Shown here one piece after another: positions 1 through 64,000 of a stretch of DNA of 64,000 nucleotides. Within the stretch, counting starts at the first letter, position 1. The number at the start of each line of letters is the position of its first letter. The stretch covers positions 1 to 64,000 of the forward strand of contig JANQKR010000046.1 in assembly GCA_028281025.1 (NCBI GenBank). Reading direction: 5' to 3'. Source of the DNA: Croceivirga sp. GTDB taxonomy: Bacteria; Bacteroidota; Bacteroidia; Flavobacteriales; Flavobacteriaceae. The notes under the pieces are model-generated. The model did not search any database. It was not told the DNA's origin and saw nothing but the letters and a program-made list of their open reading frames with translations. A program made the position numbers and the translations under genes.

Positions 1-1
1 T

Positions 2-3000
2 TTGTCGTGTAATGCATCTGGAGGAGTTGACAATGGTACAATTGAATTCCCGGGAACGTATTCAGGTGCTGGAGGCGGACCCTACGAATTTAGTATCAAT
101 GGAACGGATTTCTTACCACAGCAACTCTTTAGTAACCTACCTGCTGGTACTTATACTCCCGCGGTGCGTAATGCGTCCGGTTGCCGACGTGACTTCACCG
201 CAATTACCATTGCAGATGTAGATCCGCCCACGGACATCACTTTTGTACAGAGCAATACGAATTGCGCGGCAAACACTTCGGATGTACAGTTGATACCAAC
301 GGCCAATGCAAGTATCGATCGTTATGAAATTATCAGTCCCATTACCGTGGACAACACTACAAACGATACCTTTATTGGACTTACCAACAATGTCAACCAT
401 GTATTCAGGATTACGGACAGCAATGGCTGTACCTACGAGGAAAGTTTTACCCCAGCTGTAATAAGTTCCATTAGGGCGCGTGTGAAATCTGGGGGAGATT
501 TACGGGTATGCACAAATGCAAGTGATGGAAACGGAACATTTATTATTGATGGATTTGCAAACAATTATACCTTTAACATAGATGGGGGAGTAGAAAGTGC
601 ACCTCAGAATGATAGGGAAGTAGATATTAATAACCTCAATGCGGGCAACTATACCATTACGGTCACTGATGTGGATACCGGTTGTCAGGATACTGCGACT
701 TTGACAGTTGAAGAGCCCGCATCACCAATTGACATCATTGGCAACATTACCCCTATGAGCTGTGCCAATAGCAATATTGGTAGGGTACAGGCCAATGCCT
801 CTGGCGGATTTGGAGGTTACACCTATACTCTTGAATATCCTTCCGGCTTTATAAGTGGCCCAAAAACGGGAAGGACTTTTGGTAATTTAACGGAACCTTC
901 AACTCCTGCAACCCCCTATATTCTTACTGTTGAGGACAGCGAAGGCTGCACGGATACTTTTGAGTTTCAGCTAACCCCTGTGGATGCCCCGGTTCTTGGG
1001 TATGATGCCGCAGCTTCTGACTTGTGCTATGTTCCGGGTACAGGTGCTACCTTGGGTGTTCAGGTCACCACAGATGGTACGGCCGGAACTCCTTACGAAT
1101 ATCGAATTAATGGAGGAAGCTGGGGTCCTAGCCCTATTTTTTCGGGTCTTTCGCCTGGCGACCATATCATAGAGGTTAGGGATGGTAACAATTGTACCGA
1201 TAATGTGAGTTTGACCGTAAATCCACAATTACGTGTCACTGCTTCGCTGAATACGGAGATTCCCTGCGGAGGGGCTCCAGGTTCCATTGATGTTAGTGTG
1301 ACAGGTGGCTATACTAGTGGTCCCGGATCAAAACAGTATGAGGTAAGTGCCGATAACGGTATTACGTTTAGTGTTCCTTCACCCCTTACAACGAACAACT
1401 TTACATACCCCACAACGGTAGCAGGTACTTATATCTTTAGGGTGACCGACAATGAAGGTTGTGTGGCTGAATCAAGTCCATTTGTATTGGATCCTCCGGT
1501 GAATATAGCCCCGGCTTTGGTAGATGTATTTCCACCTGCCTGTGGAGAGACCAACAGTGGTAGGGCAGTTATCATACCTGATGCTACCAGTGGTGTTGCT
1601 CCCTATGAAATTAGTTTTGATGGAGGGCCATTCACTTCACAGACAATTTATTCAGGCCTGAACCAAGGTCAGACTTACACATACGTGGTCAGGGATGCCA
1701 GAGGCTGTGAGACCGTAATAGATGATTTTACGGTTCCAGCACCAGGCACCGCACCTGCGACTACGGTTGTCCCCAATTTGGCTACGTGTACTTCAGGAAC
1801 TATAGAGGGTTCCATAGATATTACCAATGTTACTGGGGGCACCCCGGATTTTACATATATTCTTCAAGATCAATTTGGTGTTGAGATTTCAAGAATTGGC
1901 CCAACCAGTAGCACCACGGAAACCTTTACAGGATTGGTGCCGGATGTCTATAGAATAATAACCTTGGATGCCAATGGTTGTAGTGATGAAGATTTGGTTA
2001 CCGTAGTACAGACCACTTTGGATGTTGTTCCAGATCCCGTTCCTGCACCAACCTGTGCTCCTGGAGGTTTTACGAATACGGTGGAGATTGTCGGTGGTGA
2101 TGGATCATCCGGTTTTGAAATTCGTTTGGTGACCGATCCCCCAAGCGCTTTTGTACCTGTGAACAGCCCTCCAAGAAGGCATATCTTTTCAGGATTGCAA
2201 TTTGGGGTATCGTATACCGTGGAAGTATTGGATGTAGCCACAGGTTGTGTATATGAGGAAATCATTGATCCAGTAGATGGTCCTACCCCGTTGGAAGTGA
2301 CTGCTACATCCACGGCTGGCTTTTGTGATGCTTCGCGAAACGGACAGATTACCTATACCATTGACGGTTTTGCCTCAGGTGATGATCTTTTGGTTGAAAT
2401 TTTTGATGTAGATTCAGGGGCGCTTTTGGATACTCAAAATTTACCGGGTGTTACTACAGTCCCCTATTCCGATACGTTCGAAACCCTACCGGGAAATTAT
2501 CAGGTAGTAGTAACAAACTTGACTGATTTTTGCAGCGATGGAGCATTGATCACTATTGATCAAAACTTGCCGGCAATCTTTGTGCTTGCTGAAGAGCCTG
2601 CAAACTGTAATGCGGATGGCCAGTTCACGGTAACGGGCTCCGGGGGCGCTGGGGGGCCTTACGAATTTGCTTTTGGACCGGTAGGATTTACTCCGGACTA
2701 TGATGGTACGGCCACTCCGACCGATCCGAGTGATGACTTTAGCTCAACGACCACTTTTACCGGACCAGCAGGTAATTATGCCATTTATGTTAGGGATGTC
2801 TCTGGATGTACTTCATTTGACATTGCTACCATCATACAGCAGCAAGTACCCCCGGTTCTCAATACACCAATTGTGGTCAACCAATGTACTTTTGTCCCAG
2901 GGAACGATTTTCAGATTACGGTAAGTACACCAAGTACTACGGATACACCCAGATTCACATTGAACGGCGCCACCCAACTAGGTGTGTTAAATGGCGCAGG

Positions 3001-6000
3001 AACGTTATACGAAGCTTCATTTTTGGTGAGTACCCCAGGGAACTATAACGTCTTACTGGAAGATGCCGATGGTTGCTCCAGTACGGGAGTGGCGGAGGTT
3101 TATGAATTTTTGTCCGCTTCGGGCGAATTCTCTACTGTACCTTCTTGTAACAATTCAGATGGTGAAATTACCATCACAACAAACGGTGGGAGTGGGGATT
3201 TTGATTTTGATCTTTCAGGAACGGATTATTTGGGGGCACCGGTGTCTTTGCCAACACAGGTCAATAACGCGACGTTTGCAAATATGGCCCCAGGTACATA
3301 TCAGATTGTCGTTACTGATAACATTGTCTTTGATGGTAGTGTTTTTTGTAGCGTTACGGTTAATGTGGTAATAGAAGCTGCTACACCTCCAATCATCTCG
3401 GCTATTGCAGAATCGGATATTTCCTGTAACGGAGAGGACGACGGCAGTATTGATGTTATCCTACAGGCAGGTACTGATATTGATAGTCCCTTGGTTTATA
3501 CGCTTTACGAATCGGGCACTACCACTATTGTACAACAAAATAATTCCGGGTCATTTTCGAATTTGGTACCTGACACCTATGATGTTGAGGTCATTACGGC
3601 AAGAAACTGTTCAACTAGACAAAATGGTATTGTCATCGATGAACCGGATTCATTTGCCATTACGGCAAGTGCCCCTGATTTTAGTTGTGAACCGGGGATT
3701 AATACATATAGTTCCACCATTATAACTGTAAACGTGGATCCCGCCAATCCGGGAACAGCTACAGGAGGGTATCAGTTCAGTATTACGGGCTTTGAGAACT
3801 ACCAATTGGGTAGTCCTGGAACCACTTTCGAGATTATAGATGATGGTTCTCCCCAAAACATTACCATATATGCAATTGATGGTAATGGTTGTCCAGCAAC
3901 TTTCGTACTACCTACGATCAACCCTCCAACGGATGTAGTACCTTCCTTAGCGGTAACACATGTTTTGGATTGTGTAGATCCAGAAACCGTGCGTGTTTCT
4001 GTTGTAGGTTCTACGGATTTTACGGTAAACACCAATGGTCCTGCAACAGTGGCACCACGTACCAATACTCCGGGTGATAACTTTGTAGATATAGATTTGC
4101 CCATTTCCGGTGATTATCTTTTTGAAGTTGTTGACAACGTAGGTGGGTGTACCTATCCATTACCGGTTCATCATGTAGATGAACCGCTAATCCCTGATGT
4201 TGTTATATCTGAAGAAAGTCCTGTGCGCTGTTCCGGAGAATTAAACGGTGCATTGAACATTTGGGTGACCAACTATTCAGGTGGGTATTCGTATGAGGTC
4301 TTTGAGGTTGATAGTGGCGGTACTGAAACTTCAACCGGTATTGTTGGGAATCTTCATACCGATGATAATCCAGAGACCATTTCCGGCCTTTCCGGAGGTA
4401 GTTTCAGGGTGCGGGTGACTTCTACGGAAACACCTTTCTGTTCAAGTTCCAGTAACCTTATAACAGTTCGGGAACCCACTCCATTGGTCCCGAGTGCTTC
4501 TCCGGCAGGAGAGGTAGGATGCAATAATACCGGTATTATTGAGGCAAGTTTAAGTGGAGGATGGGAAGATACTCCTGCAACGCCCTATGAATATCGATTG
4601 CTATATGATACTGATAATGATGGATTAAGTTATGAGACGGAATTATATACTTGGAGTACCAATCCCCGTTTTGAAAACCTTTCCGGTGGAAATTATCAAG
4701 TACAATTCCGGGACTCACAAGGATGTCCGGCTACTTTTGATATTTCCTTGAACTCGGTCGATCCCATTCAAGCCGGTATTCGAGAGCCTCAGGGGTTATT
4801 GTGCCCAGGAGCCAACAATGCGGTCCTGGAGACATTTGATCCCTCTACCGGTGATGTTTTTACAGCTACCGCAGGAGCCACCGGAGGTGTGCCAGGGGCA
4901 GGATATAAGTATCAACTGATTTACTATGCGGAAACTGATGCAAGTGCAGATCCCACTACCTTGACCGAGAGCTCACGAAGTGGTCTGCAGGATGATCCAA
5001 CTTTTGTTGGTACAGGCGGCGTGGGTTATATTAGTCAGGGATGGTACGCTATCGAAGTGACCTCAAGTTTTGGCTGTGTCGGAATTACAGCACCTTATTT
5101 TGTGGATCCCCCTCCGGCAGTTGTTCCAAACTTAGTGCAGGTACAAGCGCCTGGTTGTGGAGGTCTTGGTCAAATGCGTTTGTCGGTAACAAATCCAGAG
5201 GCCGGTTTCGAATATGAGTTTAGACCATTGGCCACTATACCTAACCATCCCATTAGTGGACCAATTTCAGATATTAATTTTACCAGATTTGAGGATGATT
5301 TGGGAAATCCCACCACATCCATAATCTTGGAAGGTACAGACGGGTTTTATCAGTTTGAGGTCAGAAAAATAACCGTGTCCAATCAGTGTAGTGAGGTTAA
5401 TTCCAATGGTTTGAATTTAATTGATGCGCAAGATTTGGATCTAGTGGTCAACCAACCCGATGATATTTCCTGTGCCAATGAGTTGGATGGTAGGATTGAA
5501 TCGTTCTCTTCCGGAGGTGTGGGACTAAACACCTATACCTTGTATTTGGGAGATCCGGTTGATGCGTTTAATCCGTCACCTTCCGCAATGGTCGTACAAT
5601 CCAATGACTTTGGAACATTTGAAGGATTGGATGCGGCCACGAATTATTTCATCACCGTTACCAGTGGTGTGTCATGTCAGGATATAGAAGGACCCTTCAC
5701 CGTATCCAGGCCGGAACCCATCGTTTTTAATGCCACGGCAACACCGATTACCTGTAATGGGGAATCGGATGGGACCATTACCGTAGAGGTGGTGAGTGGG
5801 GGGCTTGGTTTGGTACAATTTGCGATCAGTCCAAACTTTAACGAATTCTTCAGTGACCCTGATAACCCGGGAGTCTTTACGTTCGAAGATTTGACGGGTG
5901 ATCCGAACGGTCGTGAATACACCATCTTGATTCAGGATTCCGAAGGTTGTTCGGAGACTGCAATTGTTGAGGTCTTTGAACCGGATGAACTTCAGGTCAC

Positions 6001-6979
6001 CGGAACGTCAACCCCGGAGATTTGTTTGGGGTTTGCAGATGGTACGGCGCAATTGAACATTACCGGCGGAACACCGTTTATGGATGCTATGGGAGCTACC
6101 TATTACGAAGTGAGTGTAAACTCGACTGCGGATGAGGATTTCCTTCCTAATTATACCCTGTTGTTTGAAGATTTGCAGGGAGGAGAAACCTATGCTTTTT
6201 TCATTCGGGACGCCAATGGATGTGTAACGTCCACCACCGTACCAGTTGGAATAGGTGTTGATATCAATGCAGAGGCCGTAGTGGAATATGGTTGTGAGGG
6301 AATTTTTCCAAATAGCACTACCACTATTGTACCCCTTAATTCTGCTTCCCTCTCCGATATTCTGATCGCTTTGGATGTAGATGATATTTCCATAGCCGGT
6401 ACCGAAAGAATGTGGGCAGATTTGCCCCCCGGTGAACATACGGCATACTTATATCACCCCAATGGTTGTACCACTTTTGTGGAGTTTACCATTGACGCTT
6501 ATGAACCCTTATCCGTAGAAGTGACCAAAACTGCTGCAGATGAAGTAACGGCTTTAGCTACCGGAGGTTTCGGGGATTATGAGTATTTCTTTCAAGGGGA
6601 ATCCCAAGGCAGTGACAATGTTTTCAATATTATCTTTGATGCTACCATTAACGTTAGGGTTGTAGATGCGCAGGGGTGTTACGTTGAAGTGGTCTTTCCA
6701 TTCAATTTTGAAGGAATGCCCGAGTTCCCCAATTTCTTTACACCTGATGGGGATGGTTTAAATGACGACTGGTTCCCGCACAATAGGGAGTTCTTCCCCA
6801 ATATTGATGTGATTATCTATGATCGCTATGGAAGGGTCGTTGCCCGTTTGGACCAGGTAAAAAAATGGAACGGGGATTATGAGGGAAAACCACTGCCAAC
6901 TGGGGATTATTGGTATGTAGTGAATGCAAATGATAATGAAAAGCAGCAATTTGTGGGGCATTTTACCCTGTACCGCTAA
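2..6979 (+). CDS. Giant SprB-like repeat protein with T9SS type B sorting domain (5' partial)
   Basis: Open from the left edge for 2325 codons with no upstream stop, so the N-terminus lies outside the window. The visible part is a chain of about 25 related units of roughly 75-100 residues. Each has a conserved Cys near its start (e.g. MSCNASGG, TPITCNGESDG), a GG..Y stretch, an F..L..G.Y turn and a closing V.D..GC; this is the SprB-repeat/Ig-like pattern of gliding-motility adhesins. The last 85 or so residues begin near FFTPDGDGLNDDW and end GHFTLYR, the hallmark of the gliding-motility-associated (T9SS type B) C-terminal domain. The protein is therefore expected to be exported by T9SS and held on the cell surface, as an adhesin or matrix protein. 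The partner T9SS genes are not in the window. Family assignment is secure; ligand and exact role are unknown. Confidence 0.93.
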   Translation: MSCNASGGVDNGTIEFPGTYSGAGGGPYEFSINGTDFLPQQLFSNLPAGTYTPAVRNASGCRRDFTAITIADVDPPTDITFVQSNTNCAANTSDVQLIPTANASIDRYEIISPITVDNTTNDTFIGLTNNVNHVFRITDSNGCTYEESFTPAVISSIRARVKSGGDLRVCTNASDGNGTFIIDGFANNYTFNIDGGVESAPQNDREVDINNLNAGNYTITVTDVDTGCQDTATLTVEEPASPIDIIGNITPMSCANSNIGRVQANASGGFGGYTYTLEYPSGFISGPKTGRTFGNLTEPSTPATPYILTVEDSEGCTDTFEFQLTPVDAPVLGYDAAASDLCYVPGTGATLGVQVTTDGTAGTPYEYRINGGSWGPSPIFSGLSPGDHIIEVRDGNNCTDNVSLTVNPQLRVTASLNTEIPCGGAPGSIDVSVTGGYTSGPGSKQYEVSADNGITFSVPSPLTTNNFTYPTTVAGTYIFRVTDNEGCVAESSPFVLDPPVNIAPALVDVFPPACGETNSGRAVIIPDATSGVAPYEISFDGGPFTSQTIYSGLNQGQTYTYVVRDARGCETVIDDFTVPAPGTAPATTVVPNLATCTSGTIEGSIDITNVTGGTPDFTYILQDQFGVEISRIGPTSSTTETFTGLVPDVYRIITLDANGCSDEDLVTVVQTTLDVVPDPVPAPTCAPGGFTNTVEIVGGDGSSGFEIRLVTDPPSAFVPVNSPPRRHIFSGLQFGVSYTVEVLDVATGCVYEEIIDPVDGPTPLEVTATSTAGFCDASRNGQITYTIDGFASGDDLLVEIFDVDSGALLDTQNLPGVTTVPYSDTFETLPGNYQVVVTNLTDFCSDGALITIDQNLPAIFVLAEEPANCNADGQFTVTGSGGAGGPYEFAFGPVGFTPDYDGTATPTDPSDDFSSTTTFTGPAGNYAIYVRDVSGCTSFDIATIIQQQVPPVLNTPIVVNQCTFVPGNDFQITVSTPSTTDTPRFTLNGATQLGVLNGAGTLYEASFLVSTPGNYNVLLEDADGCSSTGVAEVYEFLSASGEFSTVPSCNNSDGEITITTNGGSGDFDFDLSGTDYLGAPVSLPTQVNNATFANMAPGTYQIVVTDNIVFDGSVFCSVTVNVVIEAATPPIISAIAESDISCNGEDDGSIDVILQAGTDIDSPLVYTLYESGTTTIVQQNNSGSFSNLVPDTYDVEVITARNCSTRQNGIVIDEPDSFAITASAPDFSCEPGINTYSSTIITVNVDPANPGTATGGYQFSITGFENYQLGSPGTTFEIIDDGSPQNITIYAIDGNGCPATFVLPTINPPTDVVPSLAVTHVLDCVDPETVRVSVVGSTDFTVNTNGPATVAPRTNTPGDNFVDIDLPISGDYLFEVVDNVGGCTYPLPVHHVDEPLIPDVVISEESPVRCSGELNGALNIWVTNYSGGYSYEVFEVDSGGTETSTGIVGNLHTDDNPETISGLSGGSFRVRVTSTETPFCSSSSNLITVREPTPLVPSASPAGEVGCNNTGIIEASLSGGWEDTPATPYEYRLLYDTDNDGLSYETELYTWSTNPRFENLSGGNYQVQFRDSQGCPATFDISLNSVDPIQAGIREPQGLLCPGANNAVLETFDPSTGDVFTATAGATGGVPGAGYKYQLIYYAETDASADPTTLTESSRSGLQDDPTFVGTGGVGYISQGWYAIEVTSSFGCVGITAPYFVDPPPAVVPNLVQVQAPGCGGLGQMRLSVTNPEAGFEYEFRPLATIPNHPISGPISDINFTRFEDDLGNPTTSIILEGTDGFYQFEVRKITVSNQCSEVNSNGLNLIDAQDLDLVVNQPDDISCANELDGRIESFSSGGVGLNTYTLYLGDPVDAFNPSPSAMVVQSNDFGTFEGLDAATNYFITVTSGVSCQDIEGPFTVSRPEPIVFNATATPITCNGESDGTITVEVVSGGLGLVQFAISPNFNEFFSDPDNPGVFTFEDLTGDPNGREYTILIQDSEGCSETAIVEVFEPDELQVTGTSTPEICLGFADGTAQLNITGGTPFMDAMGATYYEVSVNSTADEDFLPNYTLLFEDLQGGETYAFFIRDANGCVTSTTVPVGIGVDINAEAVVEYGCEGIFPNSTTTIVPLNSASLSDILIALDVDDISIAGTERMWADLPPGEHTAYLYHPNGCTTFVEFTIDAYEPLSVEVTKTAADEVTALATGGFGDYEYFFQGESQGSDNVFNIIFDATINVRVVDAQGCYVEVVFPFNFEGMPEFPNFFTPDGDGLNDDWFPHNREFFPNIDVIIYDRYGRVVARLDQVKKWNGDYEGKPLPTGDYWYVVNANDNEKQQFVGHFTLYR

Positions 6980-7050
6980 TTTTCAGGTCAATGGAATTAA
7001 TGGAACATATATTTAGCTATCTTTAAAAATCAGTTCACTAGCCATTTGTT

Positions 7051-7081
7051 ACGTTTCAAATCGATTAAAGCACGTTTCAAA
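7051..7081. promoter_or_regulatory. Perfect 10-bp direct repeat, 21-bp spacing
   Basis: ACGTTTCAAA occurs at 7051-7060 and again at 7072-7081, 21 bp start to start (two helical turns), about 95 bp before the small gene at 7176. Tandem half-sites at this spacing suit a dimeric activator. No regulator is identified, so the assignment is tentative. Confidence 0.35.
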
Positions 7082-7175
7082 AGATATTAAAATTGAAAGT
7101 GATTGTTGTTGTGTTATTTTGTGAGGAGAAAAAAAGCATTAAAGCTCAATCTTTTTCTTTCAAACCTCGTACTTA

Positions 7176-7475
7176 ATGGAAAATAACCCCGAACCATCTG
7201 TGGATTCATTTTTGTTCAATGATAAAAATGAACTGAGTCCATCTTCACTAATTAAGCTGAATCTTTACTTAAACACGACTGACCGCAATGTTAAACCCTA
7301 TCAAATAGATTATAACATCTTATTATTGAGTTATCAGGCTTGGAGTGGAAGAAGTTTGGAGGAGTTCTGTGAAAAGCAGACGTTGAGCTATTTCCTGTTC
7401 AACCCCCAGAATGATTCGGCTGAAGCCAGGGAAGCAATGTATATGGATATCAGGGAGTTCTTAATGGGGAATTAA
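7176..7475 (+). CDS. Small protein of unknown function (99 aa)
   Basis: I do not recognise this family. The product is acidic, starts MENNPEPSVDSF, has no signal peptide or membrane segment, and holds two probable helical stretches around residues 45-65 (YNILLLSYQAWSGRSLEEF) and 80-97. The ATG follows a purine-rich leader (gaggag at about 7123-7128 is too distant to be a ribosome site). It stands alone between the giant surface protein and the tRNA repeat block. Coding potential is supported by even residue composition and a clean start and stop, but no homologous motif confirms it. Confidence 0.6.
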   Translation: MENNPEPSVDSFLFNDKNELSPSSLIKLNLYLNTTDRNVKPYQIDYNILLLSYQAWSGRSLEEFCEKQTLSYFLFNPQNDSAEAREAMYMDIREFLMGN

Positions 7476-7532
7476 GCTTTTAAAATTATCGTTTTTTAAT
7501 TCCATTTTATTTTTATTTTTGCATTCCATTTT

Positions 7533-7801
7533 CGGGATGTGGCCCCTCGGCGGAGTTTACCTTGAGCTCGCCGAAAGGCTCGGGATAAACTCCGTCTGGT
7601 GCCCAGAGTGCTTTGCAGGAGGCGGATTTGAAAGTTGGATTTTGATTTTTTGGATTTTTTATTGGCGTAAGCCAATTACGGGATGTGGCCCCTCGGCTGC
7701 GCTCGGGATAAACTCCGTCTGGTGCCCAGACTGCTTTGCAGGAGGCGGATTTGAAAGTTGGGTTTTGATTTTTTGGATTTTTTATTGGCGTAAGCCAATT
7801 A
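7533..7801. repeat. Tandem duplication abutting tRNA-Pro
   Basis: Two imperfect units, 7533-7678 (146 bp) and 7679-7801 (123 bp), each begin with CGGGATGTGGC, which is also the first 11 bases of the tRNA starting at 7802. Both contain the same GATAAACTCCGTCTGGTGCCCAGA-type core. Each ends in the hairpin ATTGGC-GTAA-GCCAAT (7661-7676 and 7784-7799) followed by TAC or TTAC. Unit 1 also folds into a longer hairpin (CGGAGTTTA at about 7551 pairing with TAAACTCCG at about 7585) whose 5' arm is missing from unit 2, which accounts for the length difference. The arrangement suggests repeated duplication of the tRNA 5' flank, or partial tRNA copies that decayed. Confidence 0.85.
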
Positions 7802-7875
7802 CGGGATGTGGCGCAGTCTGGTAGCGTACACGCATGGGGTGCGTGTGGTCGCTGGTTCGAATCCAGTCATCCCGA
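7802..7875 (+). tRNA. tRNA-Pro (anticodon GGG)
   Basis: The acceptor stem CGGGATG pairs with CATCCCG and is followed by discriminator A. The D arm is GCGC...GCGT. The anticodon stem is CACGC/GCGTG with loop ATGGGGT, giving anticodon GGG. The T arm is GCTGG-TTCGAAT-CCAGT. No CCA is encoded. The gene sits directly after the tandem repeat block and before a strong terminator, so it is probably transcribed alone or from within the repeat. Confidence 0.95.
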
Positions 7876-7901
7876 CTTTTAACATTTTGTTAACAAAATA
7901 G

Positions 7902-7935
7902 ACTCTGGTAAACAATTGATTATCAGAGTTTTTTT
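7902..7935 (+). terminator. Rho-independent terminator of tRNA-Pro
   Basis: ACTCTGGTAA (7902-7911) pairs with TTATCAGAGT (7920-7929) around an 8-base loop and is followed by a run of seven T (7929-7935). It lies 26 bp past the tRNA. Confidence 0.85.
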
Positions 7936-8043
7936 GTTTTAAATATTCCATTTAAATCAGTTGATTTTGTACTAAAATGACCTATGAAGGTTACCTATTC
8001 GGTCACCGAATTTTTAAGTGCTTTTGGTATCCCAATGTTTATG

Positions 8044-8072
8044 AGCCTTTCGAGGCTAGGTTCGAATCCAGT
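8044..8072 (+). other. tRNA T-arm-like remnant
   Basis: GGTTCGAATCCAGT (8059-8072) is identical over 14 bases to the T arm of the tRNA-Pro 190 bp upstream. It is preceded by a small hairpin AGCCT-TTCG-AGGCT (8044-8057). No acceptor, D or anticodon stems can be built around it, so it is not a functional tRNA. It may be the scar of a tRNA-targeted integration or a decayed tRNA copy. Confidence 0.5.
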
Positions 8073-8244
8073 AGCGATGACTAACAAAAATCTAAATTGA
8101 CTAAATAAGTCCCAAAAAAAGGTTCTTTTTTTGGGAGCCCCATAAACCTTTTTTATAAAAATATTGGATTCCAATACCAATTTGGTGACACCAAAAATTT
8201 ATTAAAGGTTTTGATTGACACAAAACAATAACCCTAAAAAGTCT
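8073..8244. other. Gene-free stretch with small inverted repeats
   Basis: No coding sequence is supported. It contains an 11-bp AT-rich stem, TCCCAAAAAAA (8110-8120) with TTTTTTTGGGA (8126-8136), and two short palindromes, ATTGGATTCCAAT (about 8163-8175) and TTTGGTGACACCAAA (8181-8195). The latter lie downstream of the minus-strand sigma gene and could help end its transcript. Confidence 0.4.
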
Positions 8245-8853
8245 TTACAATCTATGCGGTAATAATCTGAAAATGTCTTTGTTTAAGTAAGACGTGAAAA
8301 ACAAGAATATGTTGCTGCCCATAATGTCTTCTCTTATAGATTTATAAGCTTTTACCATTTGGGCTTGTACAGTTTTGGTTGAAATGTCAAGTATCTCGCT
8401 AATCTCTTCATATTTGAAACCCTCATACTTACAAAGCAAAAAAATCTCCTTACATCTTTTTGGTAAATTATCGATGGCAATCCTTACTTTTTCAATACGA
8501 ATCCGTCTGGTTTCCTCATCTTCATCAATGGTATCCAAAATTCGTTTGTATTTCCATCCATCAAGCATCTTCAATTCACTTTCCTTTTTTCGAAGTTTAT
8601 CTATATAGATGTTGTATGCGGTTTTGAACAAATAACTCTTAATGGAATTTTCGGGGTCTAGGGTTTCCCGTTTATTCCATAGCCTAATAAACGTCTCTTG
8701 TATGATATCTTTTGTTTGAGCATCGTTTTTTGTATATCCCATGATAAACGCAAATAGCTTTCGTTCATGCAATTCATAGATTAGCTTAAATGACTTGTTG
8801 TCGCCCTTCTTTAAACCATTTACGATATCCGATATTCTCCTGTTTTCTGACAT
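8245..8853 (-). CDS. ECF RNA polymerase sigma factor (FecI-like)
   Basis: This 202-residue extracytoplasmic-function sigma-70 factor carries region 2 in the first half (around FAFIMGYTKNDAQTKDIIQE and FIRLWNKRE, the core-binding and -10 recognition helices). Region 4 is near residues 130-180 (LPKRCKEIFLLCKYEGFKYE, then the helix-turn-helix EISEILDISTKTVQAQ). It lies divergent from a FecR gene with only a 94-bp AT-rich gap, and the next plus-strand gene is a SusC receptor. The three thus form a trans-envelope signalling unit in which substrate at SusC relieves FecR control of this sigma factor. The short hydrophobic tail SNIFLFFTSYL is unusual but common in Bacteroidota members. Confidence 0.92.
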   Translation of the reverse strand: MSENRRISDIVNGLKKGDNKSFKLIYELHERKLFAFIMGYTKNDAQTKDIIQETFIRLWNKRETLDPENSIKSYLFKTAYNIYIDKLRKKESELKMLDGWKYKRILDTIDEDEETRRIRIEKVRIAIDNLPKRCKEIFLLCKYEGFKYEEISEILDISTKTVQAQMVKAYKSIREDIMGSNIFLFFTSYLNKDIFRLLPHRL

Positions 8854-8947
8854 TATTTAATGCTAACTTAAAAATAAATTAAAAAAAAGTTTAAAAAAGT
8901 AGGCATTTAATAAAGTTCAACCGTAATAGGTGTAATAAACATAGTTT

Positions 8948-10117
8948 GTGAAAAAAGAAGTAAAAAAGCTTATAGCCAAATATTTTGATCAGCAGCTATC
9001 CAGTACTGAGGCTTTGGAGCTCGTTGAATGGGTTGAAAATGGGAATATTGATGTTTTCAATGAGTATGTAATGATCAACTATACCATTGATGAGATTGAA
9101 GCCGTCAGACAGGGTCCAGATCTAGACCTATGGGATGAAATTGTGAAAAAGATAGGTCAAGAAAACAAATCCGGAAAATCAGATAGGATTATTAAACTAT
9201 GGAATTGGAAGTATGCCATAGCAGCCGCTATTGCTGTTTTGGTTACTTCCGCAGTTTTCTTTTTTGAAATAAAACCAGTAGATGAACTTCAAAATGTTGT
9301 TGAAAAGGAATATCCTGTAACACCAGGTACGGACAAAGCTATGTTGACCTTGGCCAATGGGACAAGGGTTTTACTTGAAAAGAGCAAAGTGTACTCAAAT
9401 GACAGATTGAGAAGTGATGGGGAAAACCTTATATACCAATCCAAGAATAATGGAACTCCTGAGGTGGAGTACAATTATTTGACCGTACCACGCGGGGGAC
9501 AGTTTGCCGTTCAACTGGTTGATGGAACCAAAGTGTGGTTAAATTCAGAATCGCAGCTAAAATATCCCGTGGAGTTTGTTCCTGGAGAGAGCCGTATAGT
9601 AGAATTGTTATACGGGGAGGGTTATTTCGATGTTACCCCTTCCAATCGGAACAATGGTTCAGATTTTAAGGTTTTGATTCAAAATCAAGAGGTACAGGTA
9701 TTTGGTACAGAGTTTAATGTAAAAGCGTATAGGGACGAACATATCATCAGTACCACTTTGGTAGAAGGAAGTGTATCTGTCAATGCGCCAACGGGGTCTG
9801 TTCTCTTAAAACCGAACAATCAATCAAGATTGAACATTGAGACTGGCTTCCTTGATGTTTTCAAAGTAGACGTTTTCGATGAGATTGCATGGAAAAATGG
9901 AATGTTCGGGTTTCGGGATATGAGATTGGTTGATATAATGAAAGTACTTTCAAGATGGTATGACATAAACGTTCGTTTCGAAAACAAAAAGCTAGAGAAT
10001 ATCAGGTTCAATGGTTCCTTACGAAAAGATCAGAATTTGGACGAAATATTATTGACCATAAAGAATATAAACAACATAAACTACGAACTAAATGGAAAAG
10101 AACTGGTCTTAAAATGA
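8948..10117 (+). CDS. FecR-family anti-sigma factor
   Basis: This 389-residue inner-membrane anti-sigma regulator starts at GTG. The cytoplasmic N-terminal part (about 1-85) would hold the sigma factor. A single membrane helix lies at about 94-110 (YAIAAAIAVLVTSAVFFFE). The periplasmic FecR domain (about 170-270) has the typical YLTVPRGGQFAVQLVDGTKV and VFGTEFNVKAY motifs. A C-terminal DUF4974-type segment follows (MKVLSRWYDINVRFENKKL). It receives the signal from the STN domain of the adjacent SusC and acts on the divergent sigma gene. It is probably the first gene of the rightward operon. Confidence 0.93.
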   Translation: MKKEVKKLIAKYFDQQLSSTEALELVEWVENGNIDVFNEYVMINYTIDEIEAVRQGPDLDLWDEIVKKIGQENKSGKSDRIIKLWNWKYAIAAAIAVLVTSAVFFFEIKPVDELQNVVEKEYPVTPGTDKAMLTLANGTRVLLEKSKVYSNDRLRSDGENLIYQSKNNGTPEVEYNYLTVPRGGQFAVQLVDGTKVWLNSESQLKYPVEFVPGESRIVELLYGEGYFDVTPSNRNNGSDFKVLIQNQEVQVFGTEFNVKAYRDEHIISTTLVEGSVSVNAPTGSVLLKPNNQSRLNIETGFLDVFKVDVFDEIAWKNGMFGFRDMRLVDIMKVLSRWYDINVRFENKKLENIRFNGSLRKDQNLDEILLTIKNINNINYELNGKELVLK

Positions 10118-10126
10118 CCATTAAAC

Positions 10127-10173
10127 AAAAAGGGGAATAGCAGCGACCTTTCACAATGCATGCCTTCCCCTTT
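10127..10173 (+). promoter_or_regulatory. Hairpin between fecR and susC
   Basis: AAAAAGGGGAA (10127-10137) can pair with TTCCCCTTT (10165-10173) across a 27-base loop, about 40 bp before the SusC start. It lacks a clear T-run on the plus strand apart from the arm itself, so it may act as an attenuator or RNA-stability element rather than a terminator. Confidence 0.35.
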
Positions 10174-10212
10174 GGAAGCTAATTAATAAGTATTAACTAA
10201 CTAAACAAATTT

Positions 10213-13200
10213 ATGGAAATTAATTGTTCTAGGCTCTTGTTATTCGTACAAGAGAAACTACTCAAAACTCTTATGAAAGCCTTTCTCCTATTTTGTTGCA
10301 CTTTAACAATGGCCATGGGGCCAAAGATTGGGTTTTCTCAAGATGCCAAAGTGACCATTGCTACAGATACCGAACTCTCGGTGGACGAAGTCTTTGAAAT
10401 GATAAAGAGGCAAACAGCAGTCACTTTCATTTATCCTTCTGGAATATTTAATGATCATCCTAAAATAGCATTGAAAAAAGGAGTGGTTATGGTCGGTGAA
10501 TTGTTGGAAAAAAGCTTTTCTGCAAAGGATTTTGTTTTCGAATTCAATGAGAACAACGTCATAATAAAAAGGAATTCCATTAATGGCATTAAAGGCAATG
10601 AACAAGAGACATTTACGATAACCGGTAATGTTTCGGATGAAGCTGGTAATCCCTTACCTGGTATTTCGGTATGGACCTCAAGCAATGATCCAAAAGGGGA
10701 AACGAGGTCCAGGGATTTCATCGTTAGGGGTACGGCCACCGATTTTGATGGGAATTTTACGCTACAGGTGGCCATTAGCGAATACCTTGTTGCCACAGGC
10801 TTAGGTTTGGAGTTATACTCTGTGCAGATTACCTCAAGAAAAGAAGTTTACAATATTATATTGAAAGAGTCACAAAACAAGCTGGATGAGGTTGTGGTCG
10901 TTGGATTCGGAGAGACCAAAAGAGCTGACCTTACCGGTTCTGTGGCTACGGTAAAGGCAAAGGAAATTGCCAATATCCAACCTGCTTCATTGAGCGTTGA
11001 CCAAATATTGGGTGGTCAATTGGCGGGGGTAAGTGTTGCCCAGACCAGTTCAAGACCTGGGGCTGGCTCGGTTGTGAACATAAGGGGACAATCTACCATA
11101 AGAGGTGCCAACCAGCCACTTTACGTAATTGACGGTATTCCCATATTGGTGGATGAACAGGTGCCCGGTAGTTTTGCGGCAGCGGGTAATGCCGCCAGTC
11201 TGCCCAATTTTACACAGCAAAATCCGTTGCTTTCCGTTAACCCTCAGGATATTGAAAGCATTGATGTTCTGAAAGATGCTTCCGCGGCCGCCATCTATGG
11301 TTCACGGGCTGCGAATGGGGTGATTTTGATAACCACTAAAAAGGGAAGAAAAAACCAAAGAGGCACCTTTAATATAGATTATAATCTAAGTGTTCAGTCG
11401 GCAATCAAGGAATATGAACTAATGGATAGAAGCCAGTTCATTGAGTTTCAAAATCAAATTGCACAGAACACCCTTGATTTTATGGCATCAAATCCAAATG
11501 GAGAGTTTTTTGCCAATGTTGTACTTAACAATAACAGGCAATTTGGAAATCCAGCAGAATCAACACCTTATTTTGGAACAGGTGAGACGGACTGGGTGAA
11601 CGAACTTTTCGTTGAGAGTGCCATAAGTCAAAACATCGGCATAAACTATACCGGGGGGACAAACAATACCACTTATTTTACGTCAATCAGTTTTGCCGAC
11701 CAAGAAGGTTTGAACCGAGGAACGGATTTCAAGAATTATGCAGTTCGTGCCAATGTGAACTCAGATGTAACGGATTGGATCAAAATTGGCACCAACATAT
11801 CTTACAGTCGAAATGAATCGGAAGTTGCCGGATCAGGAGCATTGAACTATAATGATGCACTCAACTATCAGCCTACTTTTGACGTTAGGAACGAGGACGA
11901 TAGCTTCACATCATTCATCGATTACCCCGATCCTTTCTTTCCTTTGGCACCAAGGTTCAATCCAACTGCACTTTTAGAAATCAGCAATGAAAACATTGGA
12001 CAAAACTTTACCGGATCTGCCTTTGTTGAACTTGGACTTTTAGAGGGCTTGAAGTGGAAAACCAACTTTAACGTGGCCCTATTGGACACTGATTCGAGGC
12101 GGTATAGCCCGGTTTTCCTAGGTACAAATGTAAGTGAAGACCTTAGGTTGGTTTCAAGTGAGACCATCAACACTATGTGGGCCCACACACTCTCTTATAA
12201 CAGAAAGTTTACCGATAGGCATACGATCGATGCGGTTCTGGGTATGTCATTTGAAGATAGACAATTATCGCAAACAGGAATTGGCGCAAATGGTTTTGCC
12301 AATGATGTCCTCAATGGTCTTGGAGGAGCATCGCGAATTATTTACAGGTTTGAAGATCAACAGAATGGAAGATTGAATTCATATTTCTCAAGGGTAAACT
12401 ACAATTATGATGAACGTTATTATCTGACCTTTACCAGTCGATATGATGGATCCACGAAATTTGGTCCTAACAACCAATACGGTTTTTTTCCATCTGGAGC
12501 GGTAATGTGGAGGATATCCAATGAAAAATTTCTAGAGGGGAATTCCGTATTAAGTGATTTGCGCTTGAGGACCTCTTTGGGAAGGACAGGTTTGGCAAAC
12601 TTGCCTGAATTCCAATTTAGATCTGCCTATCTGGTTGCCAATGGCGGCAATAATCAAACGTTGAACGGACAGCCCGTGATCATAACCAATGGTATTCCAA
12701 ATCCTGATCTTCAATGGGAAACTACCGATCAACTTGATATTGCCTTACAATTCGGTCTCTTCAACGATAAGGTAACAGGAAGCATTAATTATTACAAAAA
12801 TGAGACTTCTGGACTTTTGATGTTTGGAGGGATATCTCCAACGTCGGGATTTGAAAACCAGATACAGAATGCCGCTGATGTGACCAACAAAGGGTGGGAA
12901 ATTGAACTTGGGACCAATTTCAATATTGGAAAATTAAATTGGAACAGTCGTTTCAATATTGCTGCGAACAAAAACACTTTGGACCGTTTCAATGGAGGCT
13001 TTATTAACATTGACGGTTCGAACCCTTCCACAGTCCAGGAAGGCGAGCCCCTGGGAAGTATCTTCGGTTACATTGTGGATGGTATTTACCAGGGCCAGGA
13101 AGAGATAGATGCACTGAATGCAGGTGCGCCTTCAGGTCAATATCAGGACCCCTTGGGAATGAATATCGGCGACTATCGTTTAAGGGACGTCAATGGTGAT

Positions 13201-13797
13201 GGGGAAATAACAGGTGATGACAGAACGGTTTTGGGCAGTGTTCAGCCCGATTTCTTTGGAGGATGGAACAATACATTGACCTTCAAGGGATTTGACCTTT
13301 TGTTCAATTTTCAATTTTCCCAAGGAGGTGAAAGAGTATTCACGGACAATACTCTCTTTTTAAATAACTACTCATTGGACAGAAACAATGTGGTGGGAGC
13401 TTTGGATGACACATGGACCCCAGATAATCCCAATGCCCGTTATGAAGCCGCCATTTTTGCAGCCTCCCGGACAATTGCTAGGGAAAGAGGGGGGACAATA
13501 ACCGAAATTGGTGAATTTGACAGAAATATTTTTGACACTTCGTACATTCGACTGAAGACTCTAAGATTTGGTTACACACTACCTTCTGACCTTCTTCAAA
13601 AATTGAACCTATCGACCATAAATTTTTATGTCAATGTGAACAATGTGTTCACCATCACAGATTGGCCCGGTTTGGACCCTGAGGTGGTTGCACCTGGAGA
13701 TAGTAATGGCACAGTCCTTTCTACTTCCGCATCTTCCGGGTTTGATGCATCTCCTCTTACCAGGACGTGGACCTTGGGTATGAGAATAGGGTTTTAA
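10213..13797 (+). CDS. SusC/RagA-type TonB-linked receptor with STN domain
   Basis: This outer-membrane importer of 1194 residues, long for the family because of its N-terminal signalling module. Signal peptide at about 18-43 (MKAFLLFCCTLTMAMG, ending GFSQ). The STN (secretin/TonB short N-terminal) domain at about 45-120 contacts FecR. A carboxypeptidase-like regulatory domain lies at about 135-215 (ITGNVSDEAGNPLPGISVW). A TonB box-like stretch LDEVVVVGFGETKRADLTG is followed by the plug (VNIRGQSTIRGANQPLYVID, VLKDASAAAIYGSRAANG), and the C-terminal barrel ends TWTLGMRIGF. The next gene is its SusD lipoprotein partner. The substrate is unknown; the downstream thiol and peptidase genes argue against a simple glycan. 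Confidence 0.95.
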   Translation: MEINCSRLLLFVQEKLLKTLMKAFLLFCCTLTMAMGPKIGFSQDAKVTIATDTELSVDEVFEMIKRQTAVTFIYPSGIFNDHPKIALKKGVVMVGELLEKSFSAKDFVFEFNENNVIIKRNSINGIKGNEQETFTITGNVSDEAGNPLPGISVWTSSNDPKGETRSRDFIVRGTATDFDGNFTLQVAISEYLVATGLGLELYSVQITSRKEVYNIILKESQNKLDEVVVVGFGETKRADLTGSVATVKAKEIANIQPASLSVDQILGGQLAGVSVAQTSSRPGAGSVVNIRGQSTIRGANQPLYVIDGIPILVDEQVPGSFAAAGNAASLPNFTQQNPLLSVNPQDIESIDVLKDASAAAIYGSRAANGVILITTKKGRKNQRGTFNIDYNLSVQSAIKEYELMDRSQFIEFQNQIAQNTLDFMASNPNGEFFANVVLNNNRQFGNPAESTPYFGTGETDWVNELFVESAISQNIGINYTGGTNNTTYFTSISFADQEGLNRGTDFKNYAVRANVNSDVTDWIKIGTNISYSRNESEVAGSGALNYNDALNYQPTFDVRNEDDSFTSFIDYPDPFFPLAPRFNPTALLEISNENIGQNFTGSAFVELGLLEGLKWKTNFNVALLDTDSRRYSPVFLGTNVSEDLRLVSSETINTMWAHTLSYNRKFTDRHTIDAVLGMSFEDRQLSQTGIGANGFANDVLNGLGGASRIIYRFEDQQNGRLNSYFSRVNYNYDERYYLTFTSRYDGSTKFGPNNQYGFFPSGAVMWRISNEKFLEGNSVLSDLRLRTSLGRTGLANLPEFQFRSAYLVANGGNNQTLNGQPVIITNGIPNPDLQWETTDQLDIALQFGLFNDKVTGSINYYKNETSGLLMFGGISPTSGFENQIQNAADVTNKGWEIELGTNFNIGKLNWNSRFNIAANKNTLDRFNGGFINIDGSNPSTVQEGEPLGSIFGYIVDGIYQGQEEIDALNAGAPSGQYQDPLGMNIGDYRLRDVNGDGEITGDDRTVLGSVQPDFFGGWNNTLTFKGFDLLFNFQFSQGGERVFTDNTLFLNNYSLDRNNVVGALDDTWTPDNPNARYEAAIFAASRTIARERGGTITEIGEFDRNIFDTSYIRLKTLRFGYTLPSDLLQKLNLSTINFYVNVNNVFTITDWPGLDPEVVAPGDSNGTVLSTSASSGFDASPLTRTWTLGMRIGF

Positions 13798-13827
13798 CAA
13801 TTGTCAATCAAATTAAAAGAGTTTAAA

Positions 13828-15204
13828 ATGAAAAATAAGATTTTACTGACTTTATTATTGTTTTCGGCGTTTTTCATCGCATGTAACAATCTCGATGACG
13901 TCGATGCCACTTTTCGATTGGATCCTGAAAATGCCATAGTGGATGCTGAAAGCGCCCAGAATATATTGAATGGTGTGTATTCAAAATTAAGGGAACTCGA
14001 TTTTGTTGTGGGCGTGAACAGGACAGGGAGTGCCCTGGGCCTTAGCTTTATCGGTTTTGGCACTGAGGTGGATTTAGAGACCAATATGCCAAATACTGGA
14101 GGTAGTCTTGTGAGCGGACTATATGGAGGATGCTATTCGTTAATCCAGGAGGCCAATGTTTTTTTGGAAAACATAGCATCGGTTGAGGACAACGTATTAG
14201 GAGGAACAGATGCAAAAAACAGTTTGATTGCAGAGGCCCGGTTTTTGAGGGCCCTGGGACATTTCTATCTTTTGAGGAGTTTTGCACGATTTGATGACCT
14301 AAGTTCTGAATTTGGGATTTCCCTGCGTGCCAGTTCCGCCACTGATGGCACACCTGTAGCGAGGAGTTCGGTATCGGAGTCATATGACTTCATCAATGAG
14401 GATTTGGATTTTGTGATTGCCAATACCTTGGAAACGGACAGCTACAGGGCCAATGTATGGGCGGCAATTGGTTTAAAGGCCAAAGTGAAGTTGTACCAGA
14501 AAGAATACGCTGAAGCCCAAGACTTGGCCCTTCAGGTCATCAATGGGTCGGGCAGGGATTTTCCATCGGCCTTTAGGGAGACGTTCAGCTTTTTGAATGC
14601 ATCGAACAATGTTGTCCCAGCGCATGAGTCTGTATCACTGCTTTTTGGACCATTCACGAATAGTGATAGCGAACTATTGTCCTTGGTCTCCAATTCCAAT
14701 TTTTTCAATACTATCTATTTCGATACTGCTTTTGCAAGCTTTGACCCAAGGCTTCCCATTCTTAGTGATACGAACAAAGGTTTCGGGATTCTTAGCTTCA
14801 ACCCGTTGACGTTCAATGCACCGACACTGGTTCTTTTGCGCCTGGAGGAAATATACTTGATTCATGCCGAAGCCGCAGCAAGGGAAAATTCAGGGGTTGA
14901 TGCCGTGGCGTTGGGAAGTTTGAATGCCATACGTACACGAGGCGCAGTTGGGCTACCACCATTGTCTCCATCCAGCAAAGCTGAACTCCTGGAATCCATT
15001 CGAATGGAAAAACTATTGGAACTTGCTACGGAAACCGGCGAAGAATTCTACGATATTGTTCGTTATCACCGTGAGGGTGACTTGGAAGCATCAAATGTCA
15101 AACCGACATTGACCAATGAAGATTTCTTTGTACTACCGATTCCCGACAGCGAATTGTTGAATCCTGGTGCCAATGCGACCATTGTGCAGAATCCCGGATA
15201 TTAA
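13828..15204 (+). CDS. RagB/SusD-family substrate-binding lipoprotein
   Basis: This is the surface lipoprotein lid of the preceding SusC transporter. I chose the ATG at 13828 because it gives a clean lipoprotein leader, MKNKILLTLLLFSAFFIAC, with the lipidated Cys at residue 19; a TTG at 13801 is less likely. The body shows the SusD helical TPR-like pattern: ILNGVYSKLREL near the start, LIAEARFLRALGHFYLLRSF at about 130-150, the second AEAR-like LRLEEIYLIHAEAAARENSG, IRMEKLLELATETGEEFYDI, and the usual C-terminal LPIPDSELLNPGA..QNPGY. At 458 residues it is of typical length. It lies 30 bp after susC and is surely co-transcribed. Confidence 0.95.
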   Translation: MKNKILLTLLLFSAFFIACNNLDDVDATFRLDPENAIVDAESAQNILNGVYSKLRELDFVVGVNRTGSALGLSFIGFGTEVDLETNMPNTGGSLVSGLYGGCYSLIQEANVFLENIASVEDNVLGGTDAKNSLIAEARFLRALGHFYLLRSFARFDDLSSEFGISLRASSATDGTPVARSSVSESYDFINEDLDFVIANTLETDSYRANVWAAIGLKAKVKLYQKEYAEAQDLALQVINGSGRDFPSAFRETFSFLNASNNVVPAHESVSLLFGPFTNSDSELLSLVSNSNFFNTIYFDTAFASFDPRLPILSDTNKGFGILSFNPLTFNAPTLVLLRLEEIYLIHAEAAARENSGVDAVALGSLNAIRTRGAVGLPPLSPSSKAELLESIRMEKLLELATETGEEFYDIVRYHREGDLEASNVKPTLTNEDFFVLPIPDSELLNPGANATIVQNPGY

Positions 15205-15339
15205 TTGAAAATGTGCTTCTCTGTGGGCGGATGTCCGTCCATAGGGTAGCCTTTTGTGGTGCAGGCATGCCTAAAAATGTGCGGAATCCACTCTTAATGA
15301 ACTTATAATCGTCAATTTATGTTTAATCGATTTTATCAA

Positions 15340-16581
15340 ATGAAGACAATAAAAATACTGTCACTCACATTGACCCTTTCCTTGATTTATAGTTGTGGCG
15401 GAAAAATTCAACTCGATGACCCAAACACGAAAGGAACGGGCCCAGGGGCATTGAAAGTGATACAAAAAGCAGAGAAGGCTCTAAAACCCATTGAGTCGAT
15501 ATCAACGGAAATCGAGTTCACTCAGGACTCTGATCTTTATGGTCATGAGGAGCTTTACCAGGGAACATTAAAAGCAGAGTTTGGTGGCAGTCCCGGATCA
15601 TTGGGTAATAGATGGTTCGAAGCCAAGCAAAACATAAAGGGAAAAAAGGTACATATCCGGGGCGTGTTCACGTCTGAAGGATTGAAGGAGTTGCACCTAT
15701 TAAAAAACAAGGTTGTCAAAGGAAATAAGACAGCGACCTCAGCGGCTTGGATTGAACGTGCCTTTTATAGACCCTATGGGGACAAGAACTTTTACAATCA
15801 GCTGAAAAATGTGAAAGTTGAAGAAAGTCCAGGGTTTTCAAACGAGCAAAATGTATATCTCGAAGCCATTGAGAATGTGCATGGCAGGGATTGTTATGTG
15901 ATTCGGGCAAACTATCCAAAGATGGGAGATCGTATAATAAGCCGATATTATTTTGGAGTGGACGATGGTCATTATTATGAGGAATCCGTCGAAAGCAATA
16001 CAGAGGATGGAAAAATGGTTTCTAAAACACTGATTGTTGCAAATGATTTTAATCAGGCCCTTCCAGAGTTTGATGTTGAAGTCCCAGAGGATTTTACGGT
16101 GGAAATGTACAAGGACCCCGGTAACGCCGTACCATTAAAAGTGGGAGAGCAAGCCCCTGATTGGACATTGCCAAACAGCAACGGAGAAAATAATACATTA
16201 TCAGAAGAATACACGGAAAATATCGTATTGATGGACTTTTGGGCAACTTGGTGTGGACCTTGCAAAGCCAAAATGCCCCATGTTCAGGAACTCTACGATA
16301 CTTACAAGGATAGGGGGCTTAAAGTAATAAGCGTACTCTCAGGAGATGTTGGACATGAAGAAGAGGCGGCCGAATACATCGAGGAACACAAGTATACCTT
16401 TGATTTGGTTTTCAGCAATAATGAGCTGTCCGAGGCATATAAAATCCGCTTTTTACCAACAGTGATTATGGTGGATAGAACTGGAAAGATCATTTACCAT
16501 AGGGATAACCCAGGTTCCAATGACGGGGTAAATGAAGAGGAAGAATTAGAAGGGGCCATAAAGAATGCTTTGGAATTATAA
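15340..16581 (+). CDS. TlpA-like thioredoxin-fold lipoprotein
   Basis: An exported disulfide reductase-like protein of 413 residues. Starting at the second ATG gives a lipoprotein leader, MKTIKILSLTLTLSLIYSC, with Cys19; the ATG at 15319 adds seven residues. Residues about 30-265 form a beta-rich region of unknown function, possibly a LolA/outer-membrane lipoprotein-sorting-like fold (VHIRGVFTSEGLKELHLLKN). The C-terminal part is a thioredoxin domain (VLMDFWATWCGPCKAKMPHV) with active site WCGPC starting at residue 304, and a cis-Pro loop FLPTVIMVDR. It lies in the SusCD operon next to another WCGPC protein and upstream of a DsbD homologue that could keep both reduced. Confidence 0.88.
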   Translation: MKTIKILSLTLTLSLIYSCGGKIQLDDPNTKGTGPGALKVIQKAEKALKPIESISTEIEFTQDSDLYGHEELYQGTLKAEFGGSPGSLGNRWFEAKQNIKGKKVHIRGVFTSEGLKELHLLKNKVVKGNKTATSAAWIERAFYRPYGDKNFYNQLKNVKVEESPGFSNEQNVYLEAIENVHGRDCYVIRANYPKMGDRIISRYYFGVDDGHYYEESVESNTEDGKMVSKTLIVANDFNQALPEFDVEVPEDFTVEMYKDPGNAVPLKVGEQAPDWTLPNSNGENNTLSEEYTENIVLMDFWATWCGPCKAKMPHVQELYDTYKDRGLKVISVLSGDVGHEEEAAEYIEEHKYTFDLVFSNNELSEAYKIRFLPTVIMVDRTGKIIYHRDNPGSNDGVNEEEELEGAIKNALEL

Positions 16582-16639
16582 CAACATGGGACATCAAGTG
16601 AAATGCGATTCCAGTAACAGCAACCAAAACAAAAGGATT

Positions 16640-17728
16640 ATGAAAATAATCAAGCTATGCTCCATATTCATGTTGCTCGGCACGATCTCTTGTAATAATT
16701 CCCCTAAGAAACCGGATGTCGGATTTCACATCAATGGTAAGCTTGAGGGATATGAAGCCTCCTTTATTTATGTTAGGAACAAGGACAGCCTGATTGACTC
16801 CGTAAAAGTGAGGCATGGGGAATTCTCCTTTACAGGTACATTGAAAAAACCCACAGTGCTGATATTTTCTGACAAAAATAGAGGGTATGACAAGACTTTT
16901 TATTTCTATGCGGATAATTCGGATATCCAAGTTGAGGTAGATTATTCAAAAGATCGTATAGGGAATCCCGATGGCTTTATGAAAGTGACAGGGTCGTCGG
17001 CCTATGACTTGTCCCTGGCAATTGAAGATGTTTATAAAGAGGCCAATTCCAAGTACCGTGGTGCCGGTTCGGGGGCATTGAATGAGTATAAAGTGGGTCA
17101 ACTGTACCATTTCCTTGCAGGCAAGGAAGACCATATCAATGCAGTAAGTCTGGACAAAGTGTTTTGGCTCATTTCTGGGATGGGGTCAGGGATGTTTCCC
17201 ATCGAAAATTCGGAAAGACTGTTGGGTCTTTTTACGGAGCAATTTGCCGATTCGGAAGAATACACAAAGATGAGGGAAAAAATAGAGGCTACTAAAAGGA
17301 GACAGCCTGGGGAATCCTTTATAGATTATGTTGGCACCGATGAAGAGGGTAGACAAATACCCTTGACGGAACTTTATGGCAAAAGCTACATATTCGTAGA
17401 TCTTTGGGCATCTTGGTGCGGTCCATGCAGAGCGGAAAATCCACAGTATAAAGAGGCCATGATGCTATATAGGGACAAAGGCTTCCAAATATACAGCGTA
17501 TCATTTGATGATGAAAAGGAACGGTGGATAAAAGCAATCAGGGAGGATAAAATATATGAGTTTGTCCATGTCTCTGATTTAAGCTACTATGATAATCCCA
17601 TCGCCAAAACATACAAGATAACAGGAATTCCTGATAATTTTTTGTTGGACAACAAAGGTCAGATTATTGACAATAGTCTTGGAGGAGAAGATTTATTGTT
17701 GACTCTAGAGCATCTATATTCAAAATAA
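16640..17728 (+). CDS. DUF4369/AhpC-TSA thioredoxin-like lipoprotein
   Basis: This second exported thioredoxin-fold protein has 362 residues. The start at 16640 has an upstream AAAAGGA and yields a lipoprotein leader, MKIIKLCSIFMLLGTISC, with Cys18; an earlier in-frame ATG at 16565 would overlap the previous gene and add an unlikely polar leader. Residues about 32-120 match the DUF4369 beta domain (FHINGKLEGYEASFIYVRNK). The C-terminal thioredoxin domain has WCGPC at residue 259 (FVDLWASWCGPCRAENPQYK) and cis-Pro loop ITGIPDNFLLDNKG. This DUF4369-TlpA architecture is widespread in Bacteroidota. With its neighbour it suggests reduction of disulfides in substrates bound at the outer membrane. 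Confidence 0.9.
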   Translation: MKIIKLCSIFMLLGTISCNNSPKKPDVGFHINGKLEGYEASFIYVRNKDSLIDSVKVRHGEFSFTGTLKKPTVLIFSDKNRGYDKTFYFYADNSDIQVEVDYSKDRIGNPDGFMKVTGSSAYDLSLAIEDVYKEANSKYRGAGSGALNEYKVGQLYHFLAGKEDHINAVSLDKVFWLISGMGSGMFPIENSERLLGLFTEQFADSEEYTKMREKIEATKRRQPGESFIDYVGTDEEGRQIPLTELYGKSYIFVDLWASWCGPCRAENPQYKEAMMLYRDKGFQIYSVSFDDEKERWIKAIREDKIYEFVHVSDLSYYDNPIAKTYKITGIPDNFLLDNKGQIIDNSLGGEDLLLTLEHLYSK

Positions 17729-17822
17729 ATGAGTTCAGTATATAAAAAAATTTCGCTCGATGTTGGATGAAAATTAAAACTATAGGTTTTGTCTCTTGAG
17801 TGAATTATTTGAGTTAGTTACC

Positions 17823-17844
17823 GGCACCTCTTTCGGGAGGTGCC
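17823..17844 (+). promoter_or_regulatory. Intercistronic hairpin before the M16 gene
   Basis: A perfect 8-bp stem, GGCACCTC (17823-17830) with GAGGTGCC (17837-17844), encloses TTTCGG and ends 18 bp before the ATG. The following AATTTTAAAG is a poor U-tract, so it may be a weak terminator or an mRNA-processing/stability stem. Confidence 0.55.
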
Positions 17845-17862
17845 AATTTTAAAGAAAAAAAA

Positions 17863-20664
17863 ATGAAAAAAACTTTTATTGCAATTGTACACCTTTTTTT
17901 ACTGTTTTTCGCCAACGCCCAAAACATGGATTTGAACGGGTATATACCCTCTGACAAAGCTATTCATAAGGGCGTCTTGGACAACGGGCTTACCTATTAC
18001 ATATACCATACCGATGTGGTAGAGGGAGCTGCCAGCTATTATATAATCCAAAATGTGGGATCGATTCTTGAGAATGACGATCAGAGGGGATTAGCCCATT
18101 TTTTAGAACATATGGCCTTTAATGGCACCCAGAATTTTGAGGGCAAGGGTATCTTGAATACGCTCCAAAAGCATGGTGCCGTGTTTGGGAAGGACATCAA
18201 TGCCTTCACGAGTTTTGATGAGACAGTATATAATCTAAGCAACATTCCAACAAAGGACAATTTAATCGATACCTGTCTACTTGTTCTTCATGACTGGTCC
18301 AATTACCTGTCATTGTTGGATGAGGAAATTGATGCAGAGAGAGGTGTCATAAAGGAAGAATGGAGGACGAGCCAAACAGGGCAACGACGGATGCAAGAGG
18401 CAGGTTTACCGACAGCCTTCAATTACTCAAAGTATTCGGAGCGACTTCCGATTGGGACTATGGAGATTGTAGAAAACTTTGATTACAAAGCACTAAGGGA
18501 TTTTTATCACGATTGGTACCGAACAGATTTACAGGCAATTGCCGTAATCGGTGATGTTGATGTGGATAAAGTAGAAGTCAAGATTAAAAAGAGGTTCTCA
18601 AGCATTCCCGCCGTAAAGAACGCAAGGGAAAGGTTCACAGTGAAAATACCAGAAAATAAGGAGCTTCTGTACAATTTAGCGATGGATCCGGAAATTTCTA
18701 CCTCCAGTATACACTTTGGGATAAGACACGCAAAAACATCTTCAATGCGTACCGTTGGTGAGTTAAAGGAAAGTCTTCTTGAATCATTGGTGATGGCTGC
18801 TCTTACCTCGCGAATACGGGAGAAAACCCAAGATCCCAATGCCTCCTTTTTGGCCTCGCTGGTGCAATATGGTTCAATAACAAGGGCCAACAATTCCTTT
18901 GACATCTACATTGCACCAAAGCCAAATCGACAGCAAGAGGCTTTTAAAGAAGTGGTCACTGAAGTGGAGCGGGCAGTGAAGCATGGTTTTTTGAATTCTG
19001 AGATTGAGCGGGAAAAAAGTAAAATCTTCGCTAAGTACGAAAGGGAAATCGCTGGGAAGAATGACCGCGCACATTTCTTTATAGCTACGGACATCCGATC
19101 CAATTATAATGAGCAACACATGATACCCGATATTGAAAAAGAGTATGAAATTGCCAAGGCGATTTTAGGACAGATTACGCAAGAAGAAGTAAGCAGTACC
19201 CTAAATAGACTATATACTAAAAAGAACAGGTATGTGAATGTGACCGGGGTTCGTGGAGAAAACAATTTGTCAAAACAAGAGGTTGTGGACATAATTACGG
19301 AAGTTGAAACCGATGAAGGAATAGGCCCTTATACCGAGACACTTGGCAACAAGACCTTGATGTCAAATGTGAACATCAATGTGGGGAATATTACGAAGGA
19401 GGAAAAAAACAAAGAATTAAATTCCTCTACATATACCCTGAGCAATGGCATTAAAGTATATTACAAATACTCCGATAGGGAAAAGGATCAGGTGACATTA
19501 AATGCAATAAGCCATGGAGGTATTTCTTTACTTGAGGATGAAAACGTACCATCAGCAGAGGTTTTGTTTCAACTAGTAAGTATTTCCGGAGTCGGGGACT
19601 ATTCCGCTGCAGATTTACAGAAGGTGTTGGCAGGGAAGAATGTTATGTTGAGCCCGGGACTCGACGAAACCACTGAAAGGCTAACGGGAAATTCTACGAC
19701 CAAAGATGTGGAGACCATGCTTCAATTGGCCCATTTATATTTGGTAAACCCCCGATTTGATGAAAAATCATTTGAGGTGTTACAGGAAGCCAACAAGTCC
19801 ATACTACAGGCCCGTCAAAATAGCATTAATGAAAAAATCAACGACAGCATTACAACAACCTTATATGGTACCAATCATCCCAGAAAAAGAATTATGGATG
19901 AAGGCTATATCGATGAAATAGGATTGGATAAGATAAAATCAATTTACCATGATCGCTTCACAAATGCGGCGGATTTTGAATTTTATATTGTTGGTGATGT
20001 AAGTGGAGACCAACTTAAACCGCTATTGGAAAAGTACATTGCCAGTATTCCAACAGAAAAAGCCAAGGAAAACTTCAAGGATTTGGATACAAATTGGAAA
20101 TCGAAGACCATTGATAGGGATGTCTTCCTGAAAATGGAGGATGCAAAGGCAAACGTTAACATTGCATACAAGGTTCAGGAAGCATATACACCTAAAAGTA
20201 AGATCATTAACAAGGCAATTGGAGACCTGATGCAACTAAGGTTGACCGAACGATTGAGAGAACAGGAGGGAGGGGTATACAGTCCGAGAATTTGGGGAAG
20301 TATGTTCAAAGAACCAAAATCCATTGCTTATCTCACTACCTCATTTGATTGTAATCCGGATTTAGCCGATAAATTGGCCACTATTGTCCATGAAGAATTG
20401 GAAAAGCTTTCCAAAGGAATTGTCATAGAAGCGGATTTTGAGAAAACTCGAATCAATTTTCTCAAAGAACGCGAACAGTTCAAAAACTATAATAGATATG
20501 ATATGGACCTTTTGACCACATATTACAGGGATGGTTACAACGAATCCGATAGAAAGAACTTTGAAGATATCGTTGAAAAAATGAGTGTGAAGGACATCAA
20601 AGAATTGGCTCAAAAGCTTAGAAAAGGACAAAAATTTGAGATAATCTTTAAACCGGAAAGTTGA
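17863..20664 (+). CDS. M16-family zinc protease (insulinase/PqqL-like), exported
   Basis: A 933-residue pitrilysin-family metallopeptidase that digests peptides in the periplasm. Cleavable signal peptide MKKTFIAIVHLFLLFFANAQ. The first M16 domain holds the inverted zinc motif HxxEH at residues 79-83 (LAHFLEHMAFNGTQ), with the distal glutamate in ERGVIKEEWR about 75 residues later. Two M16C-type middle domains follow (DFYHDWYRTDLQAIAVIGDV), then a second inactive M16 half (LSNGIKVYYKYSDREKDQV; IYHDRFTNAADFEFYIVGDV). Length and order fit the full four-domain subfamily common in Bacteroidota. Its place between thioredoxin-like lipoproteins and DsbD supports a role in breaking down a disulfide-containing peptide brought in by SusCD. 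Confidence 0.93.
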   Translation: MKKTFIAIVHLFLLFFANAQNMDLNGYIPSDKAIHKGVLDNGLTYYIYHTDVVEGAASYYIIQNVGSILENDDQRGLAHFLEHMAFNGTQNFEGKGILNTLQKHGAVFGKDINAFTSFDETVYNLSNIPTKDNLIDTCLLVLHDWSNYLSLLDEEIDAERGVIKEEWRTSQTGQRRMQEAGLPTAFNYSKYSERLPIGTMEIVENFDYKALRDFYHDWYRTDLQAIAVIGDVDVDKVEVKIKKRFSSIPAVKNARERFTVKIPENKELLYNLAMDPEISTSSIHFGIRHAKTSSMRTVGELKESLLESLVMAALTSRIREKTQDPNASFLASLVQYGSITRANNSFDIYIAPKPNRQQEAFKEVVTEVERAVKHGFLNSEIEREKSKIFAKYEREIAGKNDRAHFFIATDIRSNYNEQHMIPDIEKEYEIAKAILGQITQEEVSSTLNRLYTKKNRYVNVTGVRGENNLSKQEVVDIITEVETDEGIGPYTETLGNKTLMSNVNINVGNITKEEKNKELNSSTYTLSNGIKVYYKYSDREKDQVTLNAISHGGISLLEDENVPSAEVLFQLVSISGVGDYSAADLQKVLAGKNVMLSPGLDETTERLTGNSTTKDVETMLQLAHLYLVNPRFDEKSFEVLQEANKSILQARQNSINEKINDSITTTLYGTNHPRKRIMDEGYIDEIGLDKIKSIYHDRFTNAADFEFYIVGDVSGDQLKPLLEKYIASIPTEKAKENFKDLDTNWKSKTIDRDVFLKMEDAKANVNIAYKVQEAYTPKSKIINKAIGDLMQLRLTERLREQEGGVYSPRIWGSMFKEPKSIAYLTTSFDCNPDLADKLATIVHEELEKLSKGIVIEADFEKTRINFLKEREQFKNYNRYDMDLLTTYYRDGYNESDRKNFEDIVEKMSVKDIKELAQKLRKGQKFEIIFKPES

Positions 20665-20683
20665 TTCTATCTTGGTCCTTGGA

Positions 20684-20701
20684 CCTTTTTTGGATATATA
20701 C
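20684..20701 (+). terminator. Terminator after the M16 gene
   Basis: GGTCC-TT-GGACC (20684-20695), effectively GGTC with a 4-base loop, is followed by six T. It lies 20 bp past the protease stop codon. The stem is short, so termination may be partial. Confidence 0.55.
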
Positions 20702-20727
20702 ACTACCTCAGGTATGGTATAAAAACG

Positions 20728-20756
20728 GAATCAGGGGTTGACCAATCCCCTGATTC
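20728..20756 (+). promoter_or_regulatory. Leader hairpin before the dsbD-like gene
   Basis: A perfect 10-bp stem, GAATCAGGGG (20728-20737) with CCCCTGATTC (20747-20756), and a 9-base loop end 16 bp before the ATG. On the plus strand no T-run follows, which argues for a stability or translational-control element rather than a terminator. On the minus strand the stem would be followed by CGTTTTT. Confidence 0.55.
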
Positions 20757-20772
20757 ATAAAAACAGTAGGTC

Positions 20773-22785
20773 ATGAGAAAGAACCTTTTCTTGATTATTT
20801 TCATTTTTTTGGGATTTGCGACTAGTTCGGCACAAATCTTTGACCCCATTGAGTGGTCTACTTCAGTGGAAAAGCTCTCGGAAACCGAATATAAATTGGT
20901 TTCCATGGCCGTAATCGAGGAGGGTTGGCACCTGTATTCCCAAGATGTTCCCAAGGATGGCCCCATTCCCACCCAATTCACATATGACGAACAAGCGGGA
21001 TCGGTCATATTACTGGGAGGTACCATGGAGCAGGAGGGCCATACGGTAAATGACCCTATTTTCAATATGGAAATAAAGTTCTTTGAAAAAGAAGCTGTTT
21101 TTGAACAAAGGGTTCGGGTTGATTCCGAAGTAAATTGGATTTCCGGTACTGTTGAATTCATGGTGTGTGATGATGAACGTTGCCTACCTCCGACTGAAGA
21201 GCAATTGGTGTTTCGAGTTGGCAGAAGAAAAAGTGTTGACAAGGACAGTACCAAGGAGGGGTTGACCGATGAGAGTGAAGTTCATGAAAATGAAGGGGCT
21301 ACAAAAAGTGGTATCAGTTCAACTGGCGATAAGGGACTTTGGACAATTTTCATCATTGCGTTCCTATCCGGTTTTGCAGCGTTACTGACCCCATGTGTTT
21401 TTCCCATGATTCCGTTGACGGTCAGCTTCTTTACCAAGCAGAGCAAAAATAAGGCCGCAGGTATCCGAAATGCAGTCTTCTATGGAATTTCCATTATCGT
21501 GATTTACGTGCTCTTGGGCAGTGCTGTCACTGCGATTTTTGGTGCCGATTCACTCAATGCTCTGGCCACGAACGTATGGTTCAATATTATTTTCTTTCTG
21601 TTATTGGTGGTTTTTGCAATTTCTTTTTTAGGTGCATTTGAAATCACTTTGCCCAGTTCTTGGGCCAATAAGATCGATGAGCAATCGTATAAACGTAGTG
21701 GACTTGTGGCCATATTCTTTATGGCCCTGGCCCTGGCCATAGTTTCCTTTTCCTGTACGGGACCCATTGTGGGCACACTGTTGGTCGAGGCAGCCTCAAA
21801 AGGAGGCTTGGCCCCTATTATTGGAATGTTAGGGTTTTCCCTAGCAATTGCCTTGCCCTTTGCATTATTTGCTGCCTTTCCCGGATGGTTGAACTCATTG
21901 CCAAAGTCAGGAGGGTGGTTGAATACCGTTAAGGGGGTACTTGGATTTTTGGAACTGGCTTTGGCTTTTAAATTCCTTTCACAGGCAGATTTGGTTTTAC
22001 AGTTACATATATTGGAAAGGGAGGTTTTCATTGCGATATGGATTGCCATATTCGGAACCATGTCGCTATACTTACTGGGAAAAATCCAATTACCATATGA
22101 TTCACCATTGTCGCACATTTCAGTAGGGAGATTGGGTCTTGCGTTACTAACACTTTCCTTTACAATCTATATGGTTCCGGGATTATGGGGTGCACCATTG
22201 AACTTGATCAGTGCCTTCCCCCCGCCTTTGGAATACAGTGAGTCACCTTATGGTGTGGGCAATTCCAAGTCTGGAGGAGCTGTTTCAACAGCTACGGACC
22301 ACAGTAGCCTTCCGGATGGGGGGCATTTATTGGCACCCCATGATATCTTGGCCTTCAATGATTATGATAAAGGGTTGGCCTACGCAAGAAAGGTAGGAAA
22401 ACCAGTGATGATAGACTTTACGGGATGGGCCTGTGTAAACTGTCGTAAGATGGAACAGAACGTATGGCCCAAACCAAAGGTCTTGGATGTTCTGAAGAAC
22501 AAGGTAGTGCTAATTTCATTGTACGTGGATGATAAGAGACCACTACCTGATGGTCAAGTAGTGGAATCGAGATTAAGACCTGGAAAAAAACTGAAATATA
22601 TAGGACAAAAATGGAGCGAACTCCAAACCTTGAAGTATGGAGCTAATTCGCAACCCTACTACGTATTGATGGACCATAAAGAAATCAACTTGATAGAACC
22701 TGTGGCCTATAAACCTGATGCTGAAGAATATTTTGAATGGCTGTCCAAAGGGATAGACAATTTTAAAGCTTCAACTATCGAATAA
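20773..22785 (+). CDS. dsbD: DsbD-family thiol:disulfide interchange protein
   Basis: This 670-residue inner-membrane electron conduit passes reducing power from cytoplasmic thioredoxin to periplasmic thiols. After the signal peptide ([20 protein letters not shown]) comes the N-terminal alpha domain (about 20-150; [31 protein letters not shown]). A transmembrane beta domain of about eight helices (about 190-490) carries the redox cysteines in [17 protein letters not shown] and [13 protein letters not shown]. The C-terminal thioredoxin-like gamma domain has CxxC at residues 554-557 ([18 protein letters not shown]). All three domains and their cysteine pairs are present, so it should be active. 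The upstream WCGPC lipoproteins are its likely clients. Confidence 0.94.
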
Positions 22786-22812
22786 TCGATGGTTGGTCTA
22801 TCGATTGATAAA

Positions 22813-22840
22813 ATTGCTTCGGTCCAATTGCCGAAGCAAT
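22813..22840 (+). promoter_or_regulatory. Intercistronic hairpin after dsbD
   Basis: A perfect 10-bp stem, ATTGCTTCGG (22813-22822) with CCGAAGCAAT (22831-22840), and an 8-base loop end 24 bp before the aminotransferase ATG. The bases that follow (TATACTAAAC) are not a U-tract, so it is not a classical terminator on this strand. Confidence 0.55.
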
Positions 22841-22864
22841 TATACTAAACGCTAAAATCAAAAG

Positions 22865-24364
22865 ATGAGAGAGCAGAACATTGTACAAGCGCTTAGTTCG
22901 GAATTGGAAGACTATTTTGAAACGTTCAGAATTAACACCATTGGAAATTCCTCGACTTTCCGGTCAGCATATGGTTCCAAGCCTCTGATTTATGCCGATT
23001 GGATTGCCAGTGGCAGACTCTATTGGCCTATAGAGGATGCCATACAAGAACAAATAGGACCCATGATGGCCAACACCCACTCCTACTCAAGTGAAACGGG
23101 CAAGGCCTCAACCTATTGCTACCAACATGCCAGACAATTGATAAAAAAACACGTAAATGCCAATGCGGACGATGTTTTGGTTACGACAGGGACTGGTATG
23201 ACTGGAGCTTTGGCGCGATTACAGCGATTAATGGGAATTCGATACAATGGGATACCAAAAGACAAAATATTCATATCGGAAAATGAAAGGCCCGTAGTTT
23301 TCATTACCCATATGGAACACCATTCAAATCAGGTCCCTTGGATGGAGACCATTGCCGATGTCGTTATTGTTCCCCACGGAAAGGATTTGCTCGTGGATCC
23401 AAAAGAATTGGAAAAGTTGTTGATTCAATATCAAGATAGGCCATTGAAAATAGGTTCATTCACTGCATGTTCCAATGTTACGGGTATCATAACCCCGTAC
23501 CATGAACTTGCCAAGATCATGCACAGGCATGGGGGAGTATGTTTTGTTGATTTTGCGGCATCTGCCCCCTATGTGGACATCAATATGCATCCCGAAGATT
23601 CAGAGGCAAGGCTGGACGCAATTTTCTTCTCCCCTCACAAATTTTTAGGAGGCCCCGGTAGTTGCGGTATCCTTGTATTCCATGAATCCCTTTACAACGC
23701 ATCCTGCCCCGATGTTCCAGGGGGAGGAAATGTCAAATGGACCGATCCTTGGGGGGGATACGGTTATTACAATGAGATTGAAACCTTGGAAGATGGAGGC
23801 ACTCCAGGTATCTTACAGACTATTCGGGCCGCTATGGCAATAAGTCTTAAAGAAAAAATGGGTGTTCGAAATATGGAAGAAAGGGAAATACAACTATTGG
23901 AACTATGTTTCACAGAGCTTAGTTCCATTGAGGGTCTTTATATTCTTGGTGATTTGCAAAGTCGGCGTATCGGATGCATATCTTTTGGTGTGAGAGGTAT
24001 CCACTACAACTTGATGGTACGTCTTTTAAATGATAGGTTTGGGATACAGGTAAGGGGTGGATGGTCCTGTGCCAGTACATATGGCCATCATCTATTGCAA
24101 ATCGGTAAGGAACAATCAAGAAAAATAATCAAAGATATCAAAGAACAGGATTTATCCAACAAGCCTGGATGGGTCAGGTTATCGCTTCATCCCGTTACCA
24201 CGAACGATGAATTACTGGTGATTTGTAATGCAATAAAGGAAGTGGTACAAAATGCGGATACATGGCAACAAGATTATAAATACAATCCTAAGACCAATGA
24301 ATTCAATCACCTTTTTCATAGGGATTATGAATTAATGCAGCAAGTACAACACTGGTTTGGTTAA
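22865..24364 (+). CDS. Class V aminotransferase-fold PLP enzyme
   Basis: A 499-residue PLP-dependent enzyme of the cysteine desulfurase/isopenicillin-N epimerase group, predicted cytoplasmic (no signal). The cofactor lysine is Lys259 in FFSPHKFLGGPGS. The cofactor Asp/His positions fit VCFVDFAASAPYVDIN, and the substrate-side motif is THSYSSETGKAS. The C-terminal part (RGGWSCASTYGHHLLQIG) has a Cys in roughly the place of the catalytic Cys loop of desulfurases, but without the usual spacing, so lyase activity on sulfur amino acids is only possible. At about 500 residues it is longer than the usual 400, with extra C-terminal helices. It is the last gene of the SusCD/thioredoxin cluster and could act on an imported amino acid, perhaps sulfur-containing. 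Confidence 0.85.
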   Translation: MREQNIVQALSSELEDYFETFRINTIGNSSTFRSAYGSKPLIYADWIASGRLYWPIEDAIQEQIGPMMANTHSYSSETGKASTYCYQHARQLIKKHVNANADDVLVTTGTGMTGALARLQRLMGIRYNGIPKDKIFISENERPVVFITHMEHHSNQVPWMETIADVVIVPHGKDLLVDPKELEKLLIQYQDRPLKIGSFTACSNVTGIITPYHELAKIMHRHGGVCFVDFAASAPYVDINMHPEDSEARLDAIFFSPHKFLGGPGSCGILVFHESLYNASCPDVPGGGNVKWTDPWGGYGYYNEIETLEDGGTPGILQTIRAAMAISLKEKMGVRNMEEREIQLLELCFTELSSIEGLYILGDLQSRRIGCISFGVRGIHYNLMVRLLNDRFGIQVRGGWSCASTYGHHLLQIGKEQSRKIIKDIKEQDLSNKPGWVRLSLHPVTTNDELLVICNAIKEVVQNADTWQQDYKYNPKTNEFNHLFHRDYELMQQVQHWFG

Positions 24365-24740
24365 TCATTCACCACAATGTTGGTTTTGGCACTGCTATAC
24401 TCTTTGCCCTGGTAAACTCTAAAAAATTAGAATCTATTTAATGGATTAGGGCTAATGTTTAGATAAGAAACCCAAAAAAAGCAAGTTAATAGGACTCTTT
24501 TGGCGGAAGGAGTAGATTCCCAAGAAAGGTTCATTTAATGGGACTGCAGTGAATCCTTAGTGAGATATCTTAAACGTGTCCTTTGATACCAAAATCCATT
24601 TGTTTGCTCTTTTTCATTTTTGAGAAAAAGATCTACTAATATTATTAAGTTCATCATATAGTAAGAGAGAATTGTTCATTGAACTGTTTTATGATTTAAG
24701 AACTTTTATTCATTTTAAGATTGAGGCATGTAGTCGGGTA
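24365..24740. other. 376-bp intergenic region, nothing recognised
   Basis: AT-rich space between convergent genes. Both strands were read; no gene fragment, strong hairpin or known motif is visible. All frames are broken by frequent stops. Confidence 0.5.
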
Positions 24741-26201
24741 TTACTTAAAACCATTCGGAAAGCCTGAAATTTCCAATCCCCAAACAAGGGGCAGTAGAAA
24801 GTAAACTACTACCGTTGCGATGATAATGCTTATGAGATTCATCCATAGTCCCGCTTTTATCATTTTGGGTATGGTGAGCAGTCCAGACCCAAAAACCACA
24901 GCGTTAGGAGGTGTGGCAACCGGAAGCATAAAGGCACAAGAAGCCGCTATTGTGGTGGCTATCATCAAAAAATAGGGATGCACATCAATAGTGATTGCCA
25001 ATGCGGCCAAAACCGGCATCAACATGGCAGCAGTTGCTACATTTGAAGTAATCTCTGTCAGAAAGTTGACTACGATGATAATGGCCAAAACCAATAGTAT
25101 GGCAGGGAAGACTTCGAAAAGGGTTAATCGGTTACCGATCCATTCGGCAAGGCCAGACGTTTTGAATCCCTCCGCCAATGCCAGTCCACCACCAAAAAGA
25201 AGCAAGATGCCCCAAGGGATGGTCTCCGCAGCTTTCCAATCCATAATACCGGATTGTCTTCCTCTTTTAGAGGGAATGATAAAAAGTGCCAAGGCCCCAG
25301 CAATAGCGATAAGGGTATCGTTAATACCGGGCAATAGCTTTTTCAATAAGAAGGAACTGCAAATCCATAAGATTGCAACAACTGCAAAAACAATTAGGGC
25401 CATACGCTCTTCATATTTGATTTTTCCCAGAGCCTTCAATTGTGCTTTTATGGCGTTCTTGCCACCAGGAATGCCCTCAACCTTTTCTTTAAAAACTACT
25501 TTGGTCAAGTACAGCCAACCCAGTAACAGCATAACCATTGAGAAGGGTAGCCCTAAGAGCATCCATTGCGCGAAAGTAATGGACTCACCATAAAGATCTT
25601 CCGCGATACCAACAAAAATTACATTTGTAGGAGTACCAATGATGGTTGCAATGCCCCCAATGGAACATCCATAGGCCATGGACAACATTAATGAAATACC
25701 CATCTTTTTCCGTAATGCTTCCTCCGCTTTTATCTGCGAGATTACGGCCAGCCCTATAGGTAGCATCATTACAGCGGTTGCAGTATTTGAAATCCACATG
25801 CTCAAAAAAGCTGTGGCAATCATAAAACCAAGTATGACCTTGTTCCAATTACTACCAATGGCATTTATAATGTTGAGGGCGATACGTTTATGTAGATTGG
25901 TTTTTTCAATGGCCACAGCGATGATAAAACCTCCGAGAAACAGAAAAATCATTTGATTGGCAAAAGCGCTGGCAGTATCTTTTACCGACATCACACCGGT
26001 CAACGGAAAAAGCACAAAAGGTAATAGGGCTGTGGCTGAAATAGGAATGGCTTCGGTTATCCACCAAATGGATATCCACGCTGCGGTTGCTAAGGTGGCC
26101 TTACCTTCGTTCGACAAGCCATCCACATTAAAAAGAAAAAGTATAATGAAGAATGATAAAGGGCCAAGTATAAACCCTATTCTTTTTCCGTTAAAGATCA
26201 T
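24741..26201 (-). CDS. DASS/SLC13-family sodium-coupled anion symporter
   Basis: This 486-residue inner-membrane importer of dicarboxylates or related acid anions has about 11-12 hydrophobic segments. The family signatures are visible: ITEAIPISATALLPFVLFP near the N-terminus, the first SNT motif in FLSMWISNTATAVMMLPIGL, IGTPTNVIFVGI, and the second half LTEITSNVATAAMLMPVLAA with PVATPPNAVVFGSG. It follows the DhaKL-aldolase operon on the same strand but beyond that operon's terminator, so it has its own promoter or depends on read-through. In context a sugar acid or a product of the neighbouring dehydratases is a plausible cargo (inference). Confidence 0.93.
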   Translation of the reverse strand: MIFNGKRIGFILGPLSFFIILFLFNVDGLSNEGKATLATAAWISIWWITEAIPISATALLPFVLFPLTGVMSVKDTASAFANQMIFLFLGGFIIAVAIEKTNLHKRIALNIINAIGSNWNKVILGFMIATAFLSMWISNTATAVMMLPIGLAVISQIKAEEALRKKMGISLMLSMAYGCSIGGIATIIGTPTNVIFVGIAEDLYGESITFAQWMLLGLPFSMVMLLLGWLYLTKVVFKEKVEGIPGGKNAIKAQLKALGKIKYEERMALIVFAVVAILWICSSFLLKKLLPGINDTLIAIAGALALFIIPSKRGRQSGIMDWKAAETIPWGILLLFGGGLALAEGFKTSGLAEWIGNRLTLFEVFPAILLVLAIIIVVNFLTEITSNVATAAMLMPVLAALAITIDVHPYFLMIATTIAASCAFMLPVATPPNAVVFGSGLLTIPKMIKAGLWMNLISIIIATVVVYFLLPLVWGLEISGFPNGFK

Positions 26202-26237
26202 ATCATGATTTTACAGGTATTGGTAGCGTATGATTCT

Positions 26238-26263
26238 AAAAAAACTGCCCAGTTACGGGCAGT
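26238..26263 (-). terminator. Terminator of the dha operon (minus strand)
   Basis: ACTGCCC (26244-26250) pairs with GGGCAGT (26257-26263). Read on the minus strand, the stem is followed by seven T (complement of 26238-26244). It lies 37 bp past the DhaK stop. Confidence 0.88.
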
Positions 26264-26299
26264 CTTTTAACAAACTAACTCGAACTAAACTCGTTATCA

Positions 26300-27295
26300 T
26301 TAAAAAACTCTTATAGGCACTTCCGCAGGGGCATTCAATAGCGCTTCAAGCTCATTATCCAGTTTTAACAGCGTCAATGAGGCACCCGCCATTTCGAGTG
26401 AGGTGCAATACTCATTTACATAATTTTTAATAATGGTCAAGCCCCTTGCTTTGGCCATCTCAGCGGCTTTTCTGTAAAGGATGTACAATTCACTGATAGG
26501 TGTACCTCCAAGGCCATTGACCATTAACGCTACGCGGTCCCCAGATTGAAAAGGAAGGTCATCCGCAACTGCGTTGAAAAGCTCCTCGACAATTTCATCG
26601 GCAGTCTTCATTTTGTCCCGTCTTCTCCCAGGTTCACCGTGTATACCTACGCCCATTTCCATCTCACCATCGCTTATTTGGAAAATGGGGCTTCCCTTTG
26701 CAGGAGGTGTACAAGATGTGAGTGCAACTCCCATGGTACGTACCAAACCATTTACCTTATTTCCAAGTTTGACTAAAGCATCTAAATCTGTTCCTTGCTC
26801 TGAAGCCGCCCCTACAGCCTTAATGACAAAAAAGTTACCGGCCACACCGCGTCTACCTATGGTATGGGTACTATCTTTTACGGATACATCGTCATCGACC
26901 ATTATACCTTTTACATTGATTCCTTCGGCAAGAGCCATTTCTTCGGCCATTTGCCACGCCATCTTGTCCCCTTGATAATTGTTTACGATGTACAGTACCC
27001 CTTTAGGACCATTCATACGCTTGATACATTCATAACAGAAATCCACCGGAGGAGCTGCAAATACGTTTCCAGGACATGCGGCATCCAGCATGCCCTTGCC
27101 CACTGCCATTATATGAGCAGGCTCATGGCCGCTACCGGACCCCTGAACAATAGCAACCTTGTCATTGGAGGGCATGTCACTTCTGTATATCATATTGTAT
27201 TCGGGTACGTATTTTAAAGTATCCGGATTGGCCATCACCAGGCCTTCGCACATTTCTGGAACAAAATTGTTCGGATCGTTAAAGAACTTGTTCAT
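26300..27295 (-). CDS. dhaK: Dihydroxyacetone kinase-type subunit DhaK
   Basis: The substrate-binding half of a two-subunit ketose kinase (331 residues, normal length). The substrate loop GSGSGHEPAH is at 52-61, the acidic residue in NYQGD at about 110, and the covalent-binding histidine at His219 in GVGIHGEPGRRR. The partner DhaL lies immediately upstream, 19 bp away, and no DhaM phosphotransferase is present, so ATP is the likely phosphate donor. Some DhaKL homologues act on erythrulose or other short ketoses instead of dihydroxyacetone. The dehydratase, aldolase and phosphatase neighbours suggest sugar-acid catabolism rather than glycerol use. Confidence 0.94.
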   Translation of the reverse strand: MNKFFNDPNNFVPEMCEGLVMANPDTLKYVPEYNMIYRSDMPSNDKVAIVQGSGSGHEPAHIMAVGKGMLDAACPGNVFAAPPVDFCYECIKRMNGPKGVLYIVNNYQGDKMAWQMAEEMALAEGINVKGIMVDDDVSVKDSTHTIGRRGVAGNFFVIKAVGAASEQGTDLDALVKLGNKVNGLVRTMGVALTSCTPPAKGSPIFQISDGEMEMGVGIHGEPGRRRDKMKTADEIVEELFNAVADDLPFQSGDRVALMVNGLGGTPISELYILYRKAAEMAKARGLTIIKNYVNEYCTSLEMAGASLTLLKLDNELEALLNAPAEVPIRVF

Positions 27296-27314
27296 ATTTC
27301 TAGTTTTGATTCCG

Positions 27315-27959
27315 TTATTGAGTGAATGCCTTGTTCATGTTGTTCATAATGGTCGCCACCGCAACGATACCTGGGTCTACGGTACCAATGGAACGTTCGC
27401 CAGTGAAACATTGACGGCCTCTTTTGGCCTGAAGGTTTTTAGTATCCTCTATGGATTGCGTAGCGGCCTCCGAAGCGGTTTTCAATGCCCTTTTCCAACA
27501 ATCGGGAGCATCGGATTTAACTTCTGCCAATGCATTTCTGGTTGGGATGAGGGCATCTATCAGGGTTTTGTCCCCAGGCTGCGCCCCTCCTCGCTGCATA
27601 ATACCTTCTATAGCGCTATCGAAAATATTTACGATATCGGTTAGATTTAAATCATCCTTCTCTCGGCTGTAAATCGCAGCACGCATAAAAGCAGTTCCCC
27701 AAATGGGTCCCGAGCTACCACCTACATGGCTAGTGGTCAACATGGCCACTTTCATGAGAAAGGCATTGATGTTGGTTCTGGGAAGGGTGTCCCACTGCTC
27801 TCGAATTACCTGAAATCCTGTGGCAAGACTGTTTCCAAAGTCTCCGTCCCCGGCGAGTCCGTCCAGTTCGGAAAAGTAATCTTCGTTCTCGAAAGCGGTA
27901 TCCATAATTACCTGGACTGCTTTCTCAACTTCCACTAGGGTTATGTTCTTATTTGCCAT
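27315..27959 (-). CDS. dhaL: Dihydroxyacetone kinase-type subunit DhaL
   Basis: The nucleotide-binding half of the DhaKL kinase (214 residues). The metal/phosphate aspartates are in LDGLAGDGDFGNSLATGF (Asp33, Asp38, Asp40), followed by the glycine-rich TTSHVGGSSGPIWGTAF and GDKTLIDALIP. The common His in the loop is replaced by Phe (GDGDFGNS), as in ATP-dependent relatives. It starts 1 bp past the end of the HAD gene, so translation is probably coupled. Confidence 0.93.
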   Translation of the reverse strand: MANKNITLVEVEKAVQVIMDTAFENEDYFSELDGLAGDGDFGNSLATGFQVIREQWDTLPRTNINAFLMKVAMLTTSHVGGSSGPIWGTAFMRAAIYSREKDDLNLTDIVNIFDSAIEGIMQRGGAQPGDKTLIDALIPTRNALAEVKSDAPDCWKRALKTASEAATQSIEDTKNLQAKRGRQCFTGERSIGTVDPGIVAVATIMNNMNKAFTQ

Positions 27960-27960
27960 G

Positions 27961-28668
27961 TTATACTATTAAATTCTTTAAATCTTCCAAGGTTAGCGGG
28001 TCGCCATCGTTTTCGAGATCTGGTATAATCCTATCGGCTTCCTTAAGGTCTTCGTGAATCGTGTAGGTACTGAGGGTTACTAGACAATGCATACCTGCCG
28101 CCTTTGCGGCCAATAGTCCGTTTCTACTATCCTCAATGACCAAACATTGCTTAGGGTCCAGGTCTAGGGTGGTTTTCGCCAAATTGTAAATCTCAGGATC
28201 GGGCTTTTTCTTTTTTGCCATATCCCCAGCGAAAATGCCTTTCATTCTTTTCTTTCGTTCCATACCTACAAGGGTCTCCGCGATGGCCGTTACGGCCTTG
28301 ACGTTGGAGGTAGAGCATATCATCACCTGGATAGCTTCGCCCAGGGCCTCATCTATGATTCTTTTGATTCCAGGTCGCACCGGCAGCTTCCCGGTTTTGA
28401 TGAGACCCATAAAGATTTCGGTCTTATCCACGTGAAGTGCCTTGATGAAGGTCTCTTGGTCGTCGACCTCTTCAGGATATCCATTTTGGTCAAAATAATG
28501 TTTCATACGCTCCTTTCCACCACCTACTTTCAGGAGTTCGGCATATTGTTCCACATCCCATTCCACATCCAATCCATGTTTTTGGAATGCTTCGTTAAAT
28601 GCCACACGATGCCCGTCTCTCTCCGTATCCACAAGTACACCGTCACAGTCAAAAATCAAGGCTTGCAT
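27961..28668 (-). CDS. HAD-superfamily phosphatase, CbbY/beta-phosphoglucomutase-like
   Basis: This 235-residue sugar-phosphate phosphatase or mutase has catalytic Asp8 and Asp10 in LIFDCDGVLVDTERDGHRVA, a helical cap (about 20-90; VGGGKERMKHYFDQNGYP), motif II Ser/Thr in MICSTSN, motif III Lys in MAKKKKPDPEIY and motif IV Asp in CLVIEDSRNGLLAAKAAG. The cap sequence resembles the CbbY family, whose members dephosphorylate xylulose-1,5-bisphosphate. It lies between the aldolase and DhaL with 1-17 bp gaps, so it shares their transcript and probably repairs or processes a phosphorylated ketose in the same route. Confidence 0.9.
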   Translation of the reverse strand: MQALIFDCDGVLVDTERDGHRVAFNEAFQKHGLDVEWDVEQYAELLKVGGGKERMKHYFDQNGYPEEVDDQETFIKALHVDKTEIFMGLIKTGKLPVRPGIKRIIDEALGEAIQVMICSTSNVKAVTAIAETLVGMERKKRMKGIFAGDMAKKKKPDPEIYNLAKTTLDLDPKQCLVIEDSRNGLLAAKAAGMHCLVTLSTYTIHEDLKEADRIIPDLENDGDPLTLEDLKNLIV

Positions 28669-28685
28669 AGGTTTTGGTCGTTTAC

Positions 28686-29564
28686 TTAATTTATTTCCTT
28701 CAACATTTGCGCTCCTTTACCTTGCCCGCCGAACTCGGTTATTTTATCCTTGAAAAGGGTTTTTAGGGACTCAAACTGTTTTTTTAGATAACTCAGGGGT
28801 TCATAATCGTTCGGATTTTCCTTTTTATGATTGACGAAGCTGTCGATGAAAACGTGTTTCAGATTGGTGGAAATATTCACTTTGGCACATCCCAGGGCGA
28901 TACATCTAGCGATGGTTTCCTCATCCAATCCGGTCCCGCCGTGCAAAGCCATAGGGGTACCTGTTCGCTGATTGATTTCCTCTATTAAATCAAACTGGAC
29001 ATCCGGCTCTCCGTGATAGTAGCCATGAGCGGTACCAATCGCCGCGGCGAATACGCCCAAGTCAATTTCCTTGCAAAAACGTTCGGCCTCGTCCGGATTG
29101 GCAAGATGTGCATCTTCTTCTGCCACCACAATATCCTCTTCGACCCCTCCGATTTCACCGATTTCCGCTTCGACCCCAACCCCTTTTGCATCTGCCCAGG
29201 ACACCACTTCTTTGGTAATCCGTAGGTTTTCTTCAAAAGGTCTGTCCGATGCATCAATCATGACACTGGTCCATCCGATATCGATACATCTTTTTATCAT
29301 ATCCAAATCTTTGCCGTGATCCAAATGCAGTGCTACCGGAACATTGACCATTTTGGCCAAAGGCTCAAACCATGAGAAAAGGGTTTCGTGACCATAGTAG
29401 CGAATGGTTTTGGCAGAAGTTTGGATAATCACCGGAGCATCGCATTCCTGTGCCGCGATGACCATGGCCTTCATGGAGGCATAGTCGACCGGATTGAAAG
29501 CGGCAATGGCGTATTTATCTCGCTGTGCTATTTTCAGCATTGGTTTAATGCTTACAAGGGCCAT
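28686..29564 (-). CDS. Class II (zinc) ketose-bisphosphate aldolase
   Basis: A 292-residue metal-dependent aldolase of the fructose/tagatose-bisphosphate family (GatY/KbaY/Fba-like). Zinc and catalytic residues are seen in VPVALHLDHGKD (Asp-His), FAAAIGTAHGYYHG (His) and PMALHGGTGLDEETI (His). The DHAP-phosphate loop is VNISTNLKHVF. It would split a ketose 1-phosphate or 1,6-bisphosphate into DHAP and an aldehyde. As first gene of the aldolase-HAD-DhaL-DhaK transcript it sets the likely logic: ketose made from an acid sugar, phosphorylated by DhaKL, cleaved here. Which ketose is unknown. Confidence 0.92.
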   Translation of the reverse strand: MALVSIKPMLKIAQRDKYAIAAFNPVDYASMKAMVIAAQECDAPVIIQTSAKTIRYYGHETLFSWFEPLAKMVNVPVALHLDHGKDLDMIKRCIDIGWTSVMIDASDRPFEENLRITKEVVSWADAKGVGVEAEIGEIGGVEEDIVVAEEDAHLANPDEAERFCKEIDLGVFAAAIGTAHGYYHGEPDVQFDLIEEINQRTGTPMALHGGTGLDEETIARCIALGCAKVNISTNLKHVFIDSFVNHKKENPNDYEPLSYLKKQFESLKTLFKDKITEFGGQGKGAQMLKEIN

Positions 29565-29592
29565 ATTGAGAATGTTTATAGTTCAATGCTAC

Positions 29593-29618
29593 TACGTACG
29601 AATAGGTCCCAATACGTA
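29593..29618. promoter_or_regulatory. Paired TACGTA palindromes upstream of aldolase operon
   Basis: TACGTA occurs at 29593-29598 and 29613-29618, 20 bp apart, inside a looser inverted repeat (GCTactACGTA...TACGTaAGC), 30-55 bp before the minus-strand aldolase start. It is a possible operator; no matching regulator is identified. Confidence 0.3.
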
Positions 29619-29653
29619 AGCAGTTTAAAGATTTTTCCATGATTATCGGGAGT

Positions 29654-30562
29654 CTAATCGTTCTTTCTTGCCAGTTCAATGGCATCCGTGGTGATTCCAA
29701 CTTGGAAATCGAACAAAGCACATCCTATTTTTTCAATAGCTATAGTATCGGTAAGGTCGATACCGTTCACGGTAAAGAGGTTGTTTTCCAAACGTTGCTT
29801 TTTCCGGATGTGATTTGGATTGTCCAGTAAAAGTAGAGCGGTATCCCTAAAGATATCATGGATACCTTCCGAGACTTCAAAAATGCCATAGCGTTCTTGA
29901 AATCCAATCCACTTTTCATAACCGAAATATTCAGGAATGTACCGTACTACAGGTTTGCCTTTCCAGTCCTGATTTAATTCTTCCGAAACCGTTTTGAGCC
30001 CTTTCTGGTTACCTCCACTATCCCCCAAAAGGATGATTTCCGTGAAACCATGGTGCTTAAGGCTGATTGCGATGTCCCTAACAAGGTGTTCGAAAGTTTG
30101 TTGCGAAACACCTAGGGTCCCGGGATAACGCAACAAACCCCTTGGACCTTTCAAATCCCCTTGGGGAACATAGGGAACAATAGTAGCTACAAGGGTGTTT
30201 CCTAATTGTGAAGCAATGCCCTTAGCTAGGTTTTCCATAATGATGTTATGCTTGTCCGTAACCATGTAAGGGCCGTTCATTTCCAACCCTCCAGTACCTA
30301 TGATTACGGAGGTATATCCCTGTTTTATAAGGTCCCTGATTTCCATCCAGGTCATATTTTTGAGCAACAGCTCTTTTTGAAGCGGGATGGGTCTAGGTTT
30401 GTCCATAGGAGGAGCAGTGCGGGATGGGTCTTTTAAGACATCGATTCCCTTGTACTCCTTTTGCGCAAATGAAGCATAGCCAGTGGATAAGCTAAGTGTC
30501 AGAATCAGTAATAGCTTCAATTTATTCGAATTTTTGTGCGTCACGGACGATTTTTTCTTCAT
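29654..30562 (-). CDS. Creatininase-family protein, exported
   Basis: This protein of about 302 residues belongs to the creatininase amidohydrolase fold. Starting at 30562 gives MKKKSSVTHKNSNKLKLLLI, a signal peptide ending YASFAQ, so it is probably periplasmic. A longer reading from 30589 is possible, and either start overlaps the end of the preceding dehydratase gene by 41 bp or more. The fold's metal-site region is seen as IIGTGGLEMNGPYMVTDKHN, where the usual E-x-H-G-P is E-M-N-G-P, and in IILLGDSGGNQKG (usual GHGGN is altered to GDSGGN). The changed metal ligands mean the substrate, or even hydrolytic activity, may differ from creatininase. Relatives open cyclic amides or lactone-like rings. 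Confidence 0.82.
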   Translation of the reverse strand: MKKKSSVTHKNSNKLKLLLILTLSLSTGYASFAQKEYKGIDVLKDPSRTAPPMDKPRPIPLQKELLLKNMTWMEIRDLIKQGYTSVIIGTGGLEMNGPYMVTDKHNIIMENLAKGIASQLGNTLVATIVPYVPQGDLKGPRGLLRYPGTLGVSQQTFEHLVRDIAISLKHHGFTEIILLGDSGGNQKGLKTVSEELNQDWKGKPVVRYIPEYFGYEKWIGFQERYGIFEVSEGIHDIFRDTALLLLDNPNHIRKKQRLENNLFTVNGIDLTDTIAIEKIGCALFDFQVGITTDAIELARKND

Positions 30563-31721
30563 TCGGAACCAGACCGAAGCCCGGCTCATCCGATAATTTT
30601 ATCTGTCCTTCCTTTAACTCCAAATTGTTCTTAAAATATTTTTGCAAGTCCCATTCCCTTTGTTCGCCACCAAATTCCTGGAATTCGGCAGCATTGTGAA
30701 TGCTGGAAATGATGTGGTACGCTGCTGCAGTGGCCAGGGTGGGTCTTACGTTATGGCACATTACCGGAATATCGAAGGAGGAGGCCAAAGCCGCGATTTT
30801 CCTTCCTTCCGTTACACCGCCCGATTTGAAGAAATCCGGATTGATGATATCCACTTTTCCAATGGTGATCAAATCACGAAACATCCAACGGGTATATTCA
30901 TGTTCACCCGCAGTGACTGGAACTTGGAGCTCAGAGGCAACTTGGGCCAAGGCAGCGTAATTATGTTCCGCAATGGGTTCCTCCATGCTGGCAATGTTAT
31001 ATTTTTCATAGAGTTCCTTTCCCACTTGTACGGCCCGATAGGGTGAATAGCCGTTATTGGCATCAAAAAGTAAGGGAATATCGTAACCAATGGCATCTCG
31101 AATCGCCTTTACGGTCTCAAAGCTGGGATCTGGTCTAGGATTGATATTCAATTGCCGAATCTGCATGCGAATTTTTACGGCTTTATATCCCTTTTTTACA
31201 AAGTCCAAGGCTTTTTCGGCACAAGCTTTGGGTGTCATAGGATTCTTGGTTCCTCTCCCAAAACTTCCGTACACCTTTATGGTTTGATGATAAGGTCCCC
31301 CGAGAAGTTGATAGAGCGGCAGGTTCAGCAGTTTTCCCTTTAAATCCCAAAGAGCGTAGTCTATCCCTGCCATAGCACCGAGCATGATGCCGTTGGGACC
31401 GCTGTCAATAGCCTTGAAGAACAGTTGATTCCATATCGGTTCAGTATCAAAGGGTCTTTTGCCCTTTAAACGGGGGGCCATTTCATTGATGATGAGCGCT
31501 ATGGTGGTTTTTGGGAACTTATTGCTGGCTTCTCCCCAGCCCACTGCGCCGCTGTCCGATTCTATCCTTACAAAAAGGGCCTTGGGGAGCAGATACGCCC
31601 GCACAGATTTTATCCTGGTTTGCGATAATGCCCGATTCTCCAGGCCGAAGTTGTTGTCTCGGAACCATGTTCCCAAAAATTGTTCTCGGGTCATTATTTG
31701 GGTTTCTTTTGATTTCATCAT
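30522..31721 (-). CDS. Enolase-superfamily acid-sugar dehydratase (MR subgroup)
   Basis: A 399-residue mandelate-racemase-subgroup enzyme that likely removes water from an aldonate or aldarate to give a 2-keto-3-deoxy acid. The N-terminal capping domain is about 35-155. The barrel carries the general base K-x-R (Lys183, Arg185 in AVKIRMQIRQ), metal ligands Asp220 (LLFDANNGY), Glu247 (MEEP) and Glu273 (TAGEHEYTRW), and His323 (VMCHNVRP). Unlike its three relatives in this window it has no export signal and is predicted cytoplasmic. It begins 3 bp after the next paralogue stops and shares about the same core sequence, which points to a tandem duplication. The precise sugar acid cannot be called. 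Confidence 0.9.
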   Translation of the reverse strand: MMKSKETQIMTREQFLGTWFRDNNFGLENRALSQTRIKSVRAYLLPKALFVRIESDSGAVGWGEASNKFPKTTIALIINEMAPRLKGKRPFDTEPIWNQLFFKAIDSGPNGIMLGAMAGIDYALWDLKGKLLNLPLYQLLGGPYHQTIKVYGSFGRGTKNPMTPKACAEKALDFVKKGYKAVKIRMQIRQLNINPRPDPSFETVKAIRDAIGYDIPLLFDANNGYSPYRAVQVGKELYEKYNIASMEEPIAEHNYAALAQVASELQVPVTAGEHEYTRWMFRDLITIGKVDIINPDFFKSGGVTEGRKIAALASSFDIPVMCHNVRPTLATAAAYHIISSIHNAAEFQEFGGEQREWDLQKYFKNNLELKEGQIKLSDEPGFGLVPNEEKIVRDAQKFE

Positions 31722-31724
31722 GGA

Positions 31725-32972
31725 TTAATTCAAGGCGTCTTTAAGTAGTATTTTTTCATCCATTTCTAGTCCCCAACCGGGTTCTGTTGGTACACTTAAG
31801 TATCCGTTCTGGAACTCCAAATCGTTTTTGAAGTATTTCTGAAGCCCCATCCAAGGTCTTGGTCCAACATACTCTTGGTATTCCATGGCGTTGGGCTGGC
31901 TTGCGGCGAATTGTAGACCGGCCGAAGTACCGATCATGGGATAAGCACTGTGAATCATAAAACGTTTGTCAAAGGCCGAGGCCATCTGGGCTATTTTTAA
32001 ACATTCGCTCATACCGCCGCTTTTGAGTAAATCCGGATTAATGATGTCCACATGACCAATTTGTATCAAATCCCTGAACTGCCAACGGGTATATTCATGT
32101 TCACCAGCGGTTATTGGGAAATCCAGAGCCGTGGAAACCTCGTTTAACGCATGATAGTTGTTCATGGTAACCGGTTCTTCAATGGTGGCAATGTTGTAAA
32201 GCTCCCTAAGTTTTTTCCCCACTTCTATGGCCCTATGCGGTGTATAACCATTGTTGGCATCGAAAAAAATGGTCATGTCATCACCTACAGCGGCCCTCAC
32301 TTCTTTTACCGTATCGAAGCTAGGGTCTGGATTGGGATCTATGTTCAATTGCCTGATTTGCATCCTTACTTTAATGGCCGTATACCCCAATTCTGCAAAG
32401 CCGGAAGCAATTTTGGCCATTTCAAGAGGAGTCTTTTTCTTTCTACCCCCATATTTTTTCTTTTCATGGGAGTATACGTTGGCCCCAAAACTGCCATAGC
32501 ATTTAACTTTATCCCTAAAACGCCCACCTATGATATCGGAAATGGGTACACCCAGAGCCTTTCCTTTTACATCCCAAAGGGCGTTGTCTATACCTGCCAA
32601 GGCACCTGCAACGAGCCCGTAACTACCTTCATCATAAGACTTGAAATACATGTAGTTCCAAATGGCGTCAATGGCCATGGGGTTCTTGCCAATCAGGTGT
32701 TTTACAACCACTTCTTCCAGAAATATCTTCCCCAAAGGCCGAAAATCCTTGTCTGATTCTCCCCAACCCGTTATCCCGGCATTAGTTTCTACTTTTACAT
32801 AAGAAGCATACGGAACAACTATGGGTGTGATTTTGGTAATTTTTAATCCAAAACTGTCCTCAATGGTAGCTTGGTTATCCCATGTCTTCAAAGCTGCGGC
32901 CATCTTTTCCGGCCCCAAAAGTGCAAAGACACTAGCCAAGGAAGTACTCCCTAAAAACTTTCGTCGGTTCAT
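31725..32972 (-). CDS. Enolase-superfamily dehydratase, Tat-like leader
   Basis: A 415-residue paralogue of the following gene. The leader MNRRKFLGSTSLASVFALLG has the R-R-K-F-L core of a Tat substrate, so it is probably folded in the cytoplasm and exported. Catalytic set: Lys201 and Arg203 (KVRMQIRQLN), Asp238 (FFDANNGY), Glu265 (IEEP), Glu291 (TAGEHEYTRW) and His341 (MIHSAYP). An insert of Lys-rich residues about 170-181 (HEKKKYGGRKKK) is absent from its neighbour. It is the first enzyme gene after the receptor and its terminator. Periplasmic acid-sugar dehydration is inferred from the leader. Confidence 0.9.
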   Translation of the reverse strand: MNRRKFLGSTSLASVFALLGPEKMAAALKTWDNQATIEDSFGLKITKITPIVVPYASYVKVETNAGITGWGESDKDFRPLGKIFLEEVVVKHLIGKNPMAIDAIWNYMYFKSYDEGSYGLVAGALAGIDNALWDVKGKALGVPISDIIGGRFRDKVKCYGSFGANVYSHEKKKYGGRKKKTPLEMAKIASGFAELGYTAIKVRMQIRQLNIDPNPDPSFDTVKEVRAAVGDDMTIFFDANNGYTPHRAIEVGKKLRELYNIATIEEPVTMNNYHALNEVSTALDFPITAGEHEYTRWQFRDLIQIGHVDIINPDLLKSGGMSECLKIAQMASAFDKRFMIHSAYPMIGTSAGLQFAASQPNAMEYQEYVGPRPWMGLQKYFKNDLEFQNGYLSVPTEPGWGLEMDEKILLKDALN

Positions 32973-33000
32973 AAAAGCTTTTTATTAGTTACTTGTCGTC

Positions 33001-33036
33001 AAAAAGGAACAGCCCCACTTTTATGAGCGAGGCTGT
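33001..33036 (-). terminator. Terminator after the TonB receptor (minus strand)
   Basis: ACAGCC (33009-33014) pairs with GGCTGT (33031-33036). On the minus strand the stem is followed by TTCCTTTTT. It separates the receptor from the downstream dehydratase operon; read-through is likely because the stem is only 6 bp. Confidence 0.6.
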
Positions 33037-33058
33037 ATTTTCAATGTTTTTAGTATGG

Positions 33059-35896
33059 TTACAAGTTAAATGAGATTCCAAAACGTGCTTGAAATCCGAA
33101 GTCCCTGAAATTGGATACCCGGCTAATATCACCAATGTACTCACGTTGTTGGGCATTTGTGAAGTTTACCAATTCTGTAAAAAATCGTAAACCGTTCTTG
33201 AATGTATAGGAAGCATTGGCATCGAATTGCACTCTTCTATCCCGTATTACATTGTTGTCGCCAGCAACAATCCTATCGCTTCTAATCGCCTCTACGGTAT
33301 CATCTTGAAAGTTCATATTGATACGTGCTGAGAATCCACCTTTATCAAAAGTAAGTGCACTGTTCAGGGTATGTGGCGCTTGACCGGGCAGTCGATTTTC
33401 TTCAGCACCAGGTTCTATTATTGCTTCACTATCCGTGTAGGTATAGTTGAAATAAATGCCAAAGTGACGTATGGCGTTCGAAATGAATGCCAGATTGGTC
33501 TGTATATTGGCCTCGATACCGAACAGGGTAGCATCTTCACCGTTTTGCGGCTGTATCACTTCATTATAGCCTACAAATTGGTCGGCACGTGGAAACTCGT
33601 TTCCCACAACGTTTTGAAATGTCTGTTCCCAGACAAAACCATCTATTTTCTTGTAAAATGCACCTGCTGAAACAATACCTACATTACCCAAATAGCGCTC
33701 AAAGAAAACGTCGAAATTGTTTGAGGTAGGAACTTCTAAATTTGGATTTCCTATGGTCGCTTCAAGGTCAATAATATTTCTGTTCACTCTAGGTAATAGG
33801 TTCACAAAATTCGGTCGTGCATAGCCCCTGGTGTAAGCAGCTCTAAAATTGGTAAGATTGTTCAATTCATATTTGATTTGAAGGTTAGGCAATAATACGC
33901 TGTAATTGTTGCCTCCCGTGATGGGTGAAATTGATATAACTTCACCATCATCATCTACTTGTACATCTTGCGCACTATAATCTACTTTGACATCCTCATT
34001 CCGGATGCCCGCTAGAATGTTAAACTTACCGGTTCGTAGGGTTGCCATAAAATAACCTGCGTTGGTATTCTCCTCTGCTTGATAGTCGAATTCTGCTTGG
34101 GTAATAATATCTTCATTTGTATTGCTTTCAAATTGCACTGGGTTATTGTTAAAATAATCGCGTATGTCACCAGGTACTATTTCAAATCCAAAGGGGACTT
34201 CGTTTTGCAACCAATTGTCCCGTACAAAACCGGTTCCCAAAAAATCGGCCAAGGTAACATCGTCATCTCCTTCAAAATCAAACCTTCTCTGATTATTACT
34301 TGCGCTGGATTGGTTAATTCTATTTTTGTATCCTGCTTGTAATATGAGAAGGGAATTGCCAATATTAAATGATCGCTGAACATTGATTTTTGCGGTGCTC
34401 GCATTTGATTCCACAATGCGGTCCAATAATCTGAACCTTTGAAAGATATCAAAATCTTCTGGGTTAAAATCATCACCTGGCTGTCCCCCCAAAGGGAAAA
34501 ATATTGGAAAGTCGGTATTCAGGTTTTCAATACCTAAGTCAATGCCACGTCCTTCAAATCGGCCATCAAAGCCATTTTCATCACGTTGACCACCTGAATA
34601 TGCATATCCACCAAACAATTTATAATCACCGATCTTAAAATTACCATCAACGTTGAAAGACGCTGTGAACCGAGTTACAACTCGATCTCGAAAGTCCTGT
34701 CTGATCCGGGCATCGGGAAATTCTGTTGGAGAGACAAAATCACCATTTCGTGGTCGAAATATTTTACGTTGACGATCTTCATCCTCTTCTATAGTAGCGT
34801 AATTGAATTTTGCCACAATAAAATTTTCGTTGTCAAAACGGTAATCAGAGGTCACACTCGCCCCTTGTCGTGTGCGTATTTGAGGTCTGACAACGAGTTC
34901 ATGCTCCCTGTTATACCATAATTCGGTACCCGGATTGCTTTCAAACTCATCGTCGGTTATCCAATCGGCGACTGTTTCATCTTGCGTTTGATCGGTTTGA
35001 TTATAAGAATAGCTAAAAAGCATACCGAAAGCCCCATTTGGGTTTTTTTCGTTAGCGGCAAAACGTTTGTTGAAATTGAGGTTGGCACGATAGTTTTCAC
35101 CATCGGTAAGGCTATTATAACCTGCGCCCAACTCTGTTTTAATGTTCCATGTAAGCCTTTTTGCCACTGGAGTGGATAAATCGATAGTACCCCCGATGGC
35201 ATCTCCATCTTGTGCTGGAGTTATTGTTTTTGTCACCTCAATTTGGCCCAATTGATCAACAGGAAACTGAAAAAGTTGGGGAGTACGGTCAAAGGATGTA
35301 CCTGTGTTTTGTATTTGTTCCCCATTGATTGTTACGGTTGTGTAATTGGCAGGAGTACCTCTAATAAAAGCCTGCGCGCCTTCCCCATTATCCAACTGAA
35401 TATTGATACCCGGTATTCTTTGTAGTGCATCTGCAACGTTCAGGTCTGGAAAACGTGAAATCAAATCGGTTGAGACTACATTTTTAATATTGTCCGCTAC
35501 TCGTTGTTGGTTCAATGCCTTTTGTTGACCTTCTAAGTTGGCTGAAATCACAACTTCGTCCAAGCTGGTTGTCGTCTCATCCATTTTCACGATAATGTTT
35601 GTGAGGTCTTGTACTTGTGAAAGGTCTACCTCTTCATCCGCGAATCCCAAGTAGCTGACCACCAGGGTTGCCGATTGTGCATTGTCGTATTGAATTAGGA
35701 ATGCACCGTCAAATTCGGTGATTACCCCGATTGAGGTACCCTTGATAAAAACGGAAGCCCCTGCCAAAGGTATATTGGTTTGCGAGTCCAATATGGTTCC
35801 GGAGATTTCTTGTGCCCGAAGACCAGCAGCGGTAAAAAGCATTAGTGTGGAAACGATTACCACTTGCCTTAAATGATTTCTGAATACTTTTTTCAT
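33059..35896 (-). CDS. TonB-dependent receptor (SusD-less, FyuA/CirA-like)
   Basis: A 945-residue outer-membrane importer. Signal peptide ends GLRAQ. A carboxypeptidase-like regulatory domain lies at about 30-110 (ISGTILDSQTNIPLAGASVF). The plug at about 140-245 (LNVADALQRIPGINIQ; AFIRGTPANYTTVTINGEQI; DAQDGDAIGG-type turn in TPAQDGDAIGGTIDL) is followed by the barrel, which ends FQARFGISFNL. No STN domain and no SusD partner. The plug motifs (LQR, IRGTP.NYTT, DGDAIGG) are shared with the receptor at 39107, so the two are paralogues, similar to oligosaccharide receptors of the Xanthomonas/Caulobacter type. It lies upstream of two acid-sugar dehydratases, and an acidic oligosaccharide is a reasonable guess. 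Confidence 0.92.
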   Translation of the reverse strand: MKKVFRNHLRQVVIVSTLMLFTAAGLRAQEISGTILDSQTNIPLAGASVFIKGTSIGVITEFDGAFLIQYDNAQSATLVVSYLGFADEEVDLSQVQDLTNIIVKMDETTTSLDEVVISANLEGQQKALNQQRVADNIKNVVSTDLISRFPDLNVADALQRIPGINIQLDNGEGAQAFIRGTPANYTTVTINGEQIQNTGTSFDRTPQLFQFPVDQLGQIEVTKTITPAQDGDAIGGTIDLSTPVAKRLTWNIKTELGAGYNSLTDGENYRANLNFNKRFAANEKNPNGAFGMLFSYSYNQTDQTQDETVADWITDDEFESNPGTELWYNREHELVVRPQIRTRQGASVTSDYRFDNENFIVAKFNYATIEEDEDRQRKIFRPRNGDFVSPTEFPDARIRQDFRDRVVTRFTASFNVDGNFKIGDYKLFGGYAYSGGQRDENGFDGRFEGRGIDLGIENLNTDFPIFFPLGGQPGDDFNPEDFDIFQRFRLLDRIVESNASTAKINVQRSFNIGNSLLILQAGYKNRINQSSASNNQRRFDFEGDDDVTLADFLGTGFVRDNWLQNEVPFGFEIVPGDIRDYFNNNPVQFESNTNEDIITQAEFDYQAEENTNAGYFMATLRTGKFNILAGIRNEDVKVDYSAQDVQVDDDGEVISISPITGGNNYSVLLPNLQIKYELNNLTNFRAAYTRGYARPNFVNLLPRVNRNIIDLEATIGNPNLEVPTSNNFDVFFERYLGNVGIVSAGAFYKKIDGFVWEQTFQNVVGNEFPRADQFVGYNEVIQPQNGEDATLFGIEANIQTNLAFISNAIRHFGIYFNYTYTDSEAIIEPGAEENRLPGQAPHTLNSALTFDKGGFSARINMNFQDDTVEAIRSDRIVAGDNNVIRDRRVQFDANASYTFKNGLRFFTELVNFTNAQQREYIGDISRVSNFRDFGFQARFGISFNL

Positions 35897-36199
35897 TTTG
35901 TTTGGTTTAGTTTTCCGATACTCTTGTTCAAATCCAAAAGAGCTGAAATGGTAGCTTGTGATTATAGGTTCTTATATGGATTTGGCATTAAAACGCCCAA
36001 TAATTGATGTTCCCTTAACATAAGGTTGAAAAAAATATCATTTTTAAAAATTGAACCCCTTGAATATCGGAATCCCATAATCGCTTTAAAGCAATTTGGG
36101 AAGGGAAGGAATCGAGGCTACTGATGCCTTATCAAAAACATGTATCCTAAGGGAATAGGCAGTTTATTGGGGTAAGTATGCAGAAGGTGAGGGGCCTAA
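35897..36199. other. 303-bp leader/intergenic region
   Basis: No coding sequence is supported. It holds the upstream region of the minus-strand receptor gene and the end of the sigma gene. There are AT-rich tracts (about 36030-36050) but no recognisable -7 element or strong hairpin. Confidence 0.4.
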
Positions 36200-36757
36200 C
36201 TAAGAATATTGCACATGAAGGTATTCCTTGATGTTCTTCATGGCGAGGGCTATATGAACCTCCACGGTTCTTGGGGATATATTCATTTTTTCACCAATTT
36301 CCTTGTAGCTGAGGGATTCGTCCCTACTAAGCTTGAAGGCCATCTTTCGTTTTTCAGGGAGCAAATCGATAGCATAGTTGATAAGTTGCGAGAGTTCTTT
36401 GACCTCCAATTGTTTTTCGAGTGAATGCTCTGCATTTGTTGTAACGACATTAAAGTGGTCGCAATACTTTCTGTAGCTGTTTAATTTTCTAAAATCACTA
36501 ATGATTTTGTTCTTCACCAGAACAAAAAGGAAATACTTTATGGATTTATCACGGTCCAACTCCGCCCTTTTTTCCCAAACTTTCAAGAAAACCTCCTGGG
36601 CTATATCATTGGCCATTTCCTTGTTGCCACAAATGTAAAAGGCATAGTTGGTGACCGGTTCAATGTATCGTTCAAATAAAATCTTGAAGGATTCAGTGCA
36701 ATCCTGATTGATGGCGGCGATTAGTGTATTGTCAGAGGAAGGAGATGAAGTGAGCAT
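36200..36757 (-). CDS. ECF RNA polymerase sigma factor (FecI/RagA-associated type)
   Basis: A 185-residue sigma factor of the Bacteroidota FecI expansion group. I use the ATG at 36757; the TTG at 36775 falls inside a regulator palindrome and is improbable. Region 2: YAFYICGNKEMANDIAQEVF, then LKVWEKRAELD. Region 4: LPEKRKMAFKLSRDESLSYK and the helix-turn-helix EIGEKMNISPRTVEVHIALA. A -7-like TATATTTG and a 14-bp LacI-type palindrome lie just upstream. The cognate FecR is probably the gene at 38150, with a dehydrogenase gene in between, and the STN-bearing receptor at 39107 is the likely sensor. Confidence 0.92.
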   Translation of the reverse strand: MLTSSPSSDNTLIAAINQDCTESFKILFERYIEPVTNYAFYICGNKEMANDIAQEVFLKVWEKRAELDRDKSIKYFLFVLVKNKIISDFRKLNSYRKYCDHFNVVTTNAEHSLEKQLEVKELSQLINYAIDLLPEKRKMAFKLSRDESLSYKEIGEKMNISPRTVEVHIALAMKNIKEYLHVQYS

Positions 36758-36770
36758 TAGTTTAGTTCGG

Positions 36771-36784
36771 TGCAATCGATTGCA
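36771..36784. promoter_or_regulatory. LacI-family operator in front of the ECF sigma gene
   Basis: TGCAATCGATTGCA is a perfect 14-bp palindrome, identical to the site at 49512-49525 in front of the GH28 operon. It starts 13 bp upstream of the sigma ATG and lies 1 bp from a TATATTTG -7 element, so it should cover the transcription start. A CG-centred palindrome of this size is typical of LacI-family operators. Confidence 0.75.
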
Positions 36785-36785
36785 T

Positions 36786-36793
36786 CAAATATA
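36786..36793 (-). promoter_or_regulatory. Bacteroidota -7 promoter element
   Basis: The minus strand reads TATATTTG, an exact match to the TAnnTTTG consensus, about 30 bp before the sigma ATG. No clear -33 TTG is seen. Confidence 0.55.
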
Positions 36794-37013
36794 GAAATTA
36801 TTGTAAAATTATCATTTTATTTCTGTTAAAAATTAGGATTTAATAGGATTCGCCTTAAAAAAAGATGTATACAGTAATTTTTACTTCATCCTTTTGTATG
36901 AAGATGCTTTCAAATAAGGGTATGTGGCCCTTGTATCGTATTATGGATGACCAATAAGTTTATACATCGGTGTTTTCTGCGGTCAGGTAATTCCAAAATA
37001 AAACGTCGGGAAG

Positions 37014-38078
37014 ATGACACAAAAGACCAACTTCAATATTGCGGTGATTCCTGGTGATGGAATAGGGAAACCAGTAATTGAACAAGGCATAAGGGTATTG
37101 GAAAAAGTGGCCGGGCAGTTGGGAATATCCTTCGATTGGGAGCACTTTGATTGGAGCTGTGAGCATTTTCATAAAGCCGGTAAAATGATGCCCGAAGATG
37201 GTCTGGAACAGTTAAAAAGACACCATGCGATTTATCTTGGGGCAGTGGGCTATCCCGGAGTCCCAGACCATATATCGCTATGGGGATTGCTTATTCCCAT
37301 ACGCAGGGTTTTTCAGCAATATGCTTGTATACGACCTGTTCGGTTGTTTGAGGGGGTGCCTTCTCCTCTGGCAGGAGTCGGACCAGGTGATGTGGACTTT
37401 GTCGTAGTCAGGGAAAACAATGAGGGCGAGTATTCAGAAATCGGAGGGCGAATTTTTCAGGGAACGGATGCTGAGGTGGTCTCCCAGCAAACCCTCTTTT
37501 CCAAAAAGGGAGTCGATAGAATATTGCGCTACGCTTTTGATTTAGCCGGTCGTCGTAAAGGAAAAGTAACTTCGGCTACCAAATCCAACGGAATTATGCA
37601 TACCATGCCTTTTTGGGATGAACGTTTCGCCATTTTAGCGAAAAAATATCCCCAAGTACAGACAAACCAGTTCCATATCGACATCCTGACTGCACATTTT
37701 GTGCAGCATCCACAATGGTTCGATGTAGTGGTAGGCTCTAACCTATTTGGCGATATTCTTTCCGATTTAGGACCCGCAGTAGCTGGAACTATTGGGATAG
37801 CAGCTTCAGCCAACATCAATCCGGAAGGTCAGTTTCCGTCCATGTTTGAACCAGTACATGGTTCTGCACCCGACATTGCTGGCAAAGGTATAGCCAATCC
37901 TATCGGAGCAATTTGGGCCGGAGCCATGATGCTAGAGCATCTTGGCTATAAAGAAGGTCATGATCTTATTCTTGGGGCCATTGAAAGAGTGGTGAAGCAT
38001 CAATCGGGTAAGACCAGGGATATGGGAGGAACGGCTACCACCTTGGAATGTGCAAACGCCATTTTAAATGAGATCTAG
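37014..38078 (+). CDS. Tartrate/D-malate dehydrogenase-type decarboxylating dehydrogenase
   Basis: A 354-residue NAD-dependent beta-hydroxyacid oxidative decarboxylase of the isocitrate/isopropylmalate dehydrogenase family. Visible: N-terminal IAVIPGDGIGKPVIEQG, substrate-loop LWGLLIPIRRVFQQYACIRP (the SLWGL variant seen in TtuC/DmlA rather than LeuB), VVRENNEGEYSEIGG, metal-binding Asp residues in FGDILSDLGPAVAG, and FEPVHGSAPDIAGKGIANP. It sits between a divergent sigma gene and its presumed FecR, an unusual place for an enzyme, which suggests control by the same signal. A substrate such as tartrate or malate arising from acid-sugar breakdown is inferred. Confidence 0.9.
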   Translation: MTQKTNFNIAVIPGDGIGKPVIEQGIRVLEKVAGQLGISFDWEHFDWSCEHFHKAGKMMPEDGLEQLKRHHAIYLGAVGYPGVPDHISLWGLLIPIRRVFQQYACIRPVRLFEGVPSPLAGVGPGDVDFVVVRENNEGEYSEIGGRIFQGTDAEVVSQQTLFSKKGVDRILRYAFDLAGRRKGKVTSATKSNGIMHTMPFWDERFAILAKKYPQVQTNQFHIDILTAHFVQHPQWFDVVVGSNLFGDILSDLGPAVAGTIGIAASANINPEGQFPSMFEPVHGSAPDIAGKGIANPIGAIWAGAMMLEHLGYKEGHDLILGAIERVVKHQSGKTRDMGGTATTLECANAILNEI

Positions 38079-38149
38079 GAATTATATTGGGAATCCGAAC
38101 TTCTTTTGCTTAAAACAAATATATTTATAGCCATGAAAACTCATCCATA

Positions 38150-39103
38150 ATGTCCAAGCAAGACCGCAAGCCAACAGATGAGGAATGGATAGATTTTTTT
38201 CAGGGCAAGAGCTCTGAAGAAGCATATATCAGGCTCAAATCCCTCATGGAACAAGGGGAAGCCAATGAGGTCATGGAAAGACTGTTCGAAACGCAGTTTT
38301 CCGCGGATAAGGAATCAGCTGTGAAGGTGGATTCCGTTGAGTCGTTTGCAAAGCTTCAGGAAAAGATAGCGCCCAAGCATGAGCGGAACACCAAGCGTTT
38401 GCCGTATAAATGGATGGCCATTGCCGCTTCTTTGGCATTGTTATTGACTTTGGGCATCATGTTTCAACTTAGGCAGGATGCGCCCGCTATGCAGTTCTCC
38501 AGTGGGGGCATGGAAATTAGAAAGGTAACCCTGCCGGATGGCTCAGAGATTACGTTGAATGCCAATAGCAGTATTTCATATACAGAAGAAGAAGGTAAAA
38601 GAGCCGTTCTGCTGTCGGGTGAGGCTTTTTTTGATGTTGCCCGTAACGAGAAAATACCTTTTGTAATCACAGTGATGCATACAGAAGTTACCGTGTTGGG
38701 AACTTCTTTTAATGTCAAGGCGATAAATTCGGAAGAGACGGTGGTCAGTGTAAAGTCGGGTAAGGTCCAAGTGAATAATGGTAATCATCAGATGGTTCTT
38801 ATACAGAATGAACAAGCGATTTCCAGTGCTCTGGCACTGCATAAAAGTGAAGCCGATGAACACAATACCTCTTGGATGCAGAAGCGATTGGTCTATGATA
38901 GTGTGCCGTTAAAATTGATTTTCATGGATATAGAATCTTGGTACGGAATCAACATTATCTCCGATACTACCATAGATACAATTCCTTACACGGCATCGGT
39001 TAATTTGGACAAGGGGCTGGATGTTTTCCTTCAAAACCTTAGTATTTCTGAGAATATCAATTTCACCGTATCTAGGGATAACGTGAGCTTGAGCAAAAAG
39101 TAA
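38150..39103 (+). CDS. FecR-family anti-sigma factor
   Basis: A 317-residue membrane anti-sigma factor. Cytoplasmic N-terminal region (about 1-80; ATG at 38150), one membrane helix at about 85-105 (WMAIAASLALLLTLGIMF), and a periplasmic FecR domain (about 118-215; VTLPDGSEITLNANSSISY; VTVLGTSFNVKAIN). The C-terminal DUF4974-like part (LKLIFMDIESWYGINIISD) contacts the receptor's STN domain in related systems. It is followed after 3 bp by the STN-bearing TonB receptor, with which it is surely co-transcribed. The cognate sigma factor is probably the divergent one at 36200-36757. Confidence 0.92.
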   Translation: MSKQDRKPTDEEWIDFFQGKSSEEAYIRLKSLMEQGEANEVMERLFETQFSADKESAVKVDSVESFAKLQEKIAPKHERNTKRLPYKWMAIAASLALLLTLGIMFQLRQDAPAMQFSSGGMEIRKVTLPDGSEITLNANSSISYTEEEGKRAVLLSGEAFFDVARNEKIPFVITVMHTEVTVLGTSFNVKAINSEETVVSVKSGKVQVNNGNHQMVLIQNEQAISSALALHKSEADEHNTSWMQKRLVYDSVPLKLIFMDIESWYGINIISDTTIDTIPYTASVNLDKGLDVFLQNLSISENINFTVSRDNVSLSKK

Positions 39104-39106
39104 TGA

Positions 39107-42100
39107 GTGTTTTACAAAAACAAATGGTACGATTTTCCTCAAAATAGTCTCAAATTCATCGTGACCTTTTTTTTGTGTTGCTCTACCTCAATTACTCATT
39201 CCCAAGAAACCAAGTACCTTTCAAAAGATTCCACTTCTTTGCGAAAAGCGATACGACTAATAGAGCGAAACGAACCGTACCACTTTTTTTACAATTCCAC
39301 CATTATCGATGGTGGAAAACGGGTTTTCTTAAAACCCTACTCCAATATCAGGGAACTTTTAGATGGGTTGTTCAAGGATAGTATGGTGGGCTATCGAATT
39401 TTGGACAATACCATAGTTCTTTTCCGGGAGAACAAATCCCAACTGGCCGATACAATGGAAGAAAGCCTTTGGACGGTAAGATTCAAGATTTTCGATGGCC
39501 TGTCCAATGAGCCACTTTTGGGAGCTTTGGTACAGTCAGAGAATAAAAGGATAAGCGGTGTCTCCAATCATGAAGGTACGCTTTCTCTTTCCTTTTACTC
39601 AGAGAAAGACGAGCTACCGCTTAACGTGCGTTATTTGGGATATCGTTCCATAGATACCCTTATTTCTTTACCAAAGGTTTCGAAATCGATTTCGTTGGCA
39701 CTAATTCCTGAAACCTTTGAACTATCTGAAGTTATTGTCAATGCCAGAGTGAAAAAAAACCTTAAAGAAGTAAATGCCCAAAAAAATGCAATCAATCAGA
39801 TACAGGTACTGGCATCGGATACCAAAGATAGACTGCCGGACCAAAATATGGGTGAGGCCCTACAACGTATGACAGGCACTACAATTGGCCGCAGTTATGG
39901 TGAGGGTAATACCGTGGCAATACGCGGAACCCCCATTAGTTATACCACCATACAGTACAATGGTGAAAACTTGCCAACTACAGAAATAGACGGACGAAGA
40001 AATACGATAGTTGCGGGCATCGGAGTAGATCAATCAGAAAACGTTCAAGTGATTAAGACTAAAACGCCAGACACTGATGGTGATGCCATCGGGGGATCTG
40101 TGAACTTGATCCCAGTGTTTTCATTGTCTAAAGAGATGGCATTGAAAGTCGAATTGGGCAGTGGCTACAATAACCTTTCAAAAGGCTATAACCTCACGGG
40201 AATGCTCACTTTGGAAAAACGCTATCTGGTTAATGAAAAATATCCTGAAGGCAGGCTCGGTATTAAAGTGGGGGGTAACTATTACCGTACTGACAACGGG
40301 CGCGATCGATTGGAGATTGATTGGGACCGAAAAACACTATCCAATGGTAATCAATCCATTCTTATCAACAACTATAACTGGCGTGATTTACAGAACGAGC
40401 GTACCCGCTCGGGCTACAACACCTCTATAGATTATAAGCTGCGTGACAATGGCAGGCTATATGCCCATTTGATGTACAACAACCTGACGGATGATGAAAT
40501 CAGGAACAGGATTCGATACCGCCCTTTGCAGGGAAACTACGTCAATGCAACCCGCGTTGACGATGCTAGGGTAGAACGTGACTTAAGGGATAGGAGGAAG
40601 ATACGTAAAAACACTTCCGTCAATTTGGGGATTGATTCTTATATCGGAAACTGGAAATTTGATGCATCTTTCTTTTATACCATGACGGACCGTACAGACG
40701 AATCAATAAGGGCCACATTTGAATTTGAGGATGTTGATTTATTGCTTTCGGAGGTCAATACTGATTATCCCAAAGTAAATGGGGCAATAGTTGATTTGAA
40801 CGACGTTTCACTATATACTTTAGAATCGATACGTCCGAGCGACCTACGATCGGTAACCGGGGAAAACTTGGTCTTTCGTATGGATATCAAAAAACCCATT
40901 AACACCTTTTTGGGGAAGGGTGAACTACAAACAGGACTGAAGTACAGGAAGTTGAAAAACGGTCGTCAACGCTGGGTTTCTATCTATGAAAATAGTAGTA
41001 GTGATCCCTTGAATCTTTCAACTACGGCCGTATCTGTCCCAGATAATGATTTTATGCAGGGAAATCTCAATTTTGACAGTAGAATAGATACCGGCACATT
41101 GGTTGATTACTTCGGCGAGAACCAAGCTGAATTTTCAGTCAACCAAAACCGAAGTGCAAGAGTTGTATCAGAATTTTTTACCAGAGCCGAAGAGGATATT
41201 ATGGCTGTGTATGCTATGGCCACTTTTAGAGGAAAATCATGGGATGTGCTCACAGGATTACGATTAGAAAAAAACAGAGGAACTTACAGGGCAAACGAAG
41301 TAGTGACAAACAATGATGATTCTCCAGTAATAAATCCCATTGTAAGCCAAAAAGAATATACAATACCACTGCCTAATTTTCAAGTCAAATATGAGTTGTC
41401 GGAACGTTCACAGGCACGATTCGCCCTAACGAATGGGTTTACCAGGCCAGAATACAACAGTGTTTCGCCAAGCAGGGTGATAGACATTGAAGATAGGGAG
41501 GTCTTTTTGGGGAATCCAAATCTTAATCCAACCCGTTCAATCAACCTTGATTTGGCGTACGAATACTATTTGGGTGACATTGGTTATGTATCTGCATCAG
41601 GTTTTTATAAACGTATTACAGATTTTATTTATCAGATTGATAGGACGGTGGTTGGTGATGAGTGGGAGAATGCTGATAACTTTATCGATTACGAACTTAC
41701 ATCTTTTGAAAATGGCGAATACGCCAATCTCTGGGGTTTGGAACTTACCGCCCAAACACGTCTAAACTTTTTGACCGGCTTCTTGAAATATTTTTCGGTT
41801 TCCGGGAATATAAGTTTAACCCATTCAGAGGCGGTTGCGGAAAGAGGTGAGGTTTTTAGGCTTCCTGGGCAGGCACAGAATTTTGGCAATATGATTCTTT
41901 CATATAATAAAAAAGGATTTTCAGCTGGTTTGGCCTTCAATTATATAGATGATTTTATCTTTTCAATTGGCAATAACCGTGAAGAAGACTTTCTTTTCGA
42001 CAGTCGTTACCAAATAGACGCCAACATATCGCAGAACATCGGGAAGCATTTCAAAATTTATGCTGAGGGCATCAACTTGAGCAACCAGCCTTTGCGTGGT

Positions 42101-42181
42101 TTTTTTGGCAGTGACCAAAGGGTAAGCGAACTTGAAGTCTATTCCTGGTGGGTGCGTTTTGGTATTGGGTACAAATTTTAG
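39107..42181 (+). CDS. TonB-dependent receptor with STN signalling domain
   Basis: A 1024-residue outer-membrane transducer. It starts at GTG 39107, 3 bp after the fecR stop; an overlapping ATG at 39103 is in another frame and closes quickly. Signal segment at about 16-32 (FIVTFFLCCSTSITHS). STN domain at about 40-105 (LRKAIRLIERNEPYHFFYNS), carboxypeptidase-like domain at about 122-200, plug at about 245-345 (MGEALQRMTGTTIGRSYGEG; VAIRGTPISYTTIQYNGENL; PDTDGDAIGGSVNL), and a barrel ending WWVRFGIGYKF. It shares plug motifs with the receptor at 33059. No SusD is adjacent. It should sense its own substrate and signal through FecR to the ECF sigma factor. Confidence 0.93.
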   Translation: MFYKNKWYDFPQNSLKFIVTFFLCCSTSITHSQETKYLSKDSTSLRKAIRLIERNEPYHFFYNSTIIDGGKRVFLKPYSNIRELLDGLFKDSMVGYRILDNTIVLFRENKSQLADTMEESLWTVRFKIFDGLSNEPLLGALVQSENKRISGVSNHEGTLSLSFYSEKDELPLNVRYLGYRSIDTLISLPKVSKSISLALIPETFELSEVIVNARVKKNLKEVNAQKNAINQIQVLASDTKDRLPDQNMGEALQRMTGTTIGRSYGEGNTVAIRGTPISYTTIQYNGENLPTTEIDGRRNTIVAGIGVDQSENVQVIKTKTPDTDGDAIGGSVNLIPVFSLSKEMALKVELGSGYNNLSKGYNLTGMLTLEKRYLVNEKYPEGRLGIKVGGNYYRTDNGRDRLEIDWDRKTLSNGNQSILINNYNWRDLQNERTRSGYNTSIDYKLRDNGRLYAHLMYNNLTDDEIRNRIRYRPLQGNYVNATRVDDARVERDLRDRRKIRKNTSVNLGIDSYIGNWKFDASFFYTMTDRTDESIRATFEFEDVDLLLSEVNTDYPKVNGAIVDLNDVSLYTLESIRPSDLRSVTGENLVFRMDIKKPINTFLGKGELQTGLKYRKLKNGRQRWVSIYENSSSDPLNLSTTAVSVPDNDFMQGNLNFDSRIDTGTLVDYFGENQAEFSVNQNRSARVVSEFFTRAEEDIMAVYAMATFRGKSWDVLTGLRLEKNRGTYRANEVVTNNDDSPVINPIVSQKEYTIPLPNFQVKYELSERSQARFALTNGFTRPEYNSVSPSRVIDIEDREVFLGNPNLNPTRSINLDLAYEYYLGDIGYVSASGFYKRITDFIYQIDRTVVGDEWENADNFIDYELTSFENGEYANLWGLELTAQTRLNFLTGFLKYFSVSGNISLTHSEAVAERGEVFRLPGQAQNFGNMILSYNKKGFSAGLAFNYIDDFIFSIGNNREEDFLFDSRYQIDANISQNIGKHFKIYAEGINLSNQPLRGFFGSDQRVSELEVYSWWVRFGIGYKF

Positions 42182-42276
42182 TTTTCAAATCAATTCCTTC
42201 ACTTAAGTACCGTAGTCCATTCACACGTAATATATCTCAAATACATGTTGTAAATACTGTATCTAAAACCATTTTT

Positions 42277-43383
42277 ATGAAAAAACTACTGGGCATTATT
42301 GTTTTATTTCACTTTTCATTATGCATTCATGCCCAAATGGGTCAGATAACCGGTGAAGCACAGTTACGATTATCGCCTGTTTGGGTACGCGTTGCTGATG
42401 TGAATGGAGAAAAGGGTTCCGTTGAAAGTGCTGAATTCTCAAGAGATGGCACTCGTATCGTTACGGGTACTAAATTCGATAATAGTGTAATCATGTGGCG
42501 TACCAGCGATGGTGCCGAACTTTGGCGGGCCTATGCTTCAGAAGAGATTGAACGGGTAGCTTTTTCACCGGATGACAGCATCGTGGCGGGTGTAAGTGAA
42601 GACTATCTGATTACCCTTTATAATGCCAATACAGGTAAAGAAATTAGAAGAATTGAGCTCGAAACAGCAGCAGATGGTCTCGCGTTTGCCAATACAAAGA
42701 ACATTCTTGTATCGGGCCAAGAAAAAATAAAACAAAAAGACGATACCAAAATAGGCTACATAAGAGCCTATGATATGGAGACTGGAGAATTGATGTACAA
42801 AGTAAATCATGGCGAGACCGTAAACGAGATTCAGTTTACCGCAGATGATACCTATTTTTTGAGTGCCGGTATGAATTCTGAGGTTAAAATATGGGAAACC
42901 GACACTGGCAAATTGATTAGGACCCTCACCCCTGGCCGTGAATTCGGTTTTGTGTGTGGCTTTTTTTCTCCCGATGGTAAATACGTAGTGGCCTCAGGTT
43001 TTAAGGGGGATATTTTTTTATGGGATTTTGCTACGGGTGAACTGCTTCGTGAGTGGAACACCAGTGGGCGCAAGGTAGAGACCTTGGCTTTTACTGCGGA
43101 CGGACGGTACTTGTTATCGGCTGGCAATGATCCCTACATTCGTGTATATCGTACTTCGCAAATATTAAATCCAGTGGGCAAGGTACCCATTGCATATGCC
43201 GTGCACGCTAACGATCAGGCAGAATATATCGATTTCAATACCGATAGTAGTTTTTTGACCAGTGCACATCAGGATGGTACCGTGCGGTTATGGACATGGA
43301 TGAGTGAAGACCAAGGGGTCAATGCCATTATGCACAAGGCCGTGAAAAAGACCCAAAGTGATGCCAAGAAGAAACAAAAGTAA
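42277..43383 (+). CDS. Exported WD40-repeat beta-propeller protein
   Basis: This 368-residue secreted protein starts at the ATG at 42277, which gives the signal peptide MKKLLGIIVLFHFSLCIHAQ; a longer reading from 42148 would overlap the receptor gene and hide the signal. The rest is six to seven WD40-like blades, each with a GH/D-x(n)-WD or W-like end (SAEFSRDGTRIVTGTKFDNS; VAFSPDDSIVAGVSEDYLIT; FFSPDGKYVVASGFKGDIFL; AFTADGRYLLSAGNDPYIRV). No catalytic residues are evident. It lies between a TonB receptor and two catabolic genes, so a periplasmic scaffold or sugar-binding role is possible but unproven. Confidence 0.88.
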   Translation: MKKLLGIIVLFHFSLCIHAQMGQITGEAQLRLSPVWVRVADVNGEKGSVESAEFSRDGTRIVTGTKFDNSVIMWRTSDGAELWRAYASEEIERVAFSPDDSIVAGVSEDYLITLYNANTGKEIRRIELETAADGLAFANTKNILVSGQEKIKQKDDTKIGYIRAYDMETGELMYKVNHGETVNEIQFTADDTYFLSAGMNSEVKIWETDTGKLIRTLTPGREFGFVCGFFSPDGKYVVASGFKGDIFLWDFATGELLREWNTSGRKVETLAFTADGRYLLSAGNDPYIRVYRTSQILNPVGKVPIAYAVHANDQAEYIDFNTDSSFLTSAHQDGTVRLWTWMSEDQGVNAIMHKAVKKTQSDAKKKQK

Positions 43384-43546
43384 AATAACCGGGCCTTTCA
43401 ACATAAGTGTAGTCAATATAGAATTGAAGGTTTTGTTCATTTTTCAATTGTATTTACAATGATAGCAACTTGAATTTTCACCAAATGAACTATTTGGTAT
43501 TGGTTATTTGTGAAAAAGAAAGTTTTAACCTAAAAAGATTCTTTAA

Positions 43547-44152
43547 ATGAAAATATTGGGTATTGCCGCCAATTTTTATGATAAGGAAGCTCCACGGCAA
43601 CCACTGCCAAAAGACCTCAGCATTTTTGTCAAAGTGCCATCATCACTGGCGAAAGGAAAAGTTTTTCACTACCCAAGATGGAGCCAAAACGTCTGGCACG
43701 AGATGGAACTAGTGCTTAGAATCGGTAAAAAACTCAAAAACGTTTCGGAAATGGAAGCCACCAACGTCTTTGACGGAATAGCTTTAGGGATGGATTGGAC
43801 TGCAAAAGACCTGCAATTGAAAGCTAAGGAAAAAGGTTGGCCGTGGGCTTTTGCCAAAGGGTTTGACGAAGCTACTTTCATCTCTGATGTTTTTCCTGTG
43901 GATGCCTTTGGTGATGTACGCCAGCTAGACTTGACCTTTGCTATAAACAAAAAAGTAGCGGAGCAGGGTAATCTCCGTGACCTAAAGGCCAATTTTGAAC
44001 AAATCATTTCCTATTGTTCCAAGTTCACCACGCTCTATCCCGGAGATTTGATAATGACAGGGGCACCCCCGTCGCCAGGACCCATTCAAATTGGTGATGT
44101 CTGTGAGGGATATATTGGAGACCATAAACTATTGGATTTTAAAGTAGTGTAA
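43547..44152 (+). CDS. Fumarylacetoacetate hydrolase (FAH)-family protein
   Basis: A 201-residue single-domain enzyme of the FAH/FAHD1 acylpyruvase group, which cleaves C-C bonds of 2,4-diketo acids or decarboxylates and hydrates related keto acids. Metal-binding and active-site stretches are WHEMELVLRIGKKLKN, GMDWTAKDLQLKAKEKGWPW, AKGFDEATFISDVFP, and the C-terminal LYPGDLIMTGAPPSPGPIQIGD. Predicted cytoplasmic. It runs 3 bp before the cytochrome c/dehydrogenase gene. In diketo-hydrolase sugar-acid pathways an FAH enzyme acts after an enolase-superfamily dehydratase and a dehydrogenase, which matches the neighbourhood, but the specific substrate is not determined. Confidence 0.9.
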   Translation: MKILGIAANFYDKEAPRQPLPKDLSIFVKVPSSLAKGKVFHYPRWSQNVWHEMELVLRIGKKLKNVSEMEATNVFDGIALGMDWTAKDLQLKAKEKGWPWAFAKGFDEATFISDVFPVDAFGDVRQLDLTFAINKKVAEQGNLRDLKANFEQIISYCSKFTTLYPGDLIMTGAPPSPGPIQIGDVCEGYIGDHKLLDFKVV

Positions 44153-44155
44153 TAC

Positions 44156-45730
44156 ATGCGTATTCTAATTTTTGTTATAACCATATTCTGCTTTACTTCA
44201 TGTAAAAGAGAGGCTAAAAAAGTGGATTTGGTAGCTGGAGCAGCATTGTATGAAGTAAAATGTGCCGTATGCCATCAGTTGGATGGTAATGGTATTAAGG
44301 GAGTGCATCCTCCTGTTTCCAATACACCATGGGTCAATGGAAGCAAAGAGCGTCTCATCAATATTGTACTTCACGGATTAGAGGAACGCATACGCGTTAA
44401 GGGAGAGATTTATGACAATGTAATGCCCGCAATCCCAACACTTACGGATGAAGAGATTTCCAATGTGCTAAGTTATGTGCGAAATAGTTTTGGGAATGGG
44501 GCCGCCAATATTACAATTGAGGAAGTGTCGGTGGTGAGGGCTGGCAAATCCTTAAACGAACCTCTGGATCTTTCTACTGTGTCCCCTATTACCGATTATG
44601 CCAACCGAAAACGTAAAGAACGCGTAGAAAGCAGGGTGGGTAGTGCTTACAAAGAAAAAAAGTTGCGATTGGACCAGATTGACGTTCCCGAAGGTTTTGT
44701 AATCGAGGTTTTTGCAGAGGGTTTAGAAAATCCAAGATCGCTAGCTCTAGGTGAAAATGGAACTGTATTTGTTGGTTCTCGGCGCAACGAAACTGATTTT
44801 ATCTATGCTATCCGCGATATGGATTCAGATGGTAAGGCAGATAGTGTTAGAAAAATTTCAAATGGATTGGAATGGAATCCAATGGGAGTAGCCATGCTCG
44901 GTAAAGATTTGTACGTGGCGGAAATCCATAGAATAGTACGTTTCCGGAACATCGAGGATTACTTGGACAGTCCTCCAACTCCCGAACTTGTTTTCAACTA
45001 TCCGCCAGAAAAGAAGCATGGTGACAAGTACATTCGTTTTGGGCCGGATGGTAAACTATATGTGCCTGTGGGTGCTCCATGTAACGTGTGTTTGGAAAAG
45101 AACCCGATTTTCTCCTCGATCACAAGAATAACACCAGAGGGTAAGGATTTTGAAATTGTTGCCCATGGCGTGCGGAACAGTAGGGGATATGATTGGCATC
45201 CCATCACTGGAAAACTTTGGTTTAGCGACAATGGAAGGGATCTTATGGGGGATGACCTACCCCCGTGTGAAATCAATGTAATGAACTGCGAAGGAGACCA
45301 CTACGGATTTCCCTTTTGGCACGGAAACAATATCAAAGATCCCGATTATGGGGATAAAAGACCCTCAACGGATTTTGTTCACACCACCTTTGACCTTGCA
45401 GCGCATGCCGCACCCGTTAGCTTGAAGTTTTACACGGGAGAAATGTTTCCAAAAGAATACCGGAATTCTATTTTGGTATCGGAACATGGTTCTTGGAACA
45501 GGACCAAAAAACAGGGATATCGTATAATGAAACTGACGGAGAGGGATGGAAAGGTCACTTCTTATGAACCTTTTATTACCGGATGGCTCAACGAATCCAA
45601 GAACGATGCTTGGGGAAGGCCAGTTGATATTCTTCAACTTCCCGACGGGTCGCTGCTATTGAGTGATGACTACGCCGGTGTTATCTATCGCGTAAGCTAT
45701 TCTAGGAAAACCACAAAAGGGGGAGATTAG
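44156..45730 (+). CDS. Cytochrome c / PQQ-type sugar (sorbosone-like) dehydrogenase lipoprotein
   Basis: This 524-residue periplasm-facing protein has a lipoprotein leader (MRILIFVITIFCFTSC, Cys16). Residues about 22-120 are a class I cytochrome c domain with haem motif CAVCH at about 36-40 and a likely axial Met in NVMPAIPTLTDEEISNVLSY. Residues about 170-520 form a sorbosone/glucose dehydrogenase-type beta-propeller: VPEGFVIEVFAEGLENPRSL, KKHGDKYIRFGPDGKLYVPV, VAHGVRNSRGYDWHPITGK, WFSDNGRDLMGDD, SILVSEHGSWNRTKKQGYR. It would oxidise an aldose or aldehyde with PQQ and pass electrons to its own haem. PQQ synthesis genes are not seen here, so the cofactor must come from elsewhere. Confidence 0.9.
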   Translation: MRILIFVITIFCFTSCKREAKKVDLVAGAALYEVKCAVCHQLDGNGIKGVHPPVSNTPWVNGSKERLINIVLHGLEERIRVKGEIYDNVMPAIPTLTDEEISNVLSYVRNSFGNGAANITIEEVSVVRAGKSLNEPLDLSTVSPITDYANRKRKERVESRVGSAYKEKKLRLDQIDVPEGFVIEVFAEGLENPRSLALGENGTVFVGSRRNETDFIYAIRDMDSDGKADSVRKISNGLEWNPMGVAMLGKDLYVAEIHRIVRFRNIEDYLDSPPTPELVFNYPPEKKHGDKYIRFGPDGKLYVPVGAPCNVCLEKNPIFSSITRITPEGKDFEIVAHGVRNSRGYDWHPITGKLWFSDNGRDLMGDDLPPCEINVMNCEGDHYGFPFWHGNNIKDPDYGDKRPSTDFVHTTFDLAAHAAPVSLKFYTGEMFPKEYRNSILVSEHGSWNRTKKQGYRIMKLTERDGKVTSYEPFITGWLNESKNDAWGRPVDILQLPDGSLLLSDDYAGVIYRVSYSRKTTKGGD

Positions 45731-45788
45731 ATTCCTATTACCCCAGATCAGCTATCTAGCCAGTAGGCATGAGAAGTGCATCAATACC

Positions 45789-45820
45789 AAAAAAGCCCCA
45801 TCCAACAAATTGAATAGGGC
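45789..45820 (-). terminator. Terminator of the third enolase-superfamily gene (minus strand)
   Basis: On the minus strand GCCCTATTC (complement of 45812-45820) pairs with GGATGGGGC (complement of 45795-45803), a 9-bp stem including G-T pairs, followed by six T. It lies 25 bp past the stop. An outer AAGTGCA...TGCACTT may extend the structure. Confidence 0.8.
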
Positions 45821-45845
45821 GTTGCACTTGAAAAAAACTAACTGA

Positions 45846-47069
45846 TTAAACCCTATATTTTTTTACTAGTGACGGATCGGGGTCCATTCCCAGACCAACT
45901 ACTGTGGGAGCATCGATCATACCGTTCTTTATGGGAAATGGTTGTAGCGTAGGATTGAAATCCCTTGCTTTGGCAGGATAGGTCTCCAATATTTTGGCAT
46001 TGGGTATTGAAGCGAGGGCATGCACATTCATATGCGCATATCCGTGGGGAGCTATCTCAATATGATAAGCGGAACAAACTGCTGCAATTTTTCGCATCTC
46101 TGTAAGTCCACCACCTTTAATAGTGTCGATGTTGACGATATCGCAAGAGTGGTTTTCCACCAAATCCCTGGCACCCCATCTCGTGTATTCATTTTCGCCG
46201 GCTACGATTGGTATGTTCAGTTCTTCCCTTACCTCTGCATTCCCGCGCCAATCGTCCGGGGCCACGGGTTCTTCAAACCAATACAAATCAAGGTCCTCTA
46301 CCATTTTGCCAAACCGGATTGCTTCATAGGCAGTGTCGTAGCCGTTGTTGGCGTCCACCATCACCCTCGCGTCGTTACCTAACGCTTCGACCACTTCTTT
46401 TACTCGTTGGGCATCTTTCTTGGCGTCTAGAAAACCGACCTTCATCTTTACTACATTGTATCCCTCTTTAACATAGCCTTCCATTTCTTTTACCAAATCT
46501 GCATTGGTCTTTCCTTCAGCATAATAACCACCGGCGGCATAAACAGGGATTTGCTCCCTAAAATTTCCCAATACCTTATGCACGGGAAGTTGTAGGGCCT
46601 TTCCAACGATATCCCAAACACAGAGGTCTACGGAACCTATGGCGTGTATCTCCTTTCCTTTGGCAACGGGTTTCCTATTGTGAAAGAACATATGATGCCA
46701 AACCTGTTCCGTGTTCATCAAGTTGAGCCCTTTGATTTTTTTAGCGAATCCCAGAGTGGTCGAAGAGACCCCTTTCATACCGGACCAACCGATGATACCT
46801 TCGTTGGTGGTTATTTTTAAAAACGAACTGGTGGGATATCCTCCTCCGGAAGACTTTATGGCATTCCAGGTCTTCGGCGTTTTTTTGGGAAACCTTAGCT
46901 TAACGATTTCCACATCTTTAACGCTAATGTATTGTATAGCGTCCTTAACAGAACTTTTTAGACTGGGCTCCACATACTCCGTATAACGTTCACCGGCCAT
47001 GGCCGGACTTGCCATCAGTGCTCCTGCCCCGAGTCCCAGGTTTTTAAGGAATTTTCTTCGTTGTTCCAT
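45846..47069 (-). CDS. Enolase-superfamily dehydratase/racemase, Tat-like leader
   Basis: A 407-residue mandelate-racemase-subgroup enzyme. The start at 47069 exposes the leader MEQRRKFLKNLGLGAGALMA with an R-R-K-F-L Tat core and a likely cleavage after AMAG; the 52 codons upstream, though open, read through leader DNA and lack a credible N-terminus. It has K-x-K (Lys208, Lys210 in VVKMKVGF), metal ligands Asp239 (VMVDANNGY), the Glu in YWFEEPVAP and the Glu in IVAGENEYTRW, and a His in IEIAPHGYAHM. The K-x-K base pair differs from the K-x-R of the tandem pair at 30-33 kb, so it probably handles a different stereoisomer. It is a single-gene transcript ending at a good terminator. Confidence 0.9.
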   Translation of the reverse strand: MEQRRKFLKNLGLGAGALMASPAMAGERYTEYVEPSLKSSVKDAIQYISVKDVEIVKLRFPKKTPKTWNAIKSSGGGYPTSSFLKITTNEGIIGWSGMKGVSSTTLGFAKKIKGLNLMNTEQVWHHMFFHNRKPVAKGKEIHAIGSVDLCVWDIVGKALQLPVHKVLGNFREQIPVYAAGGYYAEGKTNADLVKEMEGYVKEGYNVVKMKVGFLDAKKDAQRVKEVVEALGNDARVMVDANNGYDTAYEAIRFGKMVEDLDLYWFEEPVAPDDWRGNAEVREELNIPIVAGENEYTRWGARDLVENHSCDIVNIDTIKGGGLTEMRKIAAVCSAYHIEIAPHGYAHMNVHALASIPNAKILETYPAKARDFNPTLQPFPIKNGMIDAPTVVGLGMDPDPSLVKKYRV

Positions 47070-47220
47070 TAAATAGTTTAGAATAATACGTAAACCAGGA
47101 TACTTACCCTTAACGAGGATTTTTTTTCGAAATAGCAGATTAGGATTGCACCTTTTATAAGTAATACAATTGTGGCCCTCTTTGATTCCAGTTTTCTTCT
47201 CCTGGGCATTCTTTGGGACG

Positions 47221-47240
47221 TGCATTGGAATTCCAGTGCA
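47221..47240. promoter_or_regulatory. 20-bp near-perfect palindrome, possible operator
   Basis: TGCATTGGAATTCCAGTGCA is symmetric except for one T/G position on each arm. It lies 20 bp beyond the TauE/SafE stop and about 150 bp upstream of the enolase-superfamily start. It has no U-tract, and size and symmetry fit a repressor site. It differs from the TGCAATCGATTGCA operator. Confidence 0.4.
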
Positions 47241-47260
47241 TTACCTAGATAATCGGCATC

Positions 47261-48094
47261 TCACAATAGCCCAAATACCATTTTAAGGCATAAGGCTCCC
47301 ATGACCACACCGAATACAATCCGCAGACTGTTTGCGGAGGCTTTTTGTGCAATTTTCACCCCAAGTGGTGCCCCAAATAAAATCCCAAGGGAAATTGGAG
47401 CAACCAAGCTCAAGGAGATATACCCAAATTGATTGGGAAGAATAACATCAATCACCGTTGTAGAAAAGACATTAAGATAGCTTAAGCTCACTGCAGTGGC
47501 CAGTAGTGTGATAACTCCGATTGATATGGAACTTGCTTTTTTAATTGCCATTTTGAACAGGTCTGCTAAGGCTGGTATAACAATAATACCACCACCAAAA
47601 CCAGACATTGCAGTGGTGGCGCCTGTGAGGATTCCAACAGCGGCAAAGGCACTTTTCGGTTTGGATGACTTGGTTTTCCCATGCGATTCCGAACCGATAT
47701 TCCGATAAAAAAGAAAACGAATGGAAACCAATAGTACCAAGAAAGCGAAGAGCATATCAAAATACAGTTTATTGTACCATTGCGCGTTTTTCACCACTTC
47801 CGACAAACAAAAGCCTACTAGGGCTGCTGGAACACCAATCCAAAGGGTTTCTTTATAATGAAAGTTTCGAATTCTTAATTGACGGTAACTTACAAAGAGC
47901 CCATTGAAGACGGTAATGGCCAATGAGTGCGCAATAATGAATTTTACCGCTTCCTGTGATTCAATAGCGTATTTGATAAAAAGCATATCGAATGCTGGTA
48001 TAAGTATTACATTTCCGCCGGTGCCCAACAATCCGGAATAAAACCCGGTGGCCATACCCAGGAGAAACAGTACTAAAAGAAGCTCTAAACTCAT
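47261..48094 (-). CDS. TauE/SafE-family inner-membrane exporter
   Basis: This 277-residue membrane protein has about eight helices in two inverted halves. Family motifs: GLLGTGGNVILIPAFDML near the N-terminus and TTAMSGFGGGIIVIPALADL in the second half, each a glycine-rich loop entering a membrane segment, and GAPLGVKIAQKASANSLRIV near the end. Members move sulfite, sulfonates or other organic anions, usually outwards. Beside a sulfatase-containing locus it could relieve sulfur anions, but the cargo is not shown. It directly follows a uxaC remnant on the same strand and may have been the second gene of that former unit. Confidence 0.9.
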   Translation of the reverse strand: MSLELLLVLFLLGMATGFYSGLLGTGGNVILIPAFDMLFIKYAIESQEAVKFIIAHSLAITVFNGLFVSYRQLRIRNFHYKETLWIGVPAALVGFCLSEVVKNAQWYNKLYFDMLFAFLVLLVSIRFLFYRNIGSESHGKTKSSKPKSAFAAVGILTGATTAMSGFGGGIIVIPALADLFKMAIKKASSISIGVITLLATAVSLSYLNVFSTTVIDVILPNQFGYISLSLVAPISLGILFGAPLGVKIAQKASANSLRIVFGVVMGALCLKMVFGLL

Positions 48095-48105
48095 ATAAGG
48101 AACTG

Positions 48106-48240
48106 TTAGTTTACTGCCATGTATTCGGGTAAAAGACAGTTGAGGTAGTCTATTATGGGGTAGTTTGCGGTATTATCATGATAAAGGATTCTGGTAAAAT
48201 CATTGGTCAGTAAAAAGTCCTGAGTGACAAAGTTTTTCAT
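48106..48240 (-). pseudogene. uxaC: uxaC (uronate isomerase) N-terminal remnant
   Basis: A 44-codon frame ending in TAA reads MKNFVTQDFLLTNDFTRILY, then HDNTANYPIIDYLNCLLPEY and MAVN. This aligns position by position with the start of uronate isomerases (x-F-x-x-x-DFLL..x-F-x-R-x-LYHDYA....PI.DYHCHL-PP..IA). The metal-binding H-x-H of that family (DYHCHL) is changed to DYLNCL, and the remaining 420 or so residues are missing, so it cannot be active. It lies between lacI and the TauE/SafE gene. It implies that an ancestor of this locus isomerised galacturonate or glucuronate, in agreement with the GH28 gene nearby. Confidence 0.75.
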
Positions 48241-48275
48241 GAAGTTTCTTTCGGTAGCTTCGTTGGGGACAAAAA

Positions 48276-49301
48276 TCAATCATTTCTAAGTGAGGACGCC
48301 CTTACGACTAATTCTGGTTGTAAAACCGTTTTTTTTGGATGGGTTTTTTTATTAGGGTGTTCCAACGCATCGAAAAAAAGCTGTGCGGCTACATGGCCCA
48401 TTTCCAAAGGAAATTGTTTGATGGAAGTCAATGGCGGGTCTGTCAAGTCTGTAAATTGTTCGTTACTAAAACCTACTACGCCTACATCCTCGGGAATACG
48501 TACTCCCTTTTTCTTAAGGACTTGCATAGCACCCGCAGCGGCATAGTCACTGGAAGAAAAAATGGCATTGAATGCTAAGCCTTGTTCAAGTATTTTTGTA
48601 ATCCCTTGAATCCCGTCCTCTAACTGCATATCCCCTCGACTTACCAAGCCTTCATCAAATGGAATACCATAATCGCTGAGTGCCTGTTTATAGCCACGGA
48701 ACCTCTCTTTGTATATGTTTACTGCGTTTACCGTTGTAAAATGGACTATTTTACGATATCCCTGCTTAATAAGGTGTTCAGTGGCCATGTACCCTCCAAG
48801 GTAGTCATCGATAATCACTTGGTTGGTTAACAGGTCGTCCGTAGTCCTGTCAAAAAGAACTAAGGGAACACCTTTGTCAATCACATTTTGGTAATGTTCC
48901 AAATCTCTGGTGTTCTTTCCCAAGGAAGCTATTATCCCATCTACCCTTGCATTGAGCAGGGCGTTAATAGTGGAGACTTCATGTTTTACAATCTCATTGG
49001 ATTGACTAACCACCACACGATAATTCAAACCGTAAGCTACCTCCTCAATGCCGCGAATAACGGCCGAGAAGAAAGTCCTGTCAATAATCGGTACTACAAC
49101 ACCTATAAGTTGGCTTTTTCCACTTCTTAGGGCTGAGGCAATATGATTGGGTTGATAATCTAGCTCATTGGCCTTATCCGTTACGGCCTTTTTAGTAGCC
49201 TTACTGATTCTTGGATCATTTTTTAGTGCCCGCGAAACAGTGGAAGCCGTGATATTAAGTTTCTTCGCAATATCATGAATGGTTGCTTTTTTAGACTTCA
49301 T
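48276..49301 (-). CDS. LacI-family transcriptional repressor
   Basis: This 341-residue regulator has a DNA-binding domain at residues 1-60 (TIHDIAKKLNITASTVSRAL, hinge helix YQPNHIASALRSGKS) and a periplasmic-binding-protein-like sensor domain (LIGVVVPIIDRTFFSAVIRG; VPLVLFDRTTDDLLTNQVII; VGVVGFSNEQFTDLTDPPLT). It is divergent from the GH28 operon with 329 bp between, where two near-identical 14-bp palindromes are its probable operators; a third copy lies before the ECF sigma gene at 36.8 kb. Its effector is probably a uronate or acid-sugar intermediate (inference). Confidence 0.94.
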   Translation of the reverse strand: MKSKKATIHDIAKKLNITASTVSRALKNDPRISKATKKAVTDKANELDYQPNHIASALRSGKSQLIGVVVPIIDRTFFSAVIRGIEEVAYGLNYRVVVSQSNEIVKHEVSTINALLNARVDGIIASLGKNTRDLEHYQNVIDKGVPLVLFDRTTDDLLTNQVIIDDYLGGYMATEHLIKQGYRKIVHFTTVNAVNIYKERFRGYKQALSDYGIPFDEGLVSRGDMQLEDGIQGITKILEQGLAFNAIFSSSDYAAAGAMQVLKKKGVRIPEDVGVVGFSNEQFTDLTDPPLTSIKQFPLEMGHVAAQLFFDALEHPNKKTHPKKTVLQPELVVRASSLRND

Positions 49302-49396
49302 GGATGTTTTGGAAAAAAATTAAAAGGAATAGATGAGGGCGTTTCAATTTACTTTGCTTTTACCGAAAATAGCCGAATTAAATGTATGAATTTTAA

Positions 49397-49410
49397 TGTA
49401 ATCGATTGCA
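49397..49410. promoter_or_regulatory. LacI operator, lacI-proximal copy
   Basis: TGTAATCGATTGCA differs by one base from the perfect palindrome at 49512. It lies 96 bp upstream of the lacI start, beside a TACTTTG (near -7 consensus, minus strand), consistent with autoregulation. Confidence 0.65.
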
Positions 49411-49471
49411 TAATGTCAAAGTAAACCCTAAAATGGCTGAATAAGTCATAAAATAAATAAATTACATTCAA

Positions 49472-49479
49472 TACATTTG
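49472..49479 (+). promoter_or_regulatory. -7 promoter element of the GH28 operon
   Basis: TACATTTG matches the TAnnTTTG consensus. It lies between the two operator copies, so transcription would start about 25 bp before the downstream operator. No clear -33 TTG is seen. Confidence 0.5.
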
Positions 49480-49511
49480 TTTTTTTGCTGACGGATAATT
49501 GTCATAAGTTG

Positions 49512-49525
49512 TGCAATCGATTGCA
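49512..49525. promoter_or_regulatory. LacI operator, GH28-proximal copy
   Basis: TGCAATCGATTGCA is a perfect 14-bp palindrome, identical to 36771-36784. It sits just downstream of the presumed transcription start and 115 bp before the GH28 start. Two copies 115 bp apart could allow looping. Confidence 0.75.
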
Positions 49526-49630
49526 TAAACTGGGATAAAGGTTTTAACACAACACTTAAGGAATGGCCGAAAGTTATAAAACCTATTTGGGTAGCGTTAT
49601 TTTGACTAATAGGGAATCAAAAATAAAAGC

Positions 49631-51079
49631 ATGGAAAAAGTCTCTGAATTTGCAAACAGAAATCGATTATATCGAAGTTTATTTAAGGTAGGTACCTTTG
49701 GTTTATGTTCGTTTTGCCTCTTGCTGGACAGTTGTGGACCTAAATTGAAGAAAACTGATTTTGAGGCCACTATTGAACAACATTTGGATTCTGCATGGAA
49801 CATAACCATGCCCAAAATAGTAAAGAATATATTTCCTCCTAGCTTCAAAACAGATACGGTTATCGTTGCGAATGGTAATCGATTCGTTGAGCGTTTAAAT
49901 GATAGCATCGTTATTCTTTCCAAAAGAGGTGGGGGTGTTGTGCACATCCCAGAAGGTGTTTACAAAGTAAAAGGACCTGTCTTGCTTGATTCCAATATCA
50001 ATCTTAATCTCGCAGAAGGCGTTGAGCTGGTTTTTTCGAACAATCCAAATGACTACCTTCCTGCGGTCAAGGCCCGCTGGGAAGGTACTTTTGCCATGAA
50101 CTATTCTCCCCTGATTTATGCCGTGGGCAAAGCTAACATCGCTATTACTGGAAAAGGGGAAATCAATGGAAACTGCCAGGACACTTGGGGGCAATGGAAA
50201 CCCAAACAGAATCCTGATAAAAAGACTATAAGACAATACGGCAATGATAATGTACCACTTTCCGAAAGGATTTTTGGTGATGGCCACTATCTGAGACCGA
50301 CGGGCATTGAGTTTATTGAGTGCAAGAATATTTTGCTTGAGGATTTCACCATTCATCATACCCCGTTCTGGACTATTCATCCTGTGCTTTCAGAAAATAT
50401 AACTGCCCGCAGGCTCAACATCCAAATGGGCGTCCGTAATGATGATGGCATCGACCCGGAACACTGCAAGAACGTACTCATTGAAAAGTGCACTATTAAC
50501 ACCTGGGATGATTGCATAGCCATCAAAGCGGGCAGGGACCAAGATGGATGGGACTATCCACCCTCAGAAAACATCATAATACGTGATAATGATTTTACAA
50601 ACGTAGTAGGTAGTGGATTCTGCATTGGATCGGAAATGAGTGGTGGGGTCCGCAATGTGTTTGTAGAGAACAACACATTGCGTGGTAGCGAAAAACATGC
50701 GTTTCAGTTTAAGAGCAACCCTGATAGGGGCGGTTTTATCGAGCAGGTCTACATGCGAAATATGAAGGTTTTGGCCCCGGTATCTTATGGTTTTGAGTTT
50801 ACCACTGACTATGCGGGTTGGCGCGGCAATGAACATTTTGTGAAATATAATGATTTTTATTTTCAAAATATCGAAATGGAAGCAGCTACAAAGATTTCAA
50901 TTAAAATAAACGGTAGGGAAGAAGAAAACATCCACAGGGTATTCATGGAAAACATTACCATAAAGAAATCCCTTGCTCCTATGATTGCGAATCATGTTGA
51001 AGATTTAGTGCTGAAAAATGTATCAATCAACGGAAAAACCATAACCAAAAAAGACGTTACTACTGAAAAACGAAAATAA
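49631..51079 (+). CDS. GH28 polygalacturonase-family lipoprotein
   Basis: A 482-residue right-handed beta-helix glycoside hydrolase of family 28, which hydrolyses galacturonan-type linkages. N-terminal membrane/lipoprotein leader with Cys35 (CLLLDSCGPK). The catalytic Asp signatures are present: NDDGID (270-275), TWDDCIAIKAG (Asp293, Asp294) and the region GSGFCIGSE (about 328-335), where the usual G-H-G has become G-F-C, so the family His is missing at that spot. The R-x-K region is FKSNPDRGG at about 360-368. The altered His suggests different specificity, perhaps for a modified or sulfated uronan. First gene of a tight operon: the next start is 1 bp after its stop. LacI operators lie upstream. 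Confidence 0.9.
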   Translation: MEKVSEFANRNRLYRSLFKVGTFGLCSFCLLLDSCGPKLKKTDFEATIEQHLDSAWNITMPKIVKNIFPPSFKTDTVIVANGNRFVERLNDSIVILSKRGGGVVHIPEGVYKVKGPVLLDSNINLNLAEGVELVFSNNPNDYLPAVKARWEGTFAMNYSPLIYAVGKANIAITGKGEINGNCQDTWGQWKPKQNPDKKTIRQYGNDNVPLSERIFGDGHYLRPTGIEFIECKNILLEDFTIHHTPFWTIHPVLSENITARRLNIQMGVRNDDGIDPEHCKNVLIEKCTINTWDDCIAIKAGRDQDGWDYPPSENIIIRDNDFTNVVGSGFCIGSEMSGGVRNVFVENNTLRGSEKHAFQFKSNPDRGGFIEQVYMRNMKVLAPVSYGFEFTTDYAGWRGNEHFVKYNDFYFQNIEMEAATKISIKINGREEENIHRVFMENITIKKSLAPMIANHVEDLVLKNVSINGKTITKKDVTTEKRK

Positions 51080-51080
51080 C

Positions 51081-52367
51081 ATGTTTGATAGAAGAAAATT
51101 TTTAAGAACAACTACCATTGCGGGTGCTACAGCCATTACCCTGCCCATTGTCGCCTGCAACGATGCGGCTAAGGCGATGGAGACTCCAAAAAATATCAAA
51201 AAACCGTATGACGGGGAAACCTTGGAGGCCGATATCACCAAAAGGGTAAAGGCAGCATTTGCCTCTCCGATAATAATTGATAAGATTGAGGTGGTCGATA
51301 CCAAAAAGCGTTTCTTTTTAAGGGTTACCGATGTTGAGGGCAATCAAGGGGTGACGACCATGAACAAGGGGCGTTTTATGGCTACGCAGACCATATTTAC
51401 CCAATTGGCGGCCAAGAACTTTGTGGGCAAGGATGCTAGGGAAGTCGCTAATTTGCCAAACGAAATACTGAAGTATGACAGAAACTACAAGTTTGTCGGT
51501 CTACCCTATTGGAATGGTATTGGAACCGTTGAGATTGCTATTTGGGATTTGTTGGGCAAGTTGGCGAATACCCCTGCCCATACTTTTCTAGGTGAACAGG
51601 TGCGAACCGAATATCCTGTATATATTTCGAGCTTGGAGCGTGAAGACCCTTACGAAGGCGAAACTGATAAAATTTTGAAGACCATTGAGGCCACTGGGGC
51701 TAGAGCTATCAAGTTCAAGGTTGGGGGGCGAATGAAAAATACGGAGCCCTATATTACCCGAACCAACGAATGGGTGCCCTACATGCGGAAAAGGGCAGGA
51801 GAGAACGTTACGCTGTACGTTGATGGCAATAGTTCCTACACTGCTGATGAGGCCATTGAGGTGCTTAGAATGCTCGAAGATCATAAAGTGGAGTTCTTTG
51901 AAGAGCCATGTTACTGGCAAGACCTATGGTCGCATAAATTGGTAAAGGACTCCGCGACCAGTTGTGCCATTGCAGGTGGGGAACAAGATTTCAGTTTTGA
52001 CCAATTTAAATTGATGGCCGAAATTGGAGCTATGGACACGCTACAGCCAGATGTTTATTATCACGGTGGTATGGTACGCACTTTGAAAATATCACACTTG
52101 GCAAACTATTATGGAGTAGGGTTTACGCCCCATTCCCCAAAAGCTGGGCCCATGGCCGCGGCACCCACCCAGGTTTTTGCAGTTTGCCCCACGCTATCCC
52201 ACCACCAAGAGTATAGGGTAGGCGGTGAGAAGAGCCAAAAGGACTGGCACTCCCCTGTGCTCCCAAAAAATGGCAATATGAAAATCTTTAAGGCTCCTGG
52301 GTTGGGCATCGAGTATGATACAGATATCTGGAAAAAGGAGGAAGTGTTCTGGAGTTCAAAAGTCTAA
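51081..52367 (+). CDS. Enolase-superfamily dehydratase, Tat-like lipoprotein leader
   Basis: A 428-residue mandelate-racemase-subgroup enzyme, fourth of its superfamily in the window. The leader MFDRRKFLRTTTIAGATAIT then LPIVAC has both a Tat core (R-R-K-F-L) and a lipobox-like Cys26, so an exported, possibly lipid-anchored enzyme is predicted. Catalytic set: Lys211 and Lys213 (IKFKVGGRM), Asp248 (YVDGNSSY), Glu274 (FFEEPCYW), Glu301 (GGEQDF) and a His in FTPHSPKAG. It follows GH28 by 1 bp and precedes the sulfatase, so its substrate is probably released by those enzymes in the periplasm. Confidence 0.9.
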   Translation: MFDRRKFLRTTTIAGATAITLPIVACNDAAKAMETPKNIKKPYDGETLEADITKRVKAAFASPIIIDKIEVVDTKKRFFLRVTDVEGNQGVTTMNKGRFMATQTIFTQLAAKNFVGKDAREVANLPNEILKYDRNYKFVGLPYWNGIGTVEIAIWDLLGKLANTPAHTFLGEQVRTEYPVYISSLEREDPYEGETDKILKTIEATGARAIKFKVGGRMKNTEPYITRTNEWVPYMRKRAGENVTLYVDGNSSYTADEAIEVLRMLEDHKVEFFEEPCYWQDLWSHKLVKDSATSCAIAGGEQDFSFDQFKLMAEIGAMDTLQPDVYYHGGMVRTLKISHLANYYGVGFTPHSPKAGPMAAAPTQVFAVCPTLSHHQEYRVGGEKSQKDWHSPVLPKNGNMKIFKAPGLGIEYDTDIWKKEEVFWSSKV

Positions 52368-52423
52368 AACCTATTCTCGAATAAAGCCCTATGGACAATC
52401 GCCATAAATTGAAAGAAACCAAA

Positions 52424-54016
52424 ATGAAAATTCTCCTTCTTGGTCTTTCCGTATTGTTTCTGAGATGTGATACAAAAGAAAAAGGTATTGGAACCAACTC
52501 AGAAAATAATTCCCCCAATATTGTTCTCATCTTGGCCGATGATATGGGCTGGAGTGATTTGGGGTGCTACGGCGGCGAAATTAATACGCCGGTACTTGAT
52601 AGTCTCGCATATACTGGGCATCGCTTTACCCAGTTTTACAATACGTCAAAGTGTTTCCCTTCTAGGGCAGCATTGTTAACGGGATTATATGCCCAGCAGG
52701 TAGGAGTGGGCAGAAGCTGGAAACCCAACTGGCAACAGTGCACCACTATTGCTGCCGAATTGAAAAATAAGGGCTATCGAACCTATATGGCAGGCAAGCA
52801 CCATGGCGTTGATGTACCAACCGATTCCTTAATGGGGTTTGACGCTTATTACGGATTGTTGAGCGGTTCTCACAATCAATTCAATCCTGGTGAGCAACGT
52901 CCAGGAGAACCCAAACCGGCCCAAAAACGGGTACGACCCTTTTATGTGGATGGTCAGCGATATGAACCTTATACGCCCGATAGCACCTATTACTCCACCG
53001 ATGCCTTTACCGATTGGGGGATTAAGTATATCACCGAGGCGATTGAAGAAGAATTTCCTTTTTTTCTTTACCTGAGCTATACGGCACCCCACGACCCTTT
53101 GATGGCTTGGCCTGAGGATATTGCCAAATATCGCGGCAAATATAAAGTGGGCTATGAAACCATTCGAGAGCGGCGTTTTGAAAGACAAAAGGAATTAACT
53201 CTTATTTCAGATGATTTTGAGTTGTACGAACCCACCCATGTGCCTTGGCATACACTTTCCGAAGCTGAACAAGACACCGAAGACTTGAAGATGGCTATCT
53301 ATGCGGCAATGGTTGATAGGTTGGACCAGAACATTGGCAGGGTTATGAACACTTTGAGACATTTAGGACAATTGGAGAATACCATAATCCTCTTCATCTC
53401 GGACAATGGCAGTAGTGCTGAAGTGGTTGAGCTTTCAGGGAATGGAAAAATAGGGACCGTTGGACAATGGACGAGTCTTGGAGGTGATTGGGCCAATGTA
53501 AGCAACACGCCCTTTCGCATGTACAAAAACAACAGCTACGAAGGAGGTATCAACAGTCCCGCCATAATTAACTGGGCTAAATTGAAGGACCAAAACGTCA
53601 TCCATCATGCATTCTATGGACATTTTATTGATGTCTTTCCCACCTTGCTGGGATTGGCCGACCATCCGTATGAAGCCCAAGAAAAAGTACTCCCAACGGA
53701 AGGTATCAGTTTTGAAGCCATCCTAAGAGGTAAGGGTACCGTTGTTGACCGCCCTTTATTCTTTGAATGGTCAACGGGCGCGGCTGCACGTAAAGGCGAT
53801 TGGAAAATTGTCCGTGAGGAGGGCGATTGGGAACTATACCATTTGGCCACCGATCCTGGAGAGACCAACAACTTGGCACAGACACATATCCAAGAATTGG
53901 AACGAATGGTGAAGCTCTTTAAGTCGTGGAAAGAACGCATGGAAGCACAATCACCGATTATACTTGAGGGCGAAACCGCCAAATACCAAGAGAATTGCTG
54001 GCAATTAAATCCGTAG
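52424..54016 (+). CDS. Type I (formylglycine) sulfatase, lipoprotein
   Basis: A 530-residue arylsulfatase-A-like enzyme that removes sulfate esters from sugars. The chosen ATG gives a lipoprotein leader MKILLLGLSVLFLRC (Cys15); an ATG at 52391 adds 11 residues. The formylglycine site is Cys77 in KCFPSRAALLTG (C-x-P-S-R). Metal ligands are LILADDMGWSD (Asp-Asp near 39-40) and IILFISDNGSSAE. Other motifs: MAGKHHGVDVPT and FFLYLSYTAPHDPLMAWPED. It requires an anaerobic or formylglycine-generating maturase encoded elsewhere. Its place after GH28 and a dehydratase points to a sulfated uronic-acid glycan. Confidence 0.94.
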   Translation: MKILLLGLSVLFLRCDTKEKGIGTNSENNSPNIVLILADDMGWSDLGCYGGEINTPVLDSLAYTGHRFTQFYNTSKCFPSRAALLTGLYAQQVGVGRSWKPNWQQCTTIAAELKNKGYRTYMAGKHHGVDVPTDSLMGFDAYYGLLSGSHNQFNPGEQRPGEPKPAQKRVRPFYVDGQRYEPYTPDSTYYSTDAFTDWGIKYITEAIEEEFPFFLYLSYTAPHDPLMAWPEDIAKYRGKYKVGYETIRERRFERQKELTLISDDFELYEPTHVPWHTLSEAEQDTEDLKMAIYAAMVDRLDQNIGRVMNTLRHLGQLENTIILFISDNGSSAEVVELSGNGKIGTVGQWTSLGGDWANVSNTPFRMYKNNSYEGGINSPAIINWAKLKDQNVIHHAFYGHFIDVFPTLLGLADHPYEAQEKVLPTEGISFEAILRGKGTVVDRPLFFEWSTGAAARKGDWKIVREEGDWELYHLATDPGETNNLAQTHIQELERMVKLFKSWKERMEAQSPIILEGETAKYQENCWQLNP

Positions 54017-54034
54017 TACAAAAAACATTTTCAA

Positions 54035-55924
54035 ATGATTGATAGAATTAAGACCGCACTTGTTTTGATGTCTTTTTCGTTCGTGGGCATTGCCCAACAG
54101 TTCAATACAGAAGCGGAAAAGGAATACTTTAAAACTTTGACCAATCTTTCGCAAGCCTTGCTAAGGCAACAAAACACTGACAAATCAAGCCCAGAATACG
54201 GCGGATTGCTGGATCCTGAGAACAACATATATTATACCAGGGCTGCAGAAGCCCTGTATCCTTTTGTCATCATGTATGAAAATACTGACGAGAAGAAGTA
54301 CCGTAGGGCCGCAATTGATTTGGGAAATTGGCTCATTACCAAACAAGAAAAGGCAGGTCAGTGGATAGAAAATCCGTGGGAATGGGATGGTACTACTGCC
54401 GACCAATTGTTGATGATGGCGGCGGCTTATCCTAAGCTAAAAAAATACCTGAGCAAAAAAGAGCGGGAAATTTGGGAGATTTCAATGCGTAAGGCTGGCA
54501 TGTACCTTGTTGAAAAAATGAGTCCCGATTATGCAAGCATCAACTACGTGCCCACTTCGGCTTGCACTTTGGCCATGCTTTGGCAGAACGTGGCTCGTGA
54601 AGATATTTTTTTAAACAAAGCAAGAACACTGGCATGGCAGACCATTGCCAAAATGGACGAAGACCAATTTATACACGGTGAGGCCGCTAGAGTGCATGGA
54701 GTGAAATACGGGGTCGATTTAAGCTATCAAATGGATATGTCGCTTTGGGGTTTGACACTTTACGCTCGAATCACGGGCGATAAGGCTGCAGAGGACTACG
54801 CAAGAAAATCGTTGGCCAAGGTCATCCATTTTGTATATCCCAACGGAGTAATCGATGGTTCCTGGGGCGCGCGTTCTTACAAATGGACGGGTTATGGCAC
54901 CAAAACCGCAGATGGTTCACAAGTACTATTCAGTCTTTTTGCCGATGAAGACCCTGCATACCAGACTGCTGCCTTAAAAAATCTGGAATACCTGCGCAGT
55001 TCCATCAAAAATGGGCTAGTGGGCTATGGCCGTGATGTATGGGCCTTTGCCAGTAAAACAGGTCAACCAAACCTGTACCCTACGTTTGCACGAGCTAAAA
55101 ACCTTGCAATGGTTTTGGAGTTCGGACGACATCAGAAGGGGGAGTCCAAACCCTTTCCCGGTCAACAGGGCGATTGGGTAAAATATTTCCCAACCATCAA
55201 AGTGGCCACGCTGAGAAAAGGGCCATGGATGGCCACCATATCCGCTTATGATTATCATGACTACACCAGTTGGGGTGGTGACAAATACCGTCATTTCCCA
55301 CGTGGTGGTGCTATGCTCAACACGTATGCCGATGGATTCGGTATACTTCATGCTGCTTCACAAACGAAATATGTTAGGGGCGAAGAGATACACATGCCTC
55401 CCATGAAAGATTCCATAGTTCCGTTGACACCTCGTATCGAATTCAGGAATGAAAATGGATATTTTACCAATCTATACGATAACAAATCGAACATTACCAT
55501 TAAAGAAGAAAACGAAAGTGTTCAAATACGTACTAGTGGGGAACTATCAGATAGTAATTTTTTGCCTGGGGGCGTGGCCTATCACTATGATTATGACATT
55601 AGTGAAAACACTCTTATAAAGCACGTCTCGATTCGATATCATGACCGAAAACCGGATGTTCAAATAGTGGAACCCATTATCTTGAGCGAGGGTGTCTCAC
55701 TGATAAGGATAGATGCCAGAACCGTTCGGATAACATCCTCAGAAAAAAGTATACTGTTCAAAGTATTGAAAGGCAATGTTGAACTGGTCGTAGGAGAAAA
55801 TAAAGACAACAATTGGTTTCCCTTTCCAGGATTGTATGCAAATCCCATTACTCTAAAAATAACGACACCGGTAGAAGGTTTTAAAGAAGAAATTTCATTT
55901 TCCTATTCCTTTGAGAAAGGATAG
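54035..55924 (+). CDS. Exported putative alpha/alpha-toroid polysaccharide enzyme (unassigned family)
   Basis: I cannot name the family. The product (629 residues) has a signal peptide MIDRIKTALVLMSFSFVGIA. Residues about 30-370 are helical and repetitive, with aromatic/acidic patches like those of (alpha/alpha)-toroid lyases and hydrolases: TADQLLMMAAAYPKLKKYLS, DLSYQMDMSLWGLTLYARI, VIDGSWGARSYKWTGYGTKT. Residues about 390-629 look beta-rich (HDYTSWGGDKYRHFPRGGAM; VQIVEPIILSEGVSLIRIDA), as in the C-terminal sandwich of heparinase-II/III-like lyases. It ends the GH28-dehydratase-sulfatase operon, 18 bp after the sulfatase. A lyase or unsaturated-uronyl hydrolase acting on the same glycan is the best guess. 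Confidence 0.75.
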   Translation: MIDRIKTALVLMSFSFVGIAQQFNTEAEKEYFKTLTNLSQALLRQQNTDKSSPEYGGLLDPENNIYYTRAAEALYPFVIMYENTDEKKYRRAAIDLGNWLITKQEKAGQWIENPWEWDGTTADQLLMMAAAYPKLKKYLSKKEREIWEISMRKAGMYLVEKMSPDYASINYVPTSACTLAMLWQNVAREDIFLNKARTLAWQTIAKMDEDQFIHGEAARVHGVKYGVDLSYQMDMSLWGLTLYARITGDKAAEDYARKSLAKVIHFVYPNGVIDGSWGARSYKWTGYGTKTADGSQVLFSLFADEDPAYQTAALKNLEYLRSSIKNGLVGYGRDVWAFASKTGQPNLYPTFARAKNLAMVLEFGRHQKGESKPFPGQQGDWVKYFPTIKVATLRKGPWMATISAYDYHDYTSWGGDKYRHFPRGGAMLNTYADGFGILHAASQTKYVRGEEIHMPPMKDSIVPLTPRIEFRNENGYFTNLYDNKSNITIKEENESVQIRTSGELSDSNFLPGGVAYHYDYDISENTLIKHVSIRYHDRKPDVQIVEPIILSEGVSLIRIDARTVRITSSEKSILFKVLKGNVELVVGENKDNNWFPFPGLYANPITLKITTPVEGFKEEISFSYSFEKG

Positions 55925-56003
55925 TTGTTTTCGAGTTACCATTCGCGACACCAAAAAATATGTGGGTTTTAGGGTTTTTCAATTTTGTCTGGAAACTTAA
56001 AAC

Positions 56004-58115
56004 CTATTCTGCATACAGAACATCCCAAGTGTTCAATTTGTCAAGGGTAAAATACACGGACGAGTTATTCTTTTTTTCAAAGGAAATATCATTGTCGTAC
56101 AAAATGGATTTCATTGATTGGATGTTTTTGGATGTGTCCCATCGTAGCTCCAAACTTTTTAACACGGTGGCTTTTGGCATGGGTCGTTCCCCTTCATTGT
56201 TGACTAAGAAAATGAGGTAGCCCCTACCTTTTTTGAAGATATTGACCATGACCTTTTCATGATTTATAGTTATTACCGGCGCACTGTTGGGAGCAAGGTG
56301 CATAATGGCGTTTCTTAGGAGTTGTGAGCTTATGGGCAAACGATGTTCCCAAGCAAATCGCCCGACACGGCCCGGAAAATAAATATGGTTTGCGTTTGCA
56401 AAACCAAGCTGAAACAAAGAGGATTGTTTCCTCAAAGAAGCTCGCTCCGGAGGTACGCCCCATTTGTTCTCAGGGGAAAAATTAGGCACCAATGTCATTA
56501 AAGGTTGCGCATCACTTTCAATTTTAATGGCCTCCTCTCCGTAGGGAATCAATTTTGTATTGCCAAAGTCCTTAAAAAGCGGATGCAAAGTATCCTCAAT
56601 GCGGTAATAGGCCCCTACTGGATTGGGCACGGTTTGATACCGTTTCCCTATACCTAAGGACTGGTCAAAGAACACCCTTTCGCGCTTTTTTCCACTTTCG
56701 TCCTCAAGGCCCGTTTCAAAGGAGGAGAGGGTTCTTCCTCCCTTTTTTGCAAAAGCAGAAATGATTTCATAAACCGCATTGCTTATCTTTTTTTGATTGG
56801 GCAGTATTAATAGGTCATATCCCTCCAGCTTGTCTTTCTTTATATTGTATTCTGAGAGCACGTCAAACTGTACCTGTGCATTGATGAGCGTTTCAAAAAA
56901 TCCGTATAGTTCGTGCTCTGCTTCCTTAAAGTTCATCACACCATTAAGCACACCCACTTTTGCCTGTTTGATGTTATTACTTAAATAAGGCTGTATTTTT
57001 TCAATTTGACGATTGAAATCACGCACCAGCTCCAACGTGATTTTATCTTCCATCACTTTTGGGAAACCTGTAGTCGAGGGTAACCAATTACCGCCGTTCG
57101 ATATGATTTGGGCCGTCCAAAAATCAAACTCGCCCTTGGGTAGTGCTGCATGTCGCCATTTCAGGCCTGGAGCTGTGTTGGTGAGTATTAAAGGGCGTTC
57201 GCCGTTATTGTGCGTTGCCCGGGCAAAATTGGTCTCTACTGCAGCTTTCCAACGTGGGTCCTGCATTGACCATCCATCTTTGTAATCATCGCGTGGCTGG
57301 GTAGAGTTCACATCACAATATTGACTCATGAATTCAATAGTTTCCCGTTGCTCTAATTTCAAACGCCCAACCAGCACCGTGTTTGGATTCATGGCTTTGA
57401 TGCCCGCATGCCAGTTTTTCCATGTCTCGTAGTAACTTTTTATTCTGAACTCACTCAATTCTTTTTTGGATGCTTGGGCCATAGATTTGCCATACCATTT
57501 CCTGAAAAGCGTCCTAGAATATGGGCCATAGGACAGCTTATGGCTGGCAAAGCTGAAAAAGAATGCGTCAGGAGCATATTTTTTGATGATTTCCTGCATG
57601 GCAGGTATTGCTACGGCTTTGTTGCGATAAGGGCCCGCCCCATCGGTATCGATGAGTTTGTCGAAGACCCCTGGCCTTTTCAAGGTGTTGTAACTCGGAC
57701 TACCCTCAGAATCAAGCACAAACCATTCGGGGAAGTCCACATAGGTATCTTCTGTGGTCTTGCTCCAATCGGTACGGGCCAATACCTTAAGACCATGCTT
57801 TTTGGCTGCTGCATTAAGTTCACCAAAGACATCGCGACCTTCCATATACGGATTCTTGTTATGGTAGGGCACCTCCGTAGGATACCATGCATAAATACCT
57901 GCCGTTTGCAACATAATGCCCTCGGCACGAAGCGTATCTTTGGCATAAATAATCAGTTCTTCGGCATCGATCAGTGGGGCATCTTTGACCTGTAGATTGA
58001 ACTGAAGGAACCGATGTGGTGCTTTCCACCAGTCAATGTTGTTACTGTTTTGAGCCAAAAGCGATTTCGCACCTAGTATGACAAGCCATGAGAATAGTGC
58101 AGTTTTTCGTTTCAT
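56004..58115 (-). CDS. Exported GHL6-like putative glycoside hydrolase with trimerisation domain
   Basis: A 703-residue exported protein with signal peptide MKRKTALFSWLVILGAKSLLAQ. Residues about 25-370 read as a TIM barrel of the hypothetical glycosyl hydrolase 6 type (FLQFNLQVKDAPLIDAEELI; ALKRPGV-like loop YNTLKRPGVFDKLIDTDGAG; ILTNTAPGLKWRHAALPKGE). Residues about 385-500 resemble the beta-galactosidase trimerisation (glutamine-amidotransferase-like) domain (VGVLNGVMNFKEAEHELYGF; YDLLILPNQKKISNAVYEII), and the rest is beta-rich. Activity is not established for this group. It converges on the GH28 operon and probably serves the same glycan. Confidence 0.75.
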   Translation of the reverse strand: MKRKTALFSWLVILGAKSLLAQNSNNIDWWKAPHRFLQFNLQVKDAPLIDAEELIIYAKDTLRAEGIMLQTAGIYAWYPTEVPYHNKNPYMEGRDVFGELNAAAKKHGLKVLARTDWSKTTEDTYVDFPEWFVLDSEGSPSYNTLKRPGVFDKLIDTDGAGPYRNKAVAIPAMQEIIKKYAPDAFFFSFASHKLSYGPYSRTLFRKWYGKSMAQASKKELSEFRIKSYYETWKNWHAGIKAMNPNTVLVGRLKLEQRETIEFMSQYCDVNSTQPRDDYKDGWSMQDPRWKAAVETNFARATHNNGERPLILTNTAPGLKWRHAALPKGEFDFWTAQIISNGGNWLPSTTGFPKVMEDKITLELVRDFNRQIEKIQPYLSNNIKQAKVGVLNGVMNFKEAEHELYGFFETLINAQVQFDVLSEYNIKKDKLEGYDLLILPNQKKISNAVYEIISAFAKKGGRTLSSFETGLEDESGKKRERVFFDQSLGIGKRYQTVPNPVGAYYRIEDTLHPLFKDFGNTKLIPYGEEAIKIESDAQPLMTLVPNFSPENKWGVPPERASLRKQSSLFQLGFANANHIYFPGRVGRFAWEHRLPISSQLLRNAIMHLAPNSAPVITINHEKVMVNIFKKGRGYLIFLVNNEGERPMPKATVLKSLELRWDTSKNIQSMKSILYDNDISFEKKNNSSVYFTLDKLNTWDVLYAE

Positions 58116-58167
58116 TTGTTCTTTTTCGATTAAGTATATGGTCGTGCGACTTCGTAGAGCCTTTTAT

Positions 58168-58377
58168 TTATGGTACTCTTAGTAACGATTTCCAGTTCAG
58201 GTCAAAGTTTTTGGATGCTTCGGGTCGATAAGCCAATGCGTTCAAAGCTTGAACCAGAACCATAAGGGTTTTGAGCGAAAACATCTCGTTTAAATAGATA
58301 ATTGCCGCACTATCCCCACCTAATCCATACAACGCTTCAGCTAAACGCATCCCTGAATGGGAAACCACTTTTGGCAA
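58168..58377 (-). pseudogene. Decayed C-terminal fragment, possibly of a sulfatase
   Basis: A short open stretch reads VVSHSGMRLAEALYGLGGDS, then a HEAT-like run including LMVLVQALNALAYRPEA and NWKSLL before the stop. This resembles the repeat tail found on some flavobacterial sulfatases. It lacks a credible start and fuses, out of frame, to the GNAT-like fragment next to it. Probably non-functional; identification is weak. Confidence 0.4.
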
Positions 58378-58672
58378 CTTTTTTTCCGCGTTGGTTTCCC
58401 TCCACGTATAGCCATTTGAGCATGGGAAAGGGTTTTAGGTTGTGCATAAATGGAATGGTATAAAAGAAGGCGATACCTGCTAAACCTCCATTTCCGGTAT
58501 CCGCGACCTAGGCTCCAAACTCTGGCTTTTTTCCAAAACCTCTTTCCAGCAAATCCTTTTCAGATAGCCCAAAGTCATTATCACCCTCAAACACAACAAT
58601 TGCCTCCATTAGCCTTAAAAGTTCAGGAATATCTGATTTTACCATTTCCCTAATTTTAATAGTATTTATCAT
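58378..58672 (-). pseudogene. Broken GNAT acetyltransferase gene
   Basis: From an ATG at 58672 the minus strand reads INTIKIREMVKSDIPELLRL, then MEAIVVFEG..DLLERGFGKKPEFGA, then a TAG at 58510-58508. The same frame then goes on VADTGNGGLAGIAFFYTIPF...LKWLYVEGNQRGKKVA. This is the GNAT order: N-terminal IRE...DIPELLRL, central beta-strand, and the acetyl-CoA loop Q/R-x-x-G-x. The TAG inside and the loss of the C-terminal helix mean it is a pseudogene, unless the TAG is a sequencing error. Confidence 0.65.
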
Positions 58673-58835
58673 GGGTCATTTTTTAAGTGAAACATAGACT
58701 TTTATCCGTTTTTGGATTTTTTTGTGATTGCGCTTACCGTTGTTTTCAATAGTGTTATACCATCCCATTACAAGTGGCTTTCAACTTTAGAAATTACGGA
58801 TATGCACCCTAATTTTTAACCCCTTTTAGTGACGT

Positions 58836-59600
58836 CTATCTACCTAAAAACGTTGAAATGATAACATTTAAAGAACCGATATCCTCAGGTTTTTTCAAAT
58901 ACCCATCTATTCCGACATCCCCCATATTTTGAATTCGGTATTCAGGAAGTTCTTTTTTAAACATGAGATGGACCAATCTGTCCACCAATCGTTCCTTAAG
59001 ACCGTGGGAAAGATCATATTTTTGAACAATGGAATACTCCACTCCCATATGCACAATTTCGTGAATTATGGTATTGGCCGGTTGCTCATAATTCATGAAC
59101 CCTCCCTCACGATTGGTCAGTAAGGTTATAATTCCGGTATCAGGGTCATAACTGCCTCCAGTTCCATATAAAGTAAATACAACCCTGTAGGTATCAAACA
59201 TGTTAAATTTCCAGTCCCATTGCTCTTTTTTGGTGTCCATTTCATTGATAAGTCCGTTCATGAGGTCCAGCTGATCGTCAACTTTTTGTATCGCTTCTTT
59301 ATAGTTGTTTTGGTCGAACACTTTTGCTTCAACGAGTGCATGGATTGTGGGAAAGTCTTTGTTTCCAAAAGTCCCATTTTTGGATTTCGTCAGTAATGAG
59401 TCAATTAAAGGATGTTTTGGTAGGTGAATTGTGTATCCTTGCTCTTCAAAAAAAGCAATATCATTGATTGTCCTCCAAATGGATGTTGCTTCCTGCGCTA
59501 TGGTTGGTTGGACTATTTCGATTCGAGATACCTGTCTTTGGGATTTGCAGCTAAAGCAGATCATTAAAAAAACAACAAATGCGAATTTCGATAGTTTCAT
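58836..59600 (-). CDS. Lipoprotein with HExxH zinc-protease motif
   Basis: This 254-residue predicted lipoprotein (MKLSKFAFVVFLMICFSC, Cys18) has the zinc motif HEIVH in NTIIHEIVHMGVEYSIVQKY near residue 186. A possible third ligand is in LKERLVDRLVHL about 25 residues later, as in gluzincin-type metallopeptidases. The N-terminal part has a helical region. I do not recognise a named family. It is not obviously tied to the neighbouring catabolic genes. Confidence 0.78.
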   Translation of the reverse strand: MKLSKFAFVVFLMICFSCKSQRQVSRIEIVQPTIAQEATSIWRTINDIAFFEEQGYTIHLPKHPLIDSLLTKSKNGTFGNKDFPTIHALVEAKVFDQNNYKEAIQKVDDQLDLMNGLINEMDTKKEQWDWKFNMFDTYRVVFTLYGTGGSYDPDTGIITLLTNREGGFMNYEQPANTIIHEIVHMGVEYSIVQKYDLSHGLKERLVDRLVHLMFKKELPEYRIQNMGDVGIDGYLKKPEDIGSLNVIISTFLGR

Positions 59601-59649
59601 TTTGCACTAATTTACCATAACAAGGAAGTATCCTTTACGTAAACCTGTT

Positions 59650-60672
59650 TTACTCGTCACCATGCCTTACCTCGTTAAAGGGTAAATTTTTATTCTTCCT
59701 AAAATCAAAGCTGCCATAGAAGAACAGACGTAACGTATGATTAAGATTGTAAACATTACCTGCAGCGAGTTGTTGATAGACCATCATATATCCGCAATCC
59801 ACCTTCCAATTCTTACTCAATTGATGCTTTAAGCCAATAGTCAATCTGTTCTGGTTAAAGGTGTTAAAGACGACATCCTTTCCAAAATTCAGATGTGTTT
59901 CATTCGCCAATATAAATTCCGTAGGCCCACCTTGTTTAAAAGGAAATCCGGCACTGACCAGAAATCGAATACGGTTCACAAAAAAATCGTCATTTAAGGA
60001 TTGACCGTCCTGCACATTATTGAAAAAACGTTGCTCCAATCTGATCCTAAACAAAGCGTTCATCTTTTCATAACGTCTGGATATACTTAGCTGCTGGTAA
60101 ATTCTATTCTCGTTTTGAAAACGGTCCCAATCACCGGTTGGAGTCAACCAAAGATGTGCATAACCTGCTGCCAACCGAAGGCTGGAGTTTAAATAGTACT
60201 GGCCGCCAACGCGGAGGAAGTAGAAATTGGGATCCGCCAAAAAATTGTTTCTGCGAATATGAATATCATTCAATATGGCCCAACGATCGGCAATTCTGAA
60301 TACATTGTTGGTTGAAATCCAAAATTGGGCATTTTCATTGACAACTTTTTCGGGTAGCTCTTGACTGTAAGCTGAGTGACTTACCAAAAACAAAACTAAG
60401 GTTACACCAATAACGAAAGATTTCAACTGACTTAATTTTAGCGCATGAAATTTAGTAGTGTCCAATACAACTTTTTGTAATCCAACATGAATGCCGGTAA
60501 CGTCCTTATCGTTACTTACCCCTTTTTCTTCAATAGTCCAAGAATATGAAGCGGTTGCAAGAAACGTTACCTGAAAGACCATGAAAATGCGAAGATACTT
60601 TAAAAGGCCAAACCTAAAATTGCTTTTGCCGATGTTTTCATTCTTGATTTTTTGAATGATCAACTGATGCAA
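59650..60672 (-). CDS. DUF2490-family outer-membrane-like protein
   Basis: The last 240 or so residues match the DUF2490 pattern, a beta-barrel-like protein with alternating strands (ISTNNVFRIADRWAILNDIH; LRLAAGYAHLWLTPTGDWDR; NALFRIRLEQRFFN; NHTLRLFFYGSFDFRKNKN). The start is uncertain. The long reading (340 residues) has two hydrophobic segments; a TTG at 60426 would yield a simple signal peptide LKSFVIGVTLVLFLVSHSAYS. Either way it is exported. It is divergent from an AraC-family gene with a 21-bp-spaced direct repeat between them. Confidence 0.8.
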   Translation of the reverse strand: MHQLIIQKIKNENIGKSNFRFGLLKYLRIFMVFQVTFLATASYSWTIEEKGVSNDKDVTGIHVGLQKVVLDTTKFHALKLSQLKSFVIGVTLVLFLVSHSAYSQELPEKVVNENAQFWISTNNVFRIADRWAILNDIHIRRNNFLADPNFYFLRVGGQYYLNSSLRLAAGYAHLWLTPTGDWDRFQNENRIYQQLSISRRYEKMNALFRIRLEQRFFNNVQDGQSLNDDFFVNRIRFLVSAGFPFKQGGPTEFILANETHLNFGKDVVFNTFNQNRLTIGLKHQLSKNWKVDCGYMMVYQQLAAGNVYNLNHTLRLFFYGSFDFRKNKNLPFNEVRHGDE

Positions 60673-60703
60673 AGTTCTGAAGGGAAGGAGGTCGGGGACT
60701 TAA

Positions 60704-60735
60704 ACTTTTTGGTAGAAGGGTAACACTTTTTGGTA
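60704..60735. promoter_or_regulatory. AraC-type tandem binding site
   Basis: ACTTTTTGGTA is repeated at 60704-60714 and 60725-60735, 21 bp start to start, the spacing of classical AraC half-sites. It lies 32-63 bp upstream of the DUF2490 start and on the other side faces the divergent AraC-family gene, whose product is the likely binder. Confidence 0.55.
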
Positions 60736-60923
60736 AGTTGGGCCAATGGGAACCGAGGGTGTATTGTTCATAATTGGGAATCCCCATAAATGGCCATTTT
60801 ACAGTACCTATCAATAGTTGGGACTACCTTCTTTTATTGAAAAACTAGCTCAACGTGCCAATGAATATTCCATATCTTTCAAAAATGACTATTTTATACA
60901 ATTGAGTAAAAATCCAGAAGGAT

Positions 60924-61715
60924 ATGTTTGGGGAACCAAAAATATTTATGTCCACAAACAAAGAACATATCTATAATGAGGTGTATCCATCGGATGGCCT
61001 TGATGATTACGTGTCCCTTTATTTCAAAGCGGAGAATCTTTCCGACAAACCACAACCTATGACCATTTGTCCCGATGGTTATTTCAAGCTCATCATACAG
61101 ATATTGGATGGGAAAATCGTGGCGTATTTCTTAACCGGGATCTGGGCCAATGAAATCGATATTGTGATTCCTCCTAAAGTCATCACTTATGGTATTAAAT
61201 TCAAAATAATCGCTGCCGAGATGATTTTGAAAAGGGAGATCAGCTCTATTCTGAACAGTGTTGAGCAAAAGAAAACGGATTATTTTGAGATGGATAAAGT
61301 AGAGTTTAGAGGCTTTCGGGACGTTGTAGATCAATTGGAGGGAATCCTGCTGAAGAAACTTCCTCCAAAAGAGCAGATCAGGGCCAATAGGATACGTTTA
61401 AGCCAATTTCTTTACAGTAACTACGAAGATATCCAGGCCAGGGAAGTAGCACGGCAAATCCATTGGTCGCAGAGGGAAATCAATAGGTATTTGAACAAGT
61501 ATATTGGGATTTCCCTCAAAAAATACCTGAACATCCAAAAATGCTATCGTGCATATTTCAGGATTACCGAGGGCGACTTTTTTCCTGAAAAAGGCTTCTT
61601 TGACCAGGCCCATTTTATACGTGAAGTCAAGAAACATACCGGTAAGACCCCCACTGCTTTATTCAAGGGACAAAATGACCAATTTATACAATTGAGGAAT
61701 ATCAAGAAGCTATAG
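60924..61715 (+). CDS. AraC-family transcriptional regulator
   Basis: This regulator of 263 residues (255 if the ATG at 60948 is used, MSTNKEHIYNEV) has a DUF6597-like N-terminal sensor region (YFKAENLSDKPQPMTICPDG). Its C-terminal AraC helix-turn-helix pair is AREVARQIHWSQREINRYLN and FFPEKGFFDQAHFIREVKKH followed by TGKTPTALF. It is the first gene of a rightward operon with a ferredoxin-reductase-like protein (20 bp on) and probably controls both that operon and the divergent DUF2490 gene through the direct repeat between them. Confidence 0.9.
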   Translation: MFGEPKIFMSTNKEHIYNEVYPSDGLDDYVSLYFKAENLSDKPQPMTICPDGYFKLIIQILDGKIVAYFLTGIWANEIDIVIPPKVITYGIKFKIIAAEMILKREISSILNSVEQKKTDYFEMDKVEFRGFRDVVDQLEGILLKKLPPKEQIRANRIRLSQFLYSNYEDIQAREVARQIHWSQREINRYLNKYIGISLKKYLNIQKCYRAYFRITEGDFFPEKGFFDQAHFIREVKKHTGKTPTALFKGQNDQFIQLRNIKKL

Positions 61716-61735
61716 GTTTGCGGAAACCTTAGCCA

Positions 61736-63040
61736 ATGCGACGACTTAAGCAGGAAATCTATTTCCCCATCATTGTTGGCATCCATTTTATTTTTTGGGC
61801 CATTGACCTTTACTTATATCAAGGATCTTTCAAAGAGGTGTCATCGGATACCATGTTCTTTGGACAGCTAACCGATGTTACTTGGAAAAATCCGCATCGC
61901 ATCCTTGGGGAAGTGTTCTCATCATGGGTAGTAACCGTTTTTGCATTCAATTTCCTGATGGCCACCCGTGCCCGATGGGTGGAGAACCTTTTCGGGGGCC
62001 TTGACAAGATGTACCTTATCCACCGCAGGTCTGGAGTGATAGCTGTGTTCCTCTTGTTGGCACATTTTTTTATTGTGCCACGGGACTTAGTAGAGTTCAA
62101 TCCAGGAAAGCCCCTTGGATTTTATGCCTTTGTTCTAATTATTATTGGAGTAATCCTTTCAGCAGCACCGATTTTCAAAAAGAAGATACCTTACCACAAA
62201 TGGGTAAACTTTCACAAATTAATGGGGGTGTTCTATGTGATGGGCGTGGTACACGGAATCATGGTGTCCAGCCTTATAAAGGAACTGCCCATTACAAGGG
62301 TGTATGTTTTTGGTATGGCCTTTGTCGGTATAGGGGCATGGTTCTATCGTGCTTTTCTCTTTGGTCTTTTCAACAAGAAACTGGATTATTCGGTGAACAC
62401 GGTGAAAGACCTGGGCAATGGTATTGCTGAAATAACTTTGCTGCCTAAAGGAGACCCACTTAGTTTCAAGGCAGGACAATTCGCTTTTTTGACCTTTCCA
62501 AGCATCAGTAAACGAGAACAGCACCCCTTTACCATCAGCAGCCATCCCCACGATAGGGAACATCTGCAGATAACCATAAAAGGGCTGGGCGACTATACCA
62601 ATGGATTGGTCAATAAGCTTAGCAAAGGGGATTGGGCCAAGGTAGAGGGCCCTTATGGAAAATTCACCACCTCACATTCCAAAGAAAGGGAACAGATTTG
62701 GGTGGCAGGAGGTATAGGTATCACACCCTTTCTTTCGTTGTTAAAGGATTATTACACTAAACACATCACCCTGTTCTGGTGTGTTGCCAACGAGGACGAG
62801 GCGCCATACAAAAGGCGGTTGGAGGAATTAGCAGCATCAAATCCCATGTTCGATTTCATCCTATGGCCATCCGACAAAAGGGGGCATATCGATTTGGACG
62901 ATATGAGCATCCGGAATCCTGAAGAAAAGTCCTATTTCATTTGTGGACCCGAATCCTTGAAAAAAAGCCTGTTCAAACAACTCAAATTGGAGGGCGTAGC
63001 CCAAAAGAACATCCACGACGAAGAATTTGCATTCAGATAA
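61736..63040 (+). CDS. Ferric reductase-like membrane oxidoreductase
   Basis: A 434-residue membrane flavocytochrome-like enzyme. The first half has about six membrane segments with paired His residues (LIHRRSGVIAVFLLLAHFFI; WVNFHKLMGVFYVMGVVHGI) that may bind haem. The second half is a ferredoxin-NADP-reductase module with FAD motif QHPFTISSHPHDREHLQITI, NAD motif WVAGGIGITPFLSLLKDYYT and C-terminal YFICGPESLKKSL. It would move electrons from NAD(P)H across the inner membrane. The regulator and an unknown helical protein share its operon. Confidence 0.92.
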   Translation: MRRLKQEIYFPIIVGIHFIFWAIDLYLYQGSFKEVSSDTMFFGQLTDVTWKNPHRILGEVFSSWVVTVFAFNFLMATRARWVENLFGGLDKMYLIHRRSGVIAVFLLLAHFFIVPRDLVEFNPGKPLGFYAFVLIIIGVILSAAPIFKKKIPYHKWVNFHKLMGVFYVMGVVHGIMVSSLIKELPITRVYVFGMAFVGIGAWFYRAFLFGLFNKKLDYSVNTVKDLGNGIAEITLLPKGDPLSFKAGQFAFLTFPSISKREQHPFTISSHPHDREHLQITIKGLGDYTNGLVNKLSKGDWAKVEGPYGKFTTSHSKEREQIWVAGGIGITPFLSLLKDYYTKHITLFWCVANEDEAPYKRRLEELAASNPMFDFILWPSDKRGHIDLDDMSIRNPEEKSYFICGPESLKKSLFKQLKLEGVAQKNIHDEEFAFR

Positions 63041-63051
63041 CAACTTAACAT

Positions 63052-63786
63052 ATGGAACAAAAAGAATTCAACCCGGTTATTGAAGCCGTAGTGTCCATAC
63101 GGCAATACGCTTTATCAATTTCTGAAAATTGGACATCAATGAAATCCCTGGGAGCTGTCCTAAAAGAAGATATGGACAGGGCAACCGGAATGGTGAACAT
63201 GTACGGTTCGGATACCACAAAACAGCAATGGGCCAGTGAACTTATAGATTTCAATGCCTCAAAATCCCACTTGGAGGAAATCATGCAGTTTATTATTTCA
63301 AGGATAAAGGAAAAGTCCACTGAGGGTCTTTCAGAAAGATGGAACGATTACCCTGGGCATGTTGCCAAAATGGAAGCGTCCTATGAAAAAATGAAGAGTC
63401 TTGGTCAATCAAGCCTTCCAGAAAACAAAAAAGATGATTGGGACGAGCTATGGAACAGTATAATGCAATCCCACGGGTTTATTGGGAGAGAGGCAAAGGC
63501 CATAGGCATTCAATTGGGGCTTATGGAAAAATGTACCCCCAATGAAATAGACGAACTGAGCGACACCATACTCAAGCACATCCCCTCGGGCTATTCAACG
63601 GAGGAAGCCCATAAATACACCGATGAATACATGGTGGCCTATAAGCAGTTAAAGAAAGAAGCATCCCAAAAGAAAAACCTTTGGGACAGGTTCTTGGATG
63701 TCTTGGCAGGTGGAACTCAACAGACCCCCGCCCAACGTGTGATGATGCAACGATGGGTCGATGGGGAAAAGGGGGACGCCCATTAA
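63052..63786 (+). CDS. Unknown helical protein (244 aa)
   Basis: No family recognised. The product is rich in charged residues and mostly helical (KSHLEEIMQFIISRIKEKST; DDWDELWNSIMQSHGFIGRE; AHKYTDEYMVAYKQLKKEA), with no signal or membrane segment. It starts 11 bp after the oxidoreductase gene and is co-transcribed. Perhaps a cytoplasmic partner of that enzyme; no sequence motif supports a specific role. Confidence 0.75.
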   Translation: MEQKEFNPVIEAVVSIRQYALSISENWTSMKSLGAVLKEDMDRATGMVNMYGSDTTKQQWASELIDFNASKSHLEEIMQFIISRIKEKSTEGLSERWNDYPGHVAKMEASYEKMKSLGQSSLPENKKDDWDELWNSIMQSHGFIGREAKAIGIQLGLMEKCTPNEIDELSDTILKHIPSGYSTEEAHKYTDEYMVAYKQLKKEASQKKNLWDRFLDVLAGGTQQTPAQRVMMQRWVDGEKGDAH

Positions 63787-63813
63787 TTTGAACAATAACC
63801 AGAAAAGAAAATT

Positions 63814-64000
63814 ATGAACAAACCAATTTACCTTACCCTGAGCGGCGTTTCCATGCTCGCAGCAGGCATGACTTTATTACTATCAACCTCTATCGGGGTG
63901 GGAATCTCTAAGATCTTGGTGCCGCTTTTCTTTCTGATTTCCGGAATAATGGCATTTATCTTTTCCCAGGTTAACGGACAACATAAGGTTGCGAAAACGT
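63814..64000 (+). CDS. Small membrane protein, 3' partial
   Basis: The frame starts MNKPIYLTLSGVSMLAAGMT and runs off the right edge after 62 codons. It has two hydrophobic segments (about 5-25 and 30-50; ILVPLFFLISGIMAFIFSQV). It lies 27 bp after the helical protein gene, so it is probably part of the same operon. Function unknown. Confidence 0.6.
   Translation, partial: MNKPIYLTLSGVSMLAAGMTLLLSTSIGVGISKILVPLFFLISGIMAFIFSQVNGQHKVAKT

Follow-up and report, generated by a model that had tools for sequence, protein, structure and literature searches.

Organization of the Locus

The window, which is the whole stretch of 64,000 nucleotides of Croceivirga sp., a marine flavobacterium, analysed here, carries an ECF sigma factor gene (36200..36757, minus strand) encoding a protein of 185 aa recognized by the NCBIfam model TIGR02985 (145.4 bits, cut-off 126.4). 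On the plus strand lie the genes for a tartrate-dehydrogenase-like Iso_dh protein (37014..38078; TTC model, 542.7 bits, cut-off 470.4), a FecR-type anti-sigma factor (38150..39103; PF04773, 68.1 bits, cut-off 24) and a TonB-dependent receptor (39107..42181), followed by a WD40 protein, an FAA-hydrolase and a cytochrome-c/sugar dehydrogenase-like protein (42148..45730, plus strand), which perhaps belong to the same IsoDH-FecR-receptor operon. The FecR gene stands beside the sigma gene in six of six genomes; as the two genes are divergent, with one gene between them, their pairing is drawn from neighbourhood. On the other side of the sigma gene, a putative ECF-driven, acid-sugar operon (24741..35896, minus strand) comprises the TonB receptor TBDR_A (33059-35896, minus strand), two MR_MLE enzymes, a creatininase-family protein, a class II aldolase, HAD, Dak2 and Dak1 proteins and a DASS anion symporter.

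Further downstream, an MR_MLE enzyme with a Tat-like leader is encoded at 45846..47069 (minus strand), the called ORF start at 47225 being probably too early, followed by the LacI-family repressor LacI1 (48276..49301, minus strand) and by a pectin-type uronide operon with GH28, MR_MLE, sulfatase and weak GH88-like genes (49631..55924, plus strand). For this operon and the two others, we infer co-transcription. None of the four MR_MLE proteins of the window reached an NCBIfam cut-off, and the PDB matches of one of them are a mixture of dehydratases and racemases.

The neighbours named in a preliminary description of this DNA (ECF sigma, FecR, TonB receptor, LacI and GH28) were correctly identified. 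Its term STN receptor refers to the TonB receptor, whose candidate N-terminal STN domain (aa 58-107) is weak: it falls below the Pfam cut-off in the window (E 0.076), and its counterpart in the orthologous receptor of G007 does so too (E 9.2e-6, 25.8 bits, cut-off 28.4).

The Operator Palindrome

Three sites of a LacI-family operator palindrome had been described, and all were recovered: a perfect copy, TGCAATCGATTGCA, on the sigma promoter (36771..36784), a second perfect copy upstream of the GH28 operon (49512..49525) and a copy with one mismatch, TGTAATCGATTGCA, on the lacI1 side (49397..49410). It is an even palindrome with a central CG, located near its own lacI gene and target operons, as is characteristic of the operators of this family. 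With up to two mismatches, three matches occur in the window versus 0.35 expected, and one of 100 shuffled windows reached that number. Across the genome (5,101,206 bases), four perfect and three one-mismatch sites were counted, while the reversed palindrome gave none in the same bases. The perfect sites, two in the window and two on contig C6, are all upstream of genes, those on C6 belonging to the uxaBC/TonB-receptor and uxaA/kdgK operons of a galacturonate-type pathway. Neither the four perfect sites nor that at 49397 is covered by an ATG-started ORF; the one-mismatch sites on contigs C14 and C32 lie inside ORFs and were thus discarded as chance matches. A looser pattern, TGNAANCGNTTNCA, gave 18 forward matches in the same genome against 13 for its control, being too loose to define a regulon.

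Within the genus, 24 perfect sites were found in eight of 11 genomes. Each of the seven genomes bearing LacI2, a second LacI-family protein, has at least two, and the four genomes lacking it have 0, 1, 0 and 0, the single one being in G002, which has neither LacI1 nor LacI2. Outside the genus, four of the 394 sampled family genomes have one perfect site each. Random occurrence, which the preliminary description had named as speaking against its proposal, was not found in the genome, genus or family counts. The uxaA//kdgK operator is present in all seven LacI2 genomes, the G007 copy bearing a mismatch. The one-mismatch site at 49397 is identical in G004, G006, G008 and G405, and the G405 counterpart of the 49512 operator has one mismatch. 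On the GH28 side, the operator starts 33 bases past a -7-like box, TACATTTG, at 49472-49479.

The Sigma Gene Promoter

The sigma gene has a -7 box, TATATTTG (36786..36793, minus strand), which we take to be of the Bacteroidota housekeeping type. As previously described, the palindrome is one base away from it, ending at 36784 where the box runs from 36793 to 36786 on the minus strand. The first ATG of the gene is at 36757, 13 bases after the end of the palindrome; if an in-frame TTG at 36775 were the start codon, it would overlap the palindrome by five bases. The predicted operator is kept in all six sigma-bearing genomes (the window, G004, G006, G007, G008 and F. meridianipacifica), supporting a LacI-family operator on the sigma promoter.

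It could be argued that the palindrome is a chance sequence or generally conserved promoter DNA, as the site at 36771 is conserved in L043-L046 and the entire intergenic stretch is common to the window and four near relatives. G007 speaks against this: its sigma gene (67%) is preceded by a perfect operator in the corresponding position, with TACATTTG in place of the -7 box, and box and operator together are identical to those of the window at 24 of 25 positions, whereas 20 alignment windows ending at least 30 columns upstream of the box have 3-16 of 24 identical. Considering also the genome-wide and genus-wide counts and the position at uronate operons in seven of seven LacI2 genomes, this explanation is extremely improbable.

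Two Paralogous LacI Proteins

LacI1 and LacI2, which are 64% identical, both possess an N-terminal LacI HTH (PF00356, 49.5 and 61.6 bits, respectively, cut-off 27) and a periplasmic-binding-protein-like sensor domain (PF13377, 112.8 and 111.1 bits, cut-off 26.5). Among the 10 LacI HTHs of this genome, the recognition helix TASTVSRAL and the hinge PNHIASALRSG are common to these two only. LacI2 adjoins uxaC-uxaB in all seven genus genomes that have it. The relative Flagellimonas meridianipacifica combines the sigma gene with LacI1 and LacI2. In a tree covering 17 of 27 rows, the other 10 being absent from the ORF filter output, the LacI1 sequences fall into a single group and so do those of LacI2, each with 100/100, a result that bears on the grouping and not on the timing of the duplication.

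The preliminary description proposed that one LacI, that of the window, may govern two loci, those of the sigma factor and of GH28. The linkage of lacI1 and the sigma gene, about 12.5 kb apart in the window, is indeed preserved in G004, G006 and G008, as well as in G405, where some 16 kb separate them. Yet the operator is found at four loci, including the galacturonate-type operons of LacI2 itself, with two paralogous candidates sharing the recognition helix, and G007 has the sigma operator with no LacI1 orthologue; control by LacI1 alone is very unlikely. Since G007 keeps both the sigma gene and its perfect operator in this situation, LacI2 is likely the reader there.

Under a division of labour, the galacturonate-pathway repressor LacI2 alone would read the sigma site, with LacI1 acting only on the divergent promoter region that it shares with GH28. 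Besides the sigma operator that G007 keeps without LacI1, a LacI site with one mismatch immediately before TBDR_A in the same genome agrees with it. However, as the two proteins have the same helix and hinge, and identical perfect operators stand at both sets of loci, there is no ground for excluding LacI1, and such a division is possible but rather doubtful. In the window genome, both LacI1 and LacI2 probably bind the operator.

A Candidate Sigma-Dependent Promoter

Upstream of the three operons around the sigma gene, including that of FecR, the pattern TAAGGGW-N15-CGWWNTA is found in all five sigma-bearing genomes of the genus, and the sigma factor may read it. In the window, candidate ECF-dependent promoters are TAAGGGT-N15-CGTATTA before the IsoDH-FecR-receptor operon (36915..36943, plus strand), TAAGGGA-N15-CGTTTTA before the TBDR_A operon (35989..36017, minus strand) and TAAGGGT-N15-CGTATTA before the MR_MLE gene at 45846-47069 (47084..47112, minus strand). 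Because G000 and G007 were the source of the pattern, its count of 15/15 is partly circular, and of the five genomes four are near relatives, G007 being the only distant witness.

Searched separately, G000 and G007 each gave this as the best shared 7+7 element of the three upstream regions, with 12 of 14 columns, reached by none of 400 shuffles in either genome. The three regions had been picked after the motif was seen, and a separate per-region shuffle likewise used the motif already chosen. Of the 455 triples of 15 upstream regions at the locus, this one alone scores 12. No triple at 12 appeared among 1000 natural triples, a sample too small, as a larger control demonstrated: 14 of 12,000 natural triples scored 12 or 13, corresponding to about half a triple expected by chance among 455. 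Consequently, once the choice of three among 15 regions is counted, the motif in G000 alone is not significant and is no proof. Between G000 and G007, the blocks are identical at 38 of 42 positions, the spacers at 21 of 45 and the flanks at 38 of 89, although the block identity profits from the use of the pattern itself in finding the elements of G007.

The pattern has no genome-wide specificity, with 0-2 matches elsewhere per sigma-bearing genome, 0-4 in those without the sigma gene and 0-5 for the reversed control. This and the G000 correction speak for an alternative in which the sigma gene carries a real LacI operator, but the three-operon motif is not the promoter read by this sigma factor, which has other targets. 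Against it, G007 keeps the blocks, but not the spacers or flanks, at all three places, and every motif site is present in five of five genomes, making this reading unlikely. A differing pattern starting with TTNAAGGGT had no match at the locus sites in a genus-wide search and is uninformative for the sigma motif, and no flavobacterial FecI-type promoter consensus was found in the literature search. The two-layer control suggested in the preliminary description gains some support from a sigma-type motif on the FecR/receptor operon, a motif that is not significant in one genome alone.

Proposed Mechanism

Starting from the operators computed here, their positions and conservation, the LacI paralogue pair and the conserved motif, a full model can be proposed in which a paralogous pair of hexuronate LacI proteins gates the ECF sigma factor, which in turn drives three neighbouring operons. 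The palindrome would serve as operator in a LacI regulon for hexuronates of the galacturonate/KDG type, with LacI2 from the uxaC-uxaB cluster and LacI1 from the window as its two readers. With the predicted inducer absent, both repressors would bind over the housekeeping start site of the sigma gene, keeping it off; uronate breakdown would raise the intracellular inducer, and the sigma factor would be made. It would become active only once the STN-type TonB receptor, sensing an outside ligand, relieves the FecR anti-sigma factor, and would then act through TAAGGGW-N15-CGWWNTA on TBDR_A with the acid-sugar enzymes, on the IsoDH-FecR-receptor operon and on the MR_MLE gene. Hence, the sigma factor would drive its own anti-sigma gene, not its own gene, and a second set of sugar-acid genes would probably be switched on only when a food signal from inside the cell coincides with a signal from outside.

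The larger natural-triple control lowered our confidence in this model from quite probable to moderately probable. It did likewise, from slightly better than even to evenly balanced, for its reading as a carbohydrate counterpart of Fur-FecI/HasI, where a duplicated hexuronate LacI would gate a FecI-like sigma factor whose targets, its own anti-sigma gene and a regulon for acid sugars, would share a newly defined Bacteroidota ECF promoter, the additional repressor site on a sigma target in G007 forming a feed-forward loop.

Comparison with Known Systems

With a LacI protein in place of Fur, the genes are arranged in a similar way to has of Serratia and fec of E. coli. In HasI-HasS-HasR of Serratia marcescens, Fur acts on the sigma gene and not on the anti-sigma gene, which is transcribed under the sigma factor, and the sigma gene is not autoregulated (PMC9249621). 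A metabolic repressor on the sigma gene only, a sigma-driven anti-sigma gene and no sigma autoregulation are likewise proposed here; the differences are a LacI-family regulator instead of Fur, acid sugars instead of heme, and divergent sigma and anti-sigma genes with one gene between. In FecI-FecR-FecA of E. coli, the inside sensor Fur represses the sigma gene, and the outside ligand acts via the TonB receptor and FecR; the fecA promoter is a further binding site of Fur, similar to the LacI-like site upstream of TBDR_A in G007, whereas fec uses Fur and iron and has fecIR on one mRNA (PMC9249621).

Among Bacteroides, KdgR, UxaR and UxuR are LacI-family regulators of the glucuronate/galacturonate pathways (PMC3878776, PMC4052901), forming one taxon-specific branch (PMC4052901). 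LacI1 and LacI2 are like them by family and by operators at uxa/kdg genes, LacI2 by its uxa linkage also; in the available portions of both papers, no sigma gene is named as their target, unlike the operator on the sigma gene here. The pectin PUL of the flavobacterium Gramella flava combines uxaA, uxaB, uxaC, kdgK, eda, a TRAP-type transporter, SusCD and exuR, a hexuronate repressor, and several of its genes rise on pectin; the accessible text mentions no sigma gene there, in contrast to the operator-bearing one described here (PMC5306329). Glycan sensing in Bacteroides thetaiotaomicron employs an ECF sigma factor, an anti-sigma factor and a SusC-like receptor (PMC3878776), to which the present locus would add a LacI operator on the sigma gene as inside sensor. 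A search that included the available text of PMC3878776, PMC9249621, PMC10766802 and PMC7831014, most subscription journals lying outside it, brought up no earlier case of an ECF sigma gene controlled by a LacI repressor.

Significance

B. thetaiotaomicron alone is reported to have 26 sigma/anti-sigma systems at sugar-utilization genes (PMC3878776). This locus bears on two questions about such systems, what turns on the sigma gene and which promoters the sigma factor reads, as it offers a putative intracellular food sensor on a sigma promoter and, from sequence, a candidate sigma-specific promoter. If the model is true, double gating in the style of iron uptake would have been reused for sugar acids, in a small regulon of three operons that would be open to direct tests.

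Putative operator sites and the promoter of the sigma gene

As the preliminary description had it, the 14-bp palindrome, a putative LacI-family operator, is perfect at 36771-36784 and 49512-49525 and one base off at 49397-49410. The ECF sigma factor gene (36200..36757, minus strand) starts at ATG 36757, and its -7 box, TATATTTG at 36793-36786, is the sole TAnnTTTG within 36700-37020 on either strand; one base separates box and palindrome, in agreement with the placing proposed over the presumed transcription start. Because the palindrome spans that expected start, a protein bound there would block RNA polymerase. The predicted operators at 49397 and 49512 lie between lacI1 (48276..49301, minus strand) and GH28, spaced by 115 bp in the window, the congener G004 and Flagellimonas meridianipacifica (G405), 114 in G006 and 113 in G008; this corresponds to about 11 helical turns, and a short repression loop is possible.

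The genome-wide search that had been proposed, run on the 5,101,206 bases of the own genome, returned four perfect and three one-mismatch sites, against none in the reversed control. Besides the two in the window, perfect sites occur on another contig (C6). One, C6:190096, separates lacI2-uxaC-uxaB from a divergently oriented TonB receptor operon that includes MR_MLE, GH28 and GH88-like genes; the other, C6:205276, is flanked by uxaA and kdgK-kdgA-TRAP transporter. Tagaturonate reductase, glucuronate isomerase, KDPG-aldolase and TRAP-transporter models score above cut-off on C6, while the uxaA and kdgK labels are based on Pfam families and context. The one-mismatch sites other than 49397 fall within ORFs.

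Conservation and the likely repressor

In the genus, 24 perfect sites are spread over 8 of 11 genomes: at lacI2//receptor (seven), uxaA//kdgK (six), the sigma gene (five), lacI1//GH28 (four), an MR_MLE gene in the more distant congener G007 (one) and in G002 (one). The uxaA//kdgK site of G007 and the GH28 site of G405 each carry one mismatch. The four LacI2-less genus genomes hold 0, 1, 0 and 0 perfect sites, and only 4 of the 394 extra-genus genomes in a 397-genome family sample hold a site, one each. The G002 site (L085 9808) lies between SusC-like and lipoprotein-like ORFs, labelled by eye. G002 has neither LacI1 nor LacI2; a LacI with TGTAATCGATTACA, 50% identical, lies nearby. In G006, G007 and G008 a one-mismatch operator also occupies a matching position just past the called start of uxaC (L093 2013, L098 7639, L101 7190); no such site is present in the own genome.

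Near relatives contribute little to the operator case, as the entire sigma intergenic region is conserved between the window and four of them. From the -7 box to the end of the operator, the window and G007 agree at 24 of 25 positions, against 3 to 16 in twenty 24-column windows ending at least 30 columns upstream of the box; three intermediate windows give 18, 16 and 19.

Among the ten LacI HTHs of the own genome, TASTVSRAL and PNHIASALRSG are found only in LacI1 and its paralogue LacI2, which are 64% identical. Of the 11 genus genomes, four carry a LacI1 orthologue (G000, which is the own genome, G004, G006, G008), seven carry LacI2 (G000, G004 to G009) and five the sigma gene (G000, G004, G006, G007, G008); F. 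meridianipacifica, with both repressors, is a sixth sigma-bearing genome. In the family sample no sigma orthologue was found beyond the genus, the other 11 matches being 33 to 40% identical. The sigma gene of G007, 67% identical, keeps a perfect predicted operator at an unchanged position, and the DNA past the MR_MLE gene carries different genes than in the window. No LacI1 was found in this draft assembly (about 80 contigs, 99% complete); its LacI matches number three, LacI2 at 64% and two others at 38% and 35%. Hence LacI2 is the likely reader of the sigma operator there, and LacI1 is dispensable for its persistence. The proposal of one LacI governing two loci is not supported in that form, given perfect sites at four loci, HTH motifs shared by both repressors and a G007 sigma operator without LacI1.

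Candidate sigma-dependent promoter

Upstream alignments with G007 revealed AAGGGT-N15-CGTA before the IsoDH-FecR-receptor operon, headed by a tartrate-dehydrogenase-like gene (IsoDH), and before the MR_MLE gene at 47069. TBDR_A, the TonB receptor at 33059-35896 (minus strand) heading the putative acid-sugar operon, is preceded by a variant of it; operon extents were taken from spacing and strand. All five sigma-bearing genomes of the genus carry TAAGGGW-N15-CGWWNTA upstream of each of the three, and G405 has it at its MR_MLE site; matches elsewhere number 0 to 2 in the five, 0 to 4 in the six genus genomes lacking the sigma gene and 0 to 5 per genome in the reversed control.

The three upstream regions were also searched de novo, separately for G000 and G007, for the 7+7 element with spacers of 13-18 that they share best. 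The motif was recovered both times at 12 of 14 columns, in G000 with spacer 14 owing to a shift of the first block by one base. No shuffle of 400 reached 12 columns in either, and 5 and 10 reached 11. The 15 locus regions of G000 form 455 triples, of which the motif triple alone scores 12; random natural triples reach 12 or 13 in 14 of 12,000 cases, so about 0.5 of 455 is expected by chance, which weakens the shuffle-based case. Block conservation in G007 carries the argument: blocks are 38/42 identical, spacers 21/45 and 15-base flanks 38/89 (Fisher tests, 9e-6 against spacers and 7e-8 against flanks), with the reservation that the G007 elements were located with the pattern itself; a MAFFT alignment places them at matching positions. 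For both motifs, G007 is the only distant witness.

The motif is absent upstream of the sigma gene. With the motif on three operons and not there, the likely targets of the sigma factor are the gene of its own anti-sigma factor, two receptors and acid-sugar genes, but not itself.

Regarding the neighbouring enzymes, the MR_MLE ORF called at 45846-47225 probably starts too early, the likely start being 47069 (MEQRRKFLKNLGLGAG), from which a Tat-like leader is recognized by eye, so that this acid-sugar enzyme (45846-47069) may be exported; one G007 MR_MLE ORF also contains such a leader. Behind the TonB receptor, 24741-32972 encodes an unusual set of two MR_MLE, creatininase-family, class II aldolase and HAD proteins, Dak1 and Dak2 kinase parts and a DASS symporter.

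Proposed two-layer control

According to a review, Fur acts on hasI and not on hasS, and HasI drives hasS without autoregulation of hasI; in the fec system, Fur acts on both fecI and fecA (PMC9249621). The window layout resembles has, with LacI in place of Fur. Bacteroides LacI regulators of hexuronate pathways have been catalogued, and the sections consulted mention no sigma target (PMC3878776, PMC4052901). The literature accessible to the search yielded no clear precedent for a LacI repressor acting on an ECF sigma gene.

A LacI site with one mismatch, TACAATCGATTGCA, is present in G007 downstream of the sigma-type promoter and ahead of the TBDR_A start, which places predicted repressor sites on the sigma gene and also on a candidate sigma target; the same interval of the window has no LacI site at up to three mismatches. 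The STN domain of the receptor is a weak match, and we infer the inducer, the LacI binding and the sigma-FecR pairing. In such an arrangement, LacI as an inside sensor would govern the sigma gene, and the receptor, as an outside sensor acting via FecR, would govern sigma activity.
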